Origin: a bacterium
Lineage (GTDB): Bacteria > Bacteroidota > Bacteroidia > B-17B0 > Aurantibacillaceae
NCBI GenBank assembly: GCA_029945625.1
Contig: JAQSCW010000055.1
Span: forward strand, 1-64,000
Reading direction: 5' to 3'
DNA length: 64,000 nucleotides
The notes below the pieces were generated by a model, which was not told the DNA's origin, did not search any database, and saw nothing but the letters and a program-made list of their open reading frames with translations. Positions 1 to 64,000 of this stretch are shown here, piece after piece; position 1 is the stretch's first letter; each line of letters opens with the position of its first letter. Both the position numbers and the translations under genes were made by a program.

Positions 1-112
1 CAGGAATTGTTTTGGTAAGTTTTTCGCTTCAGGGGGCAGGCCCAAATCAGAAAAATCAGGAATTGTTTTGGTAGGTTTTGCGCTTAAGGGGGCACGCCCA
101 AAAACTTTCTCC
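1..112. repeat. Two-unit tandem repeat, period 56 bp
   Basis: Unit 1 (1-56) and unit 2 (57-112) start with the same 16 bases, CAGGAATTGTTTTGGT. They end in GGCAGGCCCAAA (35-46) and GGCACGCCCAAA (91-102). The array may extend to the left of the window. The terminal core GGCACGCCCAAA occurs again at 20351-20362. No coding sequence is evident between 1 and 236, which lies downstream of the lipoprotein gene. Confidence 0.75.
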
Positions 113-236
113 CCAACTTTTCCGCTTGACCCTTAAATAGTTTAGCACAGGAAAAATTCCCCCTCATACTTGAGCACGTGTGGGCAAAAGGTTGTGAGCG
201 TTCAGCTTATAGTTGAACTTGCCGAAACCGGAGGCG

Positions 237-995
237 CTAACCTAACAGCAACACGGCGACAAAGAGCAGTAAAAATATAGCTGAAATGATAATGCCTGCA
301 ACTGCCTGCCAGCGGTTGGTGTATTTTTCAGGGTGTTTGTTGATTTGACTCATGGCGATGATCCCGAAAATAATAGAAACAAGAGCCGCCAGGTAGAACC
401 ATGAAAAGAAGCTGATTATATAAGCGGCCGAAGCCAAACCATTCTTCTTTTTCACTACCGGGTTTGTTTTTGAAGGAGTACCGCTACTTACAGGTTTGGC
501 CTCAGTTTTGAATACTTCCTTTTGGCCGTTGGCATACTTGACCATAAACAGGCTTTCGGTGCCAACTACCCGCAAGGGACCATCGAGGTGATCGCAAGGA
601 CGGTAGGAGATCTTTGAAGCAGAGACTTCTTCAATTTTTGCCAGAACTTCTTCCCCGCTTTTGAATACGATTTTATCACCGCAGGAATCAGGAGGGCTTA
701 CTAATATACGAGAGGCGAGGAAGGCAAATTGACTTTTTGAAAATTTGTCTGCGCTCACCGATAGCGCGGCATCTGAAGAATTTATGGTTGGCGCGGTGGA
801 AACTAATTTTCGACTATTGATCAATAACTTTTCAGAATTGACAGCAAGGGATCTCTTGTTTTCAATAGGAGAATTATGGTTTTTCCACGACACGTAGTAG
901 CCCTTTGTATAATGTCGTTTTTGCACCGAACAGCCGGTGAACAGGCTTGCTACAAATAAAACTACTGAAATATATTTTATCAAATTATTTTTCAT
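237..995 (-). CDS. Lipoprotein with DUF4190-like C-terminal membrane segments
   Basis: The 252-residue protein starts with a lipoprotein signal peptide (LFTGC, lipidated Cys22). Residues about 105-165 hold a small beta-rich module (GDKIVFKSGEEV...ISYRPCD...GPLR...FMVKYANGQKEVF) that recurs in the next two genes. The last 65 residues (from NGLASAAYIIS) form two hydrophobic segments like DUF4190, a domain common in Bacteroidota membrane proteins. A lipid anchor plus C-terminal membrane segments suggests an envelope location. Function is unknown. It is the last of three co-oriented genes with related modules. Confidence 0.75.
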   Translation of the reverse strand: MKNNLIKYISVVLFVASLFTGCSVQKRHYTKGYYVSWKNHNSPIENKRSLAVNSEKLLINSRKLVSTAPTINSSDAALSVSADKFSKSQFAFLASRILVSPPDSCGDKIVFKSGEEVLAKIEEVSASKISYRPCDHLDGPLRVVGTESLFMVKYANGQKEVFKTEAKPVSSGTPSKTNPVVKKKNGLASAAYIISFFSWFYLAALVSIIFGIIAMSQINKHPEKYTNRWQAVAGIIISAIFLLLFVAVLLLG

Positions 996-1101
996 GGTGC
1001 TCTTTATTATTCAGGGATTATAGTATGCAATTTTCTTCCCGGTCAATCAATTAAACTCTAAATCTAATCAAAATTATAAAACGTTGATCATCCCAAGCTT
1101 C

Positions 1102-1755
1102 TTAGTTGAGTGCCGTTAGTTTATACTGTTTTACATAAGTGGCCACCTCTGTTATGGCGATCACATCGCGTGGATCCTTGCCATGTCTCAAAATGTGATA
1201 GGAAATGTATTTGCTGCTTACCTTATCGATAAAACAGTGGATTTGTTTTCCATTTTTTGTGACAATCAAATCGATGTTTTTTGGGTGTACATCTTTTGGA
1301 ATGCCGGGAACAAAGTTGTTTCCCACCGTTCTTCCCCCGGCCGGCTTCTTCATTTCTTCCTTCGACTCTAAGTGTGTCACCACCTCTTTGCTCCCGTTTA
1401 CATAATGGATCATAAACACGTGATCTTTTACTGTTTTGCGAAGTGGTCCGCCCAAATTGTCACAGGGCAAAAAAGAAATTTGCGTGGCACCTATTTCTTC
1501 AATGGTGCACAGGACTTCGTCGCCATTTGTGAAAATAAGTCGGGTGCCACACGTATCTCTCGGTTTGGTGATCTCGCCTTCTGTCCTGTGAACTCCTTCT
1601 ACTTTTTCAGTAGTAACAGTTGGGGAGTTCAGCTGCTGAGGTAAAATTTGATTTGGAGATGCGAGACCACCTGGTTGGCCAAAGGAAGATTGCCCGGCCA
1701 CGAGCAACATCAGGAGGACTAATGTAGTCCCTTTGTACTTTTCGATCCGCTTCAT
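1102..1755 (-). CDS. Secreted protein with two copies of the GDEV/ISY module
   Basis: I place the start at 1755 (MKRIEKYKG), not at an upstream in-frame codon, because a strong Shine-Dalgarno (AAGGAGG) sits 7-8 bases before it and an N-terminal signal peptide follows directly (hydrophobic stretch ending SFGQ). The 217-residue protein carries the shared module at about residues 70-130 (GTRLIFTNGDEVLCTIEEI...ISFLPCDN...GPLR). A weaker second copy follows at about 160-210 (DLIVTKNGKQIHCFIDKVSSKYISY). The ATG lies four bases after the stop of the upstream gene, so they are probably co-transcribed. No function is recognised. Confidence 0.7.
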   Translation of the reverse strand: MKRIEKYKGTTLVLLMLLVAGQSSFGQPGGLASPNQILPQQLNSPTVTTEKVEGVHRTEGEITKPRDTCGTRLIFTNGDEVLCTIEEIGATQISFLPCDNLGGPLRKTVKDHVFMIHYVNGSKEVVTHLESKEEMKKPAGGRTVGNNFVPGIPKDVHPKNIDLIVTKNGKQIHCFIDKVSSKYISYHILRHGKDPRDVIAITEVATYVKQYKLTALN

Positions 1756-1759
1756 CTCA

Positions 1760-2662
1760 CTACCTCCTTCTGGAATTGAACCCAACAAGTAAGGCCACTC
1801 TGTAACCTGAATTAAATTTCTGTTCGGTGCTAAGATGAGTAAGAGGGTCCGTTACGGTTTCTTTGGTTCCCACCGAAGGCACAAAGGCCAAGTTTACCGG
1901 AAACCAAACATTTCCCCTTTTGAAACTTGTTCCCACAGCCAAAACTACACTCATTGCCCCAACAATATTATTATTATGATCGGCCTTGAGACCAAAATTT
2001 GGCCCTAGCGCAAATTCCCAAGAACTGTTTCGCCCACTCCGTAAACCCAATAAAAAACTGGCGCTTGGTAAAAACATGCCTTGTTCTATTCCCCCAACGA
2101 GTGGCACAAATTCTATAAGTCCCGATGTGCCATCTTCAATGGTAAATAAACGGCCTTCAAACTGCCAGCCGAATTGCGTGAGGAAAGGATTCTTTCCTTC
2201 ATTGTTGAGATAATTTGCAGTCGTCCCTGAGCCTACATAAGAAAGTCCAACTCTAGGGCCACTGAAGCTTTTGCGTTTTTTCTTGGCGAAGTCTGATGTA
2301 TCAGGATCATACTTATTTGCCATGTTGGGTGCCGCCGGCAGGGGATCTACATAAGTACTCTTCATAATATCGGGTTGCTCATTAAACACATCTTTTGTGC
2401 CATTTTCATATTTCACATAAAAGATGGCAGTTTTTCGCGCACTATAAGTTGGTCCTGTAGTGTAATCTGCCTTTTTGTATTTTACATCGAGGTCATTTAT
2501 TTCAATGATCTTCGCCTGCACTTCCGAACCGTCTTTCATAAGTATGACGTCTTGGGCAGACAAAAGATTTGCTAACAGGATAAAGAGAGATGAGCCAACT
2601 ATCCTGAAGTAATTTTGTTTTTGGGTAGTTTCTGTTAAGGTTGTTAGTTTTAAATTTTTCAT
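1760..2662 (-). CDS. Secreted protein: N-terminal module plus probable outer-membrane beta-barrel
   Basis: A signal-anchor-like hydrophobic segment (about residues 20-36, ending LLSAQ) precedes the shared module (DVILMKDGSEVQAKIIEI...VKYKKAD...GPTY...FYVKYENGTKDVF). From about residue 130 the sequence has alternating aromatic and glycine-rich strands (GPRVGLSYVGSG, WEFALGPNFGLKAD, NSGYRVALLVGFNSRRR), as in small Bacteroidota outer-membrane barrels. A TAGCTTTG promoter -7 match lies on the minus strand at 2688-2695, about 26 bases before the start. It is the first gene of the three-gene set. The substrate or role is not evident. Confidence 0.7.
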   Translation of the reverse strand: MKNLKLTTLTETTQKQNYFRIVGSSLFILLANLLSAQDVILMKDGSEVQAKIIEINDLDVKYKKADYTTGPTYSARKTAIFYVKYENGTKDVFNEQPDIMKSTYVDPLPAAPNMANKYDPDTSDFAKKKRKSFSGPRVGLSYVGSGTTANYLNNEGKNPFLTQFGWQFEGRLFTIEDGTSGLIEFVPLVGGIEQGMFLPSASFLLGLRSGRNSSWEFALGPNFGLKADHNNNIVGAMSVVLAVGTSFKRGNVWFPVNLAFVPSVGTKETVTDPLTHLSTEQKFNSGYRVALLVGFNSRRR

Positions 2663-2981
2663 GATTTCGTTTTTTAATTTGTTGAGACAAAGCTAAGGAG
2701 GTCAAAGGCCCAAGAGAAATTGAAAAACGCAGCCGAACTACAGAAAGTTGTAAAGCGGACCTTTATGGCGAGCTCCGGAGTGATTTTTTTATGGAAAACC
2801 CCTTAACTACACCTCTGAACAGCAAGTTTGTTGCATAAAACGCAAATAGAGCGACTCGAATTTCGGTTCTTGCAAATAATAATTTGAAATTCATTGCGCT
2901 AGAGTCTCAACGACCCTTCCCTTCAAATGGAAAATATTAGAAATGTTTGGGTTTTGGGTATGAACGAGGGCTCTTAGCTCT
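2663..2981. other. Intergenic, no gene seen
   Basis: About 320 bases between the thioesterase and the module-protein set. Apart from the putative -7 element at 2688-2695 of the minus-strand set, I see no ORF with coding character, RNA gene or clear terminator. Confidence 0.5.
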
Positions 2982-3392
2982 TCACCAGTCTTTCGACGTT
3001 TTGTACACTATGCCTTTAAAGAGCGCCACCGGTTTTTCGGGGGTATTTTTTACATATACCTTTACCTTATAATGGCCCAGTTTTTCAGTTTCCGTTTCGC
3101 AACTAGCTTCTGCTATCAGTTCATCGTGTTCTTTTATGCTTAAGATGTGAGAAATGGACGTTTCAATGCTCAGGCTTTTTTTGCCTTTCGAATTGGAAGC
3201 AAATGCCAGGGCACTATCGGCCAGTGAGTAGGTAATTCCGCCATGGGCGATGCCAAAACCATTCAACATCTCTTTTCGAACAGTCATCACGAGCTTGCAG
3301 GAACCGGGGCTTTGATCAAGAATGGTAATACCTAACCACTGACTAAAGTAATCGTTCTTCATCATGGTGTTAACAATGTCAACTGAATTCAT
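2982..3392 (-). CDS. PaaI-family hotdog thioesterase
   Basis: This 136-residue single-domain hotdog protein resembles PaaI/YdiI acyl-CoA thioesterases. The motif LNGFGIAHGGITYSLADSA (about residues 44-62) contains the HGG-x-x-x-x-x-AD signature around the active site. Phenylacetyl- or hydroxyphenylacetyl-CoA is the family's known substrate class, but no paa genes are nearby, so the substrate is open. I chose ATG 3392 over an in-frame GTG at 3398. It lies about 20 bases downstream of the adenosyltransferase gene and is probably co-transcribed. Confidence 0.85.
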   Translation of the reverse strand: MNSVDIVNTMMKNDYFSQWLGITILDQSPGSCKLVMTVRKEMLNGFGIAHGGITYSLADSALAFASNSKGKKSLSIETSISHILSIKEHDELIAEASCETETEKLGHYKVKVYVKNTPEKPVALFKGIVYKTSKDW

Positions 3393-3413
3393 AACCACTC
3401 GTCATTTGGTTCA

Positions 3414-3971
3414 TTAATCTTTTTTAGCCACCCATGGGATTTCATTCGCTTTAAGATCAAGACTAAGTTGACGCGAAAGCATAAACAAATAGTCTGATAA
3501 ACGATTAAGGTATTTCCCGTGGATTTCGTCCACCTGTTCGTTCTCGGCAAGCCGTAATACGGCTCTTTCGGCACGGCGGCATACGCAGCGGGCAATGTGA
3601 CAATAGGAAACATGCATATGGCCTCCCGGTAATACAAACGATTTCATTTCGGGTACGTGTGCATCAATTTGATCGATGGCCTTTTCGAGCGCTACAATAT
3701 CTTCTTCGTGAAGTGTGGGCAAAGGCATTTTATTTTTTTTGGGATCGGCGGCCAATTGCGAGCCCATAGTGAAGAGCCTGTCTTGAATAGAGATAAGCAG
3801 GTCAACTGTATTTTTATCGTTGACCACATCACGCAACAAACCGATGTGAGAATTTAATTCGTCAACGGTGCCATAAGCTTCGATCCTTACGTGCTGTTTG
3901 GGCAAACGGGTCCCACCAATTAAGGAAGTCTCACCTTTGTCGCCTGTTTTAGTGTATATTTTAAATGCCAT
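3414..3971 (-). CDS. Cob(I)alamin adenosyltransferase, PduO type
   Basis: The 185-residue protein has the PduO/MMAB family features: the N-terminal ATP-binding loop KIYTKTGDKGETSLIGG (residues 4-20), the EAYGTVDELNSHIG motif (about 32-45) and the C-terminal RRAER (about 133-137). It transfers the 5'-deoxyadenosyl group from ATP to cob(I)alamin, making coenzyme B12 for mutases. No other B12 gene is in the window, so it probably serves salvaged cobalamin. A thioesterase gene follows closely. Confidence 0.93.
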   Translation of the reverse strand: MAFKIYTKTGDKGETSLIGGTRLPKQHVRIEAYGTVDELNSHIGLLRDVVNDKNTVDLLISIQDRLFTMGSQLAADPKKNKMPLPTLHEEDIVALEKAIDQIDAHVPEMKSFVLPGGHMHVSYCHIARCVCRRAERAVLRLAENEQVDEIHGKYLNRLSDYLFMLSRQLSLDLKANEIPWVAKKD

Positions 3972-4203
3972 AGTGAGTTTTAGAATGATAGATTAAAAAT
4001 ACAATATTTATTTCATCCTGCCTTCGCAATTCTTAATGCCGCAAAATGGTTTTTAATGATGAAGTATGTGGGTTGGATGTCCTGAAGAGATAACAAAGGC
4101 TGAACTTGCCCTTTTCAAAGTTATCGGCGGATTGTTGGAGTAAAACCGCCACTACAAAAAAATGATGGCCTACATTAAAAGCTGACCAAAAGAGGTTTTG
4201 ACT

Positions 4204-6549
4204 CTAAAACGTTAAACTAATATTCAAATTTGGCATAATCGGCAACTGGTTAATGCGTTTGAAGGTAATGCGATCCACGTAAAAAATATTTTCGCGGTTG
4301 TAAATATTGGTAGCCCCTGCTGTTACTTCAAGCGTATTTCTTCCATTCCATTTGTAACGGTATTTTACCCCCACATCAAAACGATGGTAGTCGGGTAAAC
4401 GACCCCCATTAAGAGTAGATGGAATGTAGTTGAGATTTCCGTTTCCGGTATTAAAATTATAATTAATAGTTCCGTTTGGATTGAGAGTATTGATGTAGCC
4501 TTGTGTTTGTGTGAATGGGAAACCCGTTCCAAAATTCCATCTGGCATTCAGTTCCCAATTTTTCTTTTTACCAAACGCATAGGAGCTCACCAAATTAATA
4601 TTGTGTCGGCGGTCAAAATTAGGCGGATAGTTAAGTACGGTTTGGTACGTATTATTTCCAACCCAGCGGTCGTTGAATGTTAAAGAGTATACGGCCCAAA
4701 AATAGAATCGTTTGCGATCGTATTTAAGCAGCACGTCAAAACCTCTGGCCCGTCCTTGCTCTATTACAAAACTCTTTTTCAAGTCATCGGGACGGTTGGC
4801 GTTTGTGGTATTGTCTTCATACACTTTGTCGCGGTTTACATTCACAATCTGATTGAAGAATTTTTGGTACACTTCTACGTCGAGAAAGAAATACTTCAAA
4901 ATATCGAATTCGAATCCACCAATTAAATGACTCGCTTTTTGCACCGATGAGTTCACTGTTTGAGCTTGGCCACTTTTGTCTAAATAAGTGGGCGACAGTT
5001 CTGTATTATCGGGAGCGTTAATAAACCCATAAAATAAATTTACCACGTCGCGGTCGCTGTTGGCACTGAATAAGGTTTGACTGTATATGCCGGCGGCTCC
5101 TTTAAATCGGATCTTCCTCGTAAAGTTAATTTTAACCGCTGCCCTGGGTTCAGGTGAAATAACGGCCAGACTCACATAATCCTGCAATCGGAAACTGGGT
5201 TCAAATATAAAGGTCTTCGATTTGTTAATAAACTTGTACTTAATAAATGCACCTATATCGGTGGTGGAGCGGCTCATGTTTATCTCAGAATAATAAGGAT
5301 TTTTTATCTGATATATAGTATTGGTAATGATCCCCTCAAAGCCGTAGCGTAATTCTTGCTTGCCAATAAATTTCACAAAATTAAATCCCGCATTAAAATT
5401 CCCTATTTCGCTGAATTTTGAGTCGCTTGCCAAAGAAGGATTGGAATAATCAATTCGGTAATGCGAATACGCAAATGTGCCCTCTATAATTAAATTACTT
5501 GAAGAAGGGACCAATAAAAAATTGGCACCAATTCCGGTGTTCTTCCAGGCAAAGGATGCAATATCGCTATAAGTCACCTTGTCGTTAAAACTAAATCCAA
5601 ACAAACTCACTTTACTTCCTCCTGTTGAATTAATAGATGCTTTTGCAAAGAGATCGGTATAATAAAATGGTAAACCATTTGGGTTCGCATAGCTGTAAAG
5701 CACTTTTGAGGTTTGAGGCAAATACGAATGTTTGGCCGAGATAATGTACGAAGCACTTGTATTTCCGTTTTCGGTGAGCTTTTTAAAAGGACCTTCTAAT
5801 ACGGCTTTGGCACCAAAGGTGGAAGCAGAGACTTTTCCGCTCACGCGTTTTTTGTTGCCGTCGCGGGTAGTGATATCCATGATGGAAGAAGTTCTTCCGC
5901 CATACTCCGCACCAAATCCCGCACTGTACACGTCGGCGTTTTTCATAATATCGCTGTCGAATACCGAAAACAAACCAATGGAGTGGAAAGGATTGTACAC
6001 GATGAGGCCATCCAACAACACTTTATTTTGCACGGGCAAACCACCGCGGATATAGAGCTGCCCTCCCTGATCGCCGGTAAACACCACGCCGGGTAATACC
6101 TGGAGGTACTGGGCTATATCAGGTTCGCCCACGCTCGGCAACTTATTAATTACGATGGGATCGATTTTCTGTATTCCCACCGTGGTATTCTCAATTTTTT
6201 CGTTATTTACCGTGCTAACCTCCACTTCCTCCAATTTAACACCTCCCCGCGTGGCATAAAATTTTTTGTTCAAAATCTCATCGGCCTTTACCACAATGGC
6301 TTCGCGAATGGTATCAAACTCAAGACTGGTAATCATGATCACATAATTTCCGGGAGGAACTCTACCAATATTAAAAAACCCGTTGAGGTCGGTATTGGCC
6401 CCAATAGTGGTTCCTTTAAAAAAGACATTGACGAAAGTAACGGGTTCGCCATTGGCTTTGTCGTATACAAACCCTTTAACAGTGCCGGTTTGGGACAGGA
6501 CCTTTGAGAACAAAAAACTAAGAAAAAGCACCCGTAAAAGGACCTTCAT
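4204..6549 (-). CDS. TonB-dependent receptor with carboxypeptidase-regulatory-like N-terminus
   Basis: I start it at ATG 6549 because a signal peptide (MKVLLRVLFLSFLFSKVLSQ) begins there; upstream in-frame codons have no signal character. The 781-residue protein has a CarboxypepD_reg-like beta-sandwich (about 22-105, GTVKGFVYDKANGEPVTFVNV), a TonB plug (about 130-250, including QLYIRGGLPVQNKVLLDG) and a long barrel ending in LNISLTF with a terminal Phe. It is an outer-membrane importer energised by TonB-ExbBD. No SusD gene is adjacent, so it is probably not a Sus polysaccharide pair. The ligand is unknown. Confidence 0.9.
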   Translation of the reverse strand: MKVLLRVLFLSFLFSKVLSQTGTVKGFVYDKANGEPVTFVNVFFKGTTIGANTDLNGFFNIGRVPPGNYVIMITSLEFDTIREAIVVKADEILNKKFYATRGGVKLEEVEVSTVNNEKIENTTVGIQKIDPIVINKLPSVGEPDIAQYLQVLPGVVFTGDQGGQLYIRGGLPVQNKVLLDGLIVYNPFHSIGLFSVFDSDIMKNADVYSAGFGAEYGGRTSSIMDITTRDGNKKRVSGKVSASTFGAKAVLEGPFKKLTENGNTSASYIISAKHSYLPQTSKVLYSYANPNGLPFYYTDLFAKASINSTGGSKVSLFGFSFNDKVTYSDIASFAWKNTGIGANFLLVPSSSNLIIEGTFAYSHYRIDYSNPSLASDSKFSEIGNFNAGFNFVKFIGKQELRYGFEGIITNTIYQIKNPYYSEINMSRSTTDIGAFIKYKFINKSKTFIFEPSFRLQDYVSLAVISPEPRAAVKINFTRKIRFKGAAGIYSQTLFSANSDRDVVNLFYGFINAPDNTELSPTYLDKSGQAQTVNSSVQKASHLIGGFEFDILKYFFLDVEVYQKFFNQIVNVNRDKVYEDNTTNANRPDDLKKSFVIEQGRARGFDVLLKYDRKRFYFWAVYSLTFNDRWVGNNTYQTVLNYPPNFDRRHNINLVSSYAFGKKKNWELNARWNFGTGFPFTQTQGYINTLNPNGTINYNFNTGNGNLNYIPSTLNGGRLPDYHRFDVGVKYRYKWNGRNTLEVTAGATNIYNRENIFYVDRITFKRINQLPIMPNLNISLTF

Positions 6550-6810
6550 TTTTAAATTTGTAAAGGCGTAAATGTAACCAAATAAAGGTGAAACCACTTC
6601 TAATTTTTGTAAATGGCGTAAACGGAAGGGTAAATGGCGCGTGGAGTTTCGGACCATCTATAAGCTCCATTTTTTTTGCCTCTTAACCTCCGTAGAAAGT
6701 CAAAACGAATGTAAATTAGGATGTAGGGTGAAAACAACGACACAAATCGAAATAATTTACACAGACCCCCTAAAATTTGAATAAAATGTTTAAAAAGTGA
6801 ATAATTATTC

Positions 6811-6841
6811 TTGCACCCCCCTCTTTTTAGAGCTATTTTTG
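6811..6841 (+). promoter_or_regulatory. Bacteroidota-type promoter of glnN
   Basis: TTG at 6811-6813 is followed after 20 bases by TATTTTTG at 6834-6841, which fits the -33 TTTG / -7 TAnnTTTG promoter of the phylum. The glnN start codon is 37 bases further on. The assignment rests on sequence match alone. Confidence 0.5.
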
Positions 6842-6878
6842 TGAAATAATTGATAAACTTACTAAAACCTCCTATAAA

Positions 6879-9068
6879 ATGAGCACACGAAGAGTATTAG
6901 CCATGCAAGATGTGGTGAACCGCGTTCCGGTTGAGCACAACAAAACCAAATTACAGGTATCACAGTATTATGGATCCAATGTATTCGGGTTAGATGCCAT
7001 GCGCGAATTTCTTTCGGAAGAAGCCTTTGAAAGTATTCAGCAATCGATGCACCGCGGTTCTATTGTGGATCGCAAAATGGCCGATCAGGTAGCAGCTTGT
7101 ATGAAAGCATGGGCACAAGGAAAGGGCGTAACACATTATACACACTGGTTTCAACCACTTTCGGGAGCCACTGCCGAAAAACACGACGGATTTTTTGAAC
7201 CAATTGAAGGGGGTAGAGCCATTGAACGATTCAGCGGGAACGCACTCGTGCAGCAAGAACCCGATGCGTCTTCTTTCCCGAGCGGAGGGATTCGCAATAC
7301 CTTTGAGGCCCGGGGCTATACCGCGTGGGATCCTACATCACCCGCCTTTATTTGGGGAAATACGTTGTGCATTCCCACCATCTTTGTTTCCTATACCGGT
7401 GAGGCCCTCGATTTTAAAACACCTTTATTAAAATCCCTACACGCGCTTGATAAAGCTGCCACCGATGTGTGTCAATACTTCGACAAGAACGTTACCAAGG
7501 TAATTGCCACCCTAGGTTGGGAACAAGAATATTTTTTGGTGGATTCGGCCTTGTATCATATTCGTTACGACCTTCAACAAACCGGCCGCACCTTATTCGG
7601 ACACGCGCCTGCAAAGGGCCAACAACTCGAAGATCATTACTGGGGATCTATTCCCGAAAGAGTTTCAGCGTATATGCGTGATTTTGAATACGAAGCTCAT
7701 TTACTCGGCATCCCGGTACGCACGCGTCATAACGAAGTGGCTCCCGGTCAGTTTGAATGTGCTCCTGTATTTGAAGAAGTGAACTTAGCGGTAGATCATA
7801 ATTTATTGTTGATGGATGTGATGGAAAAAGTAGCGATCCGTCACAACTTTCGCGTTCTCATGCATGAAAAACCGTATGCCGGTGTGAATGGAAGTGGCAA
7901 ACACAATAACTGGAGTCTGGCGACGAATACCGGAAAAAATCTTTTGTCCCCGGGCAAAACGCCAAAAACAAATTTGCAATTCCTTACCTTTTTTGTAAAC
8001 ACGGTAAAGGCAGTTTACGAGCATGCCGATTTGTTACGTGCTTCCATTGCCTCTGCAAACAACGATCACCGCTTGGGTGCCAACGAAGCGCCTCCCGCCA
8101 TCATGTCGGTATTTTTGGGCGAACAATTATCGCGCGTATTGGATGATCTCGAAAAATCGGTACACAGCGGAAAAATGAGTCCCGAAGAAAAAACCGCTCT
8201 AAAGATGAGTATTGGTAGGATTCCCGACATTTTAATGGATAATACCGATCGCAACCGTACCTCTCCCTTTGCGTTTACCGGAAATAAATTTGAATTCCGC
8301 GCTGTGGGATCTACTGCTAATTGCGGTGGACCAATGACGGTGCTCAATGCCATTGTATGTGAGCAACTCATCCAATTTAAAAAAGATGTGGATGGATTAT
8401 TGGAAAAAGAAGTGGAGAAAGACGAAGCCATTTTCCAGACTTTAAAAAAATACATCATCGAAAGTAAACGCATTCGTTTTGAAGGAAATGGTTATAGCGA
8501 AAAGTGGAAGGCAGAAGCAAAAAAACGCGGCCTTAGTAATTTCGCCACAACCCCTTCGGCATTGGATGTGATGATCTCCAAAAAATCACTGCACTTATTT
8601 GAATCACTGGGTATTTTGAATCACCGTGAGCAGGAAGCGCGGTATGAGATCAGTTTAGAGACCTATACTAAAAAGATTCAGATTGAATCACGGATCATCG
8701 CCGATATGGTGAATAACCAAATTGTGCCGGCTGCAATTTCGTATCAAAAAGTGTTGGTTGATAATGTAAACGGCTTGAAAAACATTTTTGGAGCGGCAGA
8801 GTTTAAAAGTGCCGCCGAAATTCAGTTGAACCTTATTAAGGAAATCAGTGATCGTGTAAACATCATTCAAAAAACAGCGGAAGCCATGCGCGAGGAACGC
8901 AAAAAGGCGAACTTACTCGACACGGCTAAAAAACAGGCCGATGTGTATTGCGACAAAGTGAAACCCTATTTTGAGACCATCCGCTATCAGGTCGATAAAC
9001 TTGAATACATCATTGATGATGCTACCTGGCCTTTGCCTAAGTATAGAGAAATGCTCTATTTGAGGTAG
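6879..9068 (+). CDS. glnN: Glutamine synthetase type III
   Basis: At 729 residues it matches GSIII (GlnN), not the 450-470-residue GSI. It makes glutamine from glutamate, ammonia and ATP in the cytoplasm. Visible catalytic-domain motifs are GWEQEYFLVD (about 211-220), RHNEVAPGQFECAPVFE (about 284-300), VNGSGKHNNWSL (about 336-347) and RTSPFAFTGNKFEFRAVGS (about 460-478). A long helical C-terminal extension typical of GSIII follows. The gene stands alone with its own candidate promoter, and no PII or amt gene is adjacent. It is followed by a structured intergenic segment. Confidence 0.97.
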   Translation: MSTRRVLAMQDVVNRVPVEHNKTKLQVSQYYGSNVFGLDAMREFLSEEAFESIQQSMHRGSIVDRKMADQVAACMKAWAQGKGVTHYTHWFQPLSGATAEKHDGFFEPIEGGRAIERFSGNALVQQEPDASSFPSGGIRNTFEARGYTAWDPTSPAFIWGNTLCIPTIFVSYTGEALDFKTPLLKSLHALDKAATDVCQYFDKNVTKVIATLGWEQEYFLVDSALYHIRYDLQQTGRTLFGHAPAKGQQLEDHYWGSIPERVSAYMRDFEYEAHLLGIPVRTRHNEVAPGQFECAPVFEEVNLAVDHNLLLMDVMEKVAIRHNFRVLMHEKPYAGVNGSGKHNNWSLATNTGKNLLSPGKTPKTNLQFLTFFVNTVKAVYEHADLLRASIASANNDHRLGANEAPPAIMSVFLGEQLSRVLDDLEKSVHSGKMSPEEKTALKMSIGRIPDILMDNTDRNRTSPFAFTGNKFEFRAVGSTANCGGPMTVLNAIVCEQLIQFKKDVDGLLEKEVEKDEAIFQTLKKYIIESKRIRFEGNGYSEKWKAEAKKRGLSNFATTPSALDVMISKKSLHLFESLGILNHREQEARYEISLETYTKKIQIESRIIADMVNNQIVPAAISYQKVLVDNVNGLKNIFGAAEFKSAAEIQLNLIKEISDRVNIIQKTAEAMREERKKANLLDTAKKQADVYCDKVKPYFETIRYQVDKLEYIIDDATWPLPKYREMLYLR

Positions 9069-9094
9069 TCTTCGTGCAAGTGATGGATTGACAC

Positions 9095-9180
9095 AAATTA
9101 TTTGGGCGCGCCCTCGTTGGGAGAAGCAGCTGGCTTCGTCAAGAGGGTTTCGACCCTTGAGAGACGTCTGGACACTTTCC
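9095..9180 (+). repeat. Structured intergenic element with GGGCGCGCCC core
   Basis: The segment begins AATTATTTGGGCGCGCC, nearly the same as the minus-strand start of the element at 20220-20362. It contains the palindrome GGGCGCGCCC (9104-9113), a GAAGC/GCTTC hairpin and a bulged TCAAGAGGGT/ACCCTTGA hairpin. It may act as a 3' structure of glnN, but there is no T-run as expected for a terminator. Confidence 0.45.
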
Positions 9181-9230
9181 TTTTACGTCCCACAAAAAAT
9201 TAATATCTTTAATGCTAAATACGTACTAAC

Positions 9231-9467
9231 ATGACAACGACAGCTATTCGCGCTAAAGTGCATAAATATATTGATGAGGCAGACACAAAAGTACTTGAAG
9301 TTGTTTATCAACTCTTAGAAGTTTATCGTCGAAGCAATTCTAGCCTATTGACGAACGAACAGCAAAAAGAGGTTCTTAAAAGATCTGCATTGTACAAAGC
9401 CGGCAAAATTAAGGGTTATTCAATTGCTGAAGCTCGTAAGCTTGTAAAACAAAGACAATCTTCCTAA
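9231..9467 (+). CDS. Small protein, probable antitoxin
   Basis: This 78-residue protein is helical and charged. It ends in a basic segment (YKAGKIKGYSIAEARKLVKQRQSS) of the kind found in small antitoxins that sit directly before RelE/ParE genes. I do not recognise a defined DNA-binding fold. The evidence for the call is its position: its stop is separated by one base from the toxin start, so translation is coupled. It would bind and neutralise the product of the following gene. Confidence 0.7.
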   Translation: MTTTAIRAKVHKYIDEADTKVLEVVYQLLEVYRRSNSSLLTNEQQKEVLKRSALYKAGKIKGYSIAEARKLVKQRQSS

Positions 9468-9468
9468 A

Positions 9469-9774
9469 GTGCCTTCATACAAAATTCTAATTCTCGATCA
9501 AGCGATTTCTGAAATAGCTGAATCTTGTTTGTATTATAATAAAAAAATTGCAGGATTAGGTTTTGAGTTTGAAGAGGAAGTGTTTAAGCTCTTTGAAATA
9601 ATCAAGGAGAAACCGTTACTTTTTCCAATTAAATTCGCGCACATTCATGAAGCTATAGTGACGCGCTTTCCATTTGTAGTAAATTACGAAGTTTCCGGGC
9701 GGCAAATTATAATATCTGCTGTCTTTCACACAAAGAGACACCCGGGCAAAAAAACAAAACGAAGTCGTAGATAA
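9469..9774 (+). CDS. RelE/ParE-family toxin
   Basis: The 101-residue protein has the ParE-like pattern: an N-terminal strand and helix (YKILILDQAISEIAESCLYY), a GLGFEFEEEVFKLFEIIKEKPLLFP helix-turn region, and C-terminal strands (VTRFPFVVNYEV...IIISAVFHTKRHPGK). The final FHTKRHP is the usual ParE C-terminal strand. The start codon is GTG, one base after the antitoxin stop. Family members poison gyrase (ParE) or cleave mRNA on the ribosome (RelE); the sequence does not decide which. The frame is intact. Confidence 0.8.
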   Translation: MPSYKILILDQAISEIAESCLYYNKKIAGLGFEFEEEVFKLFEIIKEKPLLFPIKFAHIHEAIVTRFPFVVNYEVSGRQIIISAVFHTKRHPGKKTKRSRR

Positions 9775-9785
9775 AACCCACGTTG

Positions 9786-9806
9786 GGCGAAGCGTCTCGC
9801 TTCGCC
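9786..9806. repeat. Perfect 9-bp inverted repeat after the toxin gene
   Basis: GGCGAAGCG and CGCTTCGCC flank a TCT loop. A second small hairpin (AAGGC/GCCTT) follows. It has the position of a 3' hairpin for the toxin-antitoxin operon, but there is no T-tract, so I do not call it a terminator. Confidence 0.5.
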
Positions 9807-9889
9807 AGGCACTATAAGGCATTTTGCCTTGCAGAAATTCCGCTATTGAACGAATCGTCTCGATTTACATAACAGGGACTAATCTGAAC

Positions 9890-10194
9890 TCAAGCTCCTA
9901 CATATTCAAGAGCCGCTTTGGCAAAACCGGCCCATTTTTTACAGTGTACAAATGGAAGCTGCACCCATTCTTTCATGGGCCTTTTTTTTCCGGATGGATC
10001 AAATAATTTGGCACCCTCACAACTCATGGCCTTAATGTGAGCGTCGCCGCTTAATATAAATACCATTTCATTTTGGAAAAAGCAGATGAAGGTTTGCCCT
10101 GTAACTTAAAGCAGGGTTTGCCAAATAACTGACTTTGTTCGGCGCCTGCTAATTTTTTTCCGATTGACAAATAGAGGGTTTCTTCTTCGCGCAT
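9890..10194 (-). pseudogene. TfoX-like small protein gene, broken by one missing base
   Basis: Reading down from ATG 10194 gives MREEETLYLSIGKKLAG...SQLFGKPCFKLQGK. The frame then shifts at about 10091-10096 and continues in the next frame as TFICFFQNEMVFILSGDAHIKAM...LFDPSGKKRPMKEWVQ...KWAGFAKAALEYVGA before TGA at 9890-9892. Adding one base at the AAA-CC junction would restore KAFICFF and one continuous protein of about 100 residues. The joined sequence resembles the small TfoX/YjbR-like proteins common in Bacteroidota. It is either a recent pseudogene or a single-base sequence error. Confidence 0.65.
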
Positions 10195-10443
10195 AAGAAC
10201 AGTAGTATTGATTCTGAAAGCAATTTACGATTTTGAACAGTTAGAGTTTCATTATTTTTAGAGGTGAATCCTTCACAAAACGTTCGGCTATTAGTTCATT
10301 TCAGGTGATCATTCATCTCGTTTTGTTGCGTCGGCTAGTGCCTGTCTTCCGTGAAGTTAAATGTACAGAAGTCTGCCGTGATGCCAAAATACCACAGAAA
10401 CAAGCATTAGCCCAAACTGCTGTTATGCGATCGCCTTTTATTG
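10195..10443. other. Intergenic between pseudogene and antitoxin gene
   Basis: About 250 bases with no supported gene. I see no direct repeats that would mark a mobile-element boundary. Confidence 0.4.
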
Positions 10444-10770
10444 TCAAGCTAATTGCAGATGTTTTTTCTCAAGCTTCACGTTAAAATGTATGTCCGCTTT
10501 TAACGCTTTAAACACTTTTATGATGGTATCTATTGTCGCGCTGTTGGAACTACTTTCAAGTTTTGAAATTTGTGATTTTTGTACTCCAACTAAAACGCCT
10601 AATTGTTCTTGAGTCAAATTACGCTCTTGTCGTGCAGTTTTAATCATATGCCCTAGAACGTCCATACTTAATTCATACTCATAATCATCTCTTGATTTTG
10701 TTCCTTTTTTACCTACATATTTGTCCTTCATTTCGGCAAGCGAATAGGACTTTATTTCTTTCTTAGCCAT
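10444..10770 (-). CDS. XRE-family HTH antitoxin, HigA-like
   Basis: The 108-residue protein has a helix-turn-helix of the Cro/CI type at about 48-100 (LGHMIKTARQERNLTQEQLGVLVGVQKSQISKLESS...TIDTIIKVFKALKADI) after a charged N-terminal arm. Such proteins act as antitoxin and operon repressor for HigB/Gp49-like toxins. Its ATG lies three bases after the stop of the toxin remnant, in toxin-then-antitoxin order. The frame is intact although its toxin gene is not. Confidence 0.85.
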   Translation of the reverse strand: MAKKEIKSYSLAEMKDKYVGKKGTKSRDDYEYELSMDVLGHMIKTARQERNLTQEQLGVLVGVQKSQISKLESSSNSATIDTIIKVFKALKADIHFNVKLEKKHLQLA

Positions 10771-10773
10771 GAT

Positions 10774-11114
10774 TTATTTTTTAAGTTTAAATTCAAAATA
10801 TTGTTTTCTAATTTTTTCGGCTCTATCAATTTCGTTTTTTGGCACTTTGTCAACCTTTTTTATAAACCCGTGAGTCGCCAGTACCAGAGTGTCCGTAGAA
10901 TCTGTTTTGTCCCAAAATGCTAAAAGTCGAATTTGAAGCCCATTGTATTTGCTCCTAAATTCCCAAATGTCATTGGAAAGTTTTTTAAAAAGTTTTGGGT
11001 CATTTGTTTGTTCAGCAAGGTCAATGTTGTATAATATTTTTTTAATTGCTTAATATGTAGTCCTGAAATGAATCGATTTGCTTCTTCTAAAAACGTTGTC
11101 CGAAAATAGTGCAT
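10774..11114 (-). pseudogene. RelE/HigB (Gp49-like) toxin gene with a one-base frameshift
   Basis: From ATG 11114 the frame reads MHYFRTTFLEEANRF...HIKQLKK and then goes out of frame at a run of seven A (plus-strand T7, 11037-11043). With eight A the protein would continue ILYNIDLAEQTNDPKLFKKL...IWEFRSKYNGLQIRLLAFW...LATHGFIKKVDKVPKNEIDRAEKI to TAA at 10774. This gives about 113 residues with the Gp49-like signature (WEFR...HGFIKKxxKxPxxEIxxAxxI). The rest of the frame is clean, so the break is recent, phase-variable by slippage, or a homopolymer error. Confidence 0.75.
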
Positions 11115-11641
11115 TACTTTTTAACACAAATATAATGCAATTAGTTGTAGTTTCCATATTTAGAAACTTTGTCTGTGGCTTACGCCGGGTAAAGGTGACG
11201 CATAACGCTCAGGCCTAGCCAATTTTTGCCTGCAGGAACACTACTTTGCCAAATTATCCGGTTGGTATATGTATATGACAAAGGGAAAGCAACCGAAAAT
11301 AACACATCGCTATCAGAGCGAGATTTTGCGCCAGGGATGGAGCGGCCTGTCTGAGCTCTTTTTTATGAGCCTTTTTCAGGCGAAATAAAAAAAGCGAGTA
11401 GCGACAGCCCGTTAAGGCGCCCAAATAAATAAAGTGAAAATTAATATTAAACGGTCGAAGACCAACAAACAATTGTGGAATACGTGAAAGATTAACACCG
11501 CTTACACATGAGATCCCAAAACCTCAGAGTTCAGCAGCAGCTCTGCCTTGCGTTTTTTTCCTCCCTTGCTTTCTTAATGTATTTTACTTTTTTCATTTTC
11601 ATCTTTTCAGAGCCGGTCTCGAAAGGAAATTCCAACACCAT
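11115..11641. other. Intergenic, 527 bp, with one structured element
   Basis: No convincing gene is present. A plus-strand frame at 11508-11726 overlaps the 3' end of the opposite gene and looks spurious. The segment contains the hairpin-rich element at 11326-11422, described separately. Confidence 0.45.
11326..11422. repeat. Structured intergenic element (GCGCC...GGCGC closed)
   Basis: The outer arms GCGCC (11328-11332) and GGCGC (11416-11420) enclose AGGGATGGAGCGG on the left and GCGAGTAGCGACAGCCCG on the right. Between them is an inner hairpin (GCCTG 11345-11349 with CAGGC 11377-11381). From memory, this AGGGAT...AGCG...CAGCCCG layout resembles a structured motif found in intergenic regions of many Bacteroidota. 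Whether it is an RNA, a terminator or a mobile palindrome is unknown. Confidence 0.5.
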
Positions 11642-12355
11642 TTATCTGTACGAATGTGTAATGTACACCGGCAAATCGCCGATGAAATTCTGCACCTTCT
11701 CGGGTTTCATGGGGCGGTTTCGGTAGTACTTAATATAGTTTGCGTACCCTATCGTACTCATCCAATTATCAATCTGCAGTTTGTTGATACACTCTTCGTT
11801 GTAAGAAAGTAATTGATACCCCAAACCCACATCCAGTGTACGCTCTTCTGCTGCATTATGTAATTGATTTTTTCCTTTCGCCGAGTGCGATTTGAAATAG
11901 AAAGAAAGGAAATTAAAAAATCCACCGGTGCTCATGTCATCAATCAAGCCCATTTGGCTGCCTATCAAACCCAGTTGCGAATTAAAGCTCAAATTGCCAA
12001 TCACTACACTGTCGAGTGTTGATTTGGTGCTGTTGCTGAAGGTGATGTGGTAAACGCGCTGCGCCGGCGTTTTAAAGATGGAGAAAAAATAGGGACGGGT
12101 GCGTACCACATTCGAAGAGCGCTTAAAATCAACAATGATGTTTTTTGCGAGCATATGAGGGTAAAATTTGAGTACGTAATTAAACTGGTGAACAAGAATA
12201 GTATCCTTAAGTGTACTGCGGAAAACTACCCGTTTGGCTGAATCGTTTAGTTGGCCCACTATTTCCCTGCCGGGATTCTTGTAATACAGGCCCTGCGCGC
12301 TCACTTGGCTAATTAGCAACAACGAGATGGCAAAAATGAGCAGGCTTTTATGCAT
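11642..12355 (-). CDS. Secreted protein of unknown function
   Basis: The 237-residue protein starts with a clear signal peptide (MHKSLLIFAISLLLISQVSAQG). The mature part is mixed, with no repeats, no sorting domain and no cysteine pattern. It contains a conserved-looking central stretch (RTRPYFFSIFKTPAQRVYHITFSNSTKSTLDSVVIGNLSF) that may be beta-rich. I recognise no family. It is divergent from the YigZ gene with a 57-bp gap that must hold both promoters. Confidence 0.7.
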   Translation of the reverse strand: MHKSLLIFAISLLLISQVSAQGLYYKNPGREIVGQLNDSAKRVVFRSTLKDTILVHQFNYVLKFYPHMLAKNIIVDFKRSSNVVRTRPYFFSIFKTPAQRVYHITFSNSTKSTLDSVVIGNLSFNSQLGLIGSQMGLIDDMSTGGFFNFLSFYFKSHSAKGKNQLHNAAEERTLDVGLGYQLLSYNEECINKLQIDNWMSTIGYANYIKYYRNRPMKPEKVQNFIGDLPVYITHSYR

Positions 12356-12412
12356 GAACGAATTTAATTAATTTTTTCCACGCGATTAAATTACTTTTGT
12401 ACCGATTACCAG

Positions 12413-13027
12413 ATGTTATTTTCCGATTCATTTTTTACGGTCTCAAAACAAGCTGAAGTTCTTTTTAAAGACCGAGGCTCTAAGTTTTATGCTTTTTGTT
12501 ACCGCCTGCGGTCTGAATCTGAAATAAAGGAAAAATTACTTGAACTTAAAAAACAGCACCCTTCGGCAACTCACCAGTGTTATGCCTGGCGTCTGGGGCC
12601 CGACAAACAGGCCTTTCGGGTAAACGACGACGGAGAACCGTCGGGTACTGCCGGCAAACCTATCTTCGGGCAAATTCAGGCACACAACCTCAGTAATGTT
12701 CTCATTGTGGTGGTGCGTTATTTCGGGGGTACGCAACTGGGTGTGCCCGGACTGATTCATGCCTATAGAACCGCGGCCGCTGAAGCCATTGCATTAGCCG
12801 GCATTGAGGAAGAATTCATTTTGTTTGAATACCGTGCCGAATTTGGCATGGACGATACGAGTTCGGTGATGCGTTTGCTCAAGGAACTCGACGCGAAAAT
12901 AATTTCAAACAATTATCACGAAAATAACATACTGGTTTTTCACGTCAAAAAACAAAATAGCGACACGCTCGAAGAACGCATGAAGGAATTATACCGTGTT
13001 AAGTTGAAATTCATAACTTTGGTTTAA
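12413..13027 (+). CDS. YigZ/IMPACT family protein
   Basis: The 204-residue protein has the UPF0029 N-terminal domain with the family signature GDGEPSGTAGKP-like stretch (VNDDGEPSGTAGKPIFGQI, about 74-92) and VVVRYFGGTQLGVPGLIHAYRTAA (about 102-125), then a short C-terminal ferredoxin-like domain. Bacterial YigZ is of unclear function; the eukaryotic relative IMPACT regulates translation through GCN1/GCN2. A TACTTTTG -7 match at 12392-12399 lies just before the start. The next gene follows after 11 bases. Confidence 0.9.
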   Translation: MLFSDSFFTVSKQAEVLFKDRGSKFYAFCYRLRSESEIKEKLLELKKQHPSATHQCYAWRLGPDKQAFRVNDDGEPSGTAGKPIFGQIQAHNLSNVLIVVVRYFGGTQLGVPGLIHAYRTAAAEAIALAGIEEEFILFEYRAEFGMDDTSSVMRLLKELDAKIISNNYHENNILVFHVKKQNSDTLEERMKELYRVKLKFITLV

Positions 13028-13038
13028 TCTAAAAATAT

Positions 13039-13992
13039 ATGACAAAACACAATCGCCCGCTCGACTATTCTTTACTGAAAGAACTCTGTGCCATTCATGC
13101 TCCCAGTGGTAATGAAGTGGCCATGAAAGAATTTTTAATGAATCATATTCAGAAACACCGAGTGAATTGGAAACACCAGCCAAAGATCATTCAGGGTAAA
13201 GGATTCCAGGACAATATCATCCTTATTTTCGGCAAACCACGCACGGCTATTTTCGCCCATATGGACAGCATCGGCTTTACAGTACGATATGGAAAACAGC
13301 TGGTAAAAATAGGGGGGCCGGTTACTGCCTCCGGCATTAAATTAGTGGGTACCGACACACTTGGAACACAAGACGTAATTCTGCAGGCATCAAAAGATAA
13401 AAAAACCGGAGTCACTACTCTCGAATACAAAGCAGCACGAGATTTTGAGAGGGGAACCGAATTGCTGTTTAAACCGAATTGGCGAGAGAGCAAAGATTTT
13501 GTGCAATGTTGTTATATGGATAACCGATTGGGCATACTCAGCGCATTAAAAGTGGCCGAAACGTTAAAAAATGGTGCCATCGTATTCAGTACCTGGGAAG
13601 AACACGGAGGCGGCAGCGTGGCCTATTTACAGAAGTATTTAGTTGAGAAGTATAAAATCACGCAAGGGCTTATTTCCGATATCTCCTGGATCTCAGACGG
13701 CGTGCATCACGCAAAAGGTCCGGTAATTAGTATGCGCGACAGTTTAATTCCGCGAAGGAGTTTTGTAAACAAGATCATTGCCATTGCGAAAAAAAACAAA
13801 TGCGCCTTTCAATTAGAAATAGAAGGAGGCGGAGGGAGCGATGCCAAAGAACTCCAATTTTCAGATCATCCCTGGGATTGGTGTTTTATTGGAGCTGCCG
13901 AAGATCACGTGCATTCACCCGACGAAAAAGTTCACAAAAAAGATGCCGAGGGGATGGTACAACTCTACGAAGCAGTGATGAAAGAGCTCTAA
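13039..13992 (+). CDS. M42-family aminopeptidase
   Basis: The 317-residue protein has the two-metal M42/M20 arrangement: AHMDSIGF (about 74-81), CYMDNRLGILSA (about 156-167), TWEEHGGGSV (about 185-194), SDISWISDG (about 213-221) and HVHSPDEKVH near the C-terminus (about 293-302). M42 enzymes are cytoplasmic aminopeptidases trimming peptides from proteasome-like or general turnover; specificity is not readable here. It overlaps the 3' end of the convergent DUF1571-like gene by 4 bases. Confidence 0.88.
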   Translation: MTKHNRPLDYSLLKELCAIHAPSGNEVAMKEFLMNHIQKHRVNWKHQPKIIQGKGFQDNIILIFGKPRTAIFAHMDSIGFTVRYGKQLVKIGGPVTASGIKLVGTDTLGTQDVILQASKDKKTGVTTLEYKAARDFERGTELLFKPNWRESKDFVQCCYMDNRLGILSALKVAETLKNGAIVFSTWEEHGGGSVAYLQKYLVEKYKITQGLISDISWISDGVHHAKGPVISMRDSLIPRRSFVNKIIAIAKKNKCAFQLEIEGGGGSDAKELQFSDHPWDWCFIGAAEDHVHSPDEKVHKKDAEGMVQLYEAVMKEL

Positions 13993-14837
13993 AAATCGTA
14001 GGCGTCGTTGTCCCTGTCAAATTCATCGGCCTGAAAAGGTTTGTTAATTTGAATATGCGTGTAGTCGTAGCTTTCAAAAAGACCCATATCATCGTAGAGA
14101 CTGAGCGAAACAGGCAGCATCATTTTTTCTTCCAGAAACACCATCGCCTTCTTACAATACAAGGTGGGTACTTTTAAAACAGTTCCTTTTTTTAAATACC
14201 CAAAGTCGTTGAGCAAATTATTTTTGTAACGCAGTAAATAATCATTTACGCATAATTCGTAGGCGATCACGCTGGCCGTTTCTTTGTCGCGAACGGTATA
14301 ATTAACATAGGTGTAGTTAGTGTTTTCATATTCGAGTAAATGGCAGGTATACCCGTTCTTAACTGCCTTTCCACGATACGTGAAATTTTTGATGCCATCG
14401 CGGTCTTTGTTTATAGTGAGGGCCACCGATTTGCCTATAAATCCATACCCTAGTTCATGAATGGTATAGTGTTGGTTTTTGCGCATGAGATTGCCCCTCG
14501 GGTCAAGATTCAGCATCAAATAGGGAAACGTGTGTAATTTGATCAAGGCTTTAACTTCCGGCTTTTCGGAATCGTAGAGAATTTCCACATCCTTGCTGAG
14601 CCCTCTGAAATAGACTTTCTCAGGCCGGGTTTGCAATTTGATTTCAGATACGCTGTTAGAATATGTTTTTTCGATGCGCTCAATCGCATGCACGTTCTGT
14701 CGAAGAGTACGAATGTTTTTGATGGAGTCGTACATTTGCCCTAACAATTTTTCAGGCGAAACCGCTGGAGGAGAGAGAGATCTGAACGCAACTAGAAGAC
14801 CAGTGAAAAATAGGAAGAAAAAGGACCGGAAGCGCAT
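13989..14837 (-). CDS. DUF1571-like periplasmic/exported protein
   Basis: The 282-residue protein has an N-terminal hydrophobic signal (FFFLFFTGLLVAFRSLS). It is followed by a LolA/DUF1571-like body: helix SIKNIRTLRQNVHAIERI, then strands such as IKLQTRPEKVYFRGL and VEILYDSEKP. Proteins of this type are thought to bind lipophilic groups, but the function here is unknown. It ends in an acidic tail (DEFDRDNDAYDF). The coding end overlaps the M42 gene convergently, leaving no room for a classical terminator. Confidence 0.72.
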   Translation of the reverse strand: MRFRSFFFLFFTGLLVAFRSLSPPAVSPEKLLGQMYDSIKNIRTLRQNVHAIERIEKTYSNSVSEIKLQTRPEKVYFRGLSKDVEILYDSEKPEVKALIKLHTFPYLMLNLDPRGNLMRKNQHYTIHELGYGFIGKSVALTINKDRDGIKNFTYRGKAVKNGYTCHLLEYENTNYTYVNYTVRDKETASVIAYELCVNDYLLRYKNNLLNDFGYLKKGTVLKVPTLYCKKAMVFLEEKMMLPVSLSLYDDMGLFESYDYTHIQINKPFQADEFDRDNDAYDF

Positions 14838-14901
14838 ATATTTAAAACAATAAAAATAGCTAATAGTTTTTAGTTATTTTTGAATTTTTGAATTCTTAAC
14901 T

Positions 14902-15645
14902 ATGGCAGTCTTAGGAATAATCCCCGCTCGTTACGCGTCAACCCGCTTTCCGGGCAAACCACTAGCCCTTATTCAGGGCAAGTCGATGCTGCAACGGGTT
15001 TATGAACAAACCATAAGGTCACGTAAATTGACGGAAGTAATCGTGGCTACCGACGATGAGCGCATCATGGAGCATGCAAAGGGCTTTGGTGCCGAAGTTG
15101 TACTTACCCGCGCCGATCATCCCAGTGGCACCGATCGTTGTTTTGAAGCGTTTACGAAACTGAATAAAAAATTTGATTATGTTCTCAATGTGCAGGGGGA
15201 TGAACCTTTTTTGGATCCGCGTCAAATTGATTCTCTGGTAGAAGTGTGCGATGGTAAACGTGAGATCATTACCCAAATGATCAAATGCACGAGTCACGAG
15301 GTGTTATTTGATGCCGGTGAAGTGAAAATTGTGTTGAACGAGCGCAAGGAAGCTTTGTATTTCAGTCGTTCAGTGATTCCCTACTTAAAAAACGTGCCCG
15401 AACAGGATTGGCATAAACAGGTTGATTATTATCGCCACGTGGGCATGTATGCCTACCGCGTTGATGTTCTTGAAAAGATTTGCGCTTTAAAACCTTCCAC
15501 ACTCGAGAAAGCGGAATCGCTCGAACAATTGCGTTGGCTGGAGAACGGGTATAAGATCACGTGCGTGGAAACCGATTTCGATAGCCATTGCATCGATTCG
15601 CCCGAAGACATTGATAAAGTGCTGCGATTAATGAAACTCGCCTAA
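14902..15645 (+). CDS. kdsB: 3-deoxy-manno-octulosonate cytidylyltransferase (CMP-KDO synthetase)
   Basis: The 247-residue enzyme carries the CTP-binding start IIPARYASTRFPGKPLA (residues 6-22), DRCFEAF (about 78-84) and NVQGDEPF (about 97-104) of KdsB. It activates KDO as CMP-KDO for attachment to lipid A, indicating LPS. Its stop codon directly abuts the ATG of queA with no intergenic base. A TATTTTTG -7 match lies at 14875-14882. Confidence 0.95.
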   Translation: MAVLGIIPARYASTRFPGKPLALIQGKSMLQRVYEQTIRSRKLTEVIVATDDERIMEHAKGFGAEVVLTRADHPSGTDRCFEAFTKLNKKFDYVLNVQGDEPFLDPRQIDSLVEVCDGKREIITQMIKCTSHEVLFDAGEVKIVLNERKEALYFSRSVIPYLKNVPEQDWHKQVDYYRHVGMYAYRVDVLEKICALKPSTLEKAESLEQLRWLENGYKITCVETDFDSHCIDSPEDIDKVLRLMKLA

Positions 15646-16866
15646 ATGCCAAAACATCCCTCCGAGATTTCCATCAACGCGTTTACCTACGAACTTCCGG
15701 ATGAAAAGATCGCGAAATTTCCATTGGCAGAACGCGACCGGTCAAAACTGCTCGTGTACAAGGATGGCAGCATCACCGAAAGTGTTTTTGAAGATCTGGA
15801 TACGTTTATTGAAGAAGATACCCTACTGGTGTTCAATGAAACAAAGGTCATTCAGGCCCGACTCAATTTTTTAAATCAGAAGGGGCAGTCCATCGAAATT
15901 TTTTGCCTTGAACCTACAAAGTGCGATGGTGATCTGCATACCGCATTAAACGTGCAAATTAACACCCGATGGAATTGTTTGATCGGGAATTTAAGACGAT
16001 GGAAAACGCCCGAACTGGTTCTCAGGAAAAATGATACAGAACTAAGAGTTCAATTGGCAGCTCAACAAAAAGGATATGGTGAAGTCGACTTTTTTTGGAG
16101 TCCGGAACACCTTACGTTCGCCGAAATTCTTGAAATTTTCGGAAACATGCCCATACCTCCTTATCTGAAAAGAGAAAGCGAGAGCTCTGATAAAACGCGG
16201 TATCAAACCTTGTACTCCAAAAAAGAAGGTTCAGTGGCCGCCCCCACAGCGGGATTGCATTTTACTGAACGCTTGTTTCATAAATTAAAGGATCAGAACA
16301 TTAAAACTGCTTCCCTTACTTTGCATGTTGGGGCAGGTACCTTTAAACCCGTGAAATCGGCCACCATGGAGGGCCACGAGATGCATGCCGAATGGATGGA
16401 GGTGGGCATTGCTACCATTCAAAAACTGATTGATCAGCAAAATAAAACTAGTATCGCCGTAGGCACCACGTCCTTAAGAACCATTGAAACCTTGTATTGG
16501 ATGGGATTGAAGGCTCTTGCGAATCCCAATGCCTCCTTATCAGAACTCGAAATTAAACAATGGGAAGTATACGATCTTAAAGATGAGAATAAAAGTACCG
16601 CTGATTGTTTTGAGGCCATGCTGCTCTGGATGAAAAAAAACGGCACGGATCGACTCATTTGTCAAACACAGATCTTGATTGCCCCTCCATATCAATTAAA
16701 GGTTGCTTCGGGCCTCATTACTAATTTTCATCAGCCTCAAAGTACTTTACTACTCTTGGTAGCGGCGGTTGTGGGGGAACGTTGGAAGGAAATATACGAC
16801 TATGCATTAGGGCACAAGTTCCGGTTTTTGAGTTATGGCGACAGCTCACTTTTATTCAAACAATAA
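15646..16866 (+). CDS. queA: S-adenosylmethionine:tRNA ribosyltransferase-isomerase
   Basis: The 406-residue protein matches QueA: FTYELPDEKIAKFPLAERDRSKLL (about 8-31), the TLYSKKEGSVAAPTAGLHF core (about 187-205), LTLHVGAGTFKPVK (about 224-237) and FHQPQSTLLLLVAA near the end. It converts preQ1 at tRNA position 34 to epoxyqueuosine using SAM as ribosyl donor. It is somewhat longer than the usual 340-360 residues, as in other Bacteroidota. It is co-transcribed with kdsB by adjacency, not by pathway. Confidence 0.95.
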   Translation: MPKHPSEISINAFTYELPDEKIAKFPLAERDRSKLLVYKDGSITESVFEDLDTFIEEDTLLVFNETKVIQARLNFLNQKGQSIEIFCLEPTKCDGDLHTALNVQINTRWNCLIGNLRRWKTPELVLRKNDTELRVQLAAQQKGYGEVDFFWSPEHLTFAEILEIFGNMPIPPYLKRESESSDKTRYQTLYSKKEGSVAAPTAGLHFTERLFHKLKDQNIKTASLTLHVGAGTFKPVKSATMEGHEMHAEWMEVGIATIQKLIDQQNKTSIAVGTTSLRTIETLYWMGLKALANPNASLSELEIKQWEVYDLKDENKSTADCFEAMLLWMKKNGTDRLICQTQILIAPPYQLKVASGLITNFHQPQSTLLLLVAAVVGERWKEIYDYALGHKFRFLSYGDSSLLFKQ

Positions 16867-17211
16867 TCTGCATTATACGTGTGTGCAATTGCCTGCTTTT
16901 GGAGTCGGGCCCCCGCCACTTGTTTTTTTCGGCCCACGTGACCTATAATAATGTTTCTACAAAGGCCTGAATAATGGCTGAATCAAAAAGCGCACGACCC
17001 GCCTGCTGTTTAGCTGTCGGCTCTTCTAGATGAGTTTCGGTGAACCTGCTCACATTTAAATGTGTTGAAACAGCCCCGGCCCCTTCGTCCAATTTCACAA
17101 AAATTGTTTATTCACGCCATACTTTTCCAATTGAAGAGCCCGCCACCGTAGAATCGTTTTATTTTTTTACTATATTTGATAAACAAACACATAAACATAA
17201 AATCTACTTCT
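16867..17211. other. Intergenic before the small T9SS protein
   Basis: About 345 bases without a supported gene. A TATATTTG -7 promoter match at 17171-17178 probably serves the following gene; no good -33 box is seen. Confidence 0.45.
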
Positions 17212-18234
17212 ATGAAAAGAATTTACCCTGTAGTCCTCACATTAATTACAGCCATGAGCCTTCAAGCGCAGCTCACGCAAAGTAATCATGCGCCCGCAGC
17301 AGGCGACCAATACACCACCTTAGATTGTGGTGCTACCGGACCGGGTGCCTCGGGAGCCGGTACCGTTTGGAATTTTTCGTCGGTGCCAACCCTCACCAAT
17401 GCCGCATTATTACACAGCGGGGTATCTGTAAGTTCTGCTACCTATGCCAATGCAACGGTGGCCATGGGCACGTCGGTAACCGATATTTCGTATTATAAAT
17501 CAAGTGCTAACGACTTGCTCTATTATGGAGGGAATCTACCAATAGCGGGGTATAGCGTTTCTATTAATTATACAACAGCACCGGCCGTCTATGCATCCTA
17601 TCCTATGACCATGGGTACTACCAGTACAGCAGTAATCGGCGGCAGTATCAATGTTACTGTTCCAACTACAGCTGCAGGTCCTTTTACAGGCACGTGTCGC
17701 GTAATTGCCGATGGTACCGGTACGCTTATTTTACCGGGTGGCGTTACGTATACAAATGTGTTGAGAGTGCTCACAAGTCAAACTATTAGCGCAACCATTA
17801 TCTTGCCGGTTACCGTAAATCAGGAAACATACAATTATTATGCACCAACTATCAAGGCACCTATTTTTACCATCGCCTCTACAACGTTGACCTCGTTTAG
17901 CGGACCCAGCACACAAACAATGGTAACCCGAAACAAGGATGCAGTGGGAACTGCGACCAATACAACAGGTATACTTGAGAATTCGGCAGTAAAAAACACA
18001 TTTTCAGTGTATCCTAATCCAAGTACCACCTTTGTTACCATTTTGGCACATGGCGCGGATGCCGCTCAAGCGCTGATCTACGACGTTACAGGAAAAATGG
18101 TTGATAGGGCTTCGTTCACTGATGGAAAAGCAAAATTAGATGTATCGGAGTACAATAAGGGACTTTACTTCTTTACAGTTATTGCTAGCGACAACAGCAA
18201 ACTGGGAGGCGGAAAAATTACTGTGAGTCAGTAG
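17212..18234 (+). CDS. Secreted protein with T9SS type A sorting domain
   Basis: I start at ATG 17212 because MKRIYPVVLTLITAMSLQAQ is a signal peptide; the upstream in-frame ATG adds a polar stretch. The 340-residue mature part is rich in Thr, Ser, Gly and Ala and strand-like. The last 75 residues are a type A sorting domain: FSVYPNPSTTFVTILAHGADAAQALIYDVTGKMVDRASF...LDVSEYNKGLYFFTVIASD...GGKITVSQ. The protein is therefore expected to cross the outer membrane by T9SS and be anchored or released at the surface. The central region is not recognised. A terminator follows. Confidence 0.88.
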   Translation: MKRIYPVVLTLITAMSLQAQLTQSNHAPAAGDQYTTLDCGATGPGASGAGTVWNFSSVPTLTNAALLHSGVSVSSATYANATVAMGTSVTDISYYKSSANDLLYYGGNLPIAGYSVSINYTTAPAVYASYPMTMGTTSTAVIGGSINVTVPTTAAGPFTGTCRVIADGTGTLILPGGVTYTNVLRVLTSQTISATIILPVTVNQETYNYYAPTIKAPIFTIASTTLTSFSGPSTQTMVTRNKDAVGTATNTTGILENSAVKNTFSVYPNPSTTFVTILAHGADAAQALIYDVTGKMVDRASFTDGKAKLDVSEYNKGLYFFTVIASDNSKLGGGKITVSQ

Positions 18235-18249
18235 ATTAAAAATTTTTTT

Positions 18250-18281
18250 AAAAAAAAGCCAGCCAAGCGGTTGGCTTTTTT
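18250..18281 (+). terminator. Rho-independent terminator
   Basis: The stem AAAGCCAGCC / GGTTGGCTTT (one G-U pair) with an AAGC loop is followed by a T run. It lies 16 bases after the T9SS protein stop. Confidence 0.85.
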
Positions 18282-18311
18282 AATTTTGTATCTCTACTAA
18301 AACCAAAGAAT

Positions 18312-18752
18312 ATGAACATAGAAGAAAAAGTAAACGGTGAAATTAAAACCGCCATGTTGGCCAAAGACGCAAAACGGTTGGAGGCATTACGTGCCATTAA
18401 ATCGGTGGTTTTATTATTAAAAACTTCTCCCGAAGGATTAACGGAAGACAGTGCAAATAAGGCCCTTCAAAAAGAAGTAAAGAAACGTAAAGAGACCTCT
18501 GAAATTTATAAAACACAAAATCGTCCGGATTTGGAAGAAGTAGAATTATTTCAGGCAAAAGTTATGGAAGAGTATTTACCAAAACAAATGGGCGAAGATG
18601 AAATCAAAGCGGAACTTATAAAGATCATTGCTTCCACAGGAGCTGCCGGTGCCGGCGATCTAGGAAAGGTGATGGGTGCCGCTTCGAAAGTGTTTGCCGG
18701 AAAAGCAGACAATAAAATTGTATCGGCGCTGGTAAAGCAGTTGCTGGGATAG
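18312..18752 (+). CDS. GatB/YqeY domain protein
   Basis: The 146-residue protein is a complete YqeY: N-terminal helical part MNIEEKVNGEIKTAMLAKDAKRLEALRAIKSVV and the C-terminal tRNA-binding-like domain with YLPKQMGEDEIKAELIKIIA and GDLGKVMGAASKVFAGKADNKIVSALVKQLL. The C-terminal domain is related to the tail of amidotransferase subunit GatB; the free-standing protein's role is not settled. A TAATTTTG -7 match at 18281-18288 overlaps the end of the upstream terminator. Confidence 0.92.
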   Translation: MNIEEKVNGEIKTAMLAKDAKRLEALRAIKSVVLLLKTSPEGLTEDSANKALQKEVKKRKETSEIYKTQNRPDLEEVELFQAKVMEEYLPKQMGEDEIKAELIKIIASTGAAGAGDLGKVMGAASKVFAGKADNKIVSALVKQLLG

Positions 18753-19193
18753 GTCGCAGCTCAGCATTCAAACGCTCAGATCATCGGATACTTTTCAGGG
18801 AGCATGTGAGGAAGCGTTTCTTTAAACATCTTAGGACACTGAGGCCCGATAGCATCGGGTTATACAAATGGCACGGAGAAGAGCAAGGTCTTCCGCTGGT
18901 TGGAGCATTTGCCCCGCATCATTCACGTTCTCCGCCGCTAGTATATGCTGTCTAAGTGGTTTATAAATCATCATGTTTTTTGAATTGACAGCAGGGTTTC
19001 AAATTCTGAGGAGCACTAAAGGATCTTGAGTTCAAAAAGATCGGCGCACAAATGTCCGGCCAAGCGAATAGATGTTTAGCCCGGTAGGTTAGACTCATAT
19101 CTACCGTACTACAGTGTATACACAAGTTACAACGCCGTTTATCACTTCCTTAGTGCACCTCAGTGCACTATGTGTCTAAGTGGTACATCAACC
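18753..19193. other. Intergenic, 441 bp, with small repeats
   Basis: No gene is supported. It contains a CCCGAT/ATCGGG hairpin (18845-18859), two copies of TGTCTAAGTGGT (at about 18950 and 19172) and a phased GTG ladder at about 19150-19185 (GTG every 9-10 bases). The ladder resembles a degenerate intergenic sequence seen in several bacterial phyla. Confidence 0.5.
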
Positions 19194-20012
19194 CTACCGC
19201 AAACGATACCGAATCGGTAATTGAAAATACACTTTCACAGCCTCTCCCTGCGCCATGGCGGGTTTCTTAAATTTTGGGATCATACTTACCACGCGTGCAG
19301 CTTCTTCATCTAATCCATAACCCAGGTGGTTGAGCAAACTGAGCGAACCTACCTCGCCGCTTTCATCCACCACAAATTTTACATACACCACGCCTTCCAC
19401 TCCTTCTTCGGAGGCTCTTGCCGGATAACGCATATGCGAGCTGATGAAATGGTATAAGGCACTTAACCCTCCCTCAAATTCAGGTTGAGAATCTACCTCG
19501 TAAGCGCCCTTAACAGTTTTTCCTTTTCCACCGGTAGTAGTAGTGCCGTTGCCGCCGGCGGTAAGACTATTGGTATCTGTGCCCCCGCTCGTAATGGTGG
19601 AGGTGGTACCGCTTGTTACCGTTGTTTCAGTGGTACTCTCTTTTTTGGCAAGAAGCACTGAGTCCACAACAGTTAGCGCGTGATTGTCATTGTTTTTGGT
19701 TTCGCGTGCGGGGGCCGGCGGATCAAGTTTCTTATCTACAGTTTTATCTTGTTTGGCAGTATTGTCGAAAGGGATTACGTACACCGTGTCGTGAATAAAG
19801 GGGGCTGCGGTGGCTTGTTCCGGTTCATTGCCTCGGTGACTGAGATAAAAAGCAGTAGAAAACATACTGCCAAATCCCAAAAGCATAATGGCTAATGATT
19901 TAGCGATTGTATGGCCATAACTGGAACGAATCTCGTACGCTCCGTAATTTTTGTTGCGATGTGCAAAAATTAGATCGTTTAATTTTTGCTCGTTGTTTAA
20001 TAGATAACTCAT
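19194..20012 (-). CDS. TonB-family energy transducer
   Basis: The 272-residue protein has a short cytoplasmic start (NEQKLNDLIFAHRNKNYGAYEIRSSY), one transmembrane helix (about 36-58) and a periplasmic linker rich in Lys, Thr and Gly (TTETTVTSGTTSTI and so on). It ends in a TonB_C domain (about 180-272: QPEFEGGLSALYHFISSHMRYPARASEEGVEGVVYVKFVVD...PIRYRLR). It would link proton motive force to outer-membrane receptors such as the one at 4204-6549. No exbB or exbD gene is adjacent. The linker has little proline, unlike classical TonB. Confidence 0.9.
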   Translation of the reverse strand: MSYLLNNEQKLNDLIFAHRNKNYGAYEIRSSYGHTIAKSLAIMLLGFGSMFSTAFYLSHRGNEPEQATAAPFIHDTVYVIPFDNTAKQDKTVDKKLDPPAPARETKNNDNHALTVVDSVLLAKKESTTETTVTSGTTSTITSGGTDTNSLTAGGNGTTTTGGKGKTVKGAYEVDSQPEFEGGLSALYHFISSHMRYPARASEEGVEGVVYVKFVVDESGEVGSLSLLNHLGYGLDEEAARVVSMIPKFKKPAMAQGEAVKVYFQLPIRYRLR

Positions 20013-20452
20013 GATAACAGGTGTTGGTGAGGTAGAATTTAATCATAAGTCATAGAATTTATTTTAAAGGTACAATCAATGTTCTCTTAATAAAAAGACA
20101 TACTTAAAAGTGGCAAGAATTCGTTTTTAATTGGAAGCCCCCACTGTAGAAGCGGTTATAAAAAATCAGTGAAAGGACGCCGAGGCTTTTCAAATTTAGG
20201 ACCGAATGCTCACTATTTATAAAAGGGCCCGCAGCGCAGCACGACAAAAGTACAGTGTACTTTTGGGCGAGGCAGTGCGTAAGCCTGAAGCAGCCCGACT
20301 CCATGAAGCAGAGGCCTGACAAAAGAAGGGAAAGCCTCGCTTCATGGGAGGCACGCCCAAATTATTTCAATTTTAAAGATAAAAATCTCCGTTCACCCGC
20401 CACCTTTTAAGCCAAAAATCTAAAAGCTATTGCTTATCTTTAGCACTTAGTT
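20013..20452. other. Intergenic with a large structured element
   Basis: A 440-bp divergent gap between tonB and the acyltransferase gene. Most of it is the element at 20220-20362. The rest must hold both promoters; I see only weak -7 matches (TATCTTTA near 20430). Confidence 0.5.
20220..20362 (-). repeat. Hairpin-rich intergenic repeat element
   Basis: It contains a perfect 9-bp palindrome AAAAGTACA-G-TGTACTTTT (20246-20264) and a long imperfect stem (20299-20315 with 20334-20350, cores ATGAAGC / GCTTCAT). It ends in GGCACGCCCAAA (20351-20362). Read on the minus strand it starts TTTGGGCGTGCC, which matches the 9095-9180 element and the window-start repeats. The function is unknown. Confidence 0.55.
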
Positions 20453-21397
20453 ATGCAAAAGATCATAGACCCCATAAGCAAGGAAGCCCTGATTAGCGAG
20501 CTTAACAAAGAACGGTATGTGCGCAAGGCCAATAACGGTGATCATGAGATTTACATTGTAACGCACCATAACGCACCACATGTGATGCGCGAGATAGGTC
20601 GTTTACGAGAAGTAACCTTTCGGCATGCCGGAGGCGGTACCGGGAAGGAGATTGATATTGATGATTTTGATACCTGCAATAATCCCTACCAGCAGTTATT
20701 GGTTTGGGACCCTAAAGACAAGGAAATTGTGGGAGCTTACCGTTTTATTCTCATCAAAGATGCTGAATTTGTAGATGGGAAAGTAAAATTAGCCACCACC
20801 GAATTATTTGATTTCAGCGATAAATTCTACAAAGAGTATGTAAACGAAACCATTGAACTCGGACGCTCCTTTATTCAACCTTTGTACCAACCGGGCGAGA
20901 ATCGCCGGAAGGGATTATTCAGTCTTGATAATTTATGGGACGGATTAGGCGCTATTGTGATCGATAACCCTTCGCAAAAACATTTTTACGGAAAAGTAAC
21001 CATGTACACCGATTTTAATGTTCTGGCCCGCGATTACATTCTTACGTTCATGAATCATTATTTTCCCGATCCCGACAAACTCGTGGTGCCTATTCACAGT
21101 GTGGTAATAGCGTCGGATATGAGTCAGTTTTTAAAAGAACTTAAGGAGCTGCCTTATAAAGAGGGCCATGCCGCTTTACATAAACGTGTAAAAGAACTTG
21201 GCGAAAACATTCCGCCCTTAATGAATGCATACATGAATTTGAGTCCTACGATGAAAAGTTTTGGTACCGCCACTAATCCCACCTTTGGAGGTGTGGAAGA
21301 AACCGGTATTTTGGTAACTATTAAGGATGTGTATGAGAGCAAGAAAGAAAGACATTTTACATCGTACTTAAAAGAGAAGGGAGTGATAAAACACTGA
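20453..21397 (+). CDS. GNAT/OlsB-like N-acyltransferase
   Basis: The 314-residue protein is a GNAT-fold acyltransferase of the hemolysin/OlsB type: REIGRLREVTFRHAGGGTGKEIDIDDFDTC (about 44-73), LLVWDPKDKEIVGAYRFI (about 83-100) and ELGRSFIQPLYQP (about 139-151). Relatives N-acylate an amino acid with a fatty acyl group to form ornithine- or glycine-lipids; in Bacteroides, GlsB does this for glycine lipids. I infer a similar aminolipid role, but the partner O-acyltransferase is not next to it. Its stop overlaps the engB start by one base. Confidence 0.75.
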   Translation: MQKIIDPISKEALISELNKERYVRKANNGDHEIYIVTHHNAPHVMREIGRLREVTFRHAGGGTGKEIDIDDFDTCNNPYQQLLVWDPKDKEIVGAYRFILIKDAEFVDGKVKLATTELFDFSDKFYKEYVNETIELGRSFIQPLYQPGENRRKGLFSLDNLWDGLGAIVIDNPSQKHFYGKVTMYTDFNVLARDYILTFMNHYFPDPDKLVVPIHSVVIASDMSQFLKELKELPYKEGHAALHKRVKELGENIPPLMNAYMNLSPTMKSFGTATNPTFGGVEETGILVTIKDVYESKKERHFTSYLKEKGVIKH

Positions 21398-22038
21398 TGT
21401 TGATCTCAAAAGCCATATTTAAACAAAGCTCTTCCAGTATTTTTGGTTGTCCCAAACCGGGCATTCAGGAATACGCCTTCATAGGAAGAAGTAATGTAGG
21501 AAAATCGTCGCTCATCAATATGTTATGTAACAATAATAAATTGGCAAAGATCTCTGCGACGCCGGGTAAGACCCAGTTGATTAATCATTTTTTGATCAAC
21601 GACCATTGGTATCTGGTAGATCTTCCCGGTTACGGATTTGCAAAAACGAGCAAGGACAAACGCACGAAATTTGAAACTATCATTTTTGATTATTGTAAGA
21701 AGCGTGAGAGTTTGAAATGTTTATTTGTGTTGATCGACAGCCGCTTGCCGCTGCAGAAAATAGATCTGGAATTTATGTTATGGTGCGCCGAAAATGAAAT
21801 CCCATTTAGCATGGTATACACCAAAACCGACAAAAACTCGAAAGCGGAATTGGCACGTAATATTAAGAACATTGAGAAAGAACTCTTGAAACACTGGGAA
21901 GAACTTCCCAATAGCTTTATATCTTCGGCTGAAAAAGGCGTTGGCAAGGACGACATTCTTGATTTCATTGCCTTTCAAATAAAGGAGCACACCGGCTTTA
22001 CAAGAAAGAGAGCGGTAGCTGAGGATGAAGAAGAATAG
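21397..22038 (+). CDS. engB: Ribosome biogenesis GTPase EngB (YsxC/YihA)
   Basis: The 213-residue protein has the TRAFAC GTPase motifs: G1 GRSNVGKSSLIN (about 29-40), the G2 Thr region SATPGKTQ, G3 DLPGYGFAK (about 75-83) and G4 TKTD (about 142-145). EngB acts in 50S subunit assembly and is generally essential. The start is coupled to the preceding gene (TGATG). A charged C-terminal tail (EDEEE) follows the core. Confidence 0.96.
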   Translation: MLISKAIFKQSSSSIFGCPKPGIQEYAFIGRSNVGKSSLINMLCNNNKLAKISATPGKTQLINHFLINDHWYLVDLPGYGFAKTSKDKRTKFETIIFDYCKKRESLKCLFVLIDSRLPLQKIDLEFMLWCAENEIPFSMVYTKTDKNSKAELARNIKNIEKELLKHWEELPNSFISSAEKGVGKDDILDFIAFQIKEHTGFTRKRAVAEDEEE

Positions 22039-22103
22039 AAATACCGTTGATTCTGATTCCGAAATCCAGACCCCTAATTCATAATTTTTAATTTTTAATT
22101 CTT

Positions 22104-22136
22104 AATTTATAATTTATAATTTATAATTTATAATTT
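22104..22136. repeat. AATTTAT heptamer repeat
   Basis: Four tandem AATTTAT units plus a partial fifth sit directly before the next gene, preceded by more AATTTTTA-like sequence. The tract is very AT-rich and ends six bases before the start codon of the following small gene. Confidence 0.8.
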
Positions 22137-22141
22137 CACAC

Positions 22142-22471
22142 ATGGCCAGCGACTGGGAGTTGTTACAAAATAAATTAAGAACACGTTTTGGCGGTGACAC
22201 CGATTACGATTCTATTTTATTTTTAATTGGTTTGCAGGAATTAGGTAAGCCCTTTCGGAAATACAAAAAGGATGAGAAATTGGAAGTGATGCACATTGCC
22301 ATTTGTACGTTGCTAGAGCCGTATGGATTTTATGAATTTCAGGGAAGAGATGAAGAAGGATGGCCTCATTGGAAATTAAAAGAGAATCTACCCTTTTTGG
22401 ACGCCAAACAGCAAAATAAACTCATCATCGATTCCATCATCGACTATTTTAAAAACACAGAGTTCATCTGA
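22142..22471 (+). CDS. Conserved small protein of unknown function
   Basis: The 109-residue soluble protein (MASDWELLQNKLRTRFGG...ILFLIGLQELGKPFRKYKKDEKLEVMHIAICTLLEPYGFYEF) is helical, acidic and basic in patches, with a conserved-looking Trp/Tyr-rich centre (YEFQGRDEEGWPHWKLKENLPFL). I recognise the type as a small uncharacterised Bacteroidota protein but know no function. It follows engB in the same direction with a 103-base AT-rich gap. Confidence 0.75.
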   Translation: MASDWELLQNKLRTRFGGDTDYDSILFLIGLQELGKPFRKYKKDEKLEVMHIAICTLLEPYGFYEFQGRDEEGWPHWKLKENLPFLDAKQQNKLIIDSIIDYFKNTEFI

Positions 22472-22698
22472 CCCGCACTAATTTTCCGAATTTCCCTCGT
22501 AAAACGCCCACTATTTTTGACGTCTTCAAAATTGTTAATATCCCGGGGATAAGAAATCGCCTAACCCACTAATTTCGATGCGGCGTCCCTTTCCCCACTT
22601 CCTAATAAAATCAGGCATGTAGAGCCTTTTTTAGCTTCTTTTTTTGGCTAAATACCTAGTAATGAACACTGTTCATAAGCTTTGTTTTTTCAACAATA
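22472..22698. other. Intergenic upstream of the dcw operon
   Basis: No gene is supported between 22472 and the MraZ-box array. An in-frame extension of mraZ back to 22644 runs through the operator repeats and promoter and has no homology to MraZ, so I exclude it. Confidence 0.5.
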
Positions 22699-22738
22699 GT
22701 GGTAAAAAATGGGGTAAAGTGGTAAAAAGTGGTAAAAG
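22699..22738 (+). promoter_or_regulatory. Four 10-bp direct repeats, probable MraZ operator
   Basis: The repeats are GTGGTAAAAA (22699), ATGGGGTAAA (22709), GTGGTAAAAA (22719) and GTGGTAAAAG (22729), in exact 10-bp phase. MraZ is known to bind short direct repeats with a TGG core spaced by about one helical turn upstream of mraZ. The array ends seven bases before the -7 element, so it covers the -33 region. Confidence 0.8.
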
Positions 22739-22744
22739 TTTGCT

Positions 22745-22752
22745 TATTTTTG
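22745..22752 (+). promoter_or_regulatory. -7 element of the dcw promoter
   Basis: TATTTTTG fits TAnnTTTG. It lies 24 bases before the mraZ ATG. The expected -33 position falls inside the MraZ-box array, consistent with repression by occlusion. Confidence 0.6.
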
Positions 22753-22775
22753 CTCAAATCCTTTATTTACCAGTA

Positions 22776-23246
22776 ATGACAGGCCTCATAGGAGAATACG
22801 ATTGTAAAGTGGACGCAAAAGGTCGCTTTATGTTTCCTATTGACTTAAGGAAGCAACTGGAGGCTCTTTTTGAAAAAGGATTTGTGATTAACCGCAACCT
22901 TCATCAAAAATGTTTGGTGCTGTATCCTATGAGTGAGTGGGAGAAACTCAATAAAAAGTTAAGTAAGCTCAATCGGTTAATTAAGGCCAACGATGTGTTT
23001 GTGCGAAAATTTACAGGTGGAGCCACCAATGTAGAAGCTGATAATTCGGGGCGCTTGCTTTTACCAAAATCATTAGGCGAGTACGCTGATATTAAATCCG
23101 ATCTCAAAGTACTTGGAAGTAATAACGTGATTGAGATTTGGGATAAAACGATGTATGAAGATTTCCTCAGCCAGGACATCAATATTGAAAAATTAGCAGA
23201 AGATGTTTTGGGTGGAATAAACTTTAACGACATCGGTGATGAGTAA
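22776..23246 (+). CDS. mraZ: Division/cell-wall cluster transcriptional repressor MraZ
   Basis: I start at ATG 22776 (MTGLIGEYDCKVDAKGRFMFP), the family N-terminus. The 156-residue protein has two AbrB-like SpoVT halves, each with the DxxGR signature: DAKGRF (about 13-18) and DNSGRLLLP (about 90-98). MraZ forms a ring, binds the repeats upstream of its own gene and represses the dcw operon. It overlaps the rsmH start by 8 bases. Confidence 0.95.
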   Translation: MTGLIGEYDCKVDAKGRFMFPIDLRKQLEALFEKGFVINRNLHQKCLVLYPMSEWEKLNKKLSKLNRLIKANDVFVRKFTGGATNVEADNSGRLLLPKSLGEYADIKSDLKVLGSNNVIEIWDKTMYEDFLSQDINIEKLAEDVLGGINFNDIGDE

Positions 23247-24150
23247 CGACTATCACAAGCCCGTTCTTTTACAAGCCTGTATTGACCATTTAAACATCCA
23301 ACCCGGCGGCACGTATGTAGACCTCACGTTTGGAGGTGGCGGCCATTCGGCGCACATCTTAAAACACCTCGACGCAAAAGGTAGATTATTTGCTTTTGAC
23401 CAGGATGTAGATGCGCAGAAAAATGTTTTAGACGACAAACGTTTTACACTCATTCCTCAGAACTTCAGATACCTTAAGAATTATCTGCGTTTGCAGGGTG
23501 TTACCAAAGTGGATGGAATTCTTGGAGACCTGGGTGTATCATCGCACCAGTTCGATGAGGCGGAAAGAGGTTTCTCCATTCGTTTCGATGCCGAACTAGA
23601 TATGCGGATGAACCGGGAGAATTCGCTCACCGCAAAACAAATCGTAAATGAGTACGAACCAAAAAAGCTTATTCTGCTTTTTAAGGAATATGGCGAGATC
23701 CACAACGCAGCGAAGTTGGTCAACAACATAGTGGAGGCACGAGAGCAGCACGAGATCGTGACCACCAATGATCTCAAAGAAGTAATCGGCAATTGCACTC
23801 CAAAATTTGAAGAGCACAAATATCTGGCAAAGGTGTTTCAGGCACTTAGGATCGAAGTGAATCAGGAAATGGAAGCGTTAAAAGAATGTTTGACACAATG
23901 CGTGGAGTTGTTGGTGAGGGGAGGCAGATTGGTGGTAATCTCCTATCATAGTTTAGAAGACAGGTTAGTGAAGAATATCATCAGAGCAGGAAATCCGGAG
24001 GGAATAGAAGTGAAAGATGTCATCTACGGTACAGGTAAAAAAATATTTAAGAATCTGAGTTCAAAACCGATTCTACCGGATGAACAGGAAATAAAAGGGA
24101 ACACCCGTGCCAGAAGCGCAAAATTGAGAGTAGCAGAAAAATTAGAATAG
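23239..24150 (+). CDS. rsmH: 16S rRNA (cytosine1402-N4)-methyltransferase
   Basis: The 303-residue MraW/RsmH has the SAM-binding start YVDLTFGGGGHSAHIL, GILGDLGVSSHQFDEAERGFS and the closing NTRARSAKLRVAE. It methylates C1402 of 16S rRNA in the decoding centre. ATG 23239 is preferred to a GTG one codon upstream; it overlaps the mraZ stop. It is the second gene of the dcw operon. Confidence 0.97.
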   Translation: MSNDYHKPVLLQACIDHLNIQPGGTYVDLTFGGGGHSAHILKHLDAKGRLFAFDQDVDAQKNVLDDKRFTLIPQNFRYLKNYLRLQGVTKVDGILGDLGVSSHQFDEAERGFSIRFDAELDMRMNRENSLTAKQIVNEYEPKKLILLFKEYGEIHNAAKLVNNIVEAREQHEIVTTNDLKEVIGNCTPKFEEHKYLAKVFQALRIEVNQEMEALKECLTQCVELLVRGGRLVVISYHSLEDRLVKNIIRAGNPEGIEVKDVIYGTGKKIFKNLSSKPILPDEQEIKGNTRARSAKLRVAEKLE

Positions 24151-24176
24151 ATTAACTAAAAGATAAAAAACACGAA

Positions 24177-24629
24177 TTGGCAAATAAATTCAGAGACATA
24201 CCGGTTACATCTGAACCTTTCGAAGAAAAACAAACTGTTGAGGAAATTGAATCGAAAGTTCAGAAGGTAAAAAGACCCCATAAAAAGGGTGTGTTGGCAA
24301 AGGGGTTGTCTTCGGTATTCAGCGGTACCTTTCTCACCAACGAAAAAACTCTTCAACATCTTCCATTTATCCTTTTCCTCGCCTTAATCGCTATTTTCTA
24401 TATCGCCAACGGTTATTATGCCGACGATAAGATTCGCGAAGTGAACAAAATTTCGAACCAATTAAAAGAATTACGGTCAGAATACATTTCCACGAAAAGT
24501 GAACTCATGTTTGCCAGTAAACAAAGTGAGGTAGCTAAATCGGTGGAGCCATTGGGACTAAAAGAGCCCCTGGTGCCTCCCATTAAAATTATGGTAGACA
24601 GCAGCGCACTCTATAAGACTCGTAATTAA
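24177..24629 (+). CDS. ftsL: FtsL-like division protein
   Basis: The 150-residue bitopic protein has a charged cytoplasmic N-terminus, one transmembrane helix (about 62-82, LPFILFLALIAIFYIANGYYA) and a periplasmic helix with coiled-coil character (REVNKISNQLKELRSEYISTKSELM). This architecture and position between rsmH and ftsI identify the Bacteroidota FtsL-like family. It is expected to join the FtsQLB-type complex that activates FtsWI. The start is TTG; no ATG lies in frame nearby. Confidence 0.85.
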   Translation: MANKFRDIPVTSEPFEEKQTVEEIESKVQKVKRPHKKGVLAKGLSSVFSGTFLTNEKTLQHLPFILFLALIAIFYIANGYYADDKIREVNKISNQLKELRSEYISTKSELMFASKQSEVAKSVEPLGLKEPLVPPIKIMVDSSALYKTRN

Positions 24630-24634
24630 AAAAA

Positions 24635-26779
24635 TTGGGACAAAAAAAAGACATACTTACACGCGCTTATCTGGTATACATCTTAATGTGTGTATTTGCG
24701 TTGGGCATCTTGTACCGCATTTGCATCATCCAGTTTGTGGAAGGCAGCGAGTGGAGGAGTAAAGCCGATGCATTTACTACAAAAGTAGAGGATACCGAAG
24801 CCGTTCGCGGGAATATTTTCGATGCCAGTGGTGCTCTTTTGGCAACTTCTCTTCCTTATTACGAAGTAGCAGTTGACATTAATACACCTTCCATTACCGA
24901 TAAATTATTTAGGGCTAACCGTGATTCATTGGCATACTCACTCAGCAATTTATTTCAGGATAGAAGTCAGGCCGAATACCTTAAACTACTGAAAACAGCA
25001 CGCAAAGAACGTGATCGATACGTGATCTTAAAAAGAAATGTGTCATACAAGGACCTTCAAACTCTTAAGAAGTTTCCAATCTTCCGAAAAGGACGTCGCG
25101 GTGGTTTGGTAACTCTTCAAACGAATCGCCGCGAACGACCATTTCAAATGTTGGCCGGCCGCACCATCGGAATGGCCCGTCCGGGCATTAAACCTGTTGG
25201 CCTTGAGGGAGCATTTGATTCACTGTTAACGGGCGTTAGCGGCAAACGTTTGATGCAAAAAATTGCCGGTGATGTTTGGCGCCCCATCAACGACGAAAAT
25301 GAAGTGGAACCAAAAGACGGAAGTGATTTGTACACCACCATTGATATTAATTTGCAAGACGTGGCAACGCATGCCTTGCTGATGACTCTCGAAAAGAATG
25401 ACGCGTCGCACGGGTGTGCTGTATTAATGGAAGTGAAAACAGGTGAAATAAAAGCCATTGCAAACTTAACCCGCGACAATAATGATAGTGCCAGTTACAG
25501 CGAGAGTTTTAATTATGCCATCGGGTATCCTACGGAGCCCGGTTCTACCTTCAAGTTGGCAAGTCTGCTCGCGGTGATCGACGACTACAATGTAAGTCTA
25601 AATGAAAAAGTAGAAGTGGGTAACGGTGAATGCACGTATTATAATAAAACGGTAAAAGATGCGCACGCTCCCGAATCGCCCATCTTAACCGTGCAACGTG
25701 TTTTTGAAACTTCTTCCAATGTGGGCGTGAGCAAACTCATTACAAAATATTATTCAAAGGACCCGCAACAATTTGTCGACAAGCTAAATTCATTTCATCT
25801 GGGGCAAAAATTGGGATTATCAATTCCCGGTGAAGGCGTTCCAAGAATTCCGCAACCACATAGTCGCTTTTGGTCGGGAGTAACGTTGCCGCAATTGAGT
25901 TATGGGTATGAAAGTTTAATTACGCCCATTCAAACTCTTACACTTTATAATGCTGTAGCCAATGATGGCCGAATGGTAAAACCACGTTTTGTGAAAGAGA
26001 TCAAGAGAAATGGCATTACGGTGAAGACGTTTGAACCGGAAGTGATCAGCGAACAAATTGTAAAAAAGGAAACGATTCGCAAGGCCAAAATTATGTTAGA
26101 AGGTGTGGTGCGAAATGGATCGGGGAAGACCCTTAACATAACTGCATTTCATGTGGGAGGAAAAACCGGAACAGCTCAGATTGCCAAGATGGGAAAAAGA
26201 AAAGGTAGCGGAAAAACTGCTTATGGCGATGAGGGTGACCGCATCTACCAGGCATCTTTTGTTGGGTACTTTCCCGCCGAAAATCCTTTATACACCTGCA
26301 TCGTGGTAATCAATTCGCCCAGCAATGGCGTGTACTATGGTGCCGCAGTGGCTGGACCCGTGTTTAAAGAGATCGCTGAAAAAGTGTATTCAAGCAGTTT
26401 AAATTGCATCGAACCCATTAATAACAGAAATAAACTTCTCACTAAAATGCCCGATGTAATTACTACCCGGGCGGGTGATCTCAACGAAGTTGCAAAAACA
26501 CTATCTATTCCCCTTAAGAAGTCTACTGCAAATGGATTTGTATCACGTAACACAAGTGATTCATTGAAATGGAATCTATCTGAACAAAACATTGAATCGC
26601 TCCTAAAAAGAGGCATCATGCCAAATTTAACCGGACTCTCAGCAAAGGATGCCTTATTTCTTTTAGAGAACAATGGCATGAGTGTGCAGCTTCAGGGTTT
26701 TGGAAGTGTAAAGAAACAAAGCATTGAGGCGGGGCAGAAATTTAGCAGAGGAAATAGGATCACTCTCATTTTAAGTTAA
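24635..26779 (+). CDS. ftsI: Septal peptidoglycan transpeptidase (class B PBP) with PASTA domain
   Basis: The 714-residue protein has one N-terminal transmembrane helix (about 10-30), a PBP dimerisation domain, and a transpeptidase domain with STFK (serine at about 303), SSN (about 361) and KTGT (about 508). A single C-terminal PASTA domain (about 658-714, MPNLTGLSAKDALFLLENNG) follows, as usual in Bacteroidota FtsI. It crosslinks septal peptidoglycan together with FtsW. The start codon is TTG, five bases after the ftsL stop. Confidence 0.96.
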   Translation: MGQKKDILTRAYLVYILMCVFALGILYRICIIQFVEGSEWRSKADAFTTKVEDTEAVRGNIFDASGALLATSLPYYEVAVDINTPSITDKLFRANRDSLAYSLSNLFQDRSQAEYLKLLKTARKERDRYVILKRNVSYKDLQTLKKFPIFRKGRRGGLVTLQTNRRERPFQMLAGRTIGMARPGIKPVGLEGAFDSLLTGVSGKRLMQKIAGDVWRPINDENEVEPKDGSDLYTTIDINLQDVATHALLMTLEKNDASHGCAVLMEVKTGEIKAIANLTRDNNDSASYSESFNYAIGYPTEPGSTFKLASLLAVIDDYNVSLNEKVEVGNGECTYYNKTVKDAHAPESPILTVQRVFETSSNVGVSKLITKYYSKDPQQFVDKLNSFHLGQKLGLSIPGEGVPRIPQPHSRFWSGVTLPQLSYGYESLITPIQTLTLYNAVANDGRMVKPRFVKEIKRNGITVKTFEPEVISEQIVKKETIRKAKIMLEGVVRNGSGKTLNITAFHVGGKTGTAQIAKMGKRKGSGKTAYGDEGDRIYQASFVGYFPAENPLYTCIVVINSPSNGVYYGAAVAGPVFKEIAEKVYSSSLNCIEPINNRNKLLTKMPDVITTRAGDLNEVAKTLSIPLKKSTANGFVSRNTSDSLKWNLSEQNIESLLKRGIMPNLTGLSAKDALFLLENNGMSVQLQGFGSVKKQSIEAGQKFSRGNRITLILS

Positions 26780-26796
26780 AACAGAAATAGAATAAC

Positions 26797-28260
26797 GTGA
26801 AGTTATTAAGCGACATATTATATAAAGTGCGACTCGAGGAAGTGAGTGGTTCCACACATATGGCCATTTCTTCCATTACGTTTGATAGCCGCAAGGTAAA
26901 AAAAGGATGCCTCTTCGTTGCCACTAAAGGAACAGCAAGTGATGGTCATGATTTTATTTCAAAAGCAGTAGAGGGCGGGGCAGTAGCCATACTTTGCGAA
27001 CAACTTCCTATAGAAAAGGCAGAAGGCGTTACTTATGTAAAAGTAAAAGACTCGTCGTATTCACTCGGGATCATTGCTTGCAACTTTTTTGATAACCCTT
27101 CCGAGAAATTAAAATTAGTGGGAGTTACCGGCACTAACGGAAAAACTACCACCGTCACCTTGTTATTTAATTTATTTAAGTCCTTGGGTTATTCAGTTGG
27201 ACTATTGTCTACCGTTCAAAACAAGATCAACAATACCATAATTCCGGCAACACATACTACTCCTGATGCACTTTCCCTAAATCAGATTTTGAGAACGATG
27301 GTAGATCATGGTTGCGAGTTTGTATTTATGGAGGTGAGTTCGCATGCTGTTGTTCAGAATCGAATTGCAGGAATTGTTTTTACCGGGGCAGTCTTCAGCA
27401 ATATCACGCACGATCATCTCGATTACCATAAGACCTTTGATGAGTACATCAGGGCCAAAAAACAATTCTTCGACAATTTGCCGAACACCGCGTTTGCCAT
27501 TGTGAACAAGGACGATAAGAATGGCGTGATCATGCTTCAGAACACACGCGCAAAAAAACACACCTACGCTCTACGCAATGTAGCCGACTTTAAGTGCAAG
27601 ATCATTGAAAGCCATTTAAGCGGCTTATTACTCAACATCGACAACCATGAACTTTGGGTAAAATTGATCGGCACCTTCAATGCCTACAATGTACTTGCAG
27701 TGTATGCTACCTCGGTATTACTTCAACAGGACACCACTAATATACTTACCGCACTTAGTAATTTGAACAGTGTAGAAGGCCGCTTTCAGTATCTTAAATC
27801 ACCCAATGGCATTATTGGAATTGTTGACTATGCGCATACACCCGATGCTCTGAAAAATGTGCTGGAAACGATCAAAGATATTCGCACCGGCAATGAACAA
27901 GTGATCACCTTGGTTGGCTGCGGAGGAGACCGTGATTCGGCCAAACGTCCGGTGATGGCTGCTATTGCTTGCGAGTACAGCAATAAGGTAATACTTACTT
28001 CCGACAATCCAAGAAGTGAAGATCCCGAGGAGATTCTAAATCAAATGCAAAAAGGAGTTTCGCCCATTGATGTAAAGAAGACATTGCGCATTACCGACCG
28101 CAGAGAGGCTATCCGCACCGCATTCAGTATGGGTAAAGAGGGCGATATTATTTTGATCGCCGGAAAGGGCCATGAAAAGTATCAGGAAATAAAAGGAGTG
28201 AAACACGATTTTGATGATCTCGAGATCTTGAAAGAATGTATTAAAACACTAGGAACATAA
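26797..28260 (+). CDS. murE: UDP-MurNAc-L-Ala-D-Glu:meso-DAP ligase
   Basis: The 487-residue Mur ligase has the P-loop [11 protein letters not shown] (about 108-118), HTTPDAL for substrate binding and [10 protein letters not shown] (about 400-409). The DNPR motif marks meso-diaminopimelate addition, not lysine. It adds the third peptide residue to the cytoplasmic precursor. The start codon is GTG. Confidence 0.96.
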
Positions 28261-28261
28261 T

Positions 28262-29524
28262 ATGCTATATTATTTGTTTAGTTATCTTGATAAGGTTTGG
28301 GATGTTCCCGGTGCAGGGGCATTTAATTATATTTCCTTTCGGGCGGCCTTAGCATTGATTACTTCGCTCATTATTTCCCTTCTATTCGGTAAACGCATCA
28401 TTGATTTTATCCGACGGAAACAAATAGGTGAAACTATTCGTGAGTTAGGGCTGCAGGGTCAGGTAGAGAAAAAAGGAACACCCACCATGGGAGGCCTCAT
28501 CATCATTGGTGCCATCATCATTCCCACACTTTTGTTTGCCAAAGTTCACAACGTATATATCATTCTCATGTTGGTTACTACTATTTGGTTGGGAACTATT
28601 GGGTTTATCGATGACTACATTAAGGTATTTAAGAAAGATAAAGAAGGACTCAAAGCAAAATTTAAAATTATCGGACAAATTGGAATTGGTTTGATCGTGG
28701 GAAGCGTCTTGTATTTCCATCCCGATGTGGTTGTAAAAGAACGGATCTCCTCTGCATCCAATGAATTGGTGACCATTTCAAATGGCGATCAACGTAAATT
28801 AAGAACTCCTAAGTACGCCGAAGCAGCGGTGAAAACGATTAAGACCACCATTCCATTTGTAAAGAACAACGAGTTGGATTATGGAAAAGCTGTATCGTGG
28901 TTATGCGACGACTGTTTGAAATACGGATGGTTGATTTTTATTCCCTGGGTAATTCTCATCGTTACTGCAGTTTCAAACGGCGCTAACATTACCGATGGCA
29001 TTGACGGATTAGCGGCAGGTACGAGTGCCATTATTGGTACTGTTTTGGGAATACTGGCCTGGGTATCGGGCAACTTTATTTTCGCCGACTATCTAAACAT
29101 CATGTACATTCCGCATTCCAGCGAACTTGTTGTTTTTATTGCGGCTTTTATTGGCGCCTGCATCGGTTTTTTATGGTACAATGCGTATCCCGCTCAGGTG
29201 TTTATGGGCGATACAGGAAGTCTCGCAATTGGAGGCATTATCGCCGTATATGCAATCGCTATTCGAAAAGAGTTGTTGATCCCCATTCTTTGCGGTGTTT
29301 TTCTTGTGGAGAACATTTCGGTGATTATGCAGGTATATTATTTTAAGTACCAGCGTCGTAAACATGGTATCGAATTCGCACGCGAACACCGCTTGTTTAA
29401 AATGGCCCCCCTACACCATCATTATCAAAAGAGCGGGTTTCACGAATCAAAGATTGTGATGCGCTTTTTTATTATTGGAATTGCCCTGGCAGTATTCACA
29501 CTTGTTACGCTAAAATTGAGGTAA
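28262..29524 (+). CDS. mraY: Phospho-MurNAc-pentapeptide transferase
   Basis: The 420-residue multi-pass membrane enzyme makes lipid I from UDP-MurNAc-pentapeptide and undecaprenyl phosphate. Key motifs are [21 protein letters not shown] (Asp-Asp near residue 119), [15 protein letters not shown] (about 239-253) and [11 protein letters not shown] near the C-terminus. It is about 60 residues longer than the E. coli enzyme because of an insert (about 163-222) between membrane segments, a trait of Bacteroidota MraY. Its ATG lies one base after murE. Confidence 0.97.
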
Positions 29525-30871
29525 GTGACAAAAAGAATTGTGATACTGGGTAGCGGCGAAAGCGGAGTGGGAGCGGCAATTTTGGCAAAACAAAAAGGCT
29601 TTGAAGTTTTTGTGAGCGATAAAGGGCAAGTAAAAGAGAAATACAAAACACAATTAACAGAAGAAAAAATTTTGTTCGAAGAAGGAAAACATACCGAAGC
29701 ACTGATCTTTAATGCCGATGAGGTGATAAAGAGTCCGGGCATCCCCGATAAAGTACCTCTTGTGGCGCAATTAAAAGCTCGTTCAATTCCCGTAATCTCC
29801 GAAATAGAATTTGCAGGACGTTATACCAACGCAAAAAAGATTTGTATCACGGGTTCGAACGGAAAAACAACTACCACCTTGCTTACTTACCATATTCTCA
29901 AAAAAGCAGGGTACAACGTGGGACTTGGAGGTAATGTGGGCACCAGTTTCGCATTACAGGTAGCCCGTGAGAATTTTGACTACTACGTTCTTGAGCTCAG
30001 CAGCTTTCAATTAGATGGGATGTTTGATTTTAAAGCCGACATCTCGGTACTTCTAAATATTACTCCCGATCACCTCGATCGTTACGAATACAAATTTGAA
30101 AATTATGTGGCATCTAAATTTCGGATCGTTCAAAACCAGGGGCCATCAGAATATTTCGTGTATTGTGCCGATGACGTCGCCATCGCCGAATACATGAAGA
30201 GCCACACGATCGGAGCAACGCTAATACCATTCAGTATCAAAAAAAACATTATTGGCGACGGCGCATTTTTAAATGAAAAACAAATATCCCTTAATTATAA
30301 ATCAAACCAAAACCCCCTAATTATGACAATTGAAGAACTAGCATTACAAGGTAGACACAATGTTTACAACAGCATGGCAGCATCACTCACTGCACGCATC
30401 GTGGATGTACGTAAAGAGATTATTCGCGAAAGTCTCCAGGATTTTCAAAACGTGGAACACCGTTTAGAATTTGTGGCCTCTATCAATGGCATCGAATTCG
30501 TTAACGATTCTAAAGCCACCAATGTGAATTCCACCTGGTATGCTTTGGAAAGTATGGAAAAGCCCATCGTATGGATCTGCGGTGGTCAGGATAAGGGTAA
30601 CGACTATAACGAATTGCACGACCTTGTAAAACAACGGGTAAAAGCTATTATTTGTTTGGGCAAAGACAATAAAAAAATTATTGCTGCCTTTAAGGATGTG
30701 GTTGAAATTATTGTTGAAACCGACAGCGCGCAAGAAGCAGTAGCTGCTTCGTACAAGATCGGCAAAAAGGGTGATGTGGTTTTGTTGTCACCCGCCTGTG
30801 CAAGTTTTGATATTTTTCAGAACTATGAAGACAGAGGCATGCAATTTAAGGCCGCCGTACGTTCATTGTAA
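29525..30871 (+). CDS. murD: UDP-MurNAc-L-Ala--D-Glu ligase
   Basis: The 448-residue Mur ligase starts with a Rossmann-like IVILGSGESGVGAA, has the P-loop CITGSNGKTTTT (about 107-118), ELSSFQLDG (about 157-165) and the C-terminal SPACASFDIFQNYEDRG. It adds D-glutamate as the second peptide residue. The GTG start directly abuts the mraY stop. Confidence 0.96.
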   Translation: MTKRIVILGSGESGVGAAILAKQKGFEVFVSDKGQVKEKYKTQLTEEKILFEEGKHTEALIFNADEVIKSPGIPDKVPLVAQLKARSIPVISEIEFAGRYTNAKKICITGSNGKTTTTLLTYHILKKAGYNVGLGGNVGTSFALQVARENFDYYVLELSSFQLDGMFDFKADISVLLNITPDHLDRYEYKFENYVASKFRIVQNQGPSEYFVYCADDVAIAEYMKSHTIGATLIPFSIKKNIIGDGAFLNEKQISLNYKSNQNPLIMTIEELALQGRHNVYNSMAASLTARIVDVRKEIIRESLQDFQNVEHRLEFVASINGIEFVNDSKATNVNSTWYALESMEKPIVWICGGQDKGNDYNELHDLVKQRVKAIICLGKDNKKIIAAFKDVVEIIVETDSAQEAVAASYKIGKKGDVVLLSPACASFDIFQNYEDRGMQFKAAVRSL

Positions 30872-30909
30872 AAAAAAACAATTTAAATTTTACGCAAAGC
30901 GTTTTTGAA

Positions 30910-32064
30910 ATGAAATTATTCAACTATTTAAAGGGGGATAAAGTAATATGGGCGATCATGTTCTTCCTCTCATTGCTTTCTATTTTGGTTGTATATAGTG
31001 CAGTAGTAACACTGGCGCATAAATTTAAACAAGGCAACTCCGAGTATTATTTATTTAAACACTTTTTCATAATTGCATTGGGTTTTGGAATTGCGTACGT
31101 GTTTCATAAGATAAAATACACGGTGTTTAGTAAAGTGGCCCAAATAGGATTTGTTCTTTCAATTCCTTTATTGGTGTACACACTTTTAAAAGGGGTAAGT
31201 GCCGGTGAAGCGTCACGATGGTTGGAAATTCCGGGATTGGGACTCACGTTCCAATCTTCCGATATTGCCAAATTAATGCTTCTTCTCTATGTAGCACGTG
31301 TGCTTACCTTAAAGATAGATGAAATGCAAGACCTTAAATCGGTTGCTAAATACCTCCTGGTTCCCATTGGAGTGGTATGTGCTTTAATTCTGCCTGCTAA
31401 TTTTTCAACCGCTGCTCTCTTGTTTTTCAACGGTTACCTCTTAATGTTTTTGGGAGGAATCCGTTTGAAGATTCTTTTGAAGATTATGGGGATGGGGGTT
31501 CTCATGATTGGATTATTATTCACCTGGATCTGGTTGGCACCCGACACTATTCCCGGAGGTCGCGGTCCGACCTGGAAATCGAGGATTGAAAGTTTTTCAA
31601 AAGGCGACAGCAAAAGTAATTATCAAAGTGAACAGGCAAAGATCGCCATAGCCACAGGGGGCATTATTGGAAAGGGTCCCGGAAACAGCACGCAACGTGC
31701 ATTTTTGCCTCAGGCCTCCTCCGATTTTATTTACGCCATCATCATCGAAGAATATGGTTTTTTAATCGGCGCCTTAATTTTGTTTTTATATATGATCCTA
31801 CTCTACAGGGGAATCAGGATCTTGCGGGATAACGAAAAGCCATTTGGAGGGCTTGTGGTTATTGGATTAACATTCAGTTTGGTGTTTCAGGCTTTAGTGA
31901 ATATGGCCGTGGCAGTAAATTTATTTCCGGTCACAGGTCAGCCTTTACCTTTAATTAGTATGGGCGGTACTTCCATTTGGTTCACCATGATTGCCTTGGG
32001 AATAATTTTGAGTGTGAGTAGAGGCGTGAAAGAGCAGGGCGAAGAAAAACTTGAAGCAATTTAA
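30910..32064 (+). CDS. ftsW: Septal glycosyltransferase FtsW (SEDS family)
   Basis: The 384-residue membrane protein has about ten transmembrane segments, and the SEDS motifs GEASRWLEIPGLGLTFQSSDIAKL (about 98-121) and GGIIGKGPGNSTQRAFLPQASSDFIYAIIIEEYG (about 250-283). It polymerises lipid II at the septum with FtsI. The start ATG follows a 38-base AT-rich gap after murD, one of the few gaps in the operon. Confidence 0.95.
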   Translation: MKLFNYLKGDKVIWAIMFFLSLLSILVVYSAVVTLAHKFKQGNSEYYLFKHFFIIALGFGIAYVFHKIKYTVFSKVAQIGFVLSIPLLVYTLLKGVSAGEASRWLEIPGLGLTFQSSDIAKLMLLLYVARVLTLKIDEMQDLKSVAKYLLVPIGVVCALILPANFSTAALLFFNGYLLMFLGGIRLKILLKIMGMGVLMIGLLFTWIWLAPDTIPGGRGPTWKSRIESFSKGDSKSNYQSEQAKIAIATGGIIGKGPGNSTQRAFLPQASSDFIYAIIIEEYGFLIGALILFLYMILLYRGIRILRDNEKPFGGLVVIGLTFSLVFQALVNMAVAVNLFPVTGQPLPLISMGGTSIWFTMIALGIILSVSRGVKEQGEEKLEAI

Positions 32065-32090
32065 TTTTGAATTTTTGAATTGGGAGTCGC

Positions 32091-33206
32091 ATGAGTTTTC
32101 AAACATTAAAAGTGATATTGAGTGGAGGTGGCACGGGTGGACATATTTTTCCGGCTGTGGCAATTGCTAATGAAATAAAAAATCTGGTCCCACATTCTGA
32201 TATTCTTTTTGTGGGGGCCTTGGGTCGCATGGAAATGGAAAAAGTACCTGCTTCGGGCTACAAGATCATCGGCATCCCTATTGCCGGATTACAGCGACGA
32301 CTCACCTTCTCAAATTTTAAACTCCCCTTTTTGATTTTCCGAAGTTTAGTAATGACCCGTGAGATCATTAAAAATTTTAAGCCCGATGTAGTAGTGGGCA
32401 CCGGTGGCTATGCCAGTGGTCCATTAATAAAATCGGCTACGGCAAAGGGAATTCCGGCTCTTTTGCAAGAGCAGAATTCGTACGCGGGCATTACCAATAA
32501 AATTCTTTCAAAAAAAGCGGCACGCATCTGTGTGGCCTACGAGGGGATGGAGAAATTTTTCCCGAAAGACAAACTATTAATTACCGGAAACCCCGTGCGA
32601 CAGGATCTGAATGAGGTAAAACACAAACGTGAGGAGGCATTGAGTTATTTTAAACTGGATCCCAGTCGAAAGACCGTCTTAATAATTGGAGGAAGTGGTG
32701 GGGCAAGAACTATCAACGAATCGATTGGTGAAGGACTTGAAAAATTTGAAGCAAACCAGGTACAGTTGATCTGGCAAACTGGTAAGAACTATTATCAAAG
32801 TACCTTAGATAAAACTAAAAATTTAAAGGATGGTCATTTTCATGTCTTTGAATTTATTTCGAGAATGGATCTGGCTTATGCGGCGGCGGATATTGTTATT
32901 TCGAGAGCGGGTGCAAGTTCCGTTTCGGAATTATGCAATTTGGGGATGGCCTGCATTTTGGTTCCTTCTCCTAACGTGGCTGAAGACCACCAAACAAAAA
33001 ATGCCATGGCTTTGGTAAATAAGAAAGCCGCCATCATCGTCTCTGATGCAGAATCACGAACTATGCTAGCCAATAGAACTCTGGATTTACTTTCAAATGA
33101 ACGTGAACAAGCCATGTTAAAAAATAATAGTAGTGCCATGGCGCATCACAATTCTGCCAACCTTATTGCGCGGGAAGTACTAAAACTTGCTAAGTATACC
33201 TTGTAG
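32091..33206 (+). CDS. murG: Lipid II synthase: UDP-GlcNAc transferase MurG
   Basis: The 371-residue GT28 enzyme has the N-terminal LSGGGTGGHIFPAVAIA (about 10-26), the NPVRQD loop (about 168-173), IIGGSGGARTIN (about 199-210) and the donor-site ISRAGASSVSEL (about 267-278) with PxxxAEDHQTKNA. It adds GlcNAc to lipid I on the inner membrane's cytoplasmic face. Its stop codon overlaps the murC start by one base. Confidence 0.97.
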   Translation: MSFQTLKVILSGGGTGGHIFPAVAIANEIKNLVPHSDILFVGALGRMEMEKVPASGYKIIGIPIAGLQRRLTFSNFKLPFLIFRSLVMTREIIKNFKPDVVVGTGGYASGPLIKSATAKGIPALLQEQNSYAGITNKILSKKAARICVAYEGMEKFFPKDKLLITGNPVRQDLNEVKHKREEALSYFKLDPSRKTVLIIGGSGGARTINESIGEGLEKFEANQVQLIWQTGKNYYQSTLDKTKNLKDGHFHVFEFISRMDLAYAAADIVISRAGASSVSELCNLGMACILVPSPNVAEDHQTKNAMALVNKKAAIIVSDAESRTMLANRTLDLLSNEREQAMLKNNSSAMAHHNSANLIAREVLKLAKYTL

Positions 33207-34588
33207 TGGAAATTTTAGAATACAAAGAATATTATTTTTTGGGAATTGGCGGCATAGGTATGAGTGCCCTGGCGCGCTATTTTAAACACTATCAAAAGGA
33301 GGTTCATGGTTACGATAAAACCTCAACAGCACTTACCAATCAATTAGAGGCCGAAGGAATCCCTTGTCACTATAAGGAAGATGTGATGGCCTTGCAACAA
33401 ATTTTGGAGGCTCACCGGAAGAAAGATGTGCTGGTGATTTACACGCCGGCTGTTCCCATTGAGCACGCCGAGTACCAATACCTTATCCAAAAGGGATACC
33501 ATATTTTGAAACGCGCGCAGGTATTAGGGGAAATTACCCAACAATTTAAAACGATTGCCATTGCAGGCACACACGGCAAAACTACTACCACCACCTTAGT
33601 GGCACATATTCTCAAGTCAGCAGGAATCAATTGTTTTGCATTTATGGGAGGCATTTCCCGAAACTACAATACCAATTTGCTATTAGGAGATGCATCCGAC
33701 GAAAACGCTTATGTGGTGGTGGAGGCCGACGAATACGATCGCTCTTTTTTAACCCTGCACCCCACCATTGCATTAATTACGAGTGCCGATGCCGATCATC
33801 TCGATATATATGGACATGCAGATCACGTGAAAGAAGGGTACCGATTGTTTGCCAATCAGGTGAAAAAAAACGGTATCCTGATTGTTAAGAAAAATGTTGA
33901 TAACGATTTGATGCTCACAGATAAAAGGATCATCTACTCTTTAAATTTAGATACGGAATATTGTGCACAATCAATACGCATTGAAGATGCACAGTTTTTT
34001 TATGATGTAAAAAGTCCTATTGAGTTCATAAGTGGCGCTAGTCTTGGATTACCCGGACTGCACAATGTGGAGAATTCAATCGCGGCTGTCGCCATTTGTC
34101 AACAATTGGGGATTAGCGGCAACATCATACGAAATGCCCTACGTTCTTTTATTGGAGTGAAACGTCGTTTTGATTACCGAGTGAAAACACAAGATGTGAT
34201 CTATGTCGATGATTATGCTCACCATCCTGAGGAACTAAATGCAACGATTGGCTCGCTGAAACAATTGTATCCCGGAAAAAAAGTAACCGGCATTTTCCAG
34301 CCGCACTTGTTTAGCAGAACCCGCGATTTTGCAGATGAATTTGCAAAAAGCCTGGATCTCTTAGACGAATGCATTTTGCTGGAAATATACCCTGCCCGCG
34401 AAAAACCAATTGATGGAATTACTTCGGGGTGGCTGTTGGAGAAAATGACTTTGAACAATAGAAAGTTAATGACAAAAGCAGAGGTGTTGGAAGAAATTGC
34501 ATCCAATCCAAAGGAAGTAATCGTAACAATGGGGGCCGGAGATATTGATTCACTGATTGAACCAATTGAAAAAATACTGAATCGTTGA
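33206..34588 (+). CDS. murC: UDP-MurNAc--L-alanine ligase
   Basis: The 460-residue Mur ligase has the GIGGIGMSALAR N-terminus (about 14-25), P-loop IAGTHGKTTTTT (about 119-130), VVEADEYDRSF (about 170-180) and YVDDYAHHPEELNATI (about 333-348). It adds the first residue, L-alanine. The start is GTG and shares a base with the murG stop. Confidence 0.96.
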   Translation: MEILEYKEYYFLGIGGIGMSALARYFKHYQKEVHGYDKTSTALTNQLEAEGIPCHYKEDVMALQQILEAHRKKDVLVIYTPAVPIEHAEYQYLIQKGYHILKRAQVLGEITQQFKTIAIAGTHGKTTTTTLVAHILKSAGINCFAFMGGISRNYNTNLLLGDASDENAYVVVEADEYDRSFLTLHPTIALITSADADHLDIYGHADHVKEGYRLFANQVKKNGILIVKKNVDNDLMLTDKRIIYSLNLDTEYCAQSIRIEDAQFFYDVKSPIEFISGASLGLPGLHNVENSIAAVAICQQLGISGNIIRNALRSFIGVKRRFDYRVKTQDVIYVDDYAHHPEELNATIGSLKQLYPGKKVTGIFQPHLFSRTRDFADEFAKSLDLLDECILLEIYPAREKPIDGITSGWLLEKMTLNNRKLMTKAEVLEEIASNPKEVIVTMGAGDIDSLIEPIEKILNR

Positions 34589-35397
34589 AAAAGTTGAATT
34601 ATAAAAGAATTACCCTTACCGTTCTTTGGATTATTGCAATTGCGGGTCTTGCCGGTTCTTTGGCATTCGTTTCGAAGAGCGAAAAGAACATTGTGGCGAA
34701 TAACCTCAATATCATCATTCATAATAACGATGAGAATCCTTTTATCAGTGAAAGCGACGTAAAGAATTTTCTGAACGAGAGAAATGAGATGATCTTAAGT
34801 CAACGTTACCGAAATTTAAGCATTCCCGAAATTGAAAAAGCCCTGAACTCACATAAGGCGATTGAAAACGCCGAAGTGTCGGCCGACATTAATGGCGAGA
34901 TCAAAATGGAGATCTTACAACGCACTCCTGTACTGAGAATCATTAATAAAGATGGTGAAAGTTATTACATCGACTCTCAGTCAAAGTTAATGCCCCTGAA
35001 TGAGAATTACTCTGCAAGGGTGTTGGTGGTGAGCGGTGAACTGCACGAACCCTATGCTACTAGATATGAGTATAGCGTGGAGCAAATCAAGAGGAACAAA
35101 GCGTTCAAAGAGCTCAGTTTATTGGATGATGTGTTGGATGTGGCAACCGAGATAAATGCAGATACTCTGCTTTCAGCCATGATCCATCAGGTGTACGTGA
35201 ATAAAGATAAAGAGATGGAACTTTTTCCGGTGGTGGGAGGACATAAAATTATTTTTGGAAATGCAAAAGACATTACTGAAAAATTAAATAAACTAAAATT
35301 ATTTTACAAAGAAGGATTAACTAAATCAGATAGCTGGACAAAATACACCACTATCAATTTGAAGTATAAAAACTTGGTGGTTTGCACCAAAAAATAG
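34585..35397 (+). CDS. ftsQ: Cell division protein FtsQ
   Basis: The 270-residue bitopic protein has one transmembrane helix (about 7-27) and then a POTRA-like/FtsQ periplasmic part (NPFISESDVKNFLNERNEMILSQRYRNLSIPEIEKALNSHKAIENAEVSADINGEIKMEILQRTPVLRI). It links FtsL/B-type proteins to the Z-ring machinery. The TTG start at 34585 overlaps the murC stop (TTGA). A second TTG four codons later is an alternative. Confidence 0.92.
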   Translation: MKKLNYKRITLTVLWIIAIAGLAGSLAFVSKSEKNIVANNLNIIIHNNDENPFISESDVKNFLNERNEMILSQRYRNLSIPEIEKALNSHKAIENAEVSADINGEIKMEILQRTPVLRIINKDGESYYIDSQSKLMPLNENYSARVLVVSGELHEPYATRYEYSVEQIKRNKAFKELSLLDDVLDVATEINADTLLSAMIHQVYVNKDKEMELFPVVGGHKIIFGNAKDITEKLNKLKLFYKEGLTKSDSWTKYTTINLKYKNLVVCTKK

Positions 35398-35402
35398 AAC
35401 GT

Positions 35403-36764
35403 ATGGAAAAGAAAATGAACCAAAACACTCCCGGTGTTCCCTCAGAACTGGTAGTTGGCTTAGATCTTGGAACAACAAAAATTGCCGCTATCGTTGGCCG
35501 GAAAAATGAGTTTGGTAAGGTAGAAATACTCGGGGTGGGACGTGCAGAATCATTGGGCGTAAACAGAGGTGTGGTAGTAAATATTGAACAAACTGTGGCA
35601 TCCATAAAAGCCGCCGTTGCCATTGCGGCCGATAAAGCGAATGTAGATATTGGAGAAGTGATTGTGGGCATTGCCGGGCAACATATTAAAAGTATGCAGC
35701 ACCGCGGCATGATCACCCGCCAGAGTTTGGATGATGAAGTGAATCAGAAAGATATTGATAATCTTATCGACAACATGCATCGTTTAGTGATGAGCCCCGG
35801 TGAAGAGATCATTCATGTGATTCCGCAGGAGTATATCATTGACAGTGAATCGGGAATAAAAAACCCAATCGGTCACGCAGGAATTCGCTTAGAGGGAAAT
35901 TTCCACATCATCACCGGCCAGGTGAGCGCCGTAAAAAATATTTTTAAATGCGTTGACCGTGCCGGTTTACAAACCGTTGACCTTCATTTGGAACCCTTGG
36001 CAAGTGCCGACGCGGTGCTGAGCGATGAAGAAAAAGAAGCAGGTGTAGTGCTTGTGGATATTGGGGGTGGCACCACTGATGTAGCTATTTTTTACGACGG
36101 TATTATACGTCACACCGCTGTAATTCCTTTCGGTGGAAATATAATAACCGATGACATTAAAGAAGGTTGCGGAATTATTAAAACGCAAGCGGAGCAGTTA
36201 AAAGTAAAATTTGGATCTGCTTTGTCGCAAGAAAATCAGGAAAATGAAGTTATTTCAATTCCCGGTTTACGTGGTCGTCCGCACAAAGAAATTTCGGTAA
36301 AATTTTTAGCGCAGATCATTCAGGCACGGATGGAGGAGATCCTTGAATTTGTGTTATTTGAAATAAAGAGTTGTGGCTACGAACGCAAGCTTTCGGCCGG
36401 AATTGTAGTAACAGGCGGCGGCTCCCTCCTCAAACATTTGCCGCAACTCGTTATGTTAACTACCGGTATGGATTGCCGCATTGGTACGCCCAATGAGCAC
36501 CTTGCCGGAAATGATGATGAACTAAAAAATCCATTGTATGCAACAGGTGTTGGTTTGGTAATGAAGGGCATCGAGAAATATGAACGCGATTCGAAACGTG
36601 GATCAAATACCATTAAACTGGATGTAGATTCTGAACCGGAAACACCGGGACAAAAAAAGAAAGAAAGTAAAAAAGTAGCGGATCACTCTCAAAAAAAGGT
36701 GGGCAGTTTTTTCACCACGCTTATCGAACGTACCAAGGATTGGATGAGCGACGACATAGAATAA
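35403..36764 (+). CDS. ftsA: Cell division protein FtsA
   Basis: The 453-residue actin-fold protein (from ATG 35403) has VVGLDLGTTKIAAIVG (about 16-31), the SHS2-type 1C domain, the phosphate-2 motif LVDIGGGTTDVAIF (about 215-228) and VVTGGGSLLKHL (about 334-345). It ends in a linker and an amphipathic helix (FFTTLIERTKDWM) for membrane binding. It tethers FtsZ to the membrane. A TTG at 35382 would overlap ftsQ and is less likely. Confidence 0.95.
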   Translation: MEKKMNQNTPGVPSELVVGLDLGTTKIAAIVGRKNEFGKVEILGVGRAESLGVNRGVVVNIEQTVASIKAAVAIAADKANVDIGEVIVGIAGQHIKSMQHRGMITRQSLDDEVNQKDIDNLIDNMHRLVMSPGEEIIHVIPQEYIIDSESGIKNPIGHAGIRLEGNFHIITGQVSAVKNIFKCVDRAGLQTVDLHLEPLASADAVLSDEEKEAGVVLVDIGGGTTDVAIFYDGIIRHTAVIPFGGNIITDDIKEGCGIIKTQAEQLKVKFGSALSQENQENEVISIPGLRGRPHKEISVKFLAQIIQARMEEILEFVLFEIKSCGYERKLSAGIVVTGGGSLLKHLPQLVMLTTGMDCRIGTPNEHLAGNDDELKNPLYATGVGLVMKGIEKYERDSKRGSNTIKLDVDSEPETPGQKKKESKKVADHSQKKVGSFFTTLIERTKDWMSDDIE

Positions 36765-36812
36765 AATAAGTAAAAAAAGAATAATAGAATTAATAATTAA
36801 AACTAAAATTTC

Positions 36813-38405
36813 ATGATGCAATTTGAATTACCACAAGAAGAAAACTCAATCATTAAAGTGATTGGGGTAGGCGGCGGCGGCAGTAATGCCGTTAACCACA
36901 TGTTTCGCTTAGGAATCAAAGGCGTAGATTTTATCATCTGTAATACCGATAAGCAGGCGCTCGACAAAAGCCCCGTAAAAAATAAAATTCAGTTGGGAAT
37001 AAAGTCCACAAGGGGACTTGGTGCCGGATCTATTCCTGATGTGGGACGTGACGCCGCCCTTGAATCGATTGACGAAATCAAAGGATACCTGGGAGATAAT
37101 ACTCAAATGGTTTTTATCACTGCGGGACTTGGCGGAGGTACCGGTACCGGTGCTGCTCCCGTTATTGCCAGCATTGCACGCGAATTAGGAATTCTCACCG
37201 TGGGTATAGTTACGATTCCATTTACGTTTGAAGGAAAAAAACGTCGTGCTCAGGCCGAAGCAGGTTTGGAAGAAATGAAAAAGTATGTAGATACTTTACT
37301 GGTGATTGGTAACGACAAGCTCCGTGAGATCTACGGAAACTTAAAAATGAGCGAAGCCTTTGAACATGCCGATGATGTACTTACAGGCGCTGCAAAAAGT
37401 ATTGCTGAAATAATTAGTCTTCACATGCACATTAATGTCGACTTTAATGATGTGAAAACCGTGATGAAGGAAAGTGGCGTGGCCATTATGGGATCTGCTA
37501 TTGCAAGTGGGGAAAGACGCGCTGTAAAAGCAGTTGAACAGGCATTGAATTCACCTTTATTGAACGATAACGACATTAGTGGCGCTCGTCATGTACTGCT
37601 CAACATTATGAGTGGAAGTGATGATATCGACATGGATGAATTTGGAGAAATAACCGATTTCATTCAGGAAGCTGCGGGCGGAACTGCAGAGCTTATTACC
37701 GGTTACGGTACTGATTCCTCGTTGGGTGATAATGTAAGTGTGACCATCATTGCCACCGGCTTTAAATCGAAACAAACCACCGGCTTTGAACAGCCCATCG
37801 TGAGAGAACGAAAATTAGTGAATCTTGATGATAAGCAACCTTCTGAACCACTCGCGAAACAAACTTCCATTACGGAGGAGATTCCAAACGATGAGCCATT
37901 TGTGTTTGTGAAGCCAAACACAGAAGTGGATTCTGTGAAAGAAATCTCGGTATATCCGGTAACGGATGAAACAGACGATTTGTCTGAAATGAAGATGACG
38001 ATCAGCTCACATGAGGAGGAAGAATCCTCGCTTGAGAATGAAACTAATTTAACAGAGATGGAATTTACATTCAATACTGTGAGTGATGAAACCTCTAAAT
38101 CTCCGGTAAATGAAGCGCCGGCAGAAGATCATAATGCGATGCAAGAGACCGTGAACCGCGAGGAACAAATTCGTCTGGCCCAGGAGCGCATCCGCAAACT
38201 AAAAGACATCACACTAAAAATGAAGAGTCCCGAAGGTCTGGCGGCGCTCGAAAAACAAACTGCATTTGAGCGGAAGAACATTGTATTGGAAAACAAAACT
38301 CCCAGCACCGAATCAAGCGTGTCGCGTTATACGCTGAGCGAAGGAGATGATAAAAAGATCGAGATCAGGCCGAATAACTCATTTTTACACGATAATGTGG
38401 ATTAA
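36813..38405 (+). CDS. ftsZ: Cell division GTPase FtsZ
   Basis: The 530-residue tubulin homologue has [16 protein letters not shown] (about 15-30) and the GTP-binding loop [12 protein letters not shown] (about 103-114), then [11 protein letters not shown] near residue 210. The core ends at about 320. A long acidic Glu/Ser-rich linker (about 330-500), typical of Bacteroidota FtsZ, follows. The tail is [16 protein letters not shown]. It builds the Z-ring. It is the last gene of the operon, before a strong terminator. Confidence 0.97.
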
Positions 38406-38425
38406 GGGAAACAAGTAATAAATAG

Positions 38426-38459
38426 AAAATGCAACCATATTTTGGTTGCATTTTTTTTT
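38426..38459 (+). terminator. Terminator of the dcw operon
   Basis: The stem AAATGCAACCA / TGGTTGCATTT with a short loop is followed by nine T. It lies about 20 bases after ftsZ and marks the end of the 13-gene operon. Confidence 0.93.
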
Positions 38460-38517
38460 GCTAAGCTGGTTTCAAAATAGTTTTGGTATTTTTTTTTGGC
38501 CGAATTTTGTTTCAAGA

Positions 38518-41331
38518 TCACACCACAATATTTACTATTTTCTTTGGAACAATGATCACCTTTTTGGGACTGACTCCGTTTAAGTGTTTGATTACTTCTT
38601 GCAGACCTAAAACCTTTTCCTCAATTTCGGGAACACTCAGTGTGGCCGGCAATTCAATATTAAATCGCATTTTTCCGTTAAATGAAATGGGATAGTTAAA
38701 ACTATCTTCCACCAAAAAGGCCTCATTGCAGGGAGGGAAAACTGCACAGGAAATACTTTCTTTATGTCCGAGTTTTTCCCATAACTCCTCGGCAATATGA
38801 GGGGCGTAAGGTGAAAGTAGAATAACCAATGGTTCAAGAATACCACGTTTGTTGCATTTCTGGTCGGTTAATTCATTTACACAGATCATAAAATTACTCA
38901 CCGAGGTATTAAACGAAAATCGCTCAATGTCCTCTGTAATTTTTTTAATGGTTTTATGCAAGGTTTTGAGTTCTGCTTTTGTTGGCTCCTCCTCAGAAAT
39001 ACTCAGCGCATTGTTCTGGAAAAACAGACGCCAAAGTTTTTTTAGAAAGCCCGATACGCCCGTAATTCCGTTGGTATTCCAGGGTTTGCTTTGTTCAAGC
39101 GGACCAAGGAACATTTCATATAACCGCAGTGTGTCTGCACCAAATTTTTGACAAATATCGTCAGGTGAAACAACGTTGTATTTCGATTTCGACATTTTTT
39201 CCACTTCCACACCACAAACATATTTTCCGTCTTCAAGAATAAATTCGGCAGAAGAAAAATCTTCCCGCCATTTCTTAAACGCTACTACATCCAAAATATC
39301 GTTTTCCACCATGTTGACATCTACGTTCATGGCCACCACCTGCGGATCATTTTTTTCGATGTTTAGCCTTATAAGTTCCCTTTCCTCTATAGGCTTTCCT
39401 ACCATGTTTTTGGATACGAAAATATTAGAATCTCGTAAACGGTAAACAAAATTACTTCTCCCCTGAATCATCCCTTGATTGATCAATTTCTTGGCGGGTT
39501 CATTTGCAGTGATGAGTCCGAGATCATTTAAAAATTTAGTCCAGAACCTTACATACAATAAATGGCCTGTAGCGTGTTCGCTACCTCCAATGTATAAATC
39601 AATATTTTGCCAATAGTCAGTTAGTTTTCTGTCGGCAAAAACCCGGGTATTAGTGGGATTCATATACCTCAGAAAATACCACGATGATCCTGCCCAGCCC
39701 GGCATAGTGGTGGTTTCGTAGTCATACGTTCCATCTTTTTTCCAAGTTGATGAAGCCCTTGCCAATGGAGGTTCGCCGTCTGCGGTAGGTAAGAATTTAT
39801 CTACTTCAGGCAATACTAAAGGCAGCTCATTTTCTGAAAGCGCATGTGGGATGCCATCCTTATAATAAATAGGAATGGGTTCTCCCCAATAGCGTTGTCT
39901 TCCAAAAACGGCATCACGTAATCTGAAATTTGTTTTGCCTTTGCCAATTCCTAATTTTTCAATTTCAAAAATAGCTTTCTTTAAAGCATCTTTTACTTCC
40001 AAGCCATTTAGAAAATCGGAGTTGATCAATTTTCCTTCCTTGGCATCGTATGATTCTTTCGTGAGATCACCACCCGACACAACTTCCGGAATAGGTAACT
40101 TAAAATGTTTTGCAAAGGCATAATCTCGTGAATCGTGTCCCGGAACTGCCATCACGGCACCAGTACCATAACCTGCCAACACGTAATCACCAATCCAAAT
40201 GGGAATTTGCTTTTGTGTAAAAGGATGGATCACGTACGCGCCGGTAAATACACCGCTAACGGTGGTCACATCTGCCTGACGTTCTCGTTCACTCCTATTT
40301 TTAGTTTTGATCAAGTATTCTTCAACTGCAGTTTTTTGTTCGGGCGTGGTGATGTTTTTCACCAATTGGTGTTCGGGCGCAAGGGTCACAAATGAAACAC
40401 CAAAAACGGTATCGGGTCTTGTGGTGAAAACTTCAATTTCTTCAGGTGAATTAGCCAACTTAAATCTGAGAGAAGTCCCTTCACTTTTTCCAATCCAATA
40501 ACGTTGCGATTCTTTTAAACTCTCAGGCCAGTCAATTTGTTCCAGGCCTTCCAACAAACGCTGTGCGTAGGCGGTAATGCGCATACTCCATTGTTTCATC
40601 AATTTGCGCTCCACAGGATGCCCGCCTCGTTCACTCAGCCCTTCCTTTACTTCATCGTTTGCCAAAACGGTACCCAAAGCAGGACACCAATTCACAAATG
40701 CTTCGCCCAAATACGCGATGCGGTACTTCATTAAAACATCCGCCTTCTCTTTTTCCGAAAAGGCAGACCAGTTTTCGGTAGTGAAAAGTTTCGTGTCTTC
40801 GTCGCAAACTGCGTTTATCAATTTATTTCCGTTCTTTTCAAATTCGCTGATCAGTAACTTTACAGACTCGGCCTTATTCGTATTCTTATTATACCAACTT
40901 TCAAATAGTTGAATAAAAATCCATTGTGTCCATTTATAATAATCGGGATTGGAGGTTCGTACTTCGCGATCCCAATCGAAACTAAATCCAATCTTATCCA
41001 ATTGTTCACGGTAACGGGCTATGTTTTGCTCAGTTGTAATAGCGGGGTGCTGACCTGTTTGGATGGCATACTGTTCTGCGGGCAAACCAAAGGAGTCGTA
41101 GCCCATTGGGTGCAGCACATTAAAACCTTTATGACGTTTGTAGCGCGCAATAATATCACTGCCAATGTAACCAAGAGGATGTCCCACGTGTAAACCTGCT
41201 CCCGAGGGGTATGGGAACATATCCAACACATAGTATTTTGGTTTAGAAGAAACATCTTCTGCTCTGAAGGTTTTATTTTCGGCCCAGAATTTTTGCCACT
41301 TTTTTTCTATTTCAGTAAAATTATAATCCAT
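38518..41331 (-). CDS. leuS: Leucyl-tRNA synthetase
   Basis: The 937-residue class Ia synthetase (start ATG 41331, [16 protein letters not shown], the family N-terminus) has the HIGH equivalent HVGHPLGY (about 48-55), a CP1 editing domain (including [13 protein letters not shown]), and MSKSKYNVV (the KMSKS loop, about 686-694). An insertion between about 130 and 190 ([18 protein letters not shown]...) is usual in Bacteroidota LeuRS. It charges tRNA-Leu. The gene is convergent with ftsZ. Confidence 0.97.
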
Positions 41332-41553
41332 AAAAGTGATGAGGCGGTAAAGATAAGGATTTATCAGTTGTTTTGACCTCTCGTCTTTTTGGTTTTTTGA
41401 TACCTGCTTCACTAGCTAAATGGCCCCCCAGTTGATTATTTGAATACGAGCGGACGTTTCAGACTTACAAGGGAAATTTGTAACTGTCCATGGTAGGTAT
41501 TTTCTATCGCCCCAAGGCTATTATTAACTAAATTTGCAAAAATTAATTGTAAG

Positions 41554-42309
41554 ATGAGCAAAATTGCATTAGTAACTGGAGGTTCTCGCGGCCTGGGATA
41601 TAACATGGCACTTCGACTGGCCGAACAAGGACATGATGTGGTGATTACATATCTGAATAATCAGATAGAAGCTGAAAAATTAGTTGCCCTTGTGCAAACA
41701 ATGGGAAGAAAGTCGCTGGCATTAAAACTCGATCTGAACGATATAAAGAGTTTGGATGATTTTGTGGTCAAACTTTCACAATCGCTCACTCAAAAGTTCG
41801 GCACAAACAAATTTGATTTTTTAATCAATAATGCCGGTATGGGCGCTACTGTCCCATTTGAGGATGTGACCGAAGCGCTGTTCGATGAGTTTTTAAACGT
41901 GCATTACAAGGGGGTTTATTTTCTCACACAAAAGTGTTTGCCTTTGATAAATGAAGGCGGAAGAATTATAAATTTATCAAGTGGCACCACGCGCTTTGCA
42001 AACCCGGGGTACAGCGTATACGCATCAATGAAGGGGGCCATTGAGATTTTCACAAAGTACCTGGCAAAAGAATTAGGTAAAAGAAGGATCACTGCAAACG
42101 TGGTGGCTCCGGGACCAATAGAAACTGATTTTAATAATGCAGCCATCAGAAATAATCCGCAGCTAAAGACAATGCTGAGTAATAATACGCCTTTGGGAAG
42201 AGTGGGGGAGGCGCAGGACATTGGGGGCGTTGTAGCATTCTTATGTTCGGAAGATGCGCGTTGGATTAACGGACAAAGGATTGAAGTAAGTGGAGGAATT
42301 AACAGCTAG
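41554..42309 (+). CDS. SDR-family oxidoreductase (FabG-like)
   Basis: The 251-residue Rossmann protein has VTGGSRGLGYNMALRLAEQG (about 7-26), NNAGMGATVPFEDV (about 91-104), the catalytic Ser in NLSSGTTRF and YASMKGAIEIF (Tyr-x-x-x-Lys, about 153-157), and ends in the FabG-type VEVSGGIN-like tail (IEVSGGINS). It reduces or oxidises a carbonyl/alcohol with NAD(P)H; the substrate is not deducible. A TAAATTTG -7 match lies at 41529-41536. Confidence 0.88.
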   Translation: MSKIALVTGGSRGLGYNMALRLAEQGHDVVITYLNNQIEAEKLVALVQTMGRKSLALKLDLNDIKSLDDFVVKLSQSLTQKFGTNKFDFLINNAGMGATVPFEDVTEALFDEFLNVHYKGVYFLTQKCLPLINEGGRIINLSSGTTRFANPGYSVYASMKGAIEIFTKYLAKELGKRRITANVVAPGPIETDFNNAAIRNNPQLKTMLSNNTPLGRVGEAQDIGGVVAFLCSEDARWINGQRIEVSGGINS

Positions 42310-42344
42310 CGGAATAGTATAGAGCTTGAATAGTTTTTTATTTG

Positions 42345-42377
42345 GCAAAAAAAATCCCTCTCTGTGGGAGAGGGATT
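42345..42377 (-). terminator. Terminator of the large T9SS protein gene
   Basis: AATCCCTCTC / GGAGAGGGATT with a TGTG loop. Read on the minus strand it is followed by eight T, so it serves the gene ending at 42412. It may also act weakly for the convergent SDR gene. Confidence 0.85.
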
Positions 42378-42411
42378 AGGGGGTATGGTCATCTATCTCA
42401 ATTCTGTTTTA

Positions 42412-45400
42412 TTATTTCTGCACAACCAACTTTTTATAGAAAGTTCCGTTGGTGGTTTCAAATTTTATTAGGTAGGTGCCGTTTGCCAGGTCAGATACAT
42501 CAATCGTTTTAACCGAAACAAAATCACTACTTAACACTGCTCTGCCAATTAAATCGTAAAGCACATAATTTACTTTAGCTGTAGTGGTGGACCTAATGGT
42601 TAAATGATCATTTGCCGGATTTGGGAAAATGGTAATCATTACCTGTTTGTTCTCAATCTGCCGAATGCCGGTTACAGAGGAATTAAGATTAAGCGTAGAC
42701 GATCCGCTGCTGATTACAGCCAGATTTCCTGCCTGATTAATCTTATTGGCGTTGGCCAGGTTGAGGTTCAGAACAGAGTTGCCCGGCAAACCGGACTTCA
42801 TCTTAAAGTGAAATTCAGCAATTACACCGTTTCCACCTACATTCATACCATCACTGCGTACACTTGCGGCATACAGAATGCCGTTAGTGAAATAAGTTTT
42901 CCTGAACTGCACATTTTGATTGCTGGCATTGAGGAAAGAAGGCAGATACACCAGATAAGCCGAATCGGGTTCAATAAGTGACTGATCAAATGAAAGATCA
43001 AAAGACACGCCATACACTTGTGCAAGCGAATTAGTAGCACTTCCCAGTAAAATATCCACTTTGTTCCACTGTCCGGTATCGAACAATCCCACAGAAGGGT
43101 TTATGCTCAAATCGTTATTATCGCCACTCGTTCCTTGCGGTTTAAACGCATGCGTCAATAAGAAGTTATTATATATCGCTAAGGTGTCACCTAAATTAAC
43201 CACCCCGTCACCATTGCAGTCGGCATGGCACTTATTTTTGCCCGTGCTCACCGTACCGGCCCAATTGTTGGCGAACTGACTGATGTATGAATTTCCACCG
43301 GGACTTCTAAGTGTGCCCGTGTTGTTGTAGGCCAATCCTAATTCAAACACGTCAACTGCCGATACGATGCCGTTGCTGTTTGCATCGCCGGGCCACACAT
43401 TTGAGCATAATGTATCAACAAATACAGTGAATGTCCTAACCCCAAAACAACCGCCGATTCCTGAACCAAGTACGGTGTAAACAGTAGTTGATAAAGGGAT
43501 GATATTAATGCTGGAATTAGTGGAACCCGTGCTCCAAGTATAGGTGCTGAGACCCGACGCGGTAAAGCTGGCACTCGAACCTCGGCACACGGAGGAGGAA
43601 GATGCACTTAGAGTAATGCTTCCTGTTTGCACGCCAACACAGGCACTGGCTGATGAGATACAACCAAAACTATTGGTGCCGTATACATTATAACATGCAT
43701 TTGCACTGGGGTTAACGTTCACCGTTGGTGAGTTTGATCCAATATTCCAAGTATACGTATTGGCCCCCGACGCTGATAATGTAAATCCTCCTCCAATGCA
43801 AACTGTATTAGCACCCGCAATGGCAATTACGGGTGTGGTGAGAAAGTTAAAGCATTTAATGGCACTATTTGTACATGAACCGTTTGACCCTATTACTGTA
43901 AAACAATTATTGGAGAATGTGGGAGTTACGGTAACAACCTGCGATACGGTATTCATTGGTAACCAAGTGTAAGAAGTGGCTCCTGTGGCGTAGATTGGAG
44001 TGCTGGTGCCGGGGCAAATGCTGGTGGTTCCAAAAACAGTGATCACGGGCGGAGAAGTCATTGTTAAACAATTGGTAGCAGTGCCAATGCATCCAACGCT
44101 GGTCATGCCTATCACTGTATAGCAGGTACTAACGGTTGGCGTTATGATGATACCTCCTGTACTATACGTGCTCGTTACATTAAATGGTAACCAGGTAAAT
44201 GTCATCGCTCCCGATGCCGTTAAAGTTTTGCTCTGTCCTGCACAAAATGACCCTCCGGTTGCGCTGATAACAGGATTGCTATAAACAGTAATACATCTTG
44301 ATCCATAACTTGGGCACAAGGTGCCATTGCTGCTATATACATAATAACACGTATTCACACTTGGACTTACAACAATAGTGGTAGCCGTGATATTCCCGGG
44401 CATCCAGGTATAATTCTGTGCACCCGATGCCGTGAGCGTAGTGCTTCCTCCGTTACAATAGGAAGTAGGTCCCGCTACGGCAATCGCTGAACCTGACATT
44501 AAGCTAAGACAAACAGTAGTGTAGGTGATGCAACCCGCGCCATTGTCACCTCGAACCGTGAAACAAGTTGCACCGGTTGGCGTAATTGTTACCACACTAC
44601 CTGAATAAGTTGCTGTGCCCATAAACCACAAATAGCTTGTCGCCCCGGAAGCGGTATAAGAAGAGGGACTTCCTGCACAAACAGTCATGTTTCCTAAAAC
44701 TGTTACAGTAGGAGAGACGCCAATACTGACACATTTCACGGCCGTATTTGTGCATCCTTGAACATCGCCAATTACAGTATAACAAGTATTTGCAGTGGGT
44801 GTGATCACCATGCTTTGCGCCACAGTATTAGAGGGCAACCAGGTATAGGAAGTAGCACCCGTAGCGTAAATGGTACCGCTACTAGCTGAACAAACAGTTG
44901 AAGTTCCGCCAACAGTAAGTGAGGGAGGAGACATAAGCGACAAACAATTGGTGGCAGTTCCGGTGCAGCCGATACTCGTCATGCCCAGAACCGTATAGCA
45001 AGTGGCAGCAGTGGGTGTCATTACCACTACTGAGCCCGTGGTATTGAATGGCAACCAGGTATAAGAATTGGCGCCCGAAACAGTGAGAGTCTTGGTTTGG
45101 CCGATGCAAAAAGATCCCCCGCTGGCACTGAGTGAAAGATTCGTGCCCACGGTCACGCACTTACTTGCAAGCGTGGTACATCCCGATCCATTACTGCCGT
45201 AAACGTAATAACATTGGTTTGCGGTAGGGGTCACCACAATGTTGGCACCCGATATATTTCCGGGAAGCCAGGTATAGGAGGCTGCTCCGGAGACAGAGAG
45301 TGTTGCACTTTGTCCGGTACACACCGCACTTGGACCTGTAATGGTTAAGGTGGGACCGCCGGCAGACACCGTTATACAAGCTCCGGTGTATGATGCGCAA

Positions 45401-46164
45401 CCTGTACCATTATAACCTCCCAAACTAAAGCACGTAGTGGCTGAAGGTGTTAACACAATTGATGTTGTTGTAAATATTTGTGTACCCACAAACCATTGAT
45501 ACGACGCAGCACCGGCAGCAACAAAAGTGGCACTGCCCCCTGCGCAAACAGAGCCGGTACCAATCACAGAAACCGTTGGCTGTGGTACCACACTCACACA
45601 ACGAACCGCTGTATTGGTACATCCCAAGGAGGTCATTCCCAAAACAGTATAACATGCACTGCCGGTTGGGGTCACGGTGATAGAGGCTGCGGTTTGACCA
45701 CCCGGAAGCCAGGTGAAATTAGCTGCTCCGGAGGCAGATAAACTAATGGGATTATTTTGGCAAACACTTGAATTACCGGAAATAGTGACAACAGGGGCGC
45801 AAACTATAGTAGAGTTGGCAAGCGTGTAAGTCACGAGTACCGGGGTTCCCGGAGTCACAGTACTATTAAATGCATAACAACGTATCGTGTACGTGCCGCA
45901 GCAGGGGAATGAAACGAGAGCGGTGGAACCATTTCCCGTAAAAGTAAATACGGCAGTGCAAGACGATGGAGTGGGGCCTGTGGCATTCCACGTATAATTG
46001 GTGACGCCGGCAACTGTATTTGTTACTGTCGCCATTAAAGTATTATTACCCGAGCTATAACATTGCGACGTCGAACTCAGCGACATGGTAAAGGCTTGGG
46101 CATTTGCTTGTGGCTGACCAAAAACAAAAAAAAGCGCGGGAATTAATAGGTAGATTTTTTTCAT
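42412..46164 (-). CDS. Large T9SS-secreted protein: 11 Ig-like Cys repeats, dockerin-like, cohesin-like, sorting domain
   Basis: The 1,250-residue protein starts with a signal peptide (MKKIYLLIPALFFVFGQPQANAQA) and a first domain with PCCGTYTIRC. Eleven Ig-like repeats of about 70 residues follow (about 124-905), each of the type VCxG...SGAxxYTWLP...TPT...CYTVxG...GC...C, with about four Cys. Then come two dockerin-type Ca-binding loops (DANSNGIVSAVDVFELGL and DCNGDGVVNLGDTLAI), a cohesin-like region (about 1020-1150) and a type A sorting domain (IFPNPANDHLTIRS...DLANGTYLIKF...KKLVVQK). It should be surface-exposed. Repeats 2-5 and 6-9 look like a duplicated block. Confidence 0.88.
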   Translation of the reverse strand: MKKIYLLIPALFFVFGQPQANAQAFTMSLSSTSQCYSSGNNTLMATVTNTVAGVTNYTWNATGPTPSSCTAVFTFTGNGSTALVSFPCCGTYTIRCYAFNSTVTPGTPVLVTYTLANSTIVCAPVVTISGNSSVCQNNPISLSASGAANFTWLPGGQTAASITVTPTGSACYTVLGMTSLGCTNTAVRCVSVVPQPTVSVIGTGSVCAGGSATFVAAGAASYQWFVGTQIFTTTSIVLTPSATTCFSLGGYNGTGCASYTGACITVSAGGPTLTITGPSAVCTGQSATLSVSGAASYTWLPGNISGANIVVTPTANQCYYVYGSNGSGCTTLASKCVTVGTNLSLSASGGSFCIGQTKTLTVSGANSYTWLPFNTTGSVVVMTPTAATCYTVLGMTSIGCTGTATNCLSLMSPPSLTVGGTSTVCSASSGTIYATGATSYTWLPSNTVAQSMVITPTANTCYTVIGDVQGCTNTAVKCVSIGVSPTVTVLGNMTVCAGSPSSYTASGATSYLWFMGTATYSGSVVTITPTGATCFTVRGDNGAGCITYTTVCLSLMSGSAIAVAGPTSYCNGGSTTLTASGAQNYTWMPGNITATTIVVSPSVNTCYYVYSSNGTLCPSYGSRCITVYSNPVISATGGSFCAGQSKTLTASGAMTFTWLPFNVTSTYSTGGIIITPTVSTCYTVIGMTSVGCIGTATNCLTMTSPPVITVFGTTSICPGTSTPIYATGATSYTWLPMNTVSQVVTVTPTFSNNCFTVIGSNGSCTNSAIKCFNFLTTPVIAIAGANTVCIGGGFTLSASGANTYTWNIGSNSPTVNVNPSANACYNVYGTNSFGCISSASACVGVQTGSITLSASSSSVCRGSSASFTASGLSTYTWSTGSTNSSINIIPLSTTVYTVLGSGIGGCFGVRTFTVFVDTLCSNVWPGDANSNGIVSAVDVFELGLAYNNTGTLRSPGGNSYISQFANNWAGTVSTGKNKCHADCNGDGVVNLGDTLAIYNNFLLTHAFKPQGTSGDNNDLSINPSVGLFDTGQWNKVDILLGSATNSLAQVYGVSFDLSFDQSLIEPDSAYLVYLPSFLNASNQNVQFRKTYFTNGILYAASVRSDGMNVGGNGVIAEFHFKMKSGLPGNSVLNLNLANANKINQAGNLAVISSGSSTLNLNSSVTGIRQIENKQVMITIFPNPANDHLTIRSTTTAKVNYVLYDLIGRAVLSSDFVSVKTIDVSDLANGTYLIKFETTNGTFYKKLVVQK

Positions 46165-46466
46165 GGTCTGACGTGGTAATTAATTGCCACTCTACCAAAG
46201 GTAAGCCCCTTTTACACATATTGTTCTGCAGTAACTCATCGAAATCCCTAATTCACTCAATTTTCACTTCATTTCACATGATTTCAATTTTCATCATGTT
46301 AAAATGAGGGACAGAAATTTTTATTAAAAATGATTCTAAATAAGGGTACTCTCCTTTTAATATACGATAAAGATTTTCTTAAACCGAAACATTAAAATTT
46401 ATCAAGCAAAAGAAGATCAACTCGGAAGTATTTAGTCCTTTTTTTTAAAGGAACTAATCACGAAAC
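46165..46466. other. Intergenic with operator-like palindrome
   Basis: 302 bases between two paralogues. GTGGTAATTAATTGCCAC (46173-46190) lies 9-26 bases upstream of the 46164 start and is palindromic except for two positions. A weak hairpin (TTAGTCCTTT / AAAGGAACTAA) at about 46432-46456 lies just after the next gene's stop, without a T-run in the right direction. Confidence 0.5.
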
Positions 46467-46878
46467 TTACTTCTCAATAATTAATTTCTTAAACGCTTTT
46501 CCCGAATCACTTTCTAATTTCACAAGATAAGTGCCATTCGCAAGAGCTCCAATCTCCAGAGTACTTGCGTCTGAAAATTTCCCCTCTACTACTAGTTGAC
46601 CAATGAGATCATAAATAAGGTAACTCGTTTCTTCGTGACGGGAATTTTGAAAAATCAACTTGTCCCGGGCCGGATTTGGAAAAAACTGCACCGAATTTTC
46701 AAATGCATCCATGTTCTCTATCCCAACTAAATTGGTGCTGACAAGAACTGAAGTGGTACCTCCTGTCAGAGCTGTTAGAGCACCCAAATTTCCAATCATT
46801 TGTGCGTTGCTAACTGTCAAGTTTATGGATGAATTGTTAGGAGCATCCGCTTTTACTTTAAACCACAATTCAGCAATT
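46463..46878 (-). repeat. Nearly identical 3'-end block, copy A
   Basis: This 416-bp stretch pairs with 48426-48841 at a 1,963-bp offset. By eye I count five mismatches. Sequence outside both ends is clearly different. It encodes the end of the cohesin-like region and the whole sorting domain. Confidence 0.9.
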
Positions 46879-48281
46879 ACTCCGTTTCCACTAACATTCG
46901 TATGGTCTGTTCGCACACTCGCACCATAAATTTTAGAATTATTTAATTGCCCTTTTCTGAATTCAATATTCTGGCTGGAAACCTTTAAAAATGAAGGAAT
47001 ATAAAGTAGATAAGGACTATTTGATTCCACAAAAGATGGATCTATATCCAAATCAAAAACCAATCCATAAATATTATTTATGTTATTGCTTGAACTTCCC
47101 AATAGAATATCCGCCTTATTCCATTGACCTACATAGCATATATTATTATCCGCAACCAGTGTTATATCTCCATTACTTCCAGGGCCTGCTGGTTTAAATG
47201 TATGGGTTAAAGAGAAATTATTAGTTATGGCCATCGTATCGGAATTATTCACAATACCATCCCCATTACAATCTGCATGACATTTATTCTTGCCAGTACT
47301 CACAAGGCCGGTCCAGCTGTTTGCAAATTGTGAAACATAAGTATTTCCTCCGGGAGTCCTAGCGGCTCCTGTTGCCCCGAACTGCAAACCTAATTCTAAA
47401 ACGTCACTGGAATTTACAACGCCGTCACTGTTAGCGTCTCCCGGCCACACATCTGCGCAGTTTGAATTTACAAATACCGGAATCGAAGAAGTAGACACAC
47501 ATCCATTGTTATCTGTTCCAGCTACTGAGCAAACAGTATTTGTGCCGGGTAAAATAGTGAAAGTGGGAGTAGTGGCACCATTTGACCAGGTGTAGCTAAG
47601 TGAACCATTTGCAGAAAAGCTGGTACTTGAACCCAAACAAACAGTATTGCTTCCAGACACGTTAGGGGGAACGGGGGTAATGGTAGGGCAACCTATATTC
47701 ACTGAATAAGAGGAATAACAAGTATTGGTATTATCACGACAAATAAAAATGACGGTGCCGCACGAGGTAATCGTAAAAGTGCTGACAAAACCAAGTGTAT
47801 TACTTGGAATGACTGTTGAAGTCACTCCCGGAATCAGCAGTGTGTAACTCACCGGCCCACCAGGTGTGGGAACGGTAGAAGCGCCACTGATATTCAATGT
47901 ATTCACAAAATTAGGGCAAATGGGTGAATACGAAGTACACAAGGGTGTAAATGTGGGACCTGGCGTATAACATAATACACTTACTGTTTTAGATGTGATG
48001 CAATTGCTGGAATTATCTTTAAATTCTACAGTGTAGGTACCACTCGCATTTAAATTTACTATAGATGAGGAAGTTCCTATACTAGAGATAGGAACATTTC
48101 CCAACGTCGACCATTTGGAGCTGATGTTGGCCGAGTAGTTAGAGGTGGCCATTAAAGTTTGTCCCGAAGTGCAACTTGGAATCGTAAATGTGCCAGGACA
48201 GGTTACGATGGGACACTGTGCCTTAGTAATAGTGTATCCTGTTAAAATTAAACCGAAAATTAAATTGAGTTTTTTCATCAT
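46467..48281 (-). CDS. T9SS-secreted paralogue with dockerin-like and cohesin-like regions
   Basis: The 604-residue protein (start MMKKLNLIFGLILTGYTITKAQ, a signal peptide, hence 48281 and not the upstream codon) has two or three Ig-like Cys-bearing domains, one Ig-like repeat of the paralogue type (NTVCLGSSTSFSANGSLSYTWSNG), dockerin-type loops (DANSDGVVNSSDVLELGL and DCNGDGIVNNSDTMAI), a cohesin-like region and a type A sorting domain. Its last 130 residues match those of the next gene except for one substitution, in a 416-bp nearly identical DNA block. It is expected to be secreted and surface-attached. Confidence 0.87.
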   Translation of the reverse strand: MMKKLNLIFGLILTGYTITKAQCPIVTCPGTFTIPSCTSGQTLMATSNYSANISSKWSTLGNVPISSIGTSSSIVNLNASGTYTVEFKDNSSNCITSKTVSVLCYTPGPTFTPLCTSYSPICPNFVNTLNISGASTVPTPGGPVSYTLLIPGVTSTVIPSNTLGFVSTFTITSCGTVIFICRDNTNTCYSSYSVNIGCPTITPVPPNVSGSNTVCLGSSTSFSANGSLSYTWSNGATTPTFTILPGTNTVCSVAGTDNNGCVSTSSIPVFVNSNCADVWPGDANSDGVVNSSDVLELGLQFGATGAARTPGGNTYVSQFANSWTGLVSTGKNKCHADCNGDGIVNNSDTMAITNNFSLTHTFKPAGPGSNGDITLVADNNICYVGQWNKADILLGSSSNNINNIYGLVFDLDIDPSFVESNSPYLLYIPSFLKVSSQNIEFRKGQLNNSKIYGASVRTDHTNVSGNGVIAELWFKVKADAPNNSSINLTVSNAQMIGNLGALTALTGGTTSVLVSTNLVGIENMDAFENSVQFFPNPARDKLIFQNSRHEETSYLIYDLIGQLVVEGKFSDASTLEIGALANGTYLVKLESDSGKAFKKLIIEK

Positions 48282-48425
48282 CTTACAATAAATAACTTTA
48301 TGAATTGGATGATATAGAATATTCAAAAACCATGCCAGAGCATTATTATTGTTTGAAATAAAGAAAATGGCAGTCCAATTTGGAAAGCGCAGCTTCTATG
48401 CAAAAATTTTGAGGTCCAAGATGGA

Positions 48426-48841
48426 AAACTTACTTCTCAATAATTAATTTCTTAAACGCTTTTCCCGAATCACTTTCTAATTTCACAAGATAAGTGCCAT
48501 TCGCAAGAGCTCCAATCTCCAGAGTACTTGCGTCTGAAAATTTCCCCTCTACTACTAGTTGACCAATGAGATCATAAATAAGGTAACTCGTTTCTTCGTG
48601 ACGGGAATTTTGAAAAATCAACTTGTCCCGGGCCGGATTTGGAAAAAACTGCACCGAATTTTCAAATGCATCCATGTTCTCAATCCCAACTAAATTGGTG
48701 CTCACAAGAACTGAAGTGGTACCTCCTGTCAGAGCTATTAGAGCACCCAAATTTCCAATCATTTGTGCGTTGCTAACTGTCAAGTTTATAGATGAATTGT
48801 TAGGAGCATCCGCTTTCACTTTAAACCACAATTCAGCAATT
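48426..48841 (-). repeat. Nearly identical 3'-end block, copy B
   Basis: Partner of 46463-46878. Divergence begins abruptly upstream of 48841 in coding direction, although the proteins remain similar there. This is what gene conversion or a recent recombination limited to the 3' end would leave. Confidence 0.9.
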
Positions 48842-50643
48842 TTTCCATTTCCACTCACGTTGGTTAGATCGGTTCTGACAGAGGCCGCGTAAATTTTAGT
48901 GTTCAGCAATTGCGCCTTTCTAAACTCAATATTTTGATTTGCTGCGTTTAAGAATGAAGGTGTATAGGCCAGGTAGGCAGAGTTGGGTACTATGTAAGTT
49001 TGATCGAGATCAAGGTCAAACACGATGCCATATAATTGACTGATAATTTTTGTCGCTGATCCCACAACAACATTTACTTTGCACCATTGTCCCGGGTAAG
49101 CGTAGTTTTGACTTGCAACCAACGATACATCCGTATTCGCTCCCGGTCCTGCCGGCTTGAAAGCATGTGTCAACGCGAAGTTGGCCACTACCGCAACAGT
49201 ATCGGCATTATTCACTACTCCATCGCCATTACAATCGGCATGGCATTTGTTTTTTCCTGTACTAATGGTTCCTGTCCAATTACCGGCGTATTGACCTATA
49301 TAGCTGTTTCCACCGGGAGTTCTAGCCATTCCGGTACTCGCGAATTGGAGTCCCAGCTCCAGCACATCCAGTGTACTTACAATTCCGTCGCTGTTTGCAT
49401 CTCCCGGCCAAACATCCGAACAAGCTGCGTTAGGAATAACAATTAGGTTGGTAAATCCAATGCAACCGTTAGCGCCGGTTCCATACACCATGTAGTTGAC
49501 GGAGGCAGTGGGAAGAGCGCTTAATGTTGGTGTGTTTATGGCGGGACTTGTATTCCACGTATAGGAGTTTGCACCACTGGCAGTAAATCTAATGCTTGAA
49601 CCCAAACAAACAGTATTACTCCCTCCAATTGATAGCGTTGGTGAAGGCGACACCGTGACACAGTTTAACGCGTTATTGGTACATCCCGCCACGCTTGTGC
49701 CAATGAGGCCAAAACACGTAGTTACTAAGGGACTAACGGTTATCAATGTATTGGTGGAGCCGGTGGACCAGGTATAACTCTGCGCATTTCCAAGAGCGCT
49801 AAATGTAAGACTAGTACCTGCACAAAGGGTGGAGGTACCTCCAATTATTACTGTTGGTGGTGGATTTACAAAAATGGTGACCGTTGAAGAGCTGGGACAA
49901 GTAACTCCGGCACCGCAACTGCAAATTGTGTAGGTGGTGGTTACCGTTGGAGTGAGAACCGGATTTGCTGAATTATTATTTCCGGGCTGAGTATTAAAAG
50001 AAGGTCCTCCACTTAGGCTCAGAGTTGTTGAACCTCCCAAACAAACATTGGTGTTTCCACCAATTGACAGTGTATAAGTTGGAATAACGCTCATGCAATA
50101 AGAGGGGCTCATGTTAAAACAGCCGAGTGCATTAGTAGCAAGAAGGGTATAACAGATGTTGCTGGTAGGAGCGACGATAACATTAGCACCCAAAATATTT
50201 CCGGGAATCCAAGTATACGTTGTGCCCCCCAGTCCGCTCAGCGTACAACTGCTTGCACTACACAGGGAACCACCGGGTGCTGTTGATGTCACACTTAAAT
50301 TAGCGGCGGTGTTACAAGCTACGCTCACCGTCTGAAAAACTGTTGAAAGAGTGGAAGTCCCGCTCAAGGCCACACAGGAAACTGTGTAAATACCACAACA
50401 AGGGTAAGTGATCAACGTTGAGAGCCCGTTTATACCGGGTGTTTGGGTGCCTGAACAACTTCCGGAATTAACTGACCATGAATAACTGGTGGCCCATGTA
50501 GCAGTTGAAGTAACTGCGCCATAAGCCTTGCTGTTGATACACAATCCCTGTGACCAGGCAGAAATACCTAATACTTGCCCGTAGGTGAAAAATGAAGAAG
50601 TTACAAGAAACATCAACATTCCGCTTAATATAAATTTTTTCAT
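48430..50643 (-). CDS. T9SS-secreted paralogue with dockerin-like and cohesin-like regions
   Basis: The 737-residue protein has a signal peptide (MKKFILSGMLMFLVTSSFFTYGQ), a first domain with PCCGIYTVSC like that of the 1,250-residue paralogue, about four Ig-like Cys repeats (for example TSTLCAGTSLTFSALGNAQSYTW), dockerin-type loops (DANSDGIVSTLDVLELGL and DCNGDGVVNNADTVAV), a cohesin-like region and a type A sorting domain. It is the first of three paralogues in minus-strand order. Role is unknown; adhesion or matrix assembly is an inference from architecture. Confidence 0.87.
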   Translation of the reverse strand: MKKFILSGMLMFLVTSSFFTYGQVLGISAWSQGLCINSKAYGAVTSTATWATSYSWSVNSGSCSGTQTPGINGLSTLITYPCCGIYTVSCVALSGTSTLSTVFQTVSVACNTAANLSVTSTAPGGSLCSASSCTLSGLGGTTYTWIPGNILGANVIVAPTSNICYTLLATNALGCFNMSPSYCMSVIPTYTLSIGGNTNVCLGGSTTLSLSGGPSFNTQPGNNNSANPVLTPTVTTTYTICSCGAGVTCPSSSTVTIFVNPPPTVIIGGTSTLCAGTSLTFSALGNAQSYTWSTGSTNTLITVSPLVTTCFGLIGTSVAGCTNNALNCVTVSPSPTLSIGGSNTVCLGSSIRFTASGANSYTWNTSPAINTPTLSALPTASVNYMVYGTGANGCIGFTNLIVIPNAACSDVWPGDANSDGIVSTLDVLELGLQFASTGMARTPGGNSYIGQYAGNWTGTISTGKNKCHADCNGDGVVNNADTVAVVANFALTHAFKPAGPGANTDVSLVASQNYAYPGQWCKVNVVVGSATKIISQLYGIVFDLDLDQTYIVPNSAYLAYTPSFLNAANQNIEFRKAQLLNTKIYAASVRTDLTNVSGNGKIAELWFKVKADAPNNSSINLTVSNAQMIGNLGALIALTGGTTSVLVSTNLVGIENMDAFENSVQFFPNPARDKLIFQNSRHEETSYLIYDLIGQLVVEGKFSDASTLEIGALANGTYLVKLESDSGKAFKKLIIEK

Positions 50644-50759
50644 TTAGGTTTTATTAATATAACGAAGATATAAAAAAAAGGGATAGTTTTCCCGACTTCT
50701 GAATTTTTTCAAGCAATTGTAACTTACATCCACTTATCACTGCTTGAGATTGGATTCTC

Positions 50760-51551
50760 TTATGACTCCAATTCAAACCCATCCGCATCCAAACCCACCG
50801 GAAAAAGTTTTCGAAAATCGTCCAGATAAGATCGATCTAAATCTATTGTTGAAACCTGTTCTTTGTTTCTTTCTAGTGCAGAAATAATTTCCCCCCTCGG
50901 ATTAATCACCACACTGTCTCCGCTATGATCAAAACCATTTCCGTCTTTTCCAACGCGATTCACACCTATTACATAACATTGATTCTCGATAGCTCGTGCA
51001 ATGAGCAAGTGTTTCCAGGCATAACTTCGTACTTCGGGCCAATTGGCCACATAAATCAGCACGTCGTAAGTCCATTCATTTTTTTTTGCATCATACTTGT
51101 TGCGCGACCAAACCGGAAATCTCAAATCGTAACATACTAAAGGACAAATTTTCCAATCCTCTATTTTTGTAATGATTTTTTTTGTGCCCGAAGCATAATG
51201 TTGATCTTCTTTGGCCATCCTGAACAAATGTCGTTTATCATAGTGTTCAAAAGTTCTATCTGGTTTCATCCAGTATAGCCGGTTATAATAGTTTTCTCCT
51301 TCTTTCACTGAAACACTTCCCGTAATCGGTGTTTGTGTTTCGTCAGATTTTTTTCTCAACCAATTCAAACTTTCCCCTGGCTGGTCCTCGGCAAATTTTT
51401 GAGGATTCATGGTGAAACCCGTGCTAAACATTTCGGGTAATACAATAAGATCGCTTTTCTCTTCCAGTGAGTTTATCAAAGAATCGAAATGAGAAAGATT
51501 TCCTTGAGGGTCTTCCCATTTTAAGTCCGACTGAATTAAAGTTATTTTCAT
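50760..51551 (-). CDS. Nitrilase-family amidase (YafV/omega-amidase-like)
   Basis: The 263-residue carbon-nitrogen hydrolase has the Glu-Lys-Cys triad: Glu in IVLPEMFSTGF (about 39), Lys in YDKRHLF (about 108) and Cys in CPLVCYDLRFP (about 143). The RFP and GFTMNP features fit the YafV branch, which hydrolyses omega-amides such as 2-oxoglutaramate. The ATG overlaps the upstream stop (ATGA), so I choose 51551 over a TTG two codons earlier. It forms an operon with the TPR membrane protein. Confidence 0.9.
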   Translation of the reverse strand: MKITLIQSDLKWEDPQGNLSHFDSLINSLEEKSDLIVLPEMFSTGFTMNPQKFAEDQPGESLNWLRKKSDETQTPITGSVSVKEGENYYNRLYWMKPDRTFEHYDKRHLFRMAKEDQHYASGTKKIITKIEDWKICPLVCYDLRFPVWSRNKYDAKKNEWTYDVLIYVANWPEVRSYAWKHLLIARAIENQCYVIGVNRVGKDGNGFDHSGDSVVINPRGEIISALERNKEQVSTIDLDRSYLDDFRKLFPVGLDADGFELES

Positions 51552-53374
51552 TTGCAATACGTTTTTAAGGCGCTTTTCGCCGGTTCAATGCCATGCTCCG
51601 CAGCAATGCGTAAGTCTGAACATGGATCTTGTTTCAAATTAACACGCGCAACGCCTTTCCAATAATAAGCTTCGTAATATTCCGGATTTAGCGACACACA
51701 AAGTTCAAGATCATCAAGACTGCTTTTAAAATCTTGCTTTTTGCCGTAAATAATGGCGCGCTTAAAATAATAGGACGCTTCATCCACCGCTGCTCTAATA
51801 GCTTTATTGTATTCGGCCATGGCCTCATCCAGCTTGTTTAAATCATTATAACAATTGCCCAAGATGAAGTGAGCCCGGGCATTTTCAGGTTCCATCAACA
51901 GCACGGTATTTGCATCAGTCATGGCCTTTGGAATGTCGTTTAGCATGTAATACGCAGCCGCCCGGCCTGTATATGCCTTACTGTAATTGTATAACTGAAT
52001 TGTTTGGTTAAAATTTTGGATGGCCAGTTCAGCACTTCTGTTTTTTAAAAGGAGCAGTCCACGGTTGTAATACCCTTTGTAATTGTTTGGGGCCGCATCT
52101 ACCGCTCTATTGAAATATTCCAGTGCTTTACGATCTTCACTTCTAAACATGCATTCAACGCCTGCACTATTGAGCGCCACAAATTGCTGTGGGTATTTTT
52201 TGAGAATGTCCTCGTAAAGAGTAATTGAGTTTTTCCACACACCAGCGCGTGAAAATCCCATAACTGAAAAAAAGATAGCGAGGATGATGCATAAGACTGT
52301 TTCAGGGATCTTAATCAGAGAAACAAATTTCCCCAGCACCCAGCCCAATCCAATGATAGGAACATACAGATAACGATCAGCGAACAACACTTCTCCAAAA
52401 GGAAGAAACTGTAACACCAGAACAAGGTTGACGAGTATTAAAAATAAAACACCTAACCAGGCAAGGTTGTTTTTCTTAATCAGATAATAGACGAGAAATA
52501 TTATACCTATCAACATTAAAAATCCCAGTGCAAAAACGCTCCATTTTAGTTGCGGATAGGGATAAATGACACTTAGTTTTACCGGTAAGATAAAGAGGAT
52601 AAGATATTTCATCAAAGCAAAACCCGCAAATCCCAGTCTTTGATAAAATGGAAATTCATGCGCATGATTAATGAACTGATCGGCCGTTTGTGTTTGGATA
52701 TTAACGAAGCCGATGACAACTGATACGACAAAGAAAGGAATCTTGTTCAGCAACTGTTTTAAGATAAGCTTTTTATCCAGCAAGAGATCCAGACACACTA
52801 AACTGAGAGGAAACACCACCACAGATGATTTACTCAAACATCCTAAAACAAAGAATAAAAACACAAGGAAATAGCGCGAAATGTTCTTCTTTGATTTGAA
52901 TTCTACGTAATACAATAGGCCTAGCAGATAGAAGGTGGTAGAAAGTACATTCTTGAGTTCGCCGATCCAGGCAACCGATTCCATCTGCAGAGGATGCAGC
53001 AAAAAAACAATAGCCCCCAGCAAAATAATTGGCTCGCTTTGAAACAATTTTCTACCGAGGCGATACACCAAAACGCCATTGATCAGGTGAAAAAATATAT
53101 TTACAAAATGATGTGCGCCATCGCTGTTTTCGAAAAGGAACCAACCTAGCGCATGCATAATCATGGTAATCGGCACATAATTACCCACATAATGACTGCT
53201 AAAAAAGGCTTTTAGGTCGAATTGCTGTACGGCTGCGTTTTTAAAGACCATTTCGGGATCATCCCAACTGATGTGCCCAAAAACTAATAGTCTAAAATAA
53301 ACGATCACTGCCAGAAGCAGAACAAATGAAAATACTAAATGTTCCTTTAAAAGATGTTGCCGGTTTTTGAGCAC
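51548..53374 (-). CDS. Polytopic GT-C-like membrane protein with C-terminal TPRs
   Basis: The 608-residue protein has about 11 membrane segments (residues about 12-380) with an acidic first loop (HISWDDPEMVF), as in GT-C glycosyltransferases that use lipid-linked sugars. About six TPR units follow (about 400-600, for example ALEYFNRAVDAAPNNYKGYYNRG). The layout resembles TMTC/O-mannosyltransferase-like proteins of Bacteroidota. The acceptor is unknown. Its neighbour is the amidase, and glycosyltransferases lie on the other strand. Confidence 0.78.
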   Translation of the reverse strand: MLKNRQHLLKEHLVFSFVLLLAVIVYFRLLVFGHISWDDPEMVFKNAAVQQFDLKAFFSSHYVGNYVPITMIMHALGWFLFENSDGAHHFVNIFFHLINGVLVYRLGRKLFQSEPIILLGAIVFLLHPLQMESVAWIGELKNVLSTTFYLLGLLYYVEFKSKKNISRYFLVFLFFVLGCLSKSSVVVFPLSLVCLDLLLDKKLILKQLLNKIPFFVVSVVIGFVNIQTQTADQFINHAHEFPFYQRLGFAGFALMKYLILFILPVKLSVIYPYPQLKWSVFALGFLMLIGIIFLVYYLIKKNNLAWLGVLFLILVNLVLVLQFLPFGEVLFADRYLYVPIIGLGWVLGKFVSLIKIPETVLCIILAIFFSVMGFSRAGVWKNSITLYEDILKKYPQQFVALNSAGVECMFRSEDRKALEYFNRAVDAAPNNYKGYYNRGLLLLKNRSAELAIQNFNQTIQLYNYSKAYTGRAAAYYMLNDIPKAMTDANTVLLMEPENARAHFILGNCYNDLNKLDEAMAEYNKAIRAAVDEASYYFKRAIIYGKKQDFKSSLDDLELCVSLNPEYYEAYYWKGVARVNLKQDPCSDLRIAAEHGIEPAKSALKTYCK

Positions 53375-53440
53375 TTACAAAAATAGCATTTCGATTTAAG
53401 TTGGAGAACATTAATTTTTGCCCTAATTGATTTCTTCTAA

Positions 53441-53473
53441 TTTGGGTTAGCAGCCTTTATTTTGGTATTTTTG
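53441..53473 (+). promoter_or_regulatory. Promoter directly before the GT2 start codon
   Basis: TTTG (53441-53444), 21 bases, then TATTTTTG (53466-53473). The GT2 ATG is only five bases later, so transcription would begin at or next to the start codon, giving a leaderless or nearly leaderless mRNA. Confidence 0.5.
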
Positions 53474-53477
53474 GCCG

Positions 53478-54245
53478 ATGATTAAGCTCTCAGTTGTTAT
53501 TATCACCTTTAACGAAGAAAAGAATATTGAGCGTTGTCTGCTTTCAGTAAAAGAAGTAGCGGACGAGATTGTGGTGCTCGATTCTTTTAGTAAAGATGCT
53601 ACACAGGCTATATGTGAAAAATACGGTGCTAAATTCTTCGCTCATAAATTCGATGGACATATTGAACAAAAAAACAGAGCCATCACCTATGCTACTTTCC
53701 CCCATATCCTTTCCTTAGATGCCGACGAAGCGCTTGATGCCACGTTAATTGCTTCCATTAAAGCGGTAAAAAATAACTTTGAAAAGGATGGGTATTACAT
53801 GAATCGTCTTACCAATTATTGTGGCCACTGGGTGCGCCATTGTGGCTGGTATCCCGATAAAAAGTTACGTTTGGCCGACAGCCGAAAAGGGCAATGGACG
53901 GGTACCAATCCTCACGATAAGTACGAGTTACTGGAGGGGGATGGCAATACAGGTCACCTCAAGGGAGATCTTCTTCACTACAGTTATTATTCTGTGGAAG
54001 ATCACTACAAGCAGGTAGAATATTTTACAAACATTGCCTCTAAAGCTTATTTTGAGAAAGGAAAGAAAGCCAAAAGTTATAAATTGGTAATCAACCCAAT
54101 CTCCAAATTTATCAGTCACTACCTTGTGAATCTCGGGTTTCTTGATGGCAAAGCGGGATTCCTGATCTCTAAAATTTCGGCTTACGCCACTTGGTTAAAA
54201 TATAAAAAATTGAGGGACCTCTATCATCAAAACAGTCAAAAATAA
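53478..54245 (+). CDS. Family 2 glycosyltransferase (WaaE/KdtX-like)
   Basis: The 255-residue GT-A enzyme begins LSVVIITFNEEKNIERCLLSVK, has the acidic metal site LSLDADEALD (DxD-like, about 75-84) and DxxIEQKNRAI-like HIEQKNRAITYA. It resembles WaaE/KdtX LPS-core beta-glucosyltransferases. The M-I-K-L-S-V-V start is the family N-terminus, so ATG 53478 is correct. It is followed closely by a GT9 gene, suggesting an LPS or surface-glycan operon. Confidence 0.88.
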   Translation: MIKLSVVIITFNEEKNIERCLLSVKEVADEIVVLDSFSKDATQAICEKYGAKFFAHKFDGHIEQKNRAITYATFPHILSLDADEALDATLIASIKAVKNNFEKDGYYMNRLTNYCGHWVRHCGWYPDKKLRLADSRKGQWTGTNPHDKYELLEGDGNTGHLKGDLLHYSYYSVEDHYKQVEYFTNIASKAYFEKGKKAKSYKLVINPISKFISHYLVNLGFLDGKAGFLISKISAYATWLKYKKLRDLYHQNSQK

Positions 54246-55245
54246 TTTCACCATCATCTTAAGTCGTGTCGACAGTATTGGCGACGTCGTGTTGACGCTT
54301 CCTATGGCGGGCTTCCTAAAAAAACATTTTCCTTCAGCCAGGATTCTTTTTTTGGGAAGAACCTATACCAGGGAGGTTATTGCCATGTCATCCTTTATTG
54401 ATGAGTTCATAAATTACGATGAGATTGAAAAGTTGAACAGGGCGGAGCAAGTAATATTGCTGAAAAAATTCAATGCGGATATTTTCTTGCATGTTTTTCC
54501 GCAAAAGAAAATCGCTCTTCTCGCCGCAAGGGCCGCTATTCCTTGGCGCGTGGGCACCACCAACAGATTGTATCATTGGTACTCCTGTAATAAACTCATT
54601 CGCCTGTCTCGAAAAAACTCACCATTTCACGAGTCGCAATTAAATCTTAAACTCCTTTCGTTTTTGATCAAGGACACATCTGTTCCTCTGGAGGACGTAC
54701 ATTTATTTTATGGCCTTACAAAATTCCCTGCCTTAAACAAGGAGTTTTCCGATCTCATCGACACTTCTAAATTTAATCTCATTTTACATCCCAAATCAAA
54801 AGGCAGCGCCAGAGAATGGGGACTTGCAAACTTTGCGAAACTAATTTCAATATTGCCGGAAGATAGATTCAAAATATTTATCAGTGGTACCAATCAGGAT
54901 GGCGCATTGATGAAGGAATTCCTGAAAATAAACACAAAGGCCATCGACATCACCGGCAAAATGTCCCTTCAACAATTTATTGCATTTATCAATCACTGCG
55001 ATGGCTTGGTGGCTGCAAGTACAGGCCCACTTCACATTGCAGCGGCACTTGGCAAAAGGGCCATTGGGTTATTTTCAGCCCGGCGCCCCATCCATCCAGG
55101 AAGGTGGATGCCCATTGGGAAAAATGCATCAGCCCTTGTAAATGATGAGAACTGTGTGAAGTGCACTAAAAAAGAAGAATGTGATTGTATTGAAAAAATT
55201 GAGCCTGAACGGATCCTAAAATTGCTAATGCATGAAAGAGTTTAA
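54226..55245 (+). CDS. Family 9 glycosyltransferase (heptosyltransferase-like), start codon unclear
   Basis: The GT9 fold is clear: SRVDSIGDVVLTLPMAGFLKKHFPSARILFLGR at the N-terminus, LILHPKSKGSAREWG in the middle and VAASTGPLHIAAALGKRAIGLFS near the C-terminus. The N-terminal IGDVVLTLP is needed for the family fold, yet no ATG, GTG or TTG precedes it in frame. The frame opens at 54214, and ATC at 54226 stands where an ATG would give MKTVKNNFTIILSRVDSIGD. GTG 54289 would cut the motif. I annotate from 54226 provisionally. Confidence 0.8.
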   Translation: MKTVKNNFTIILSRVDSIGDVVLTLPMAGFLKKHFPSARILFLGRTYTREVIAMSSFIDEFINYDEIEKLNRAEQVILLKKFNADIFLHVFPQKKIALLAARAAIPWRVGTTNRLYHWYSCNKLIRLSRKNSPFHESQLNLKLLSFLIKDTSVPLEDVHLFYGLTKFPALNKEFSDLIDTSKFNLILHPKSKGSAREWGLANFAKLISILPEDRFKIFISGTNQDGALMKEFLKINTKAIDITGKMSLQQFIAFINHCDGLVAASTGPLHIAAALGKRAIGLFSARRPIHPGRWMPIGKNASALVNDENCVKCTKKEECDCIEKIEPERILKLLMHERV

Positions 55246-56029
55246 AGATAAAGTGATTTGGATTACCGGAGCTTCTTCCGGCATAGGTGAAGCTCTGGCA
55301 CTTGCATTGGCAAAAAAAGAAGCCCGATTAATTTTGTCGGCGCGAAGAGCCGGGGAATTGCAGCGCGTTGGAAAATTAACAGGCCTTCCTGAACTTGATC
55401 TCATGATTCTTCCCTTCGATTTAAATGACACTTCCAATGCAAGCGCTTGGGCCGCACAAATCATAAATAAATTTGGCAGAATAGATATGCTGATCAACAA
55501 TGGAGGATACAGCCAACGCAGCGCGGTGTTAGAAACTTCCGAAGAAATTGACCGTTCCTTGATGGAGGTAAATTATTTTGCTCAAATTAATCTTACCAAA
55601 GTTGTGCTACCCTATATGAAACGCCAACAAAGCGGTAAAATTATCGTCATAAGCAGCATTGCCGGTAAGTTTGGATTTTTTCTTCGTTCTTCCTACAGCG
55701 CTGCAAAACATGCGCTTCATGGTTTTTTTGAGACCTTGCGATTGGAAACAGAATCACTTGGAATTAAAGTACTCATTGTTTGTCCGGGTAAAATAAAAAC
55801 AAATGTTTCTTTAAATGCGGTGACGGCGAAAGGAACTTCAAAGAATGAAATGGACCCTAGTCACCAAGATGCCATGAGCGCTGAAGAATGTGCCATTCGT
55901 ATTATTCGCGCAATTGTTCAGGATAAAGAAGAGGTTTTAGTGGGAGGAAAAGAACTACTTCTCGTTACAATTAGGAGGTTCTTCCCAAAATTATTTTCCA
56001 AGTTGGTGAGGAAACAAAGTCCTTATTAA
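55232..56029 (+). CDS. SDR-family oxidoreductase
   Basis: The 265-residue protein has WITGASSGIGEALALALAKK (about 10-29), NNGGYSQRS (about 89-97), ISSIAGKFG with the catalytic Ser, and YSAAKHALHGF (Tyr-x-x-x-Lys, about 156-160). It resembles the DltE/YqjQ dehydrogenase group. The substrate is unknown. It overlaps the GT9 gene by 14 bases and is probably co-translated with the glycosyltransferases. Confidence 0.9.
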   Translation: MKEFKDKVIWITGASSGIGEALALALAKKEARLILSARRAGELQRVGKLTGLPELDLMILPFDLNDTSNASAWAAQIINKFGRIDMLINNGGYSQRSAVLETSEEIDRSLMEVNYFAQINLTKVVLPYMKRQQSGKIIVISSIAGKFGFFLRSSYSAAKHALHGFFETLRLETESLGIKVLIVCPGKIKTNVSLNAVTAKGTSKNEMDPSHQDAMSAEECAIRIIRAIVQDKEEVLVGGKELLLVTIRRFFPKLFSKLVRKQSPY

Positions 56030-56092
56030 AAATCCGGCAGCTTATTTATCATCATTGATTTTTGAAATCAACTAAAACATAAATAATTGAGT

Positions 56093-56833
56093 TTACCTCA
56101 AGGTCCCTGCCACAGCTGATTCTATAAAATTGGCTTCAAACAACTTTGAAAAATTGCTTTTTAATTTCTCTTTGATCTTTGTCATATCCACATTTTTTCC
56201 AAGTTCTTTATTTAAACTGGTTACGGCTTTATCCGAAATTCCACAAGGAATAATGTTATTGAAATAACTCAAATCAGAATTCACATTAAATCCCCAGCCA
56301 TGCATGGTAACCCAGCGACTACAACGCACGCCCATCGCACAAATCTTTCGTGCTTTGTTTTTGTTTTCGGCGTCCAGCCAAACACCGGTTTCGCCTGCAC
56401 TCCGACCGGCTTCTACACCATATTCTTGTAGGGTGAGAATGATGGTCTCTTCTAAAAATCTTAAGTATTTATGAATGTCGGTAAAAAAATTATCGAGATC
56501 TAATATAGGGTAGGCTACTAATTGACCCGGACCATGATACGTGATATCACCCCCGCGATTGATTTTATAATACGTGGCGTCATTTTGTTGTAACTGATCT
56601 GCGTTCAATAAAAGATGTTTTTCATCCCCACTTTTTCCCAGCGTGTATACATGCGGATGTTCCACAAATAACAAGTAATTTTTGGTCGGAATTTGTTGTT
56701 CCGGCGGCAGATCACGATTGGCAATTTTTTGCCTAACCGTTTCATTGAACAAACTCTCCTGATAGTCCCAGCAGGCCTTATAATCCATCACCCCCAGATC
56801 TATGAATATAATTTCCTTTTTTTTTGTCACCAA
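56093..56833 (-). CDS. lipB: Octanoyl-[ACP]-protein N-octanoyltransferase
   Basis: The 246-residue protein carries the LipB signature RGGDITYHGPGQLVAYPILDL (about 91-111), the catalytic Lys in KARKICAMGVR (about 160-170) and the acyl-thioester Cys in NIIPCGISDKAVTSL (about 199). It moves octanoate from ACP to lipoyl domains of 2-oxoacid dehydrogenases and GcvH. Residues about 35-50 (ANRDLPPEQQIPTKN) form a short insert also seen in other Bacteroidota LipB. Confidence 0.96.
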   Translation of the reverse strand: MVTKKKEIIFIDLGVMDYKACWDYQESLFNETVRQKIANRDLPPEQQIPTKNYLLFVEHPHVYTLGKSGDEKHLLLNADQLQQNDATYYKINRGGDITYHGPGQLVAYPILDLDNFFTDIHKYLRFLEETIILTLQEYGVEAGRSAGETGVWLDAENKNKARKICAMGVRCSRWVTMHGWGFNVNSDLSYFNNIIPCGISDKAVTSLNKELGKNVDMTKIKEKLKSNFSKLFEANFIESAVAGTLR

Positions 56834-57062
56834 TTTCTCGAATTATGTTTAGAACAAGAGCGGAATCAATTTATTAAATCCCATCAAAATTGATCATCAA
56901 AAAATAACCCCGCATTAATTAAAACTAACTCATCACAATGCGTCTGTACCACCATCGAACAATCAATTATTTTGTAGCGCAAATCTCCCTACAATAGTTT
57001 CTCCCAGACATGAAACACAAAATTTGTTGTCGTGTGACCTTCGTAATTAATCTGTAGGTGGC

Positions 57063-58043
57063 TTAGAATTTCGCCAATTCATTCTTAAGTAGATTAATCA
57101 CATTCACCTCCACGGGATCAATTCTTCTAATGTCTGCCACATAACAACTGATCCAATCACCAATGTTAATGAGATAAAAAAACTGTTCCAATTTACTCTC
57201 TCCTTTTGCGGTTATATCTATCACTCCTGAAGAATATTTTTCAAAAATGGGACGACATACTTCGTATCTTTTTTTGGTGCGTGCATAATCAAATGACGTA
57301 TGAAATGTAATCACCACCATCGCATCATTCTTTACGGTCCATCCCACCAATTCGTTGTGATTCATTTCAGGTAAGGTATGATGACTGCATAACATCTTAC
57401 TATTTTCATTAATCTGTTGGCGGAAACGAACCACTGTACCTTCGCAAGTACCAAGTGAATAAATGATTGGGAATTTGTTTACGAGTTTAGAAGCAATTGT
57501 TTTCCCCTCCGATTTAATATTTGAATTTTCTTTCTCAAGCAGGGCAATTGTTTTTTCGAGGTCAATAAATAATTTCTGATCTGCGAATCCTTTTGCTACT
57601 AAAATTTTGATGATCTGAACCAAGCAATATCCAATACTTGAACGCGGAGGATTCCCCCCCGGAATTTCTATAAAATCAAATTGGTGTTGTTTGGCCAATT
57701 CCATCACTTTTCCCCCGCTGGTAATGCAGGTAATCTGTGCTTTTTTGGCAATGGCTTTTTCCATCGTGCTCAGAGTCTCTTCGGTATTGCCCGAATAACT
57801 TGATACGATCACCAGTGTATTTTCATTCACAAATCCAGGAACGAAATAATCTTTATTAATAGTAATGGGCACGGAACATGAATCTGCTACCAGTTCAGAA
57901 ATGATGGTGCCCCCAATACCAGATCCACCCATGCCGGTAATAAGGATGTTGTGGATATTTTTCCCCGGTGAAATAATCGCTTTTTCGGCTATGCTCTTGG
58001 CATCCCGCAACTGATTCATGAAATTTTGTACAAGGTCTTTCAT
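57063..58043 (-). CDS. Bifunctional phosphoglucose/phosphomannose isomerase-type SIS protein
   Basis: The 326-residue protein has an N-terminal SIS domain (ILITGMGGSGIGGTII, about 32-47, and VIVSSYSGNTEETLS, about 76-90) and a C-terminal PGI/PMI domain with ENSKMLCSHHTLPEMNHNELVGW (about 210-232, with the catalytic Glu and His). Characterised archaeal and bacterial relatives interconvert fructose-6-P with glucose-6-P and mannose-6-P. It could feed the nearby glycan genes, but this is inference. Confidence 0.9.
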   Translation of the reverse strand: MKDLVQNFMNQLRDAKSIAEKAIISPGKNIHNILITGMGGSGIGGTIISELVADSCSVPITINKDYFVPGFVNENTLVIVSSYSGNTEETLSTMEKAIAKKAQITCITSGGKVMELAKQHQFDFIEIPGGNPPRSSIGYCLVQIIKILVAKGFADQKLFIDLEKTIALLEKENSNIKSEGKTIASKLVNKFPIIYSLGTCEGTVVRFRQQINENSKMLCSHHTLPEMNHNELVGWTVKNDAMVVITFHTSFDYARTKKRYEVCRPIFEKYSSGVIDITAKGESKLEQFFYLINIGDWISCYVADIRRIDPVEVNVINLLKNELAKF

Positions 58044-58089
58044 AGCTTAAAAATGCAAAGGTAATATTAAAAAAAGAGATATAGAGTGT

Positions 58090-58650
58090 CTAAACCAGAC
58101 CTTTATCGATCAGTAATTTTGTCTTCAAAATAGCGATCATGCTTAAAGAATCGGTGATTCTGCCATCCATTACCATGTGATAAGCTTCTTCAAAGGGTAA
58201 TTTCCTGATTTGCAGGTCCTCACTTTCTTCCGGTTCCGCTTCTGTTTCTTCCAGGTCCTGCGCCAGGTAAAGCACGCCATACTCATCACATACCGAATTG
58301 CTCGTATGCATTTTACCCAATTCGGTGTAGTTGCTCGCAATCAAACCCGTTTCTTCTTTGAGTTCGCGTTTCGCGGAAACTAAGGGGTCGATGCCGTGCG
58401 GTCCGCCCCCTTCGGGTATTTCCCAACTATACTGTTCAAGTGGGAATCGCCATTGTCCTACCAGCCAGGTATTATATTCTTTGTCGAGTGGGAGAATTCC
58501 GATGGCTATGTTCTTAAAATGCACCACGCCATAAATGCCGGGTTTGCCGGCCGGGTTGAGTACATCATGTTTGGTAACCGAAATCCAGGGAGTTTCAAAC
58601 TTCAGTTCACTCTTCAAGCTGGTCCACGAATTTTTTTCTTTATTGTTCAT
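58090..58650 (-). CDS. NUDIX hydrolase (ADP-ribose pyrophosphatase-like)
   Basis: I start at ATG 58650 (MNNKEKNSW); upstream residues are not NUDIX-like. The 186-residue protein has the Nudix box at about 78-100: GGGPHGIDPLVSAKRELKEETGL. The metal-binding RELKEE is intact. The usual glutamate after G-x5 is replaced by Ile in this box. The upstream IPEGGG and W(R)FPLEQYSWEIPEG pattern fits ADP-ribose/nucleoside-diphosphate-sugar pyrophosphatases. The exact substrate is unknown. Confidence 0.88.
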   Translation of the reverse strand: MNNKEKNSWTSLKSELKFETPWISVTKHDVLNPAGKPGIYGVVHFKNIAIGILPLDKEYNTWLVGQWRFPLEQYSWEIPEGGGPHGIDPLVSAKRELKEETGLIASNYTELGKMHTSNSVCDEYGVLYLAQDLEETEAEPEESEDLQIRKLPFEEAYHMVMDGRITDSLSMIAILKTKLLIDKGLV

Positions 58651-58899
58651 TGTTGCGCTCGGCCTTATTAGATTGGCATGTAGGTTAATTAATTCATGGG
58701 CAATTTCGCACAATTTGATCTAATAAAAAATTATTCATCAGTTTTATGCTTCAAAAAAAGCGCATCGAATTCATTCACTCAGTAAATGATATGCATTAAC
58801 TCATAAAACACGGCGTTTAATCATTCACAGCTTTATGAACCAACCCTCAGTTACTTGAGCTCGTTATGTATTCAAATGAACTCTTAGCCTAATCACATT

Positions 58900-59088
58900 A
58901 TGAAAACACTTGATACAGACAAAACCGGTGGTAAATCAGAAAAAATGGAAACCTTTTATCTGGAATCCTCTCCCATTGTAGCGTTTATTTTACAAAACGA
59001 GTTGTCTCTCCACAAGACAGGTGGGATGTCAACAAAGCAAAAAACGGAAGATTTTTGGAAACAGATCTGCCTTTCCGGAAATTGCTAA
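58900..59088 (+). CDS. Possible small protein, 62 residues
   Basis: The frame encodes a polar peptide (MKTLDTDKTGGKSEKMETFYLESSPIV... ending KQICLSGNC) with two C-terminal Cys. It lies in the same direction just before the giant adhesin gene. I recognise no family. It has no clear ribosome binding site and only moderate coding character, so it may be chance. Confidence 0.3.
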   Translation: MKTLDTDKTGGKSEKMETFYLESSPIVAFILQNELSLHKTGGMSTKQKTEDFWKQICLSGNC

Positions 59089-59184
59089 ACTCGGAGTTAC
59101 CAACATCCTAAATGTTAAATAACTAGCAAAATGTTGTATATTAGTAACTTTTTAACACCTATTTTCGTAAATAAGTTAAATTTT

Positions 59185-62100
59185 ATGTTTTTGACAAGAA
59201 AAGGGTTTGTAACCGGACTTATATTATTTTGTAGTGTAATAGGGGTGCATGCCCAAACACTTTATTGGGTTGGCGGCAGCGGTAATTTTAATGATCCCCA
59301 GCATTGGAGTTCTGTGTCAGGAGGGAGTCCATCTTCCTTGGTTCCAGGGTCCGCTTCCCAAATTATTTTTGATGATAATTCAACATTAACTAATCTTAAT
59401 GTGGCGGTAAGTTCATCTAATAGAATAAAGGGTATAGAAGTAAAAACATATAAATCAATTAATCTTGTAAGTTCCGGATCCGCAGCCGGGTTTATAGTTT
59501 CTGACCATTTTATTGATTTTATTGATAATGAGAATTTTCAGTGCTCGGTGCCTTTTGAGTTCAAAAAATCAAATGGTGGAATAGGGTCTGTTAGCACCGG
59601 CAACTCACCCCTCAACAGCGATTTTTCATTCACAGGCGGTAGCTGGAATATTAATAAGATCCGAATCGGGTCCGCCAATAAACTTTCAGCTGCGGCGGTG
59701 GGCATGACGTTCCAATATGCCAGCATATACACGGGGAATCTTGACCTTTCCGGTTGCTCAATGCTGCGGTTTGAAAGAAGCGTGTTCAAAGCAAGCGGAT
59801 CAGTTATTATTGAAAATAATGCAAACTACTTTTGTGATAATAGCTTCTTAAATCGAAAACCTCTTCCCCTGAGTTCACCCTCCATTAAAATTACTCAAAA
59901 CTCAGGCAAATACAGTACCGGAAATCAGATAAATGCCAGTGGTTGCATAACTTTTACTGTTACTAAACCCACCTGTGCTCCGGGATGTGATAGTATTATT
60001 GCCTTCACCATTCAAAATTTTACGTGTTTTGGGGCACCGGTTCCTTCTTCTGTGGTGGTGAGTGTTAGTACTGGAACATGCCCCTCTGTGACAGGTTTCA
60101 CAGCTACAAGTTCGGGAATTTTCTCACTTACCGGAATTTGTAATTGTGGAAATGATTATAACGTCTTTGTGGATGACGAAGGCGGAAACAATCTGGATTT
60201 CTTTGCTATTCCCATAACCCAGCCGAATGTAGGTTTTAATGCCAACCCCATCTTTACTAAAAGTCTCACGTGTAGTGGCGTATGTAATGGTTCTGTGGGC
60301 GTATCGGCATTTGGCGGGACTGCCCCCTATAACTTCACCATTACTCCCCCTACGGGTCCAATAACATTCTCGTCCACCAATGGTATCATTAGCCAAACAG
60401 CTCTGTGTGCAGGAACATTGTCGATCTTCACCAAAGATGCAGCAAATTGCACGCAATCTTTTTCGAGGGTAATCCTAACACCTCCGGCATACTCATCTAA
60501 CTCAGTTGCAACCAATGTGATTTGTAATAGTGCATGCAACGGGGGATTTTCCATTTCTCCAACAGGTGGCACACCGAATTATACTGTAACTTTTAGCACC
60601 GGTCCTACTTTTACAGCAATCCCCTCTCAAGTGTTAACACAAACGGGTTTATGTCCCGGTCCTATAACTGCTACACTCACAGATAAAAACGGGTGTCAGA
60701 TAATTAATAGTACAATCATCACGGAGCCTACAACCATTACCATTGTGCCAACCAGCACCAATATTAGTTGCGGGGGTTCCTGCAGCGGTGTTGGCAAGGT
60801 TGTTGTGGCGGGTGGGGGCGGAGCCTACACCTATTCATGGATTCCGGCTACAGGTGCAGGTTCAATAAATCCGGCTCTTTGTGCAACTTCCGCCGTGGGG
60901 ATTCATACCGTGTTTATCACAGATATTCCACACGGTTGTGTGAAAACGCAGACGTTTGATATTACGCAAATAGCTCCTATTGTGATAACGCCTACTATCA
61001 CACATGTGGTTTGTAACGGCAATACAACGGGTTCCGCTACGGTGAATATAGCCGGTGGAACAGCACCTTTCACGTACACCTGGGTGCGAGGGAGCGATAA
61101 TGCAACTGTATCACTTACCCCAACTCTCTCGGGACAGGCAGCCGGAACCTACAGTGTTTTTGTTGCCGATGTGGTGCCCTGTAACACCTTTGCCGTAATC
61201 ACAATTACGCAAAGCCCAGTTCTAACAATTTCTTCCAATATCCAAAGTGTCACATGTATTGGGGCTGCCAACGGTTCTGCAACAATAACTCCCGGCGGTG
61301 GAAACGGAGCACCTTTTTCATACACTTGGACGCCACCTGTTGCAGGTAATACTCCGATCGCAAACGGTCTCCTCACTGGCACCTACGTGGTGTCTGTTGC
61401 AGATGCATCTTCTTGTCCTATTCCTACTTTGCAGGTCGTAATTGATCAGCCGCCGGCTTTTGCACCCACAATTACAACTGCTACGCTATTATGTAATTCT
61501 ATTTGCAATGGATCTATTGGCGCAGCACCTACCGGAGGAACCGGTCCTTATACTTATACCCTCGCCACCTCATTAAGCAGTACAGTGAATGGCACAGGTA
61601 ATTTCACCGGTCTTTGCGGAAGCAACGGTGCCGGGGGAGTGGGTGTGTATACTCTCTCTATTGGTGACGTTACATTTCCAACAAATTGCGCGCAGGTATT
61701 TACTATTTCTCTGGCGCAGCCCGCCACTAGTCTAAATGCTATTGCCTCGGCAACCGCTGCAAGTTGTTTTAGTTTATGCAATGGTTCTTTGAGTGGTAAT
61801 GCCGCAGGAGGAACTGCTCCGTATAGTTACAACTGGTCATCCAGTGTAACTAACACACCTAACCAGCAAACACTCATTAGTCAGTGCGCAGGACCGTTTA
61901 CCCTTCAAGTAGTCGACAGCAAAGCTTGTACATTTAGCACCACTATCAATTTAACGGAGCCTTCTCAGGTAACGGTTTCAATTAATACATCTACGGTTTC
62001 TTGTCCTGCAGGCTCCAGCCCCACTATTTCCACAGTAAACGGCGCCTTCTCTCCAACCGTTACAGGGGGTAGTTTGCCTTATGCATTTAACTGGACCGGG

Positions 62101-64000
62101 CCTTCAGGCTTTACCTCTCTTAGCCAAAACATCTCAAATCTCGCACCAGGCGTGTATAATCTTACAGTGTCAGCAAACGGATGCCCAACGGTAGTTGCCA
62201 CAAATGTTGCAACGCCATTGGCACAAGCAATTACAAAAACACTTACTTCAAGCAGCTGCGGTGTATTATGCGACGGAGCCGCTACCATTGCTACTTCCGG
62301 GGGAACTCCTACCTACACCTTTCAGTTTGTTACCACGGTTACAGCCACTAATACTACCGGCTTGTTTAGCAATGTTTGTGGAAATTATACGGCCACCGTA
62401 ATTGATTCAAAAGGGTGCAGCGTGAGCAGTTCGTCAAACATTCCTGCTCCTGTGCCTTACCTGCCTGGGGTTACTACCACCAGTATTCTCTGTAAAAATG
62501 CGTTAACCGGAGTAATAACTAGTTCGCCCACAGGAGGAACTGCACCTTACTCTTACACATTAACAGGTCCGGTAACAAACAGCACAGTTCCCGCAACTGC
62601 CTCTCCCGTTACTTTTCCGGGTAAAGGAGCAGGGAGTTATACCTTGTTTATTGGTGATGTGACCTTTCCGGCAACCTGCAGTCAATCTTTCTTAATCGTT
62701 TTAGCTGAGCCTGTCGCTACCTTAAATGCAGTTGTTAGCACCACGGCCGCCACTTGCTTTAGTTTGTGTAACGGACAACTAAGTGGTACAGCCGCAGGCG
62801 GAACTTCTCCCTATACTTACAACTGGACGTCAAGCATTGCAGCGATTCCTAATTCACAAACAATAATAGGACAATGTGCCGGGCCATTTACACTTCAAGT
62901 GATAGACAATAATGCCTGTACTTTTTCTACTACTTCTATATTGACACAACCCACACAAGTAACTGTTACCGTTAATTCAGCTTCTGTGAGTTGTTCTACG
63001 AGTTCAAACGCTGTTTTAACGGCTACCGCAGTAGGCGGATCCGGAGGGCCTTATTCGTTCACCTGGAACCCGGGTGCCATTGTTGGTAATCCTGCTATTA
63101 ACCTTGCCCCGGGGGCATATACGGTAACAGCCGCAGATGGTGCTTGTCCGGGGGGGACCGCATCTGCAATTGTATCTTCACCGCTTCCAATTATTCCTTC
63201 AGTTGTTACCGGCTCAACAAATTGTTCGAATAATTGTACAGGAACAGCAACAATTACAGCCATTCAAGGTACGCCGGGTTATACCTTCAGCGTCAGCAAT
63301 CCTACTTTAAATGTGAGCAACACCACTGGACTTTTCGTGGGGCTTTGCTCGGCAACATATACGCGACTTGTTACCGACGCCAATGGATGCACAACACCCA
63401 TCTCAACATTTTTTATTGGCGCTCCTCTTCCCCTCACTGCGGCTTTAACCGGCACACAAAATAGTTGTTCGTTTTGTTCAGGAGCAGCTACAGTAACAGC
63501 CGGTGGTGGAACTTTACCATATTCTTTTGTATGGACGCACACAGCGGGTGTAATTCCCGGGGCAACAAATCCAACAGTTGCCTCACTCTGCCCTTCTGCT
63601 GCACCTTATACATTAACTGTTACCGATGCTAAATCTTGCACGGCAACTGCATCACCCACCATTAGTGCCGTAATTATTGTTGTTGCGGCAGGCGGACAAA
63701 GTGTGAGCTGTTTTGGTGGAAATAACGGAACAGCTTCTGTGTCTTTAGTAGTAGGTGGCAATCCTGCTTACACGTATAGCTGGATCCCAACCGTACAAAC
63801 CACCTCTGTAGCAAATTCGCTTACTGCGGGCACATACACGGTGAGAGTGACAGATTCAAGTTCGCCCATAAATTGTGTGGGTACAAGTACCATTGCTATT
63901 TTGCAGCCAAGTTTATTGATCGTGCAGGGTACCGTAACAAATGTAACTTGCCCGGGCTTGTTAAATGGCAGCATAACGACTTCTGTTAGCGGCGGACCAA
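59185..64000 (+). CDS. Giant SprB-repeat surface adhesin, 3' end outside the window
   Basis: An open frame runs from ATG 59185 to the window end (1,605 codons, no stop). MFLTRKGFVTGLILFCSVIGVHAQ is a signal peptide; an ATG at 59131 is a less likely start. The mature N-terminus TLYWVGGSGNFNDPQHWSS is typical of giant Bacteroidota T9SS substrates. From about residue 370 onward there are SprB-type repeats of about 80-90 residues: CxGxCNGS...GGTAPYTYxW...LCAG.YTxxVxDxxGC. SprB of Flavobacterium johnsoniae is a gliding adhesin. A super-repeat of about 330 residues spans 61470-63460. The C-terminal sorting domain must lie beyond the window. Confidence 0.92.
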   Translation, partial: MFLTRKGFVTGLILFCSVIGVHAQTLYWVGGSGNFNDPQHWSSVSGGSPSSLVPGSASQIIFDDNSTLTNLNVAVSSSNRIKGIEVKTYKSINLVSSGSAAGFIVSDHFIDFIDNENFQCSVPFEFKKSNGGIGSVSTGNSPLNSDFSFTGGSWNINKIRIGSANKLSAAAVGMTFQYASIYTGNLDLSGCSMLRFERSVFKASGSVIIENNANYFCDNSFLNRKPLPLSSPSIKITQNSGKYSTGNQINASGCITFTVTKPTCAPGCDSIIAFTIQNFTCFGAPVPSSVVVSVSTGTCPSVTGFTATSSGIFSLTGICNCGNDYNVFVDDEGGNNLDFFAIPITQPNVGFNANPIFTKSLTCSGVCNGSVGVSAFGGTAPYNFTITPPTGPITFSSTNGIISQTALCAGTLSIFTKDAANCTQSFSRVILTPPAYSSNSVATNVICNSACNGGFSISPTGGTPNYTVTFSTGPTFTAIPSQVLTQTGLCPGPITATLTDKNGCQIINSTIITEPTTITIVPTSTNISCGGSCSGVGKVVVAGGGGAYTYSWIPATGAGSINPALCATSAVGIHTVFITDIPHGCVKTQTFDITQIAPIVITPTITHVVCNGNTTGSATVNIAGGTAPFTYTWVRGSDNATVSLTPTLSGQAAGTYSVFVADVVPCNTFAVITITQSPVLTISSNIQSVTCIGAANGSATITPGGGNGAPFSYTWTPPVAGNTPIANGLLTGTYVVSVADASSCPIPTLQVVIDQPPAFAPTITTATLLCNSICNGSIGAAPTGGTGPYTYTLATSLSSTVNGTGNFTGLCGSNGAGGVGVYTLSIGDVTFPTNCAQVFTISLAQPATSLNAIASATAASCFSLCNGSLSGNAAGGTAPYSYNWSSSVTNTPNQQTLISQCAGPFTLQVVDSKACTFSTTINLTEPSQVTVSINTSTVSCPAGSSPTISTVNGAFSPTVTGGSLPYAFNWTGPSGFTSLSQNISNLAPGVYNLTVSANGCPTVVATNVATPLAQAITKTLTSSSCGVLCDGAATIATSGGTPTYTFQFVTTVTATNTTGLFSNVCGNYTATVIDSKGCSVSSSSNIPAPVPYLPGVTTTSILCKNALTGVITSSPTGGTAPYSYTLTGPVTNSTVPATASPVTFPGKGAGSYTLFIGDVTFPATCSQSFLIVLAEPVATLNAVVSTTAATCFSLCNGQLSGTAAGGTSPYTYNWTSSIAAIPNSQTIIGQCAGPFTLQVIDNNACTFSTTSILTQPTQVTVTVNSASVSCSTSSNAVLTATAVGGSGGPYSFTWNPGAIVGNPAINLAPGAYTVTAADGACPGGTASAIVSSPLPIIPSVVTGSTNCSNNCTGTATITAIQGTPGYTFSVSNPTLNVSNTTGLFVGLCSATYTRLVTDANGCTTPISTFFIGAPLPLTAALTGTQNSCSFCSGAATVTAGGGTLPYSFVWTHTAGVIPGATNPTVASLCPSAAPYTLTVTDAKSCTATASPTISAVIIVVAAGGQSVSCFGGNNGTASVSLVVGGNPAYTYSWIPTVQTTSVANSLTAGTYTVRVTDSSSPINCVGTSTIAILQPSLLIVQGTVTNVTCPGLLNGSITTSVSGGP

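Follow-up and report, generated by a model that had tools for sequence, protein, structure and literature searches.

Recent gene conversion very likely homogenized the 3' ends of two tandem type IX secretion cargo genes in a member of the Aurantibacillaceae

The window analyzed here, a 64,000-nucleotide stretch of one contig from a bacterium of the Aurantibacillaceae, contains an array of three paralogous genes on the minus strand. Gene A (42412..46164) encodes 1250 amino acids, gene B (46467..48326) encodes 619 when read from a TTG codon, with an ATG 15 codons in, and gene C (48430..50643) encodes 737. All three are predicted to be type IX secretion system (T9SS) type A cargo, as evidenced by matches to the curated sorting-domain model TIGR04183 (50.8 bits in A, 52.4 in B, and 45.9 in C; cutoff, 23), and B and C would thus be tandem cargo paralogues that lie beside A. 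The sorting domains of B (46473..46682) and C (48436..48645) are also on the minus strand, and profile matching indicates a resemblance to the solved T9SS CTDs 8glk and 8glj. The same genome encodes SprA, as well as at least 150 T9SS type A sorting domains, all above the cutoff, among the 150 of 254 candidates that were scored.

Gene B encodes an N-terminal display region, a dockerin-like segment, a cohesin fold, and the sorting domain, of which the last three constitute a 330-residue C-terminal module. Gene C has a B-like architecture with a different N-terminal region. The dockerin-like segment of B (47190..47459, minus strand; module residues 1 to 90) matches PF00404 at 26.8 bits (cutoff, 22.9), and B is the only one of the three proteins to exceed that cutoff. 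The cohesin-fold domain of B (46725..47171, minus strand; module residues 97 to 245) was delimited with an AlphaFold model and VIA-align; the model aligns with 6kgf_C over 135 residues (Z 15.7, rmsd 2.0), and the Pfam Cohesin score of 20.6 bits is under the cutoff of 24.1. The mean pLDDT of the module model is 65.5, and its dockerin-like part is of low confidence. The occurrence of a dockerin-like segment and a cohesin fold in a single T9SS cargo protein (46725-47459 and 48688-49422) is an observation in its own right, and these parts could pair within or between copies, letting the proteins assemble.

The array is flanked by a minus-strand gene that we take to be nitrilase-like (50760..51557) and, on the opposite side, by a plus-strand gene that is presumably of the SDR type (41554..42309). 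Both appear to be conserved neighbors, as matches to the former lie beside array genes in loci L061, L073, L076, and L078, and matches to the latter do so in L073 and L079. Parts of this gene order recur in genomes G001, G009, and G030 and in the MAG of L061, and the number of array genes differs between species.

B and C are nearly identical at their 3' ends. The block occupies 46463..46878 in B and 48426..48841 in C (both minus strand); in B, it begins with the third base of module codon 194 and extends 4 bases beyond the stop codon. A sequence-only reading had estimated by eye about five differences between the blocks, and a direct base comparison found exactly 5 mismatches in 416 positions, which in the first copy are 46719, 46740, 46774, 46827, and 46854. 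Read in the coding sense, the codon pairs at these sites are ATA/ATT, GTC/GTG, ACA/ATA, TCC/TCT, and GTA/GTG; four are synonymous, and one is a T/I difference. The longest exact run within the tract is 256 bases. A multicopy element was ruled out by a search of the organism's own 4.1-Mb genome, which found two copies of the block only.

The sharp loss of identity that had been described at both block ends was borne out. Upstream of the tract in the coding sense, there are 211 differences over the next 576 aligned bases. Codon alignment places 7 differences in the last 414 coding bases, of which 2 sit in the boundary codon, outside the block, and the contrast between tract and upstream sequence (5/414 versus 211/576) gives a P value of ~1e-50 by Fisher's test. 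When codons were shuffled across the last 330 codons, the longest identical run and the tract each gave P = 0.0005, the floor for 2000 shuffles. Past the coding sequence, B and C have in common the stop codon and 4 further bases (7 bases in total), and beyond the stop only 20 of 60 bases agree. The block (5/416) is therefore a sharply bounded stretch of high identity within homologous sequence, as a gene-conversion tract should be. The genes had also been called only moderately similar elsewhere, which is apt for the 193 module residues before the block (66% amino acid identity); the N termini are 33% identical.

The position of the upstream edge informs what was exchanged. Because the tract starts at residue 194 of the module, within the cohesin-fold domain, this edge is not a domain boundary, and the tract contains the last third of that domain, a linker, and the sorting domain. 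The earlier label of a sorting-domain cassette is right in that the sorting domain is included and imprecise in that the edge falls mid-cohesin; a cassette bounded by domain borders on both sides is excluded. Since it starts inside a domain and ends where homology ends, the tract appears to be the product of homologous recombination rather than a domain cassette.

Silent sites show the contrast too, which is a further mark of a gene-conversion tract. Fourfold degenerate sites of B and C agree at 57 of 60 positions in the tail, versus 17 of 48 across module residues 1 to 193 and 9 of 52 in the N termini, and so the parts of this one gene pair date from different times. Slow change at the 3' end is not a general rule, because the tails of all six cross-species pairs of N-terminal orthologues agree at only 5 to 9 of 19 to 28 fourfold sites. 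Base composition was compared with a view to the donor: GC3 is 0.34 in the tail, 0.35 and 0.30 in the other parts of B, and 0.40 and 0.42 in those of C, and in other family members too the tails have lower GC3.

The relationships of the N termini across species conflict with those of the tails, judging from protein comparisons. For instance, the N terminus of C has 54% identity, across 95% of its length, to that of a G009 gene that occupies the same place beside the nitrilase-like gene, and 56% identity, across 98%, to that of G010C13_1, whose contig ends nearby. The tail of C, by comparison, is 99% identical to that of B, 41% to that of the G009 gene, and 42% to that of G010C13_1. Similarly, the N terminus of B is nearest to that of G030_far (47%), a gene located elsewhere in G030, outside the array, and the tails of these two genes are 39% identical. 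Within genomes, all six neighbor pairs compared combine N termini of 32 to 38% identity with module parts of 66 to 90%. The three genes of G010 C13 have N termini at 32 to 37%, a domain part at 87 to 90%, and tails at 61 to 73%; the a/b pair of G010 C37 has values of 34%, 83%, and 57%, and the 1/2 pair of G001 has values of 38%, 85%, and 84%. The tails in G010 are thus less alike than the domain that precedes them, and one pair is at background (12 of 34 fourfold sites).

Tree-based AU tests addressed the same conflict in two C-terminal parts, using 20 of 33 gene rows under a simple model, LG+G4 with the mixture off. The rows derive from 41 that were found, of which 8 were dropped before tree building (7 duplicates of other loci and L078_6736, which is cut by a contig end), and G011_x was left out of the tail tree. 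Constraining the N-terminal orthologues of C together was rejected in both parts (p-AU of 2.3e-43 and 2.7e-55), as was constraining those of B (p-AU of 0.0099 and 0.0031), for clades that were named after a tree of the same parts had been viewed. Placing G010C13_1 with G009_1 gave p-AU values of 0.028 and 0.040, and placing G001_2 with G011 gave 0.021 and 0.095, a rejection in one part only. Placing G010C37_a with G009_last was rejected in neither C-terminal part (p-AU of 0.121 and 0.061). A pattern in which 5' parts are alike between lineages and 3' parts are alike within them, the type known from Helicobacter pylori, is accordingly found in the window and in G010C13 and more weakly in G001; in G010C37, the contrary grouping was not rejected.

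A screen of neighboring cargo genes asked how often 3'-terminal tracts occur. The set comprised 88 same-strand T9SS cargo pairs no more than 8 kb apart in 43 clusters, 23 from the window's own genome, 11 from G001, and 9 from G030. Clusters were hand-picked from sorting-domain matches, of which 150 of 254 (own), 150 of 315 (G001), and 150 of 316 (G030) candidates were scored, and, for G001 and G030, from the matches listed, so that the three genomes have at least 23, at least 11, and at least 9 clusters, respectively. The L111 cluster is without any pair within 8 kb. A tract was called where the last 70 codons were at least 0.88 identical, the upstream sequence was at most 0.84 identical, and P was ≤0.01, thresholds that were chosen after the table had been viewed. 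By these thresholds, a tract is present in 9 of the 88 pairs, which belong to 5 of the 43 clusters: the window and L101 (2 of 23 own clusters) and L114, L116, and L119 (3 of 11 in G001). With the mutual duplicates L114 and L116 counted once, the independent loci number four. None of the nine G030 clusters screened has such a tract, nor does the C49 pair of the window's own genome, and L113 (upstream identity, 0.90) and L073 (P = 0.145) fall outside the thresholds.

The shuffle test, which presumes even conservation, gave P values of ≤0.01 for 21 of the 88 pairs; the best segment reaches the 3' end in 11 of these and is internal in 10, and several of the internal segments are short and probably represent conserved domains. 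Outside L122, 11 of 12 pairs with a segment score of at least 150 have segments that reach the 3' end, the exception being L128. L122 itself (G030, 187593-194487) consists of three tandem T9SS cargo genes that are at least 99% identical over the last 330 codons, and its three pairs are near-identical throughout.

Individual loci illustrate these patterns. L101 (contig C45 of the same genome as the window, 2462-11741) holds three tandem glycine-rich T9SS cargo genes, of which gene Z resembles X more closely than Y over most of the windows in its second half and yet has one mismatch to Y in the final 140 bases ahead of the stop. L114 and L116 are duplicated three-gene T9SS cargo arrays that lie 1.2 Mb apart in G001. 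Their duplicate genes 1280040 and 2530907 retain 85 to 97% protein identity in ten 60-column windows, against 71% in the first window and 39% in the last, and the last window of 1280040 is protein-identical to that of its neighbor, 1284232. These comparisons indicate a sorting-domain exchange confined to the last 60 codons of this duplicate pair, which otherwise differs only weakly. L128 (G030, 2987769 and 2990703) has the opposite pattern, with high upstream identity and a divergent terminal sorting domain, and in the third gene of L116, a similar upstream part is likewise followed by a sorting domain that diverges.

We consider it very likely that the B/C tract reflects recent gene conversion within the array and is one case of a recurrent homogenization of the C-terminal module. 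The suggestion of gene conversion or recent recombination made in the sequence-only reading is upheld by synonymous divergence that is almost nil within the tract but at saturation elsewhere in the pair, together with the conflicting histories of N termini and tails. A nonreciprocal, presumably RecA-dependent homologous recombination event would have put the last ~137 codons of one gene onto its neighbor, be it B or C, with a tract that started within the cohesin-fold domain and stopped where homology runs out, at the stop codon. The copies are now set apart by four silent differences and one amino acid difference. The module of dockerin-like segment, cohesin fold, and sorting domain would be homogenized repeatedly within the array, and the N-terminal display regions, which are without DNA homology to their neighbors, would keep their own between-species history. 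Several observations count against this explanation or against a simple 3' rule: the unrejected test for G010C37_a, the rejection in one part only for G001_2, the G010 tails, L128 and the third gene of L116, the absence of tracts in the G030 clusters screened, and the location of G030_far outside the array.

Other explanations were weighed against gene conversion. First, domain shuffling may have worked in reverse, such that a gene with its tail was duplicated recently and a new N-terminal region then recombined onto one copy. That the nearest N-terminal relative of B lies outside the G030 array does suggest that N termini may move. Nevertheless, 34% of residues differ in the 193 module residues before the tract, so a new N terminus alone cannot account for an edge inside the module, and the N terminus of C keeps a syntenic orthologue beside the nitrilase-like gene in G009; we regard this account as very improbable.

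Second, unequal crossing-over, by a deletion and a duplication in succession, might have made the common tail in place of conversion. Array gene number varies between species, and direct repeats permit such events. A computed crossover between the copies loses 1963 bases and, for the join tested, leaves a gene that stays in frame and encodes the same protein as C, so the proposal that the two direct copies could delete the gene between them would hold in principle. As a source of the tract, however, crossing-over requires more than one step, and the flanks past the B and C stop codons are unrelated, which makes it very improbable. Third, an assembly artefact that copied one tail from the other is more improbable again: the 256-base exact run exceeds many short reads, but five differences, four of them silent, separate the copies, and G001, which is a single-contig genome, has comparable tracts. 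Finally, although the export signal lies in the tail, strong purifying selection there without recombination can be dismissed, as the silent sites are alike as well and the tails of cross-species orthologues are saturated.

Paralogue A provides a further comparison. Its tail is divergent, with 35.5% identity to that of B, as emerged when the suggested check against the third paralogue's end was run. The longest runs that A has in common with B and C across the 330 codons are 14 and 12 bases, respectively, which speaks against recent exchange of A with either gene.

The idea that exchange keeps secretion signals uniform finds no support as a need, because sorting domains are diverse, as the tail of A exemplifies; in the window's own genome, 37 of 41 matches to the B module are at 23 to 34% identity. 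A structural study, in the part available, likewise describes CTD identities as generally very low and CTDs as incompatible between species (PMC11285876). On account of that incompatibility, selection on the tails may still operate. We think it unlikely that the 3' half of the genes in tandem T9SS cargo arrays, comprising module and sorting domain, is, across the genus, repeatedly overwritten from neighbors as a general, selected renewal of the anchor and export end while N-terminal display varies. Passive homogenization, which would mainly follow where homology survives, is the simpler account.

The closest precedent is the babA/babB and homA/homB genes of H. pylori, for which PMC3960876 refers to Pride and Blaser (2002). 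The likeness lies in surface-protein paralogues whose 3' ends are alike within a lineage. In the available part of one source, the 3' segments of both gene pairs are described as being under concerted evolution; the 5' and middle parts of babA/babB are alike between strains, the 3' parts are alike within a strain, and intragenomic gene conversion is invoked (PMC3960876). That part does not state whether the loci are adjacent, and its evidence is drawn from strains, whereas the present comparison is made between species and concerns tandem T9SS cargo genes of the Bacteroidia. Porphyromonas gingivalis offers T9SS cargo of the same phylum that also has identical sequence between genes. According to the available part of another source, rgpA, kgp, and hagA contain repeats that are identical both inside a gene and from one gene to another, and recombination is named as the cause of domain rearrangement (PMC5266723). 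Those repeats are described there as internal adhesin domains, while the B/C tract is a 3' end that includes the sorting domain, in adjacent genes. No description of 3'-end concerted evolution of T9SS cargo appeared among the titles and abstract openings listed by full-text searches of one open-licence library. The B/C case adds an example of a process already known, from a different phylum and secretion system, and involves no new mechanism.

Because tails follow the species and N termini follow the gene, trees of array-borne T9SS cargo that use the C-terminal part mislead on gene orthology. These arrays also constitute a natural test of whether homogenization of an export or anchor domain is selected or is a consequence of surviving homology.

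Minor features were observed near array genes elsewhere. Beside the array gene in the MAG of L061, at 9417-14266, lie open reading frames that we take to encode a Y-family DNA polymerase, a short IS200-like transposase, and a DnaE-like polymerase. In G009 (L079), direct repeats of 267 bases that are 94% identical lie close to the array at 2613-3101, and a second repeat pair occupies 411-585 and 1094-1268 (93%).
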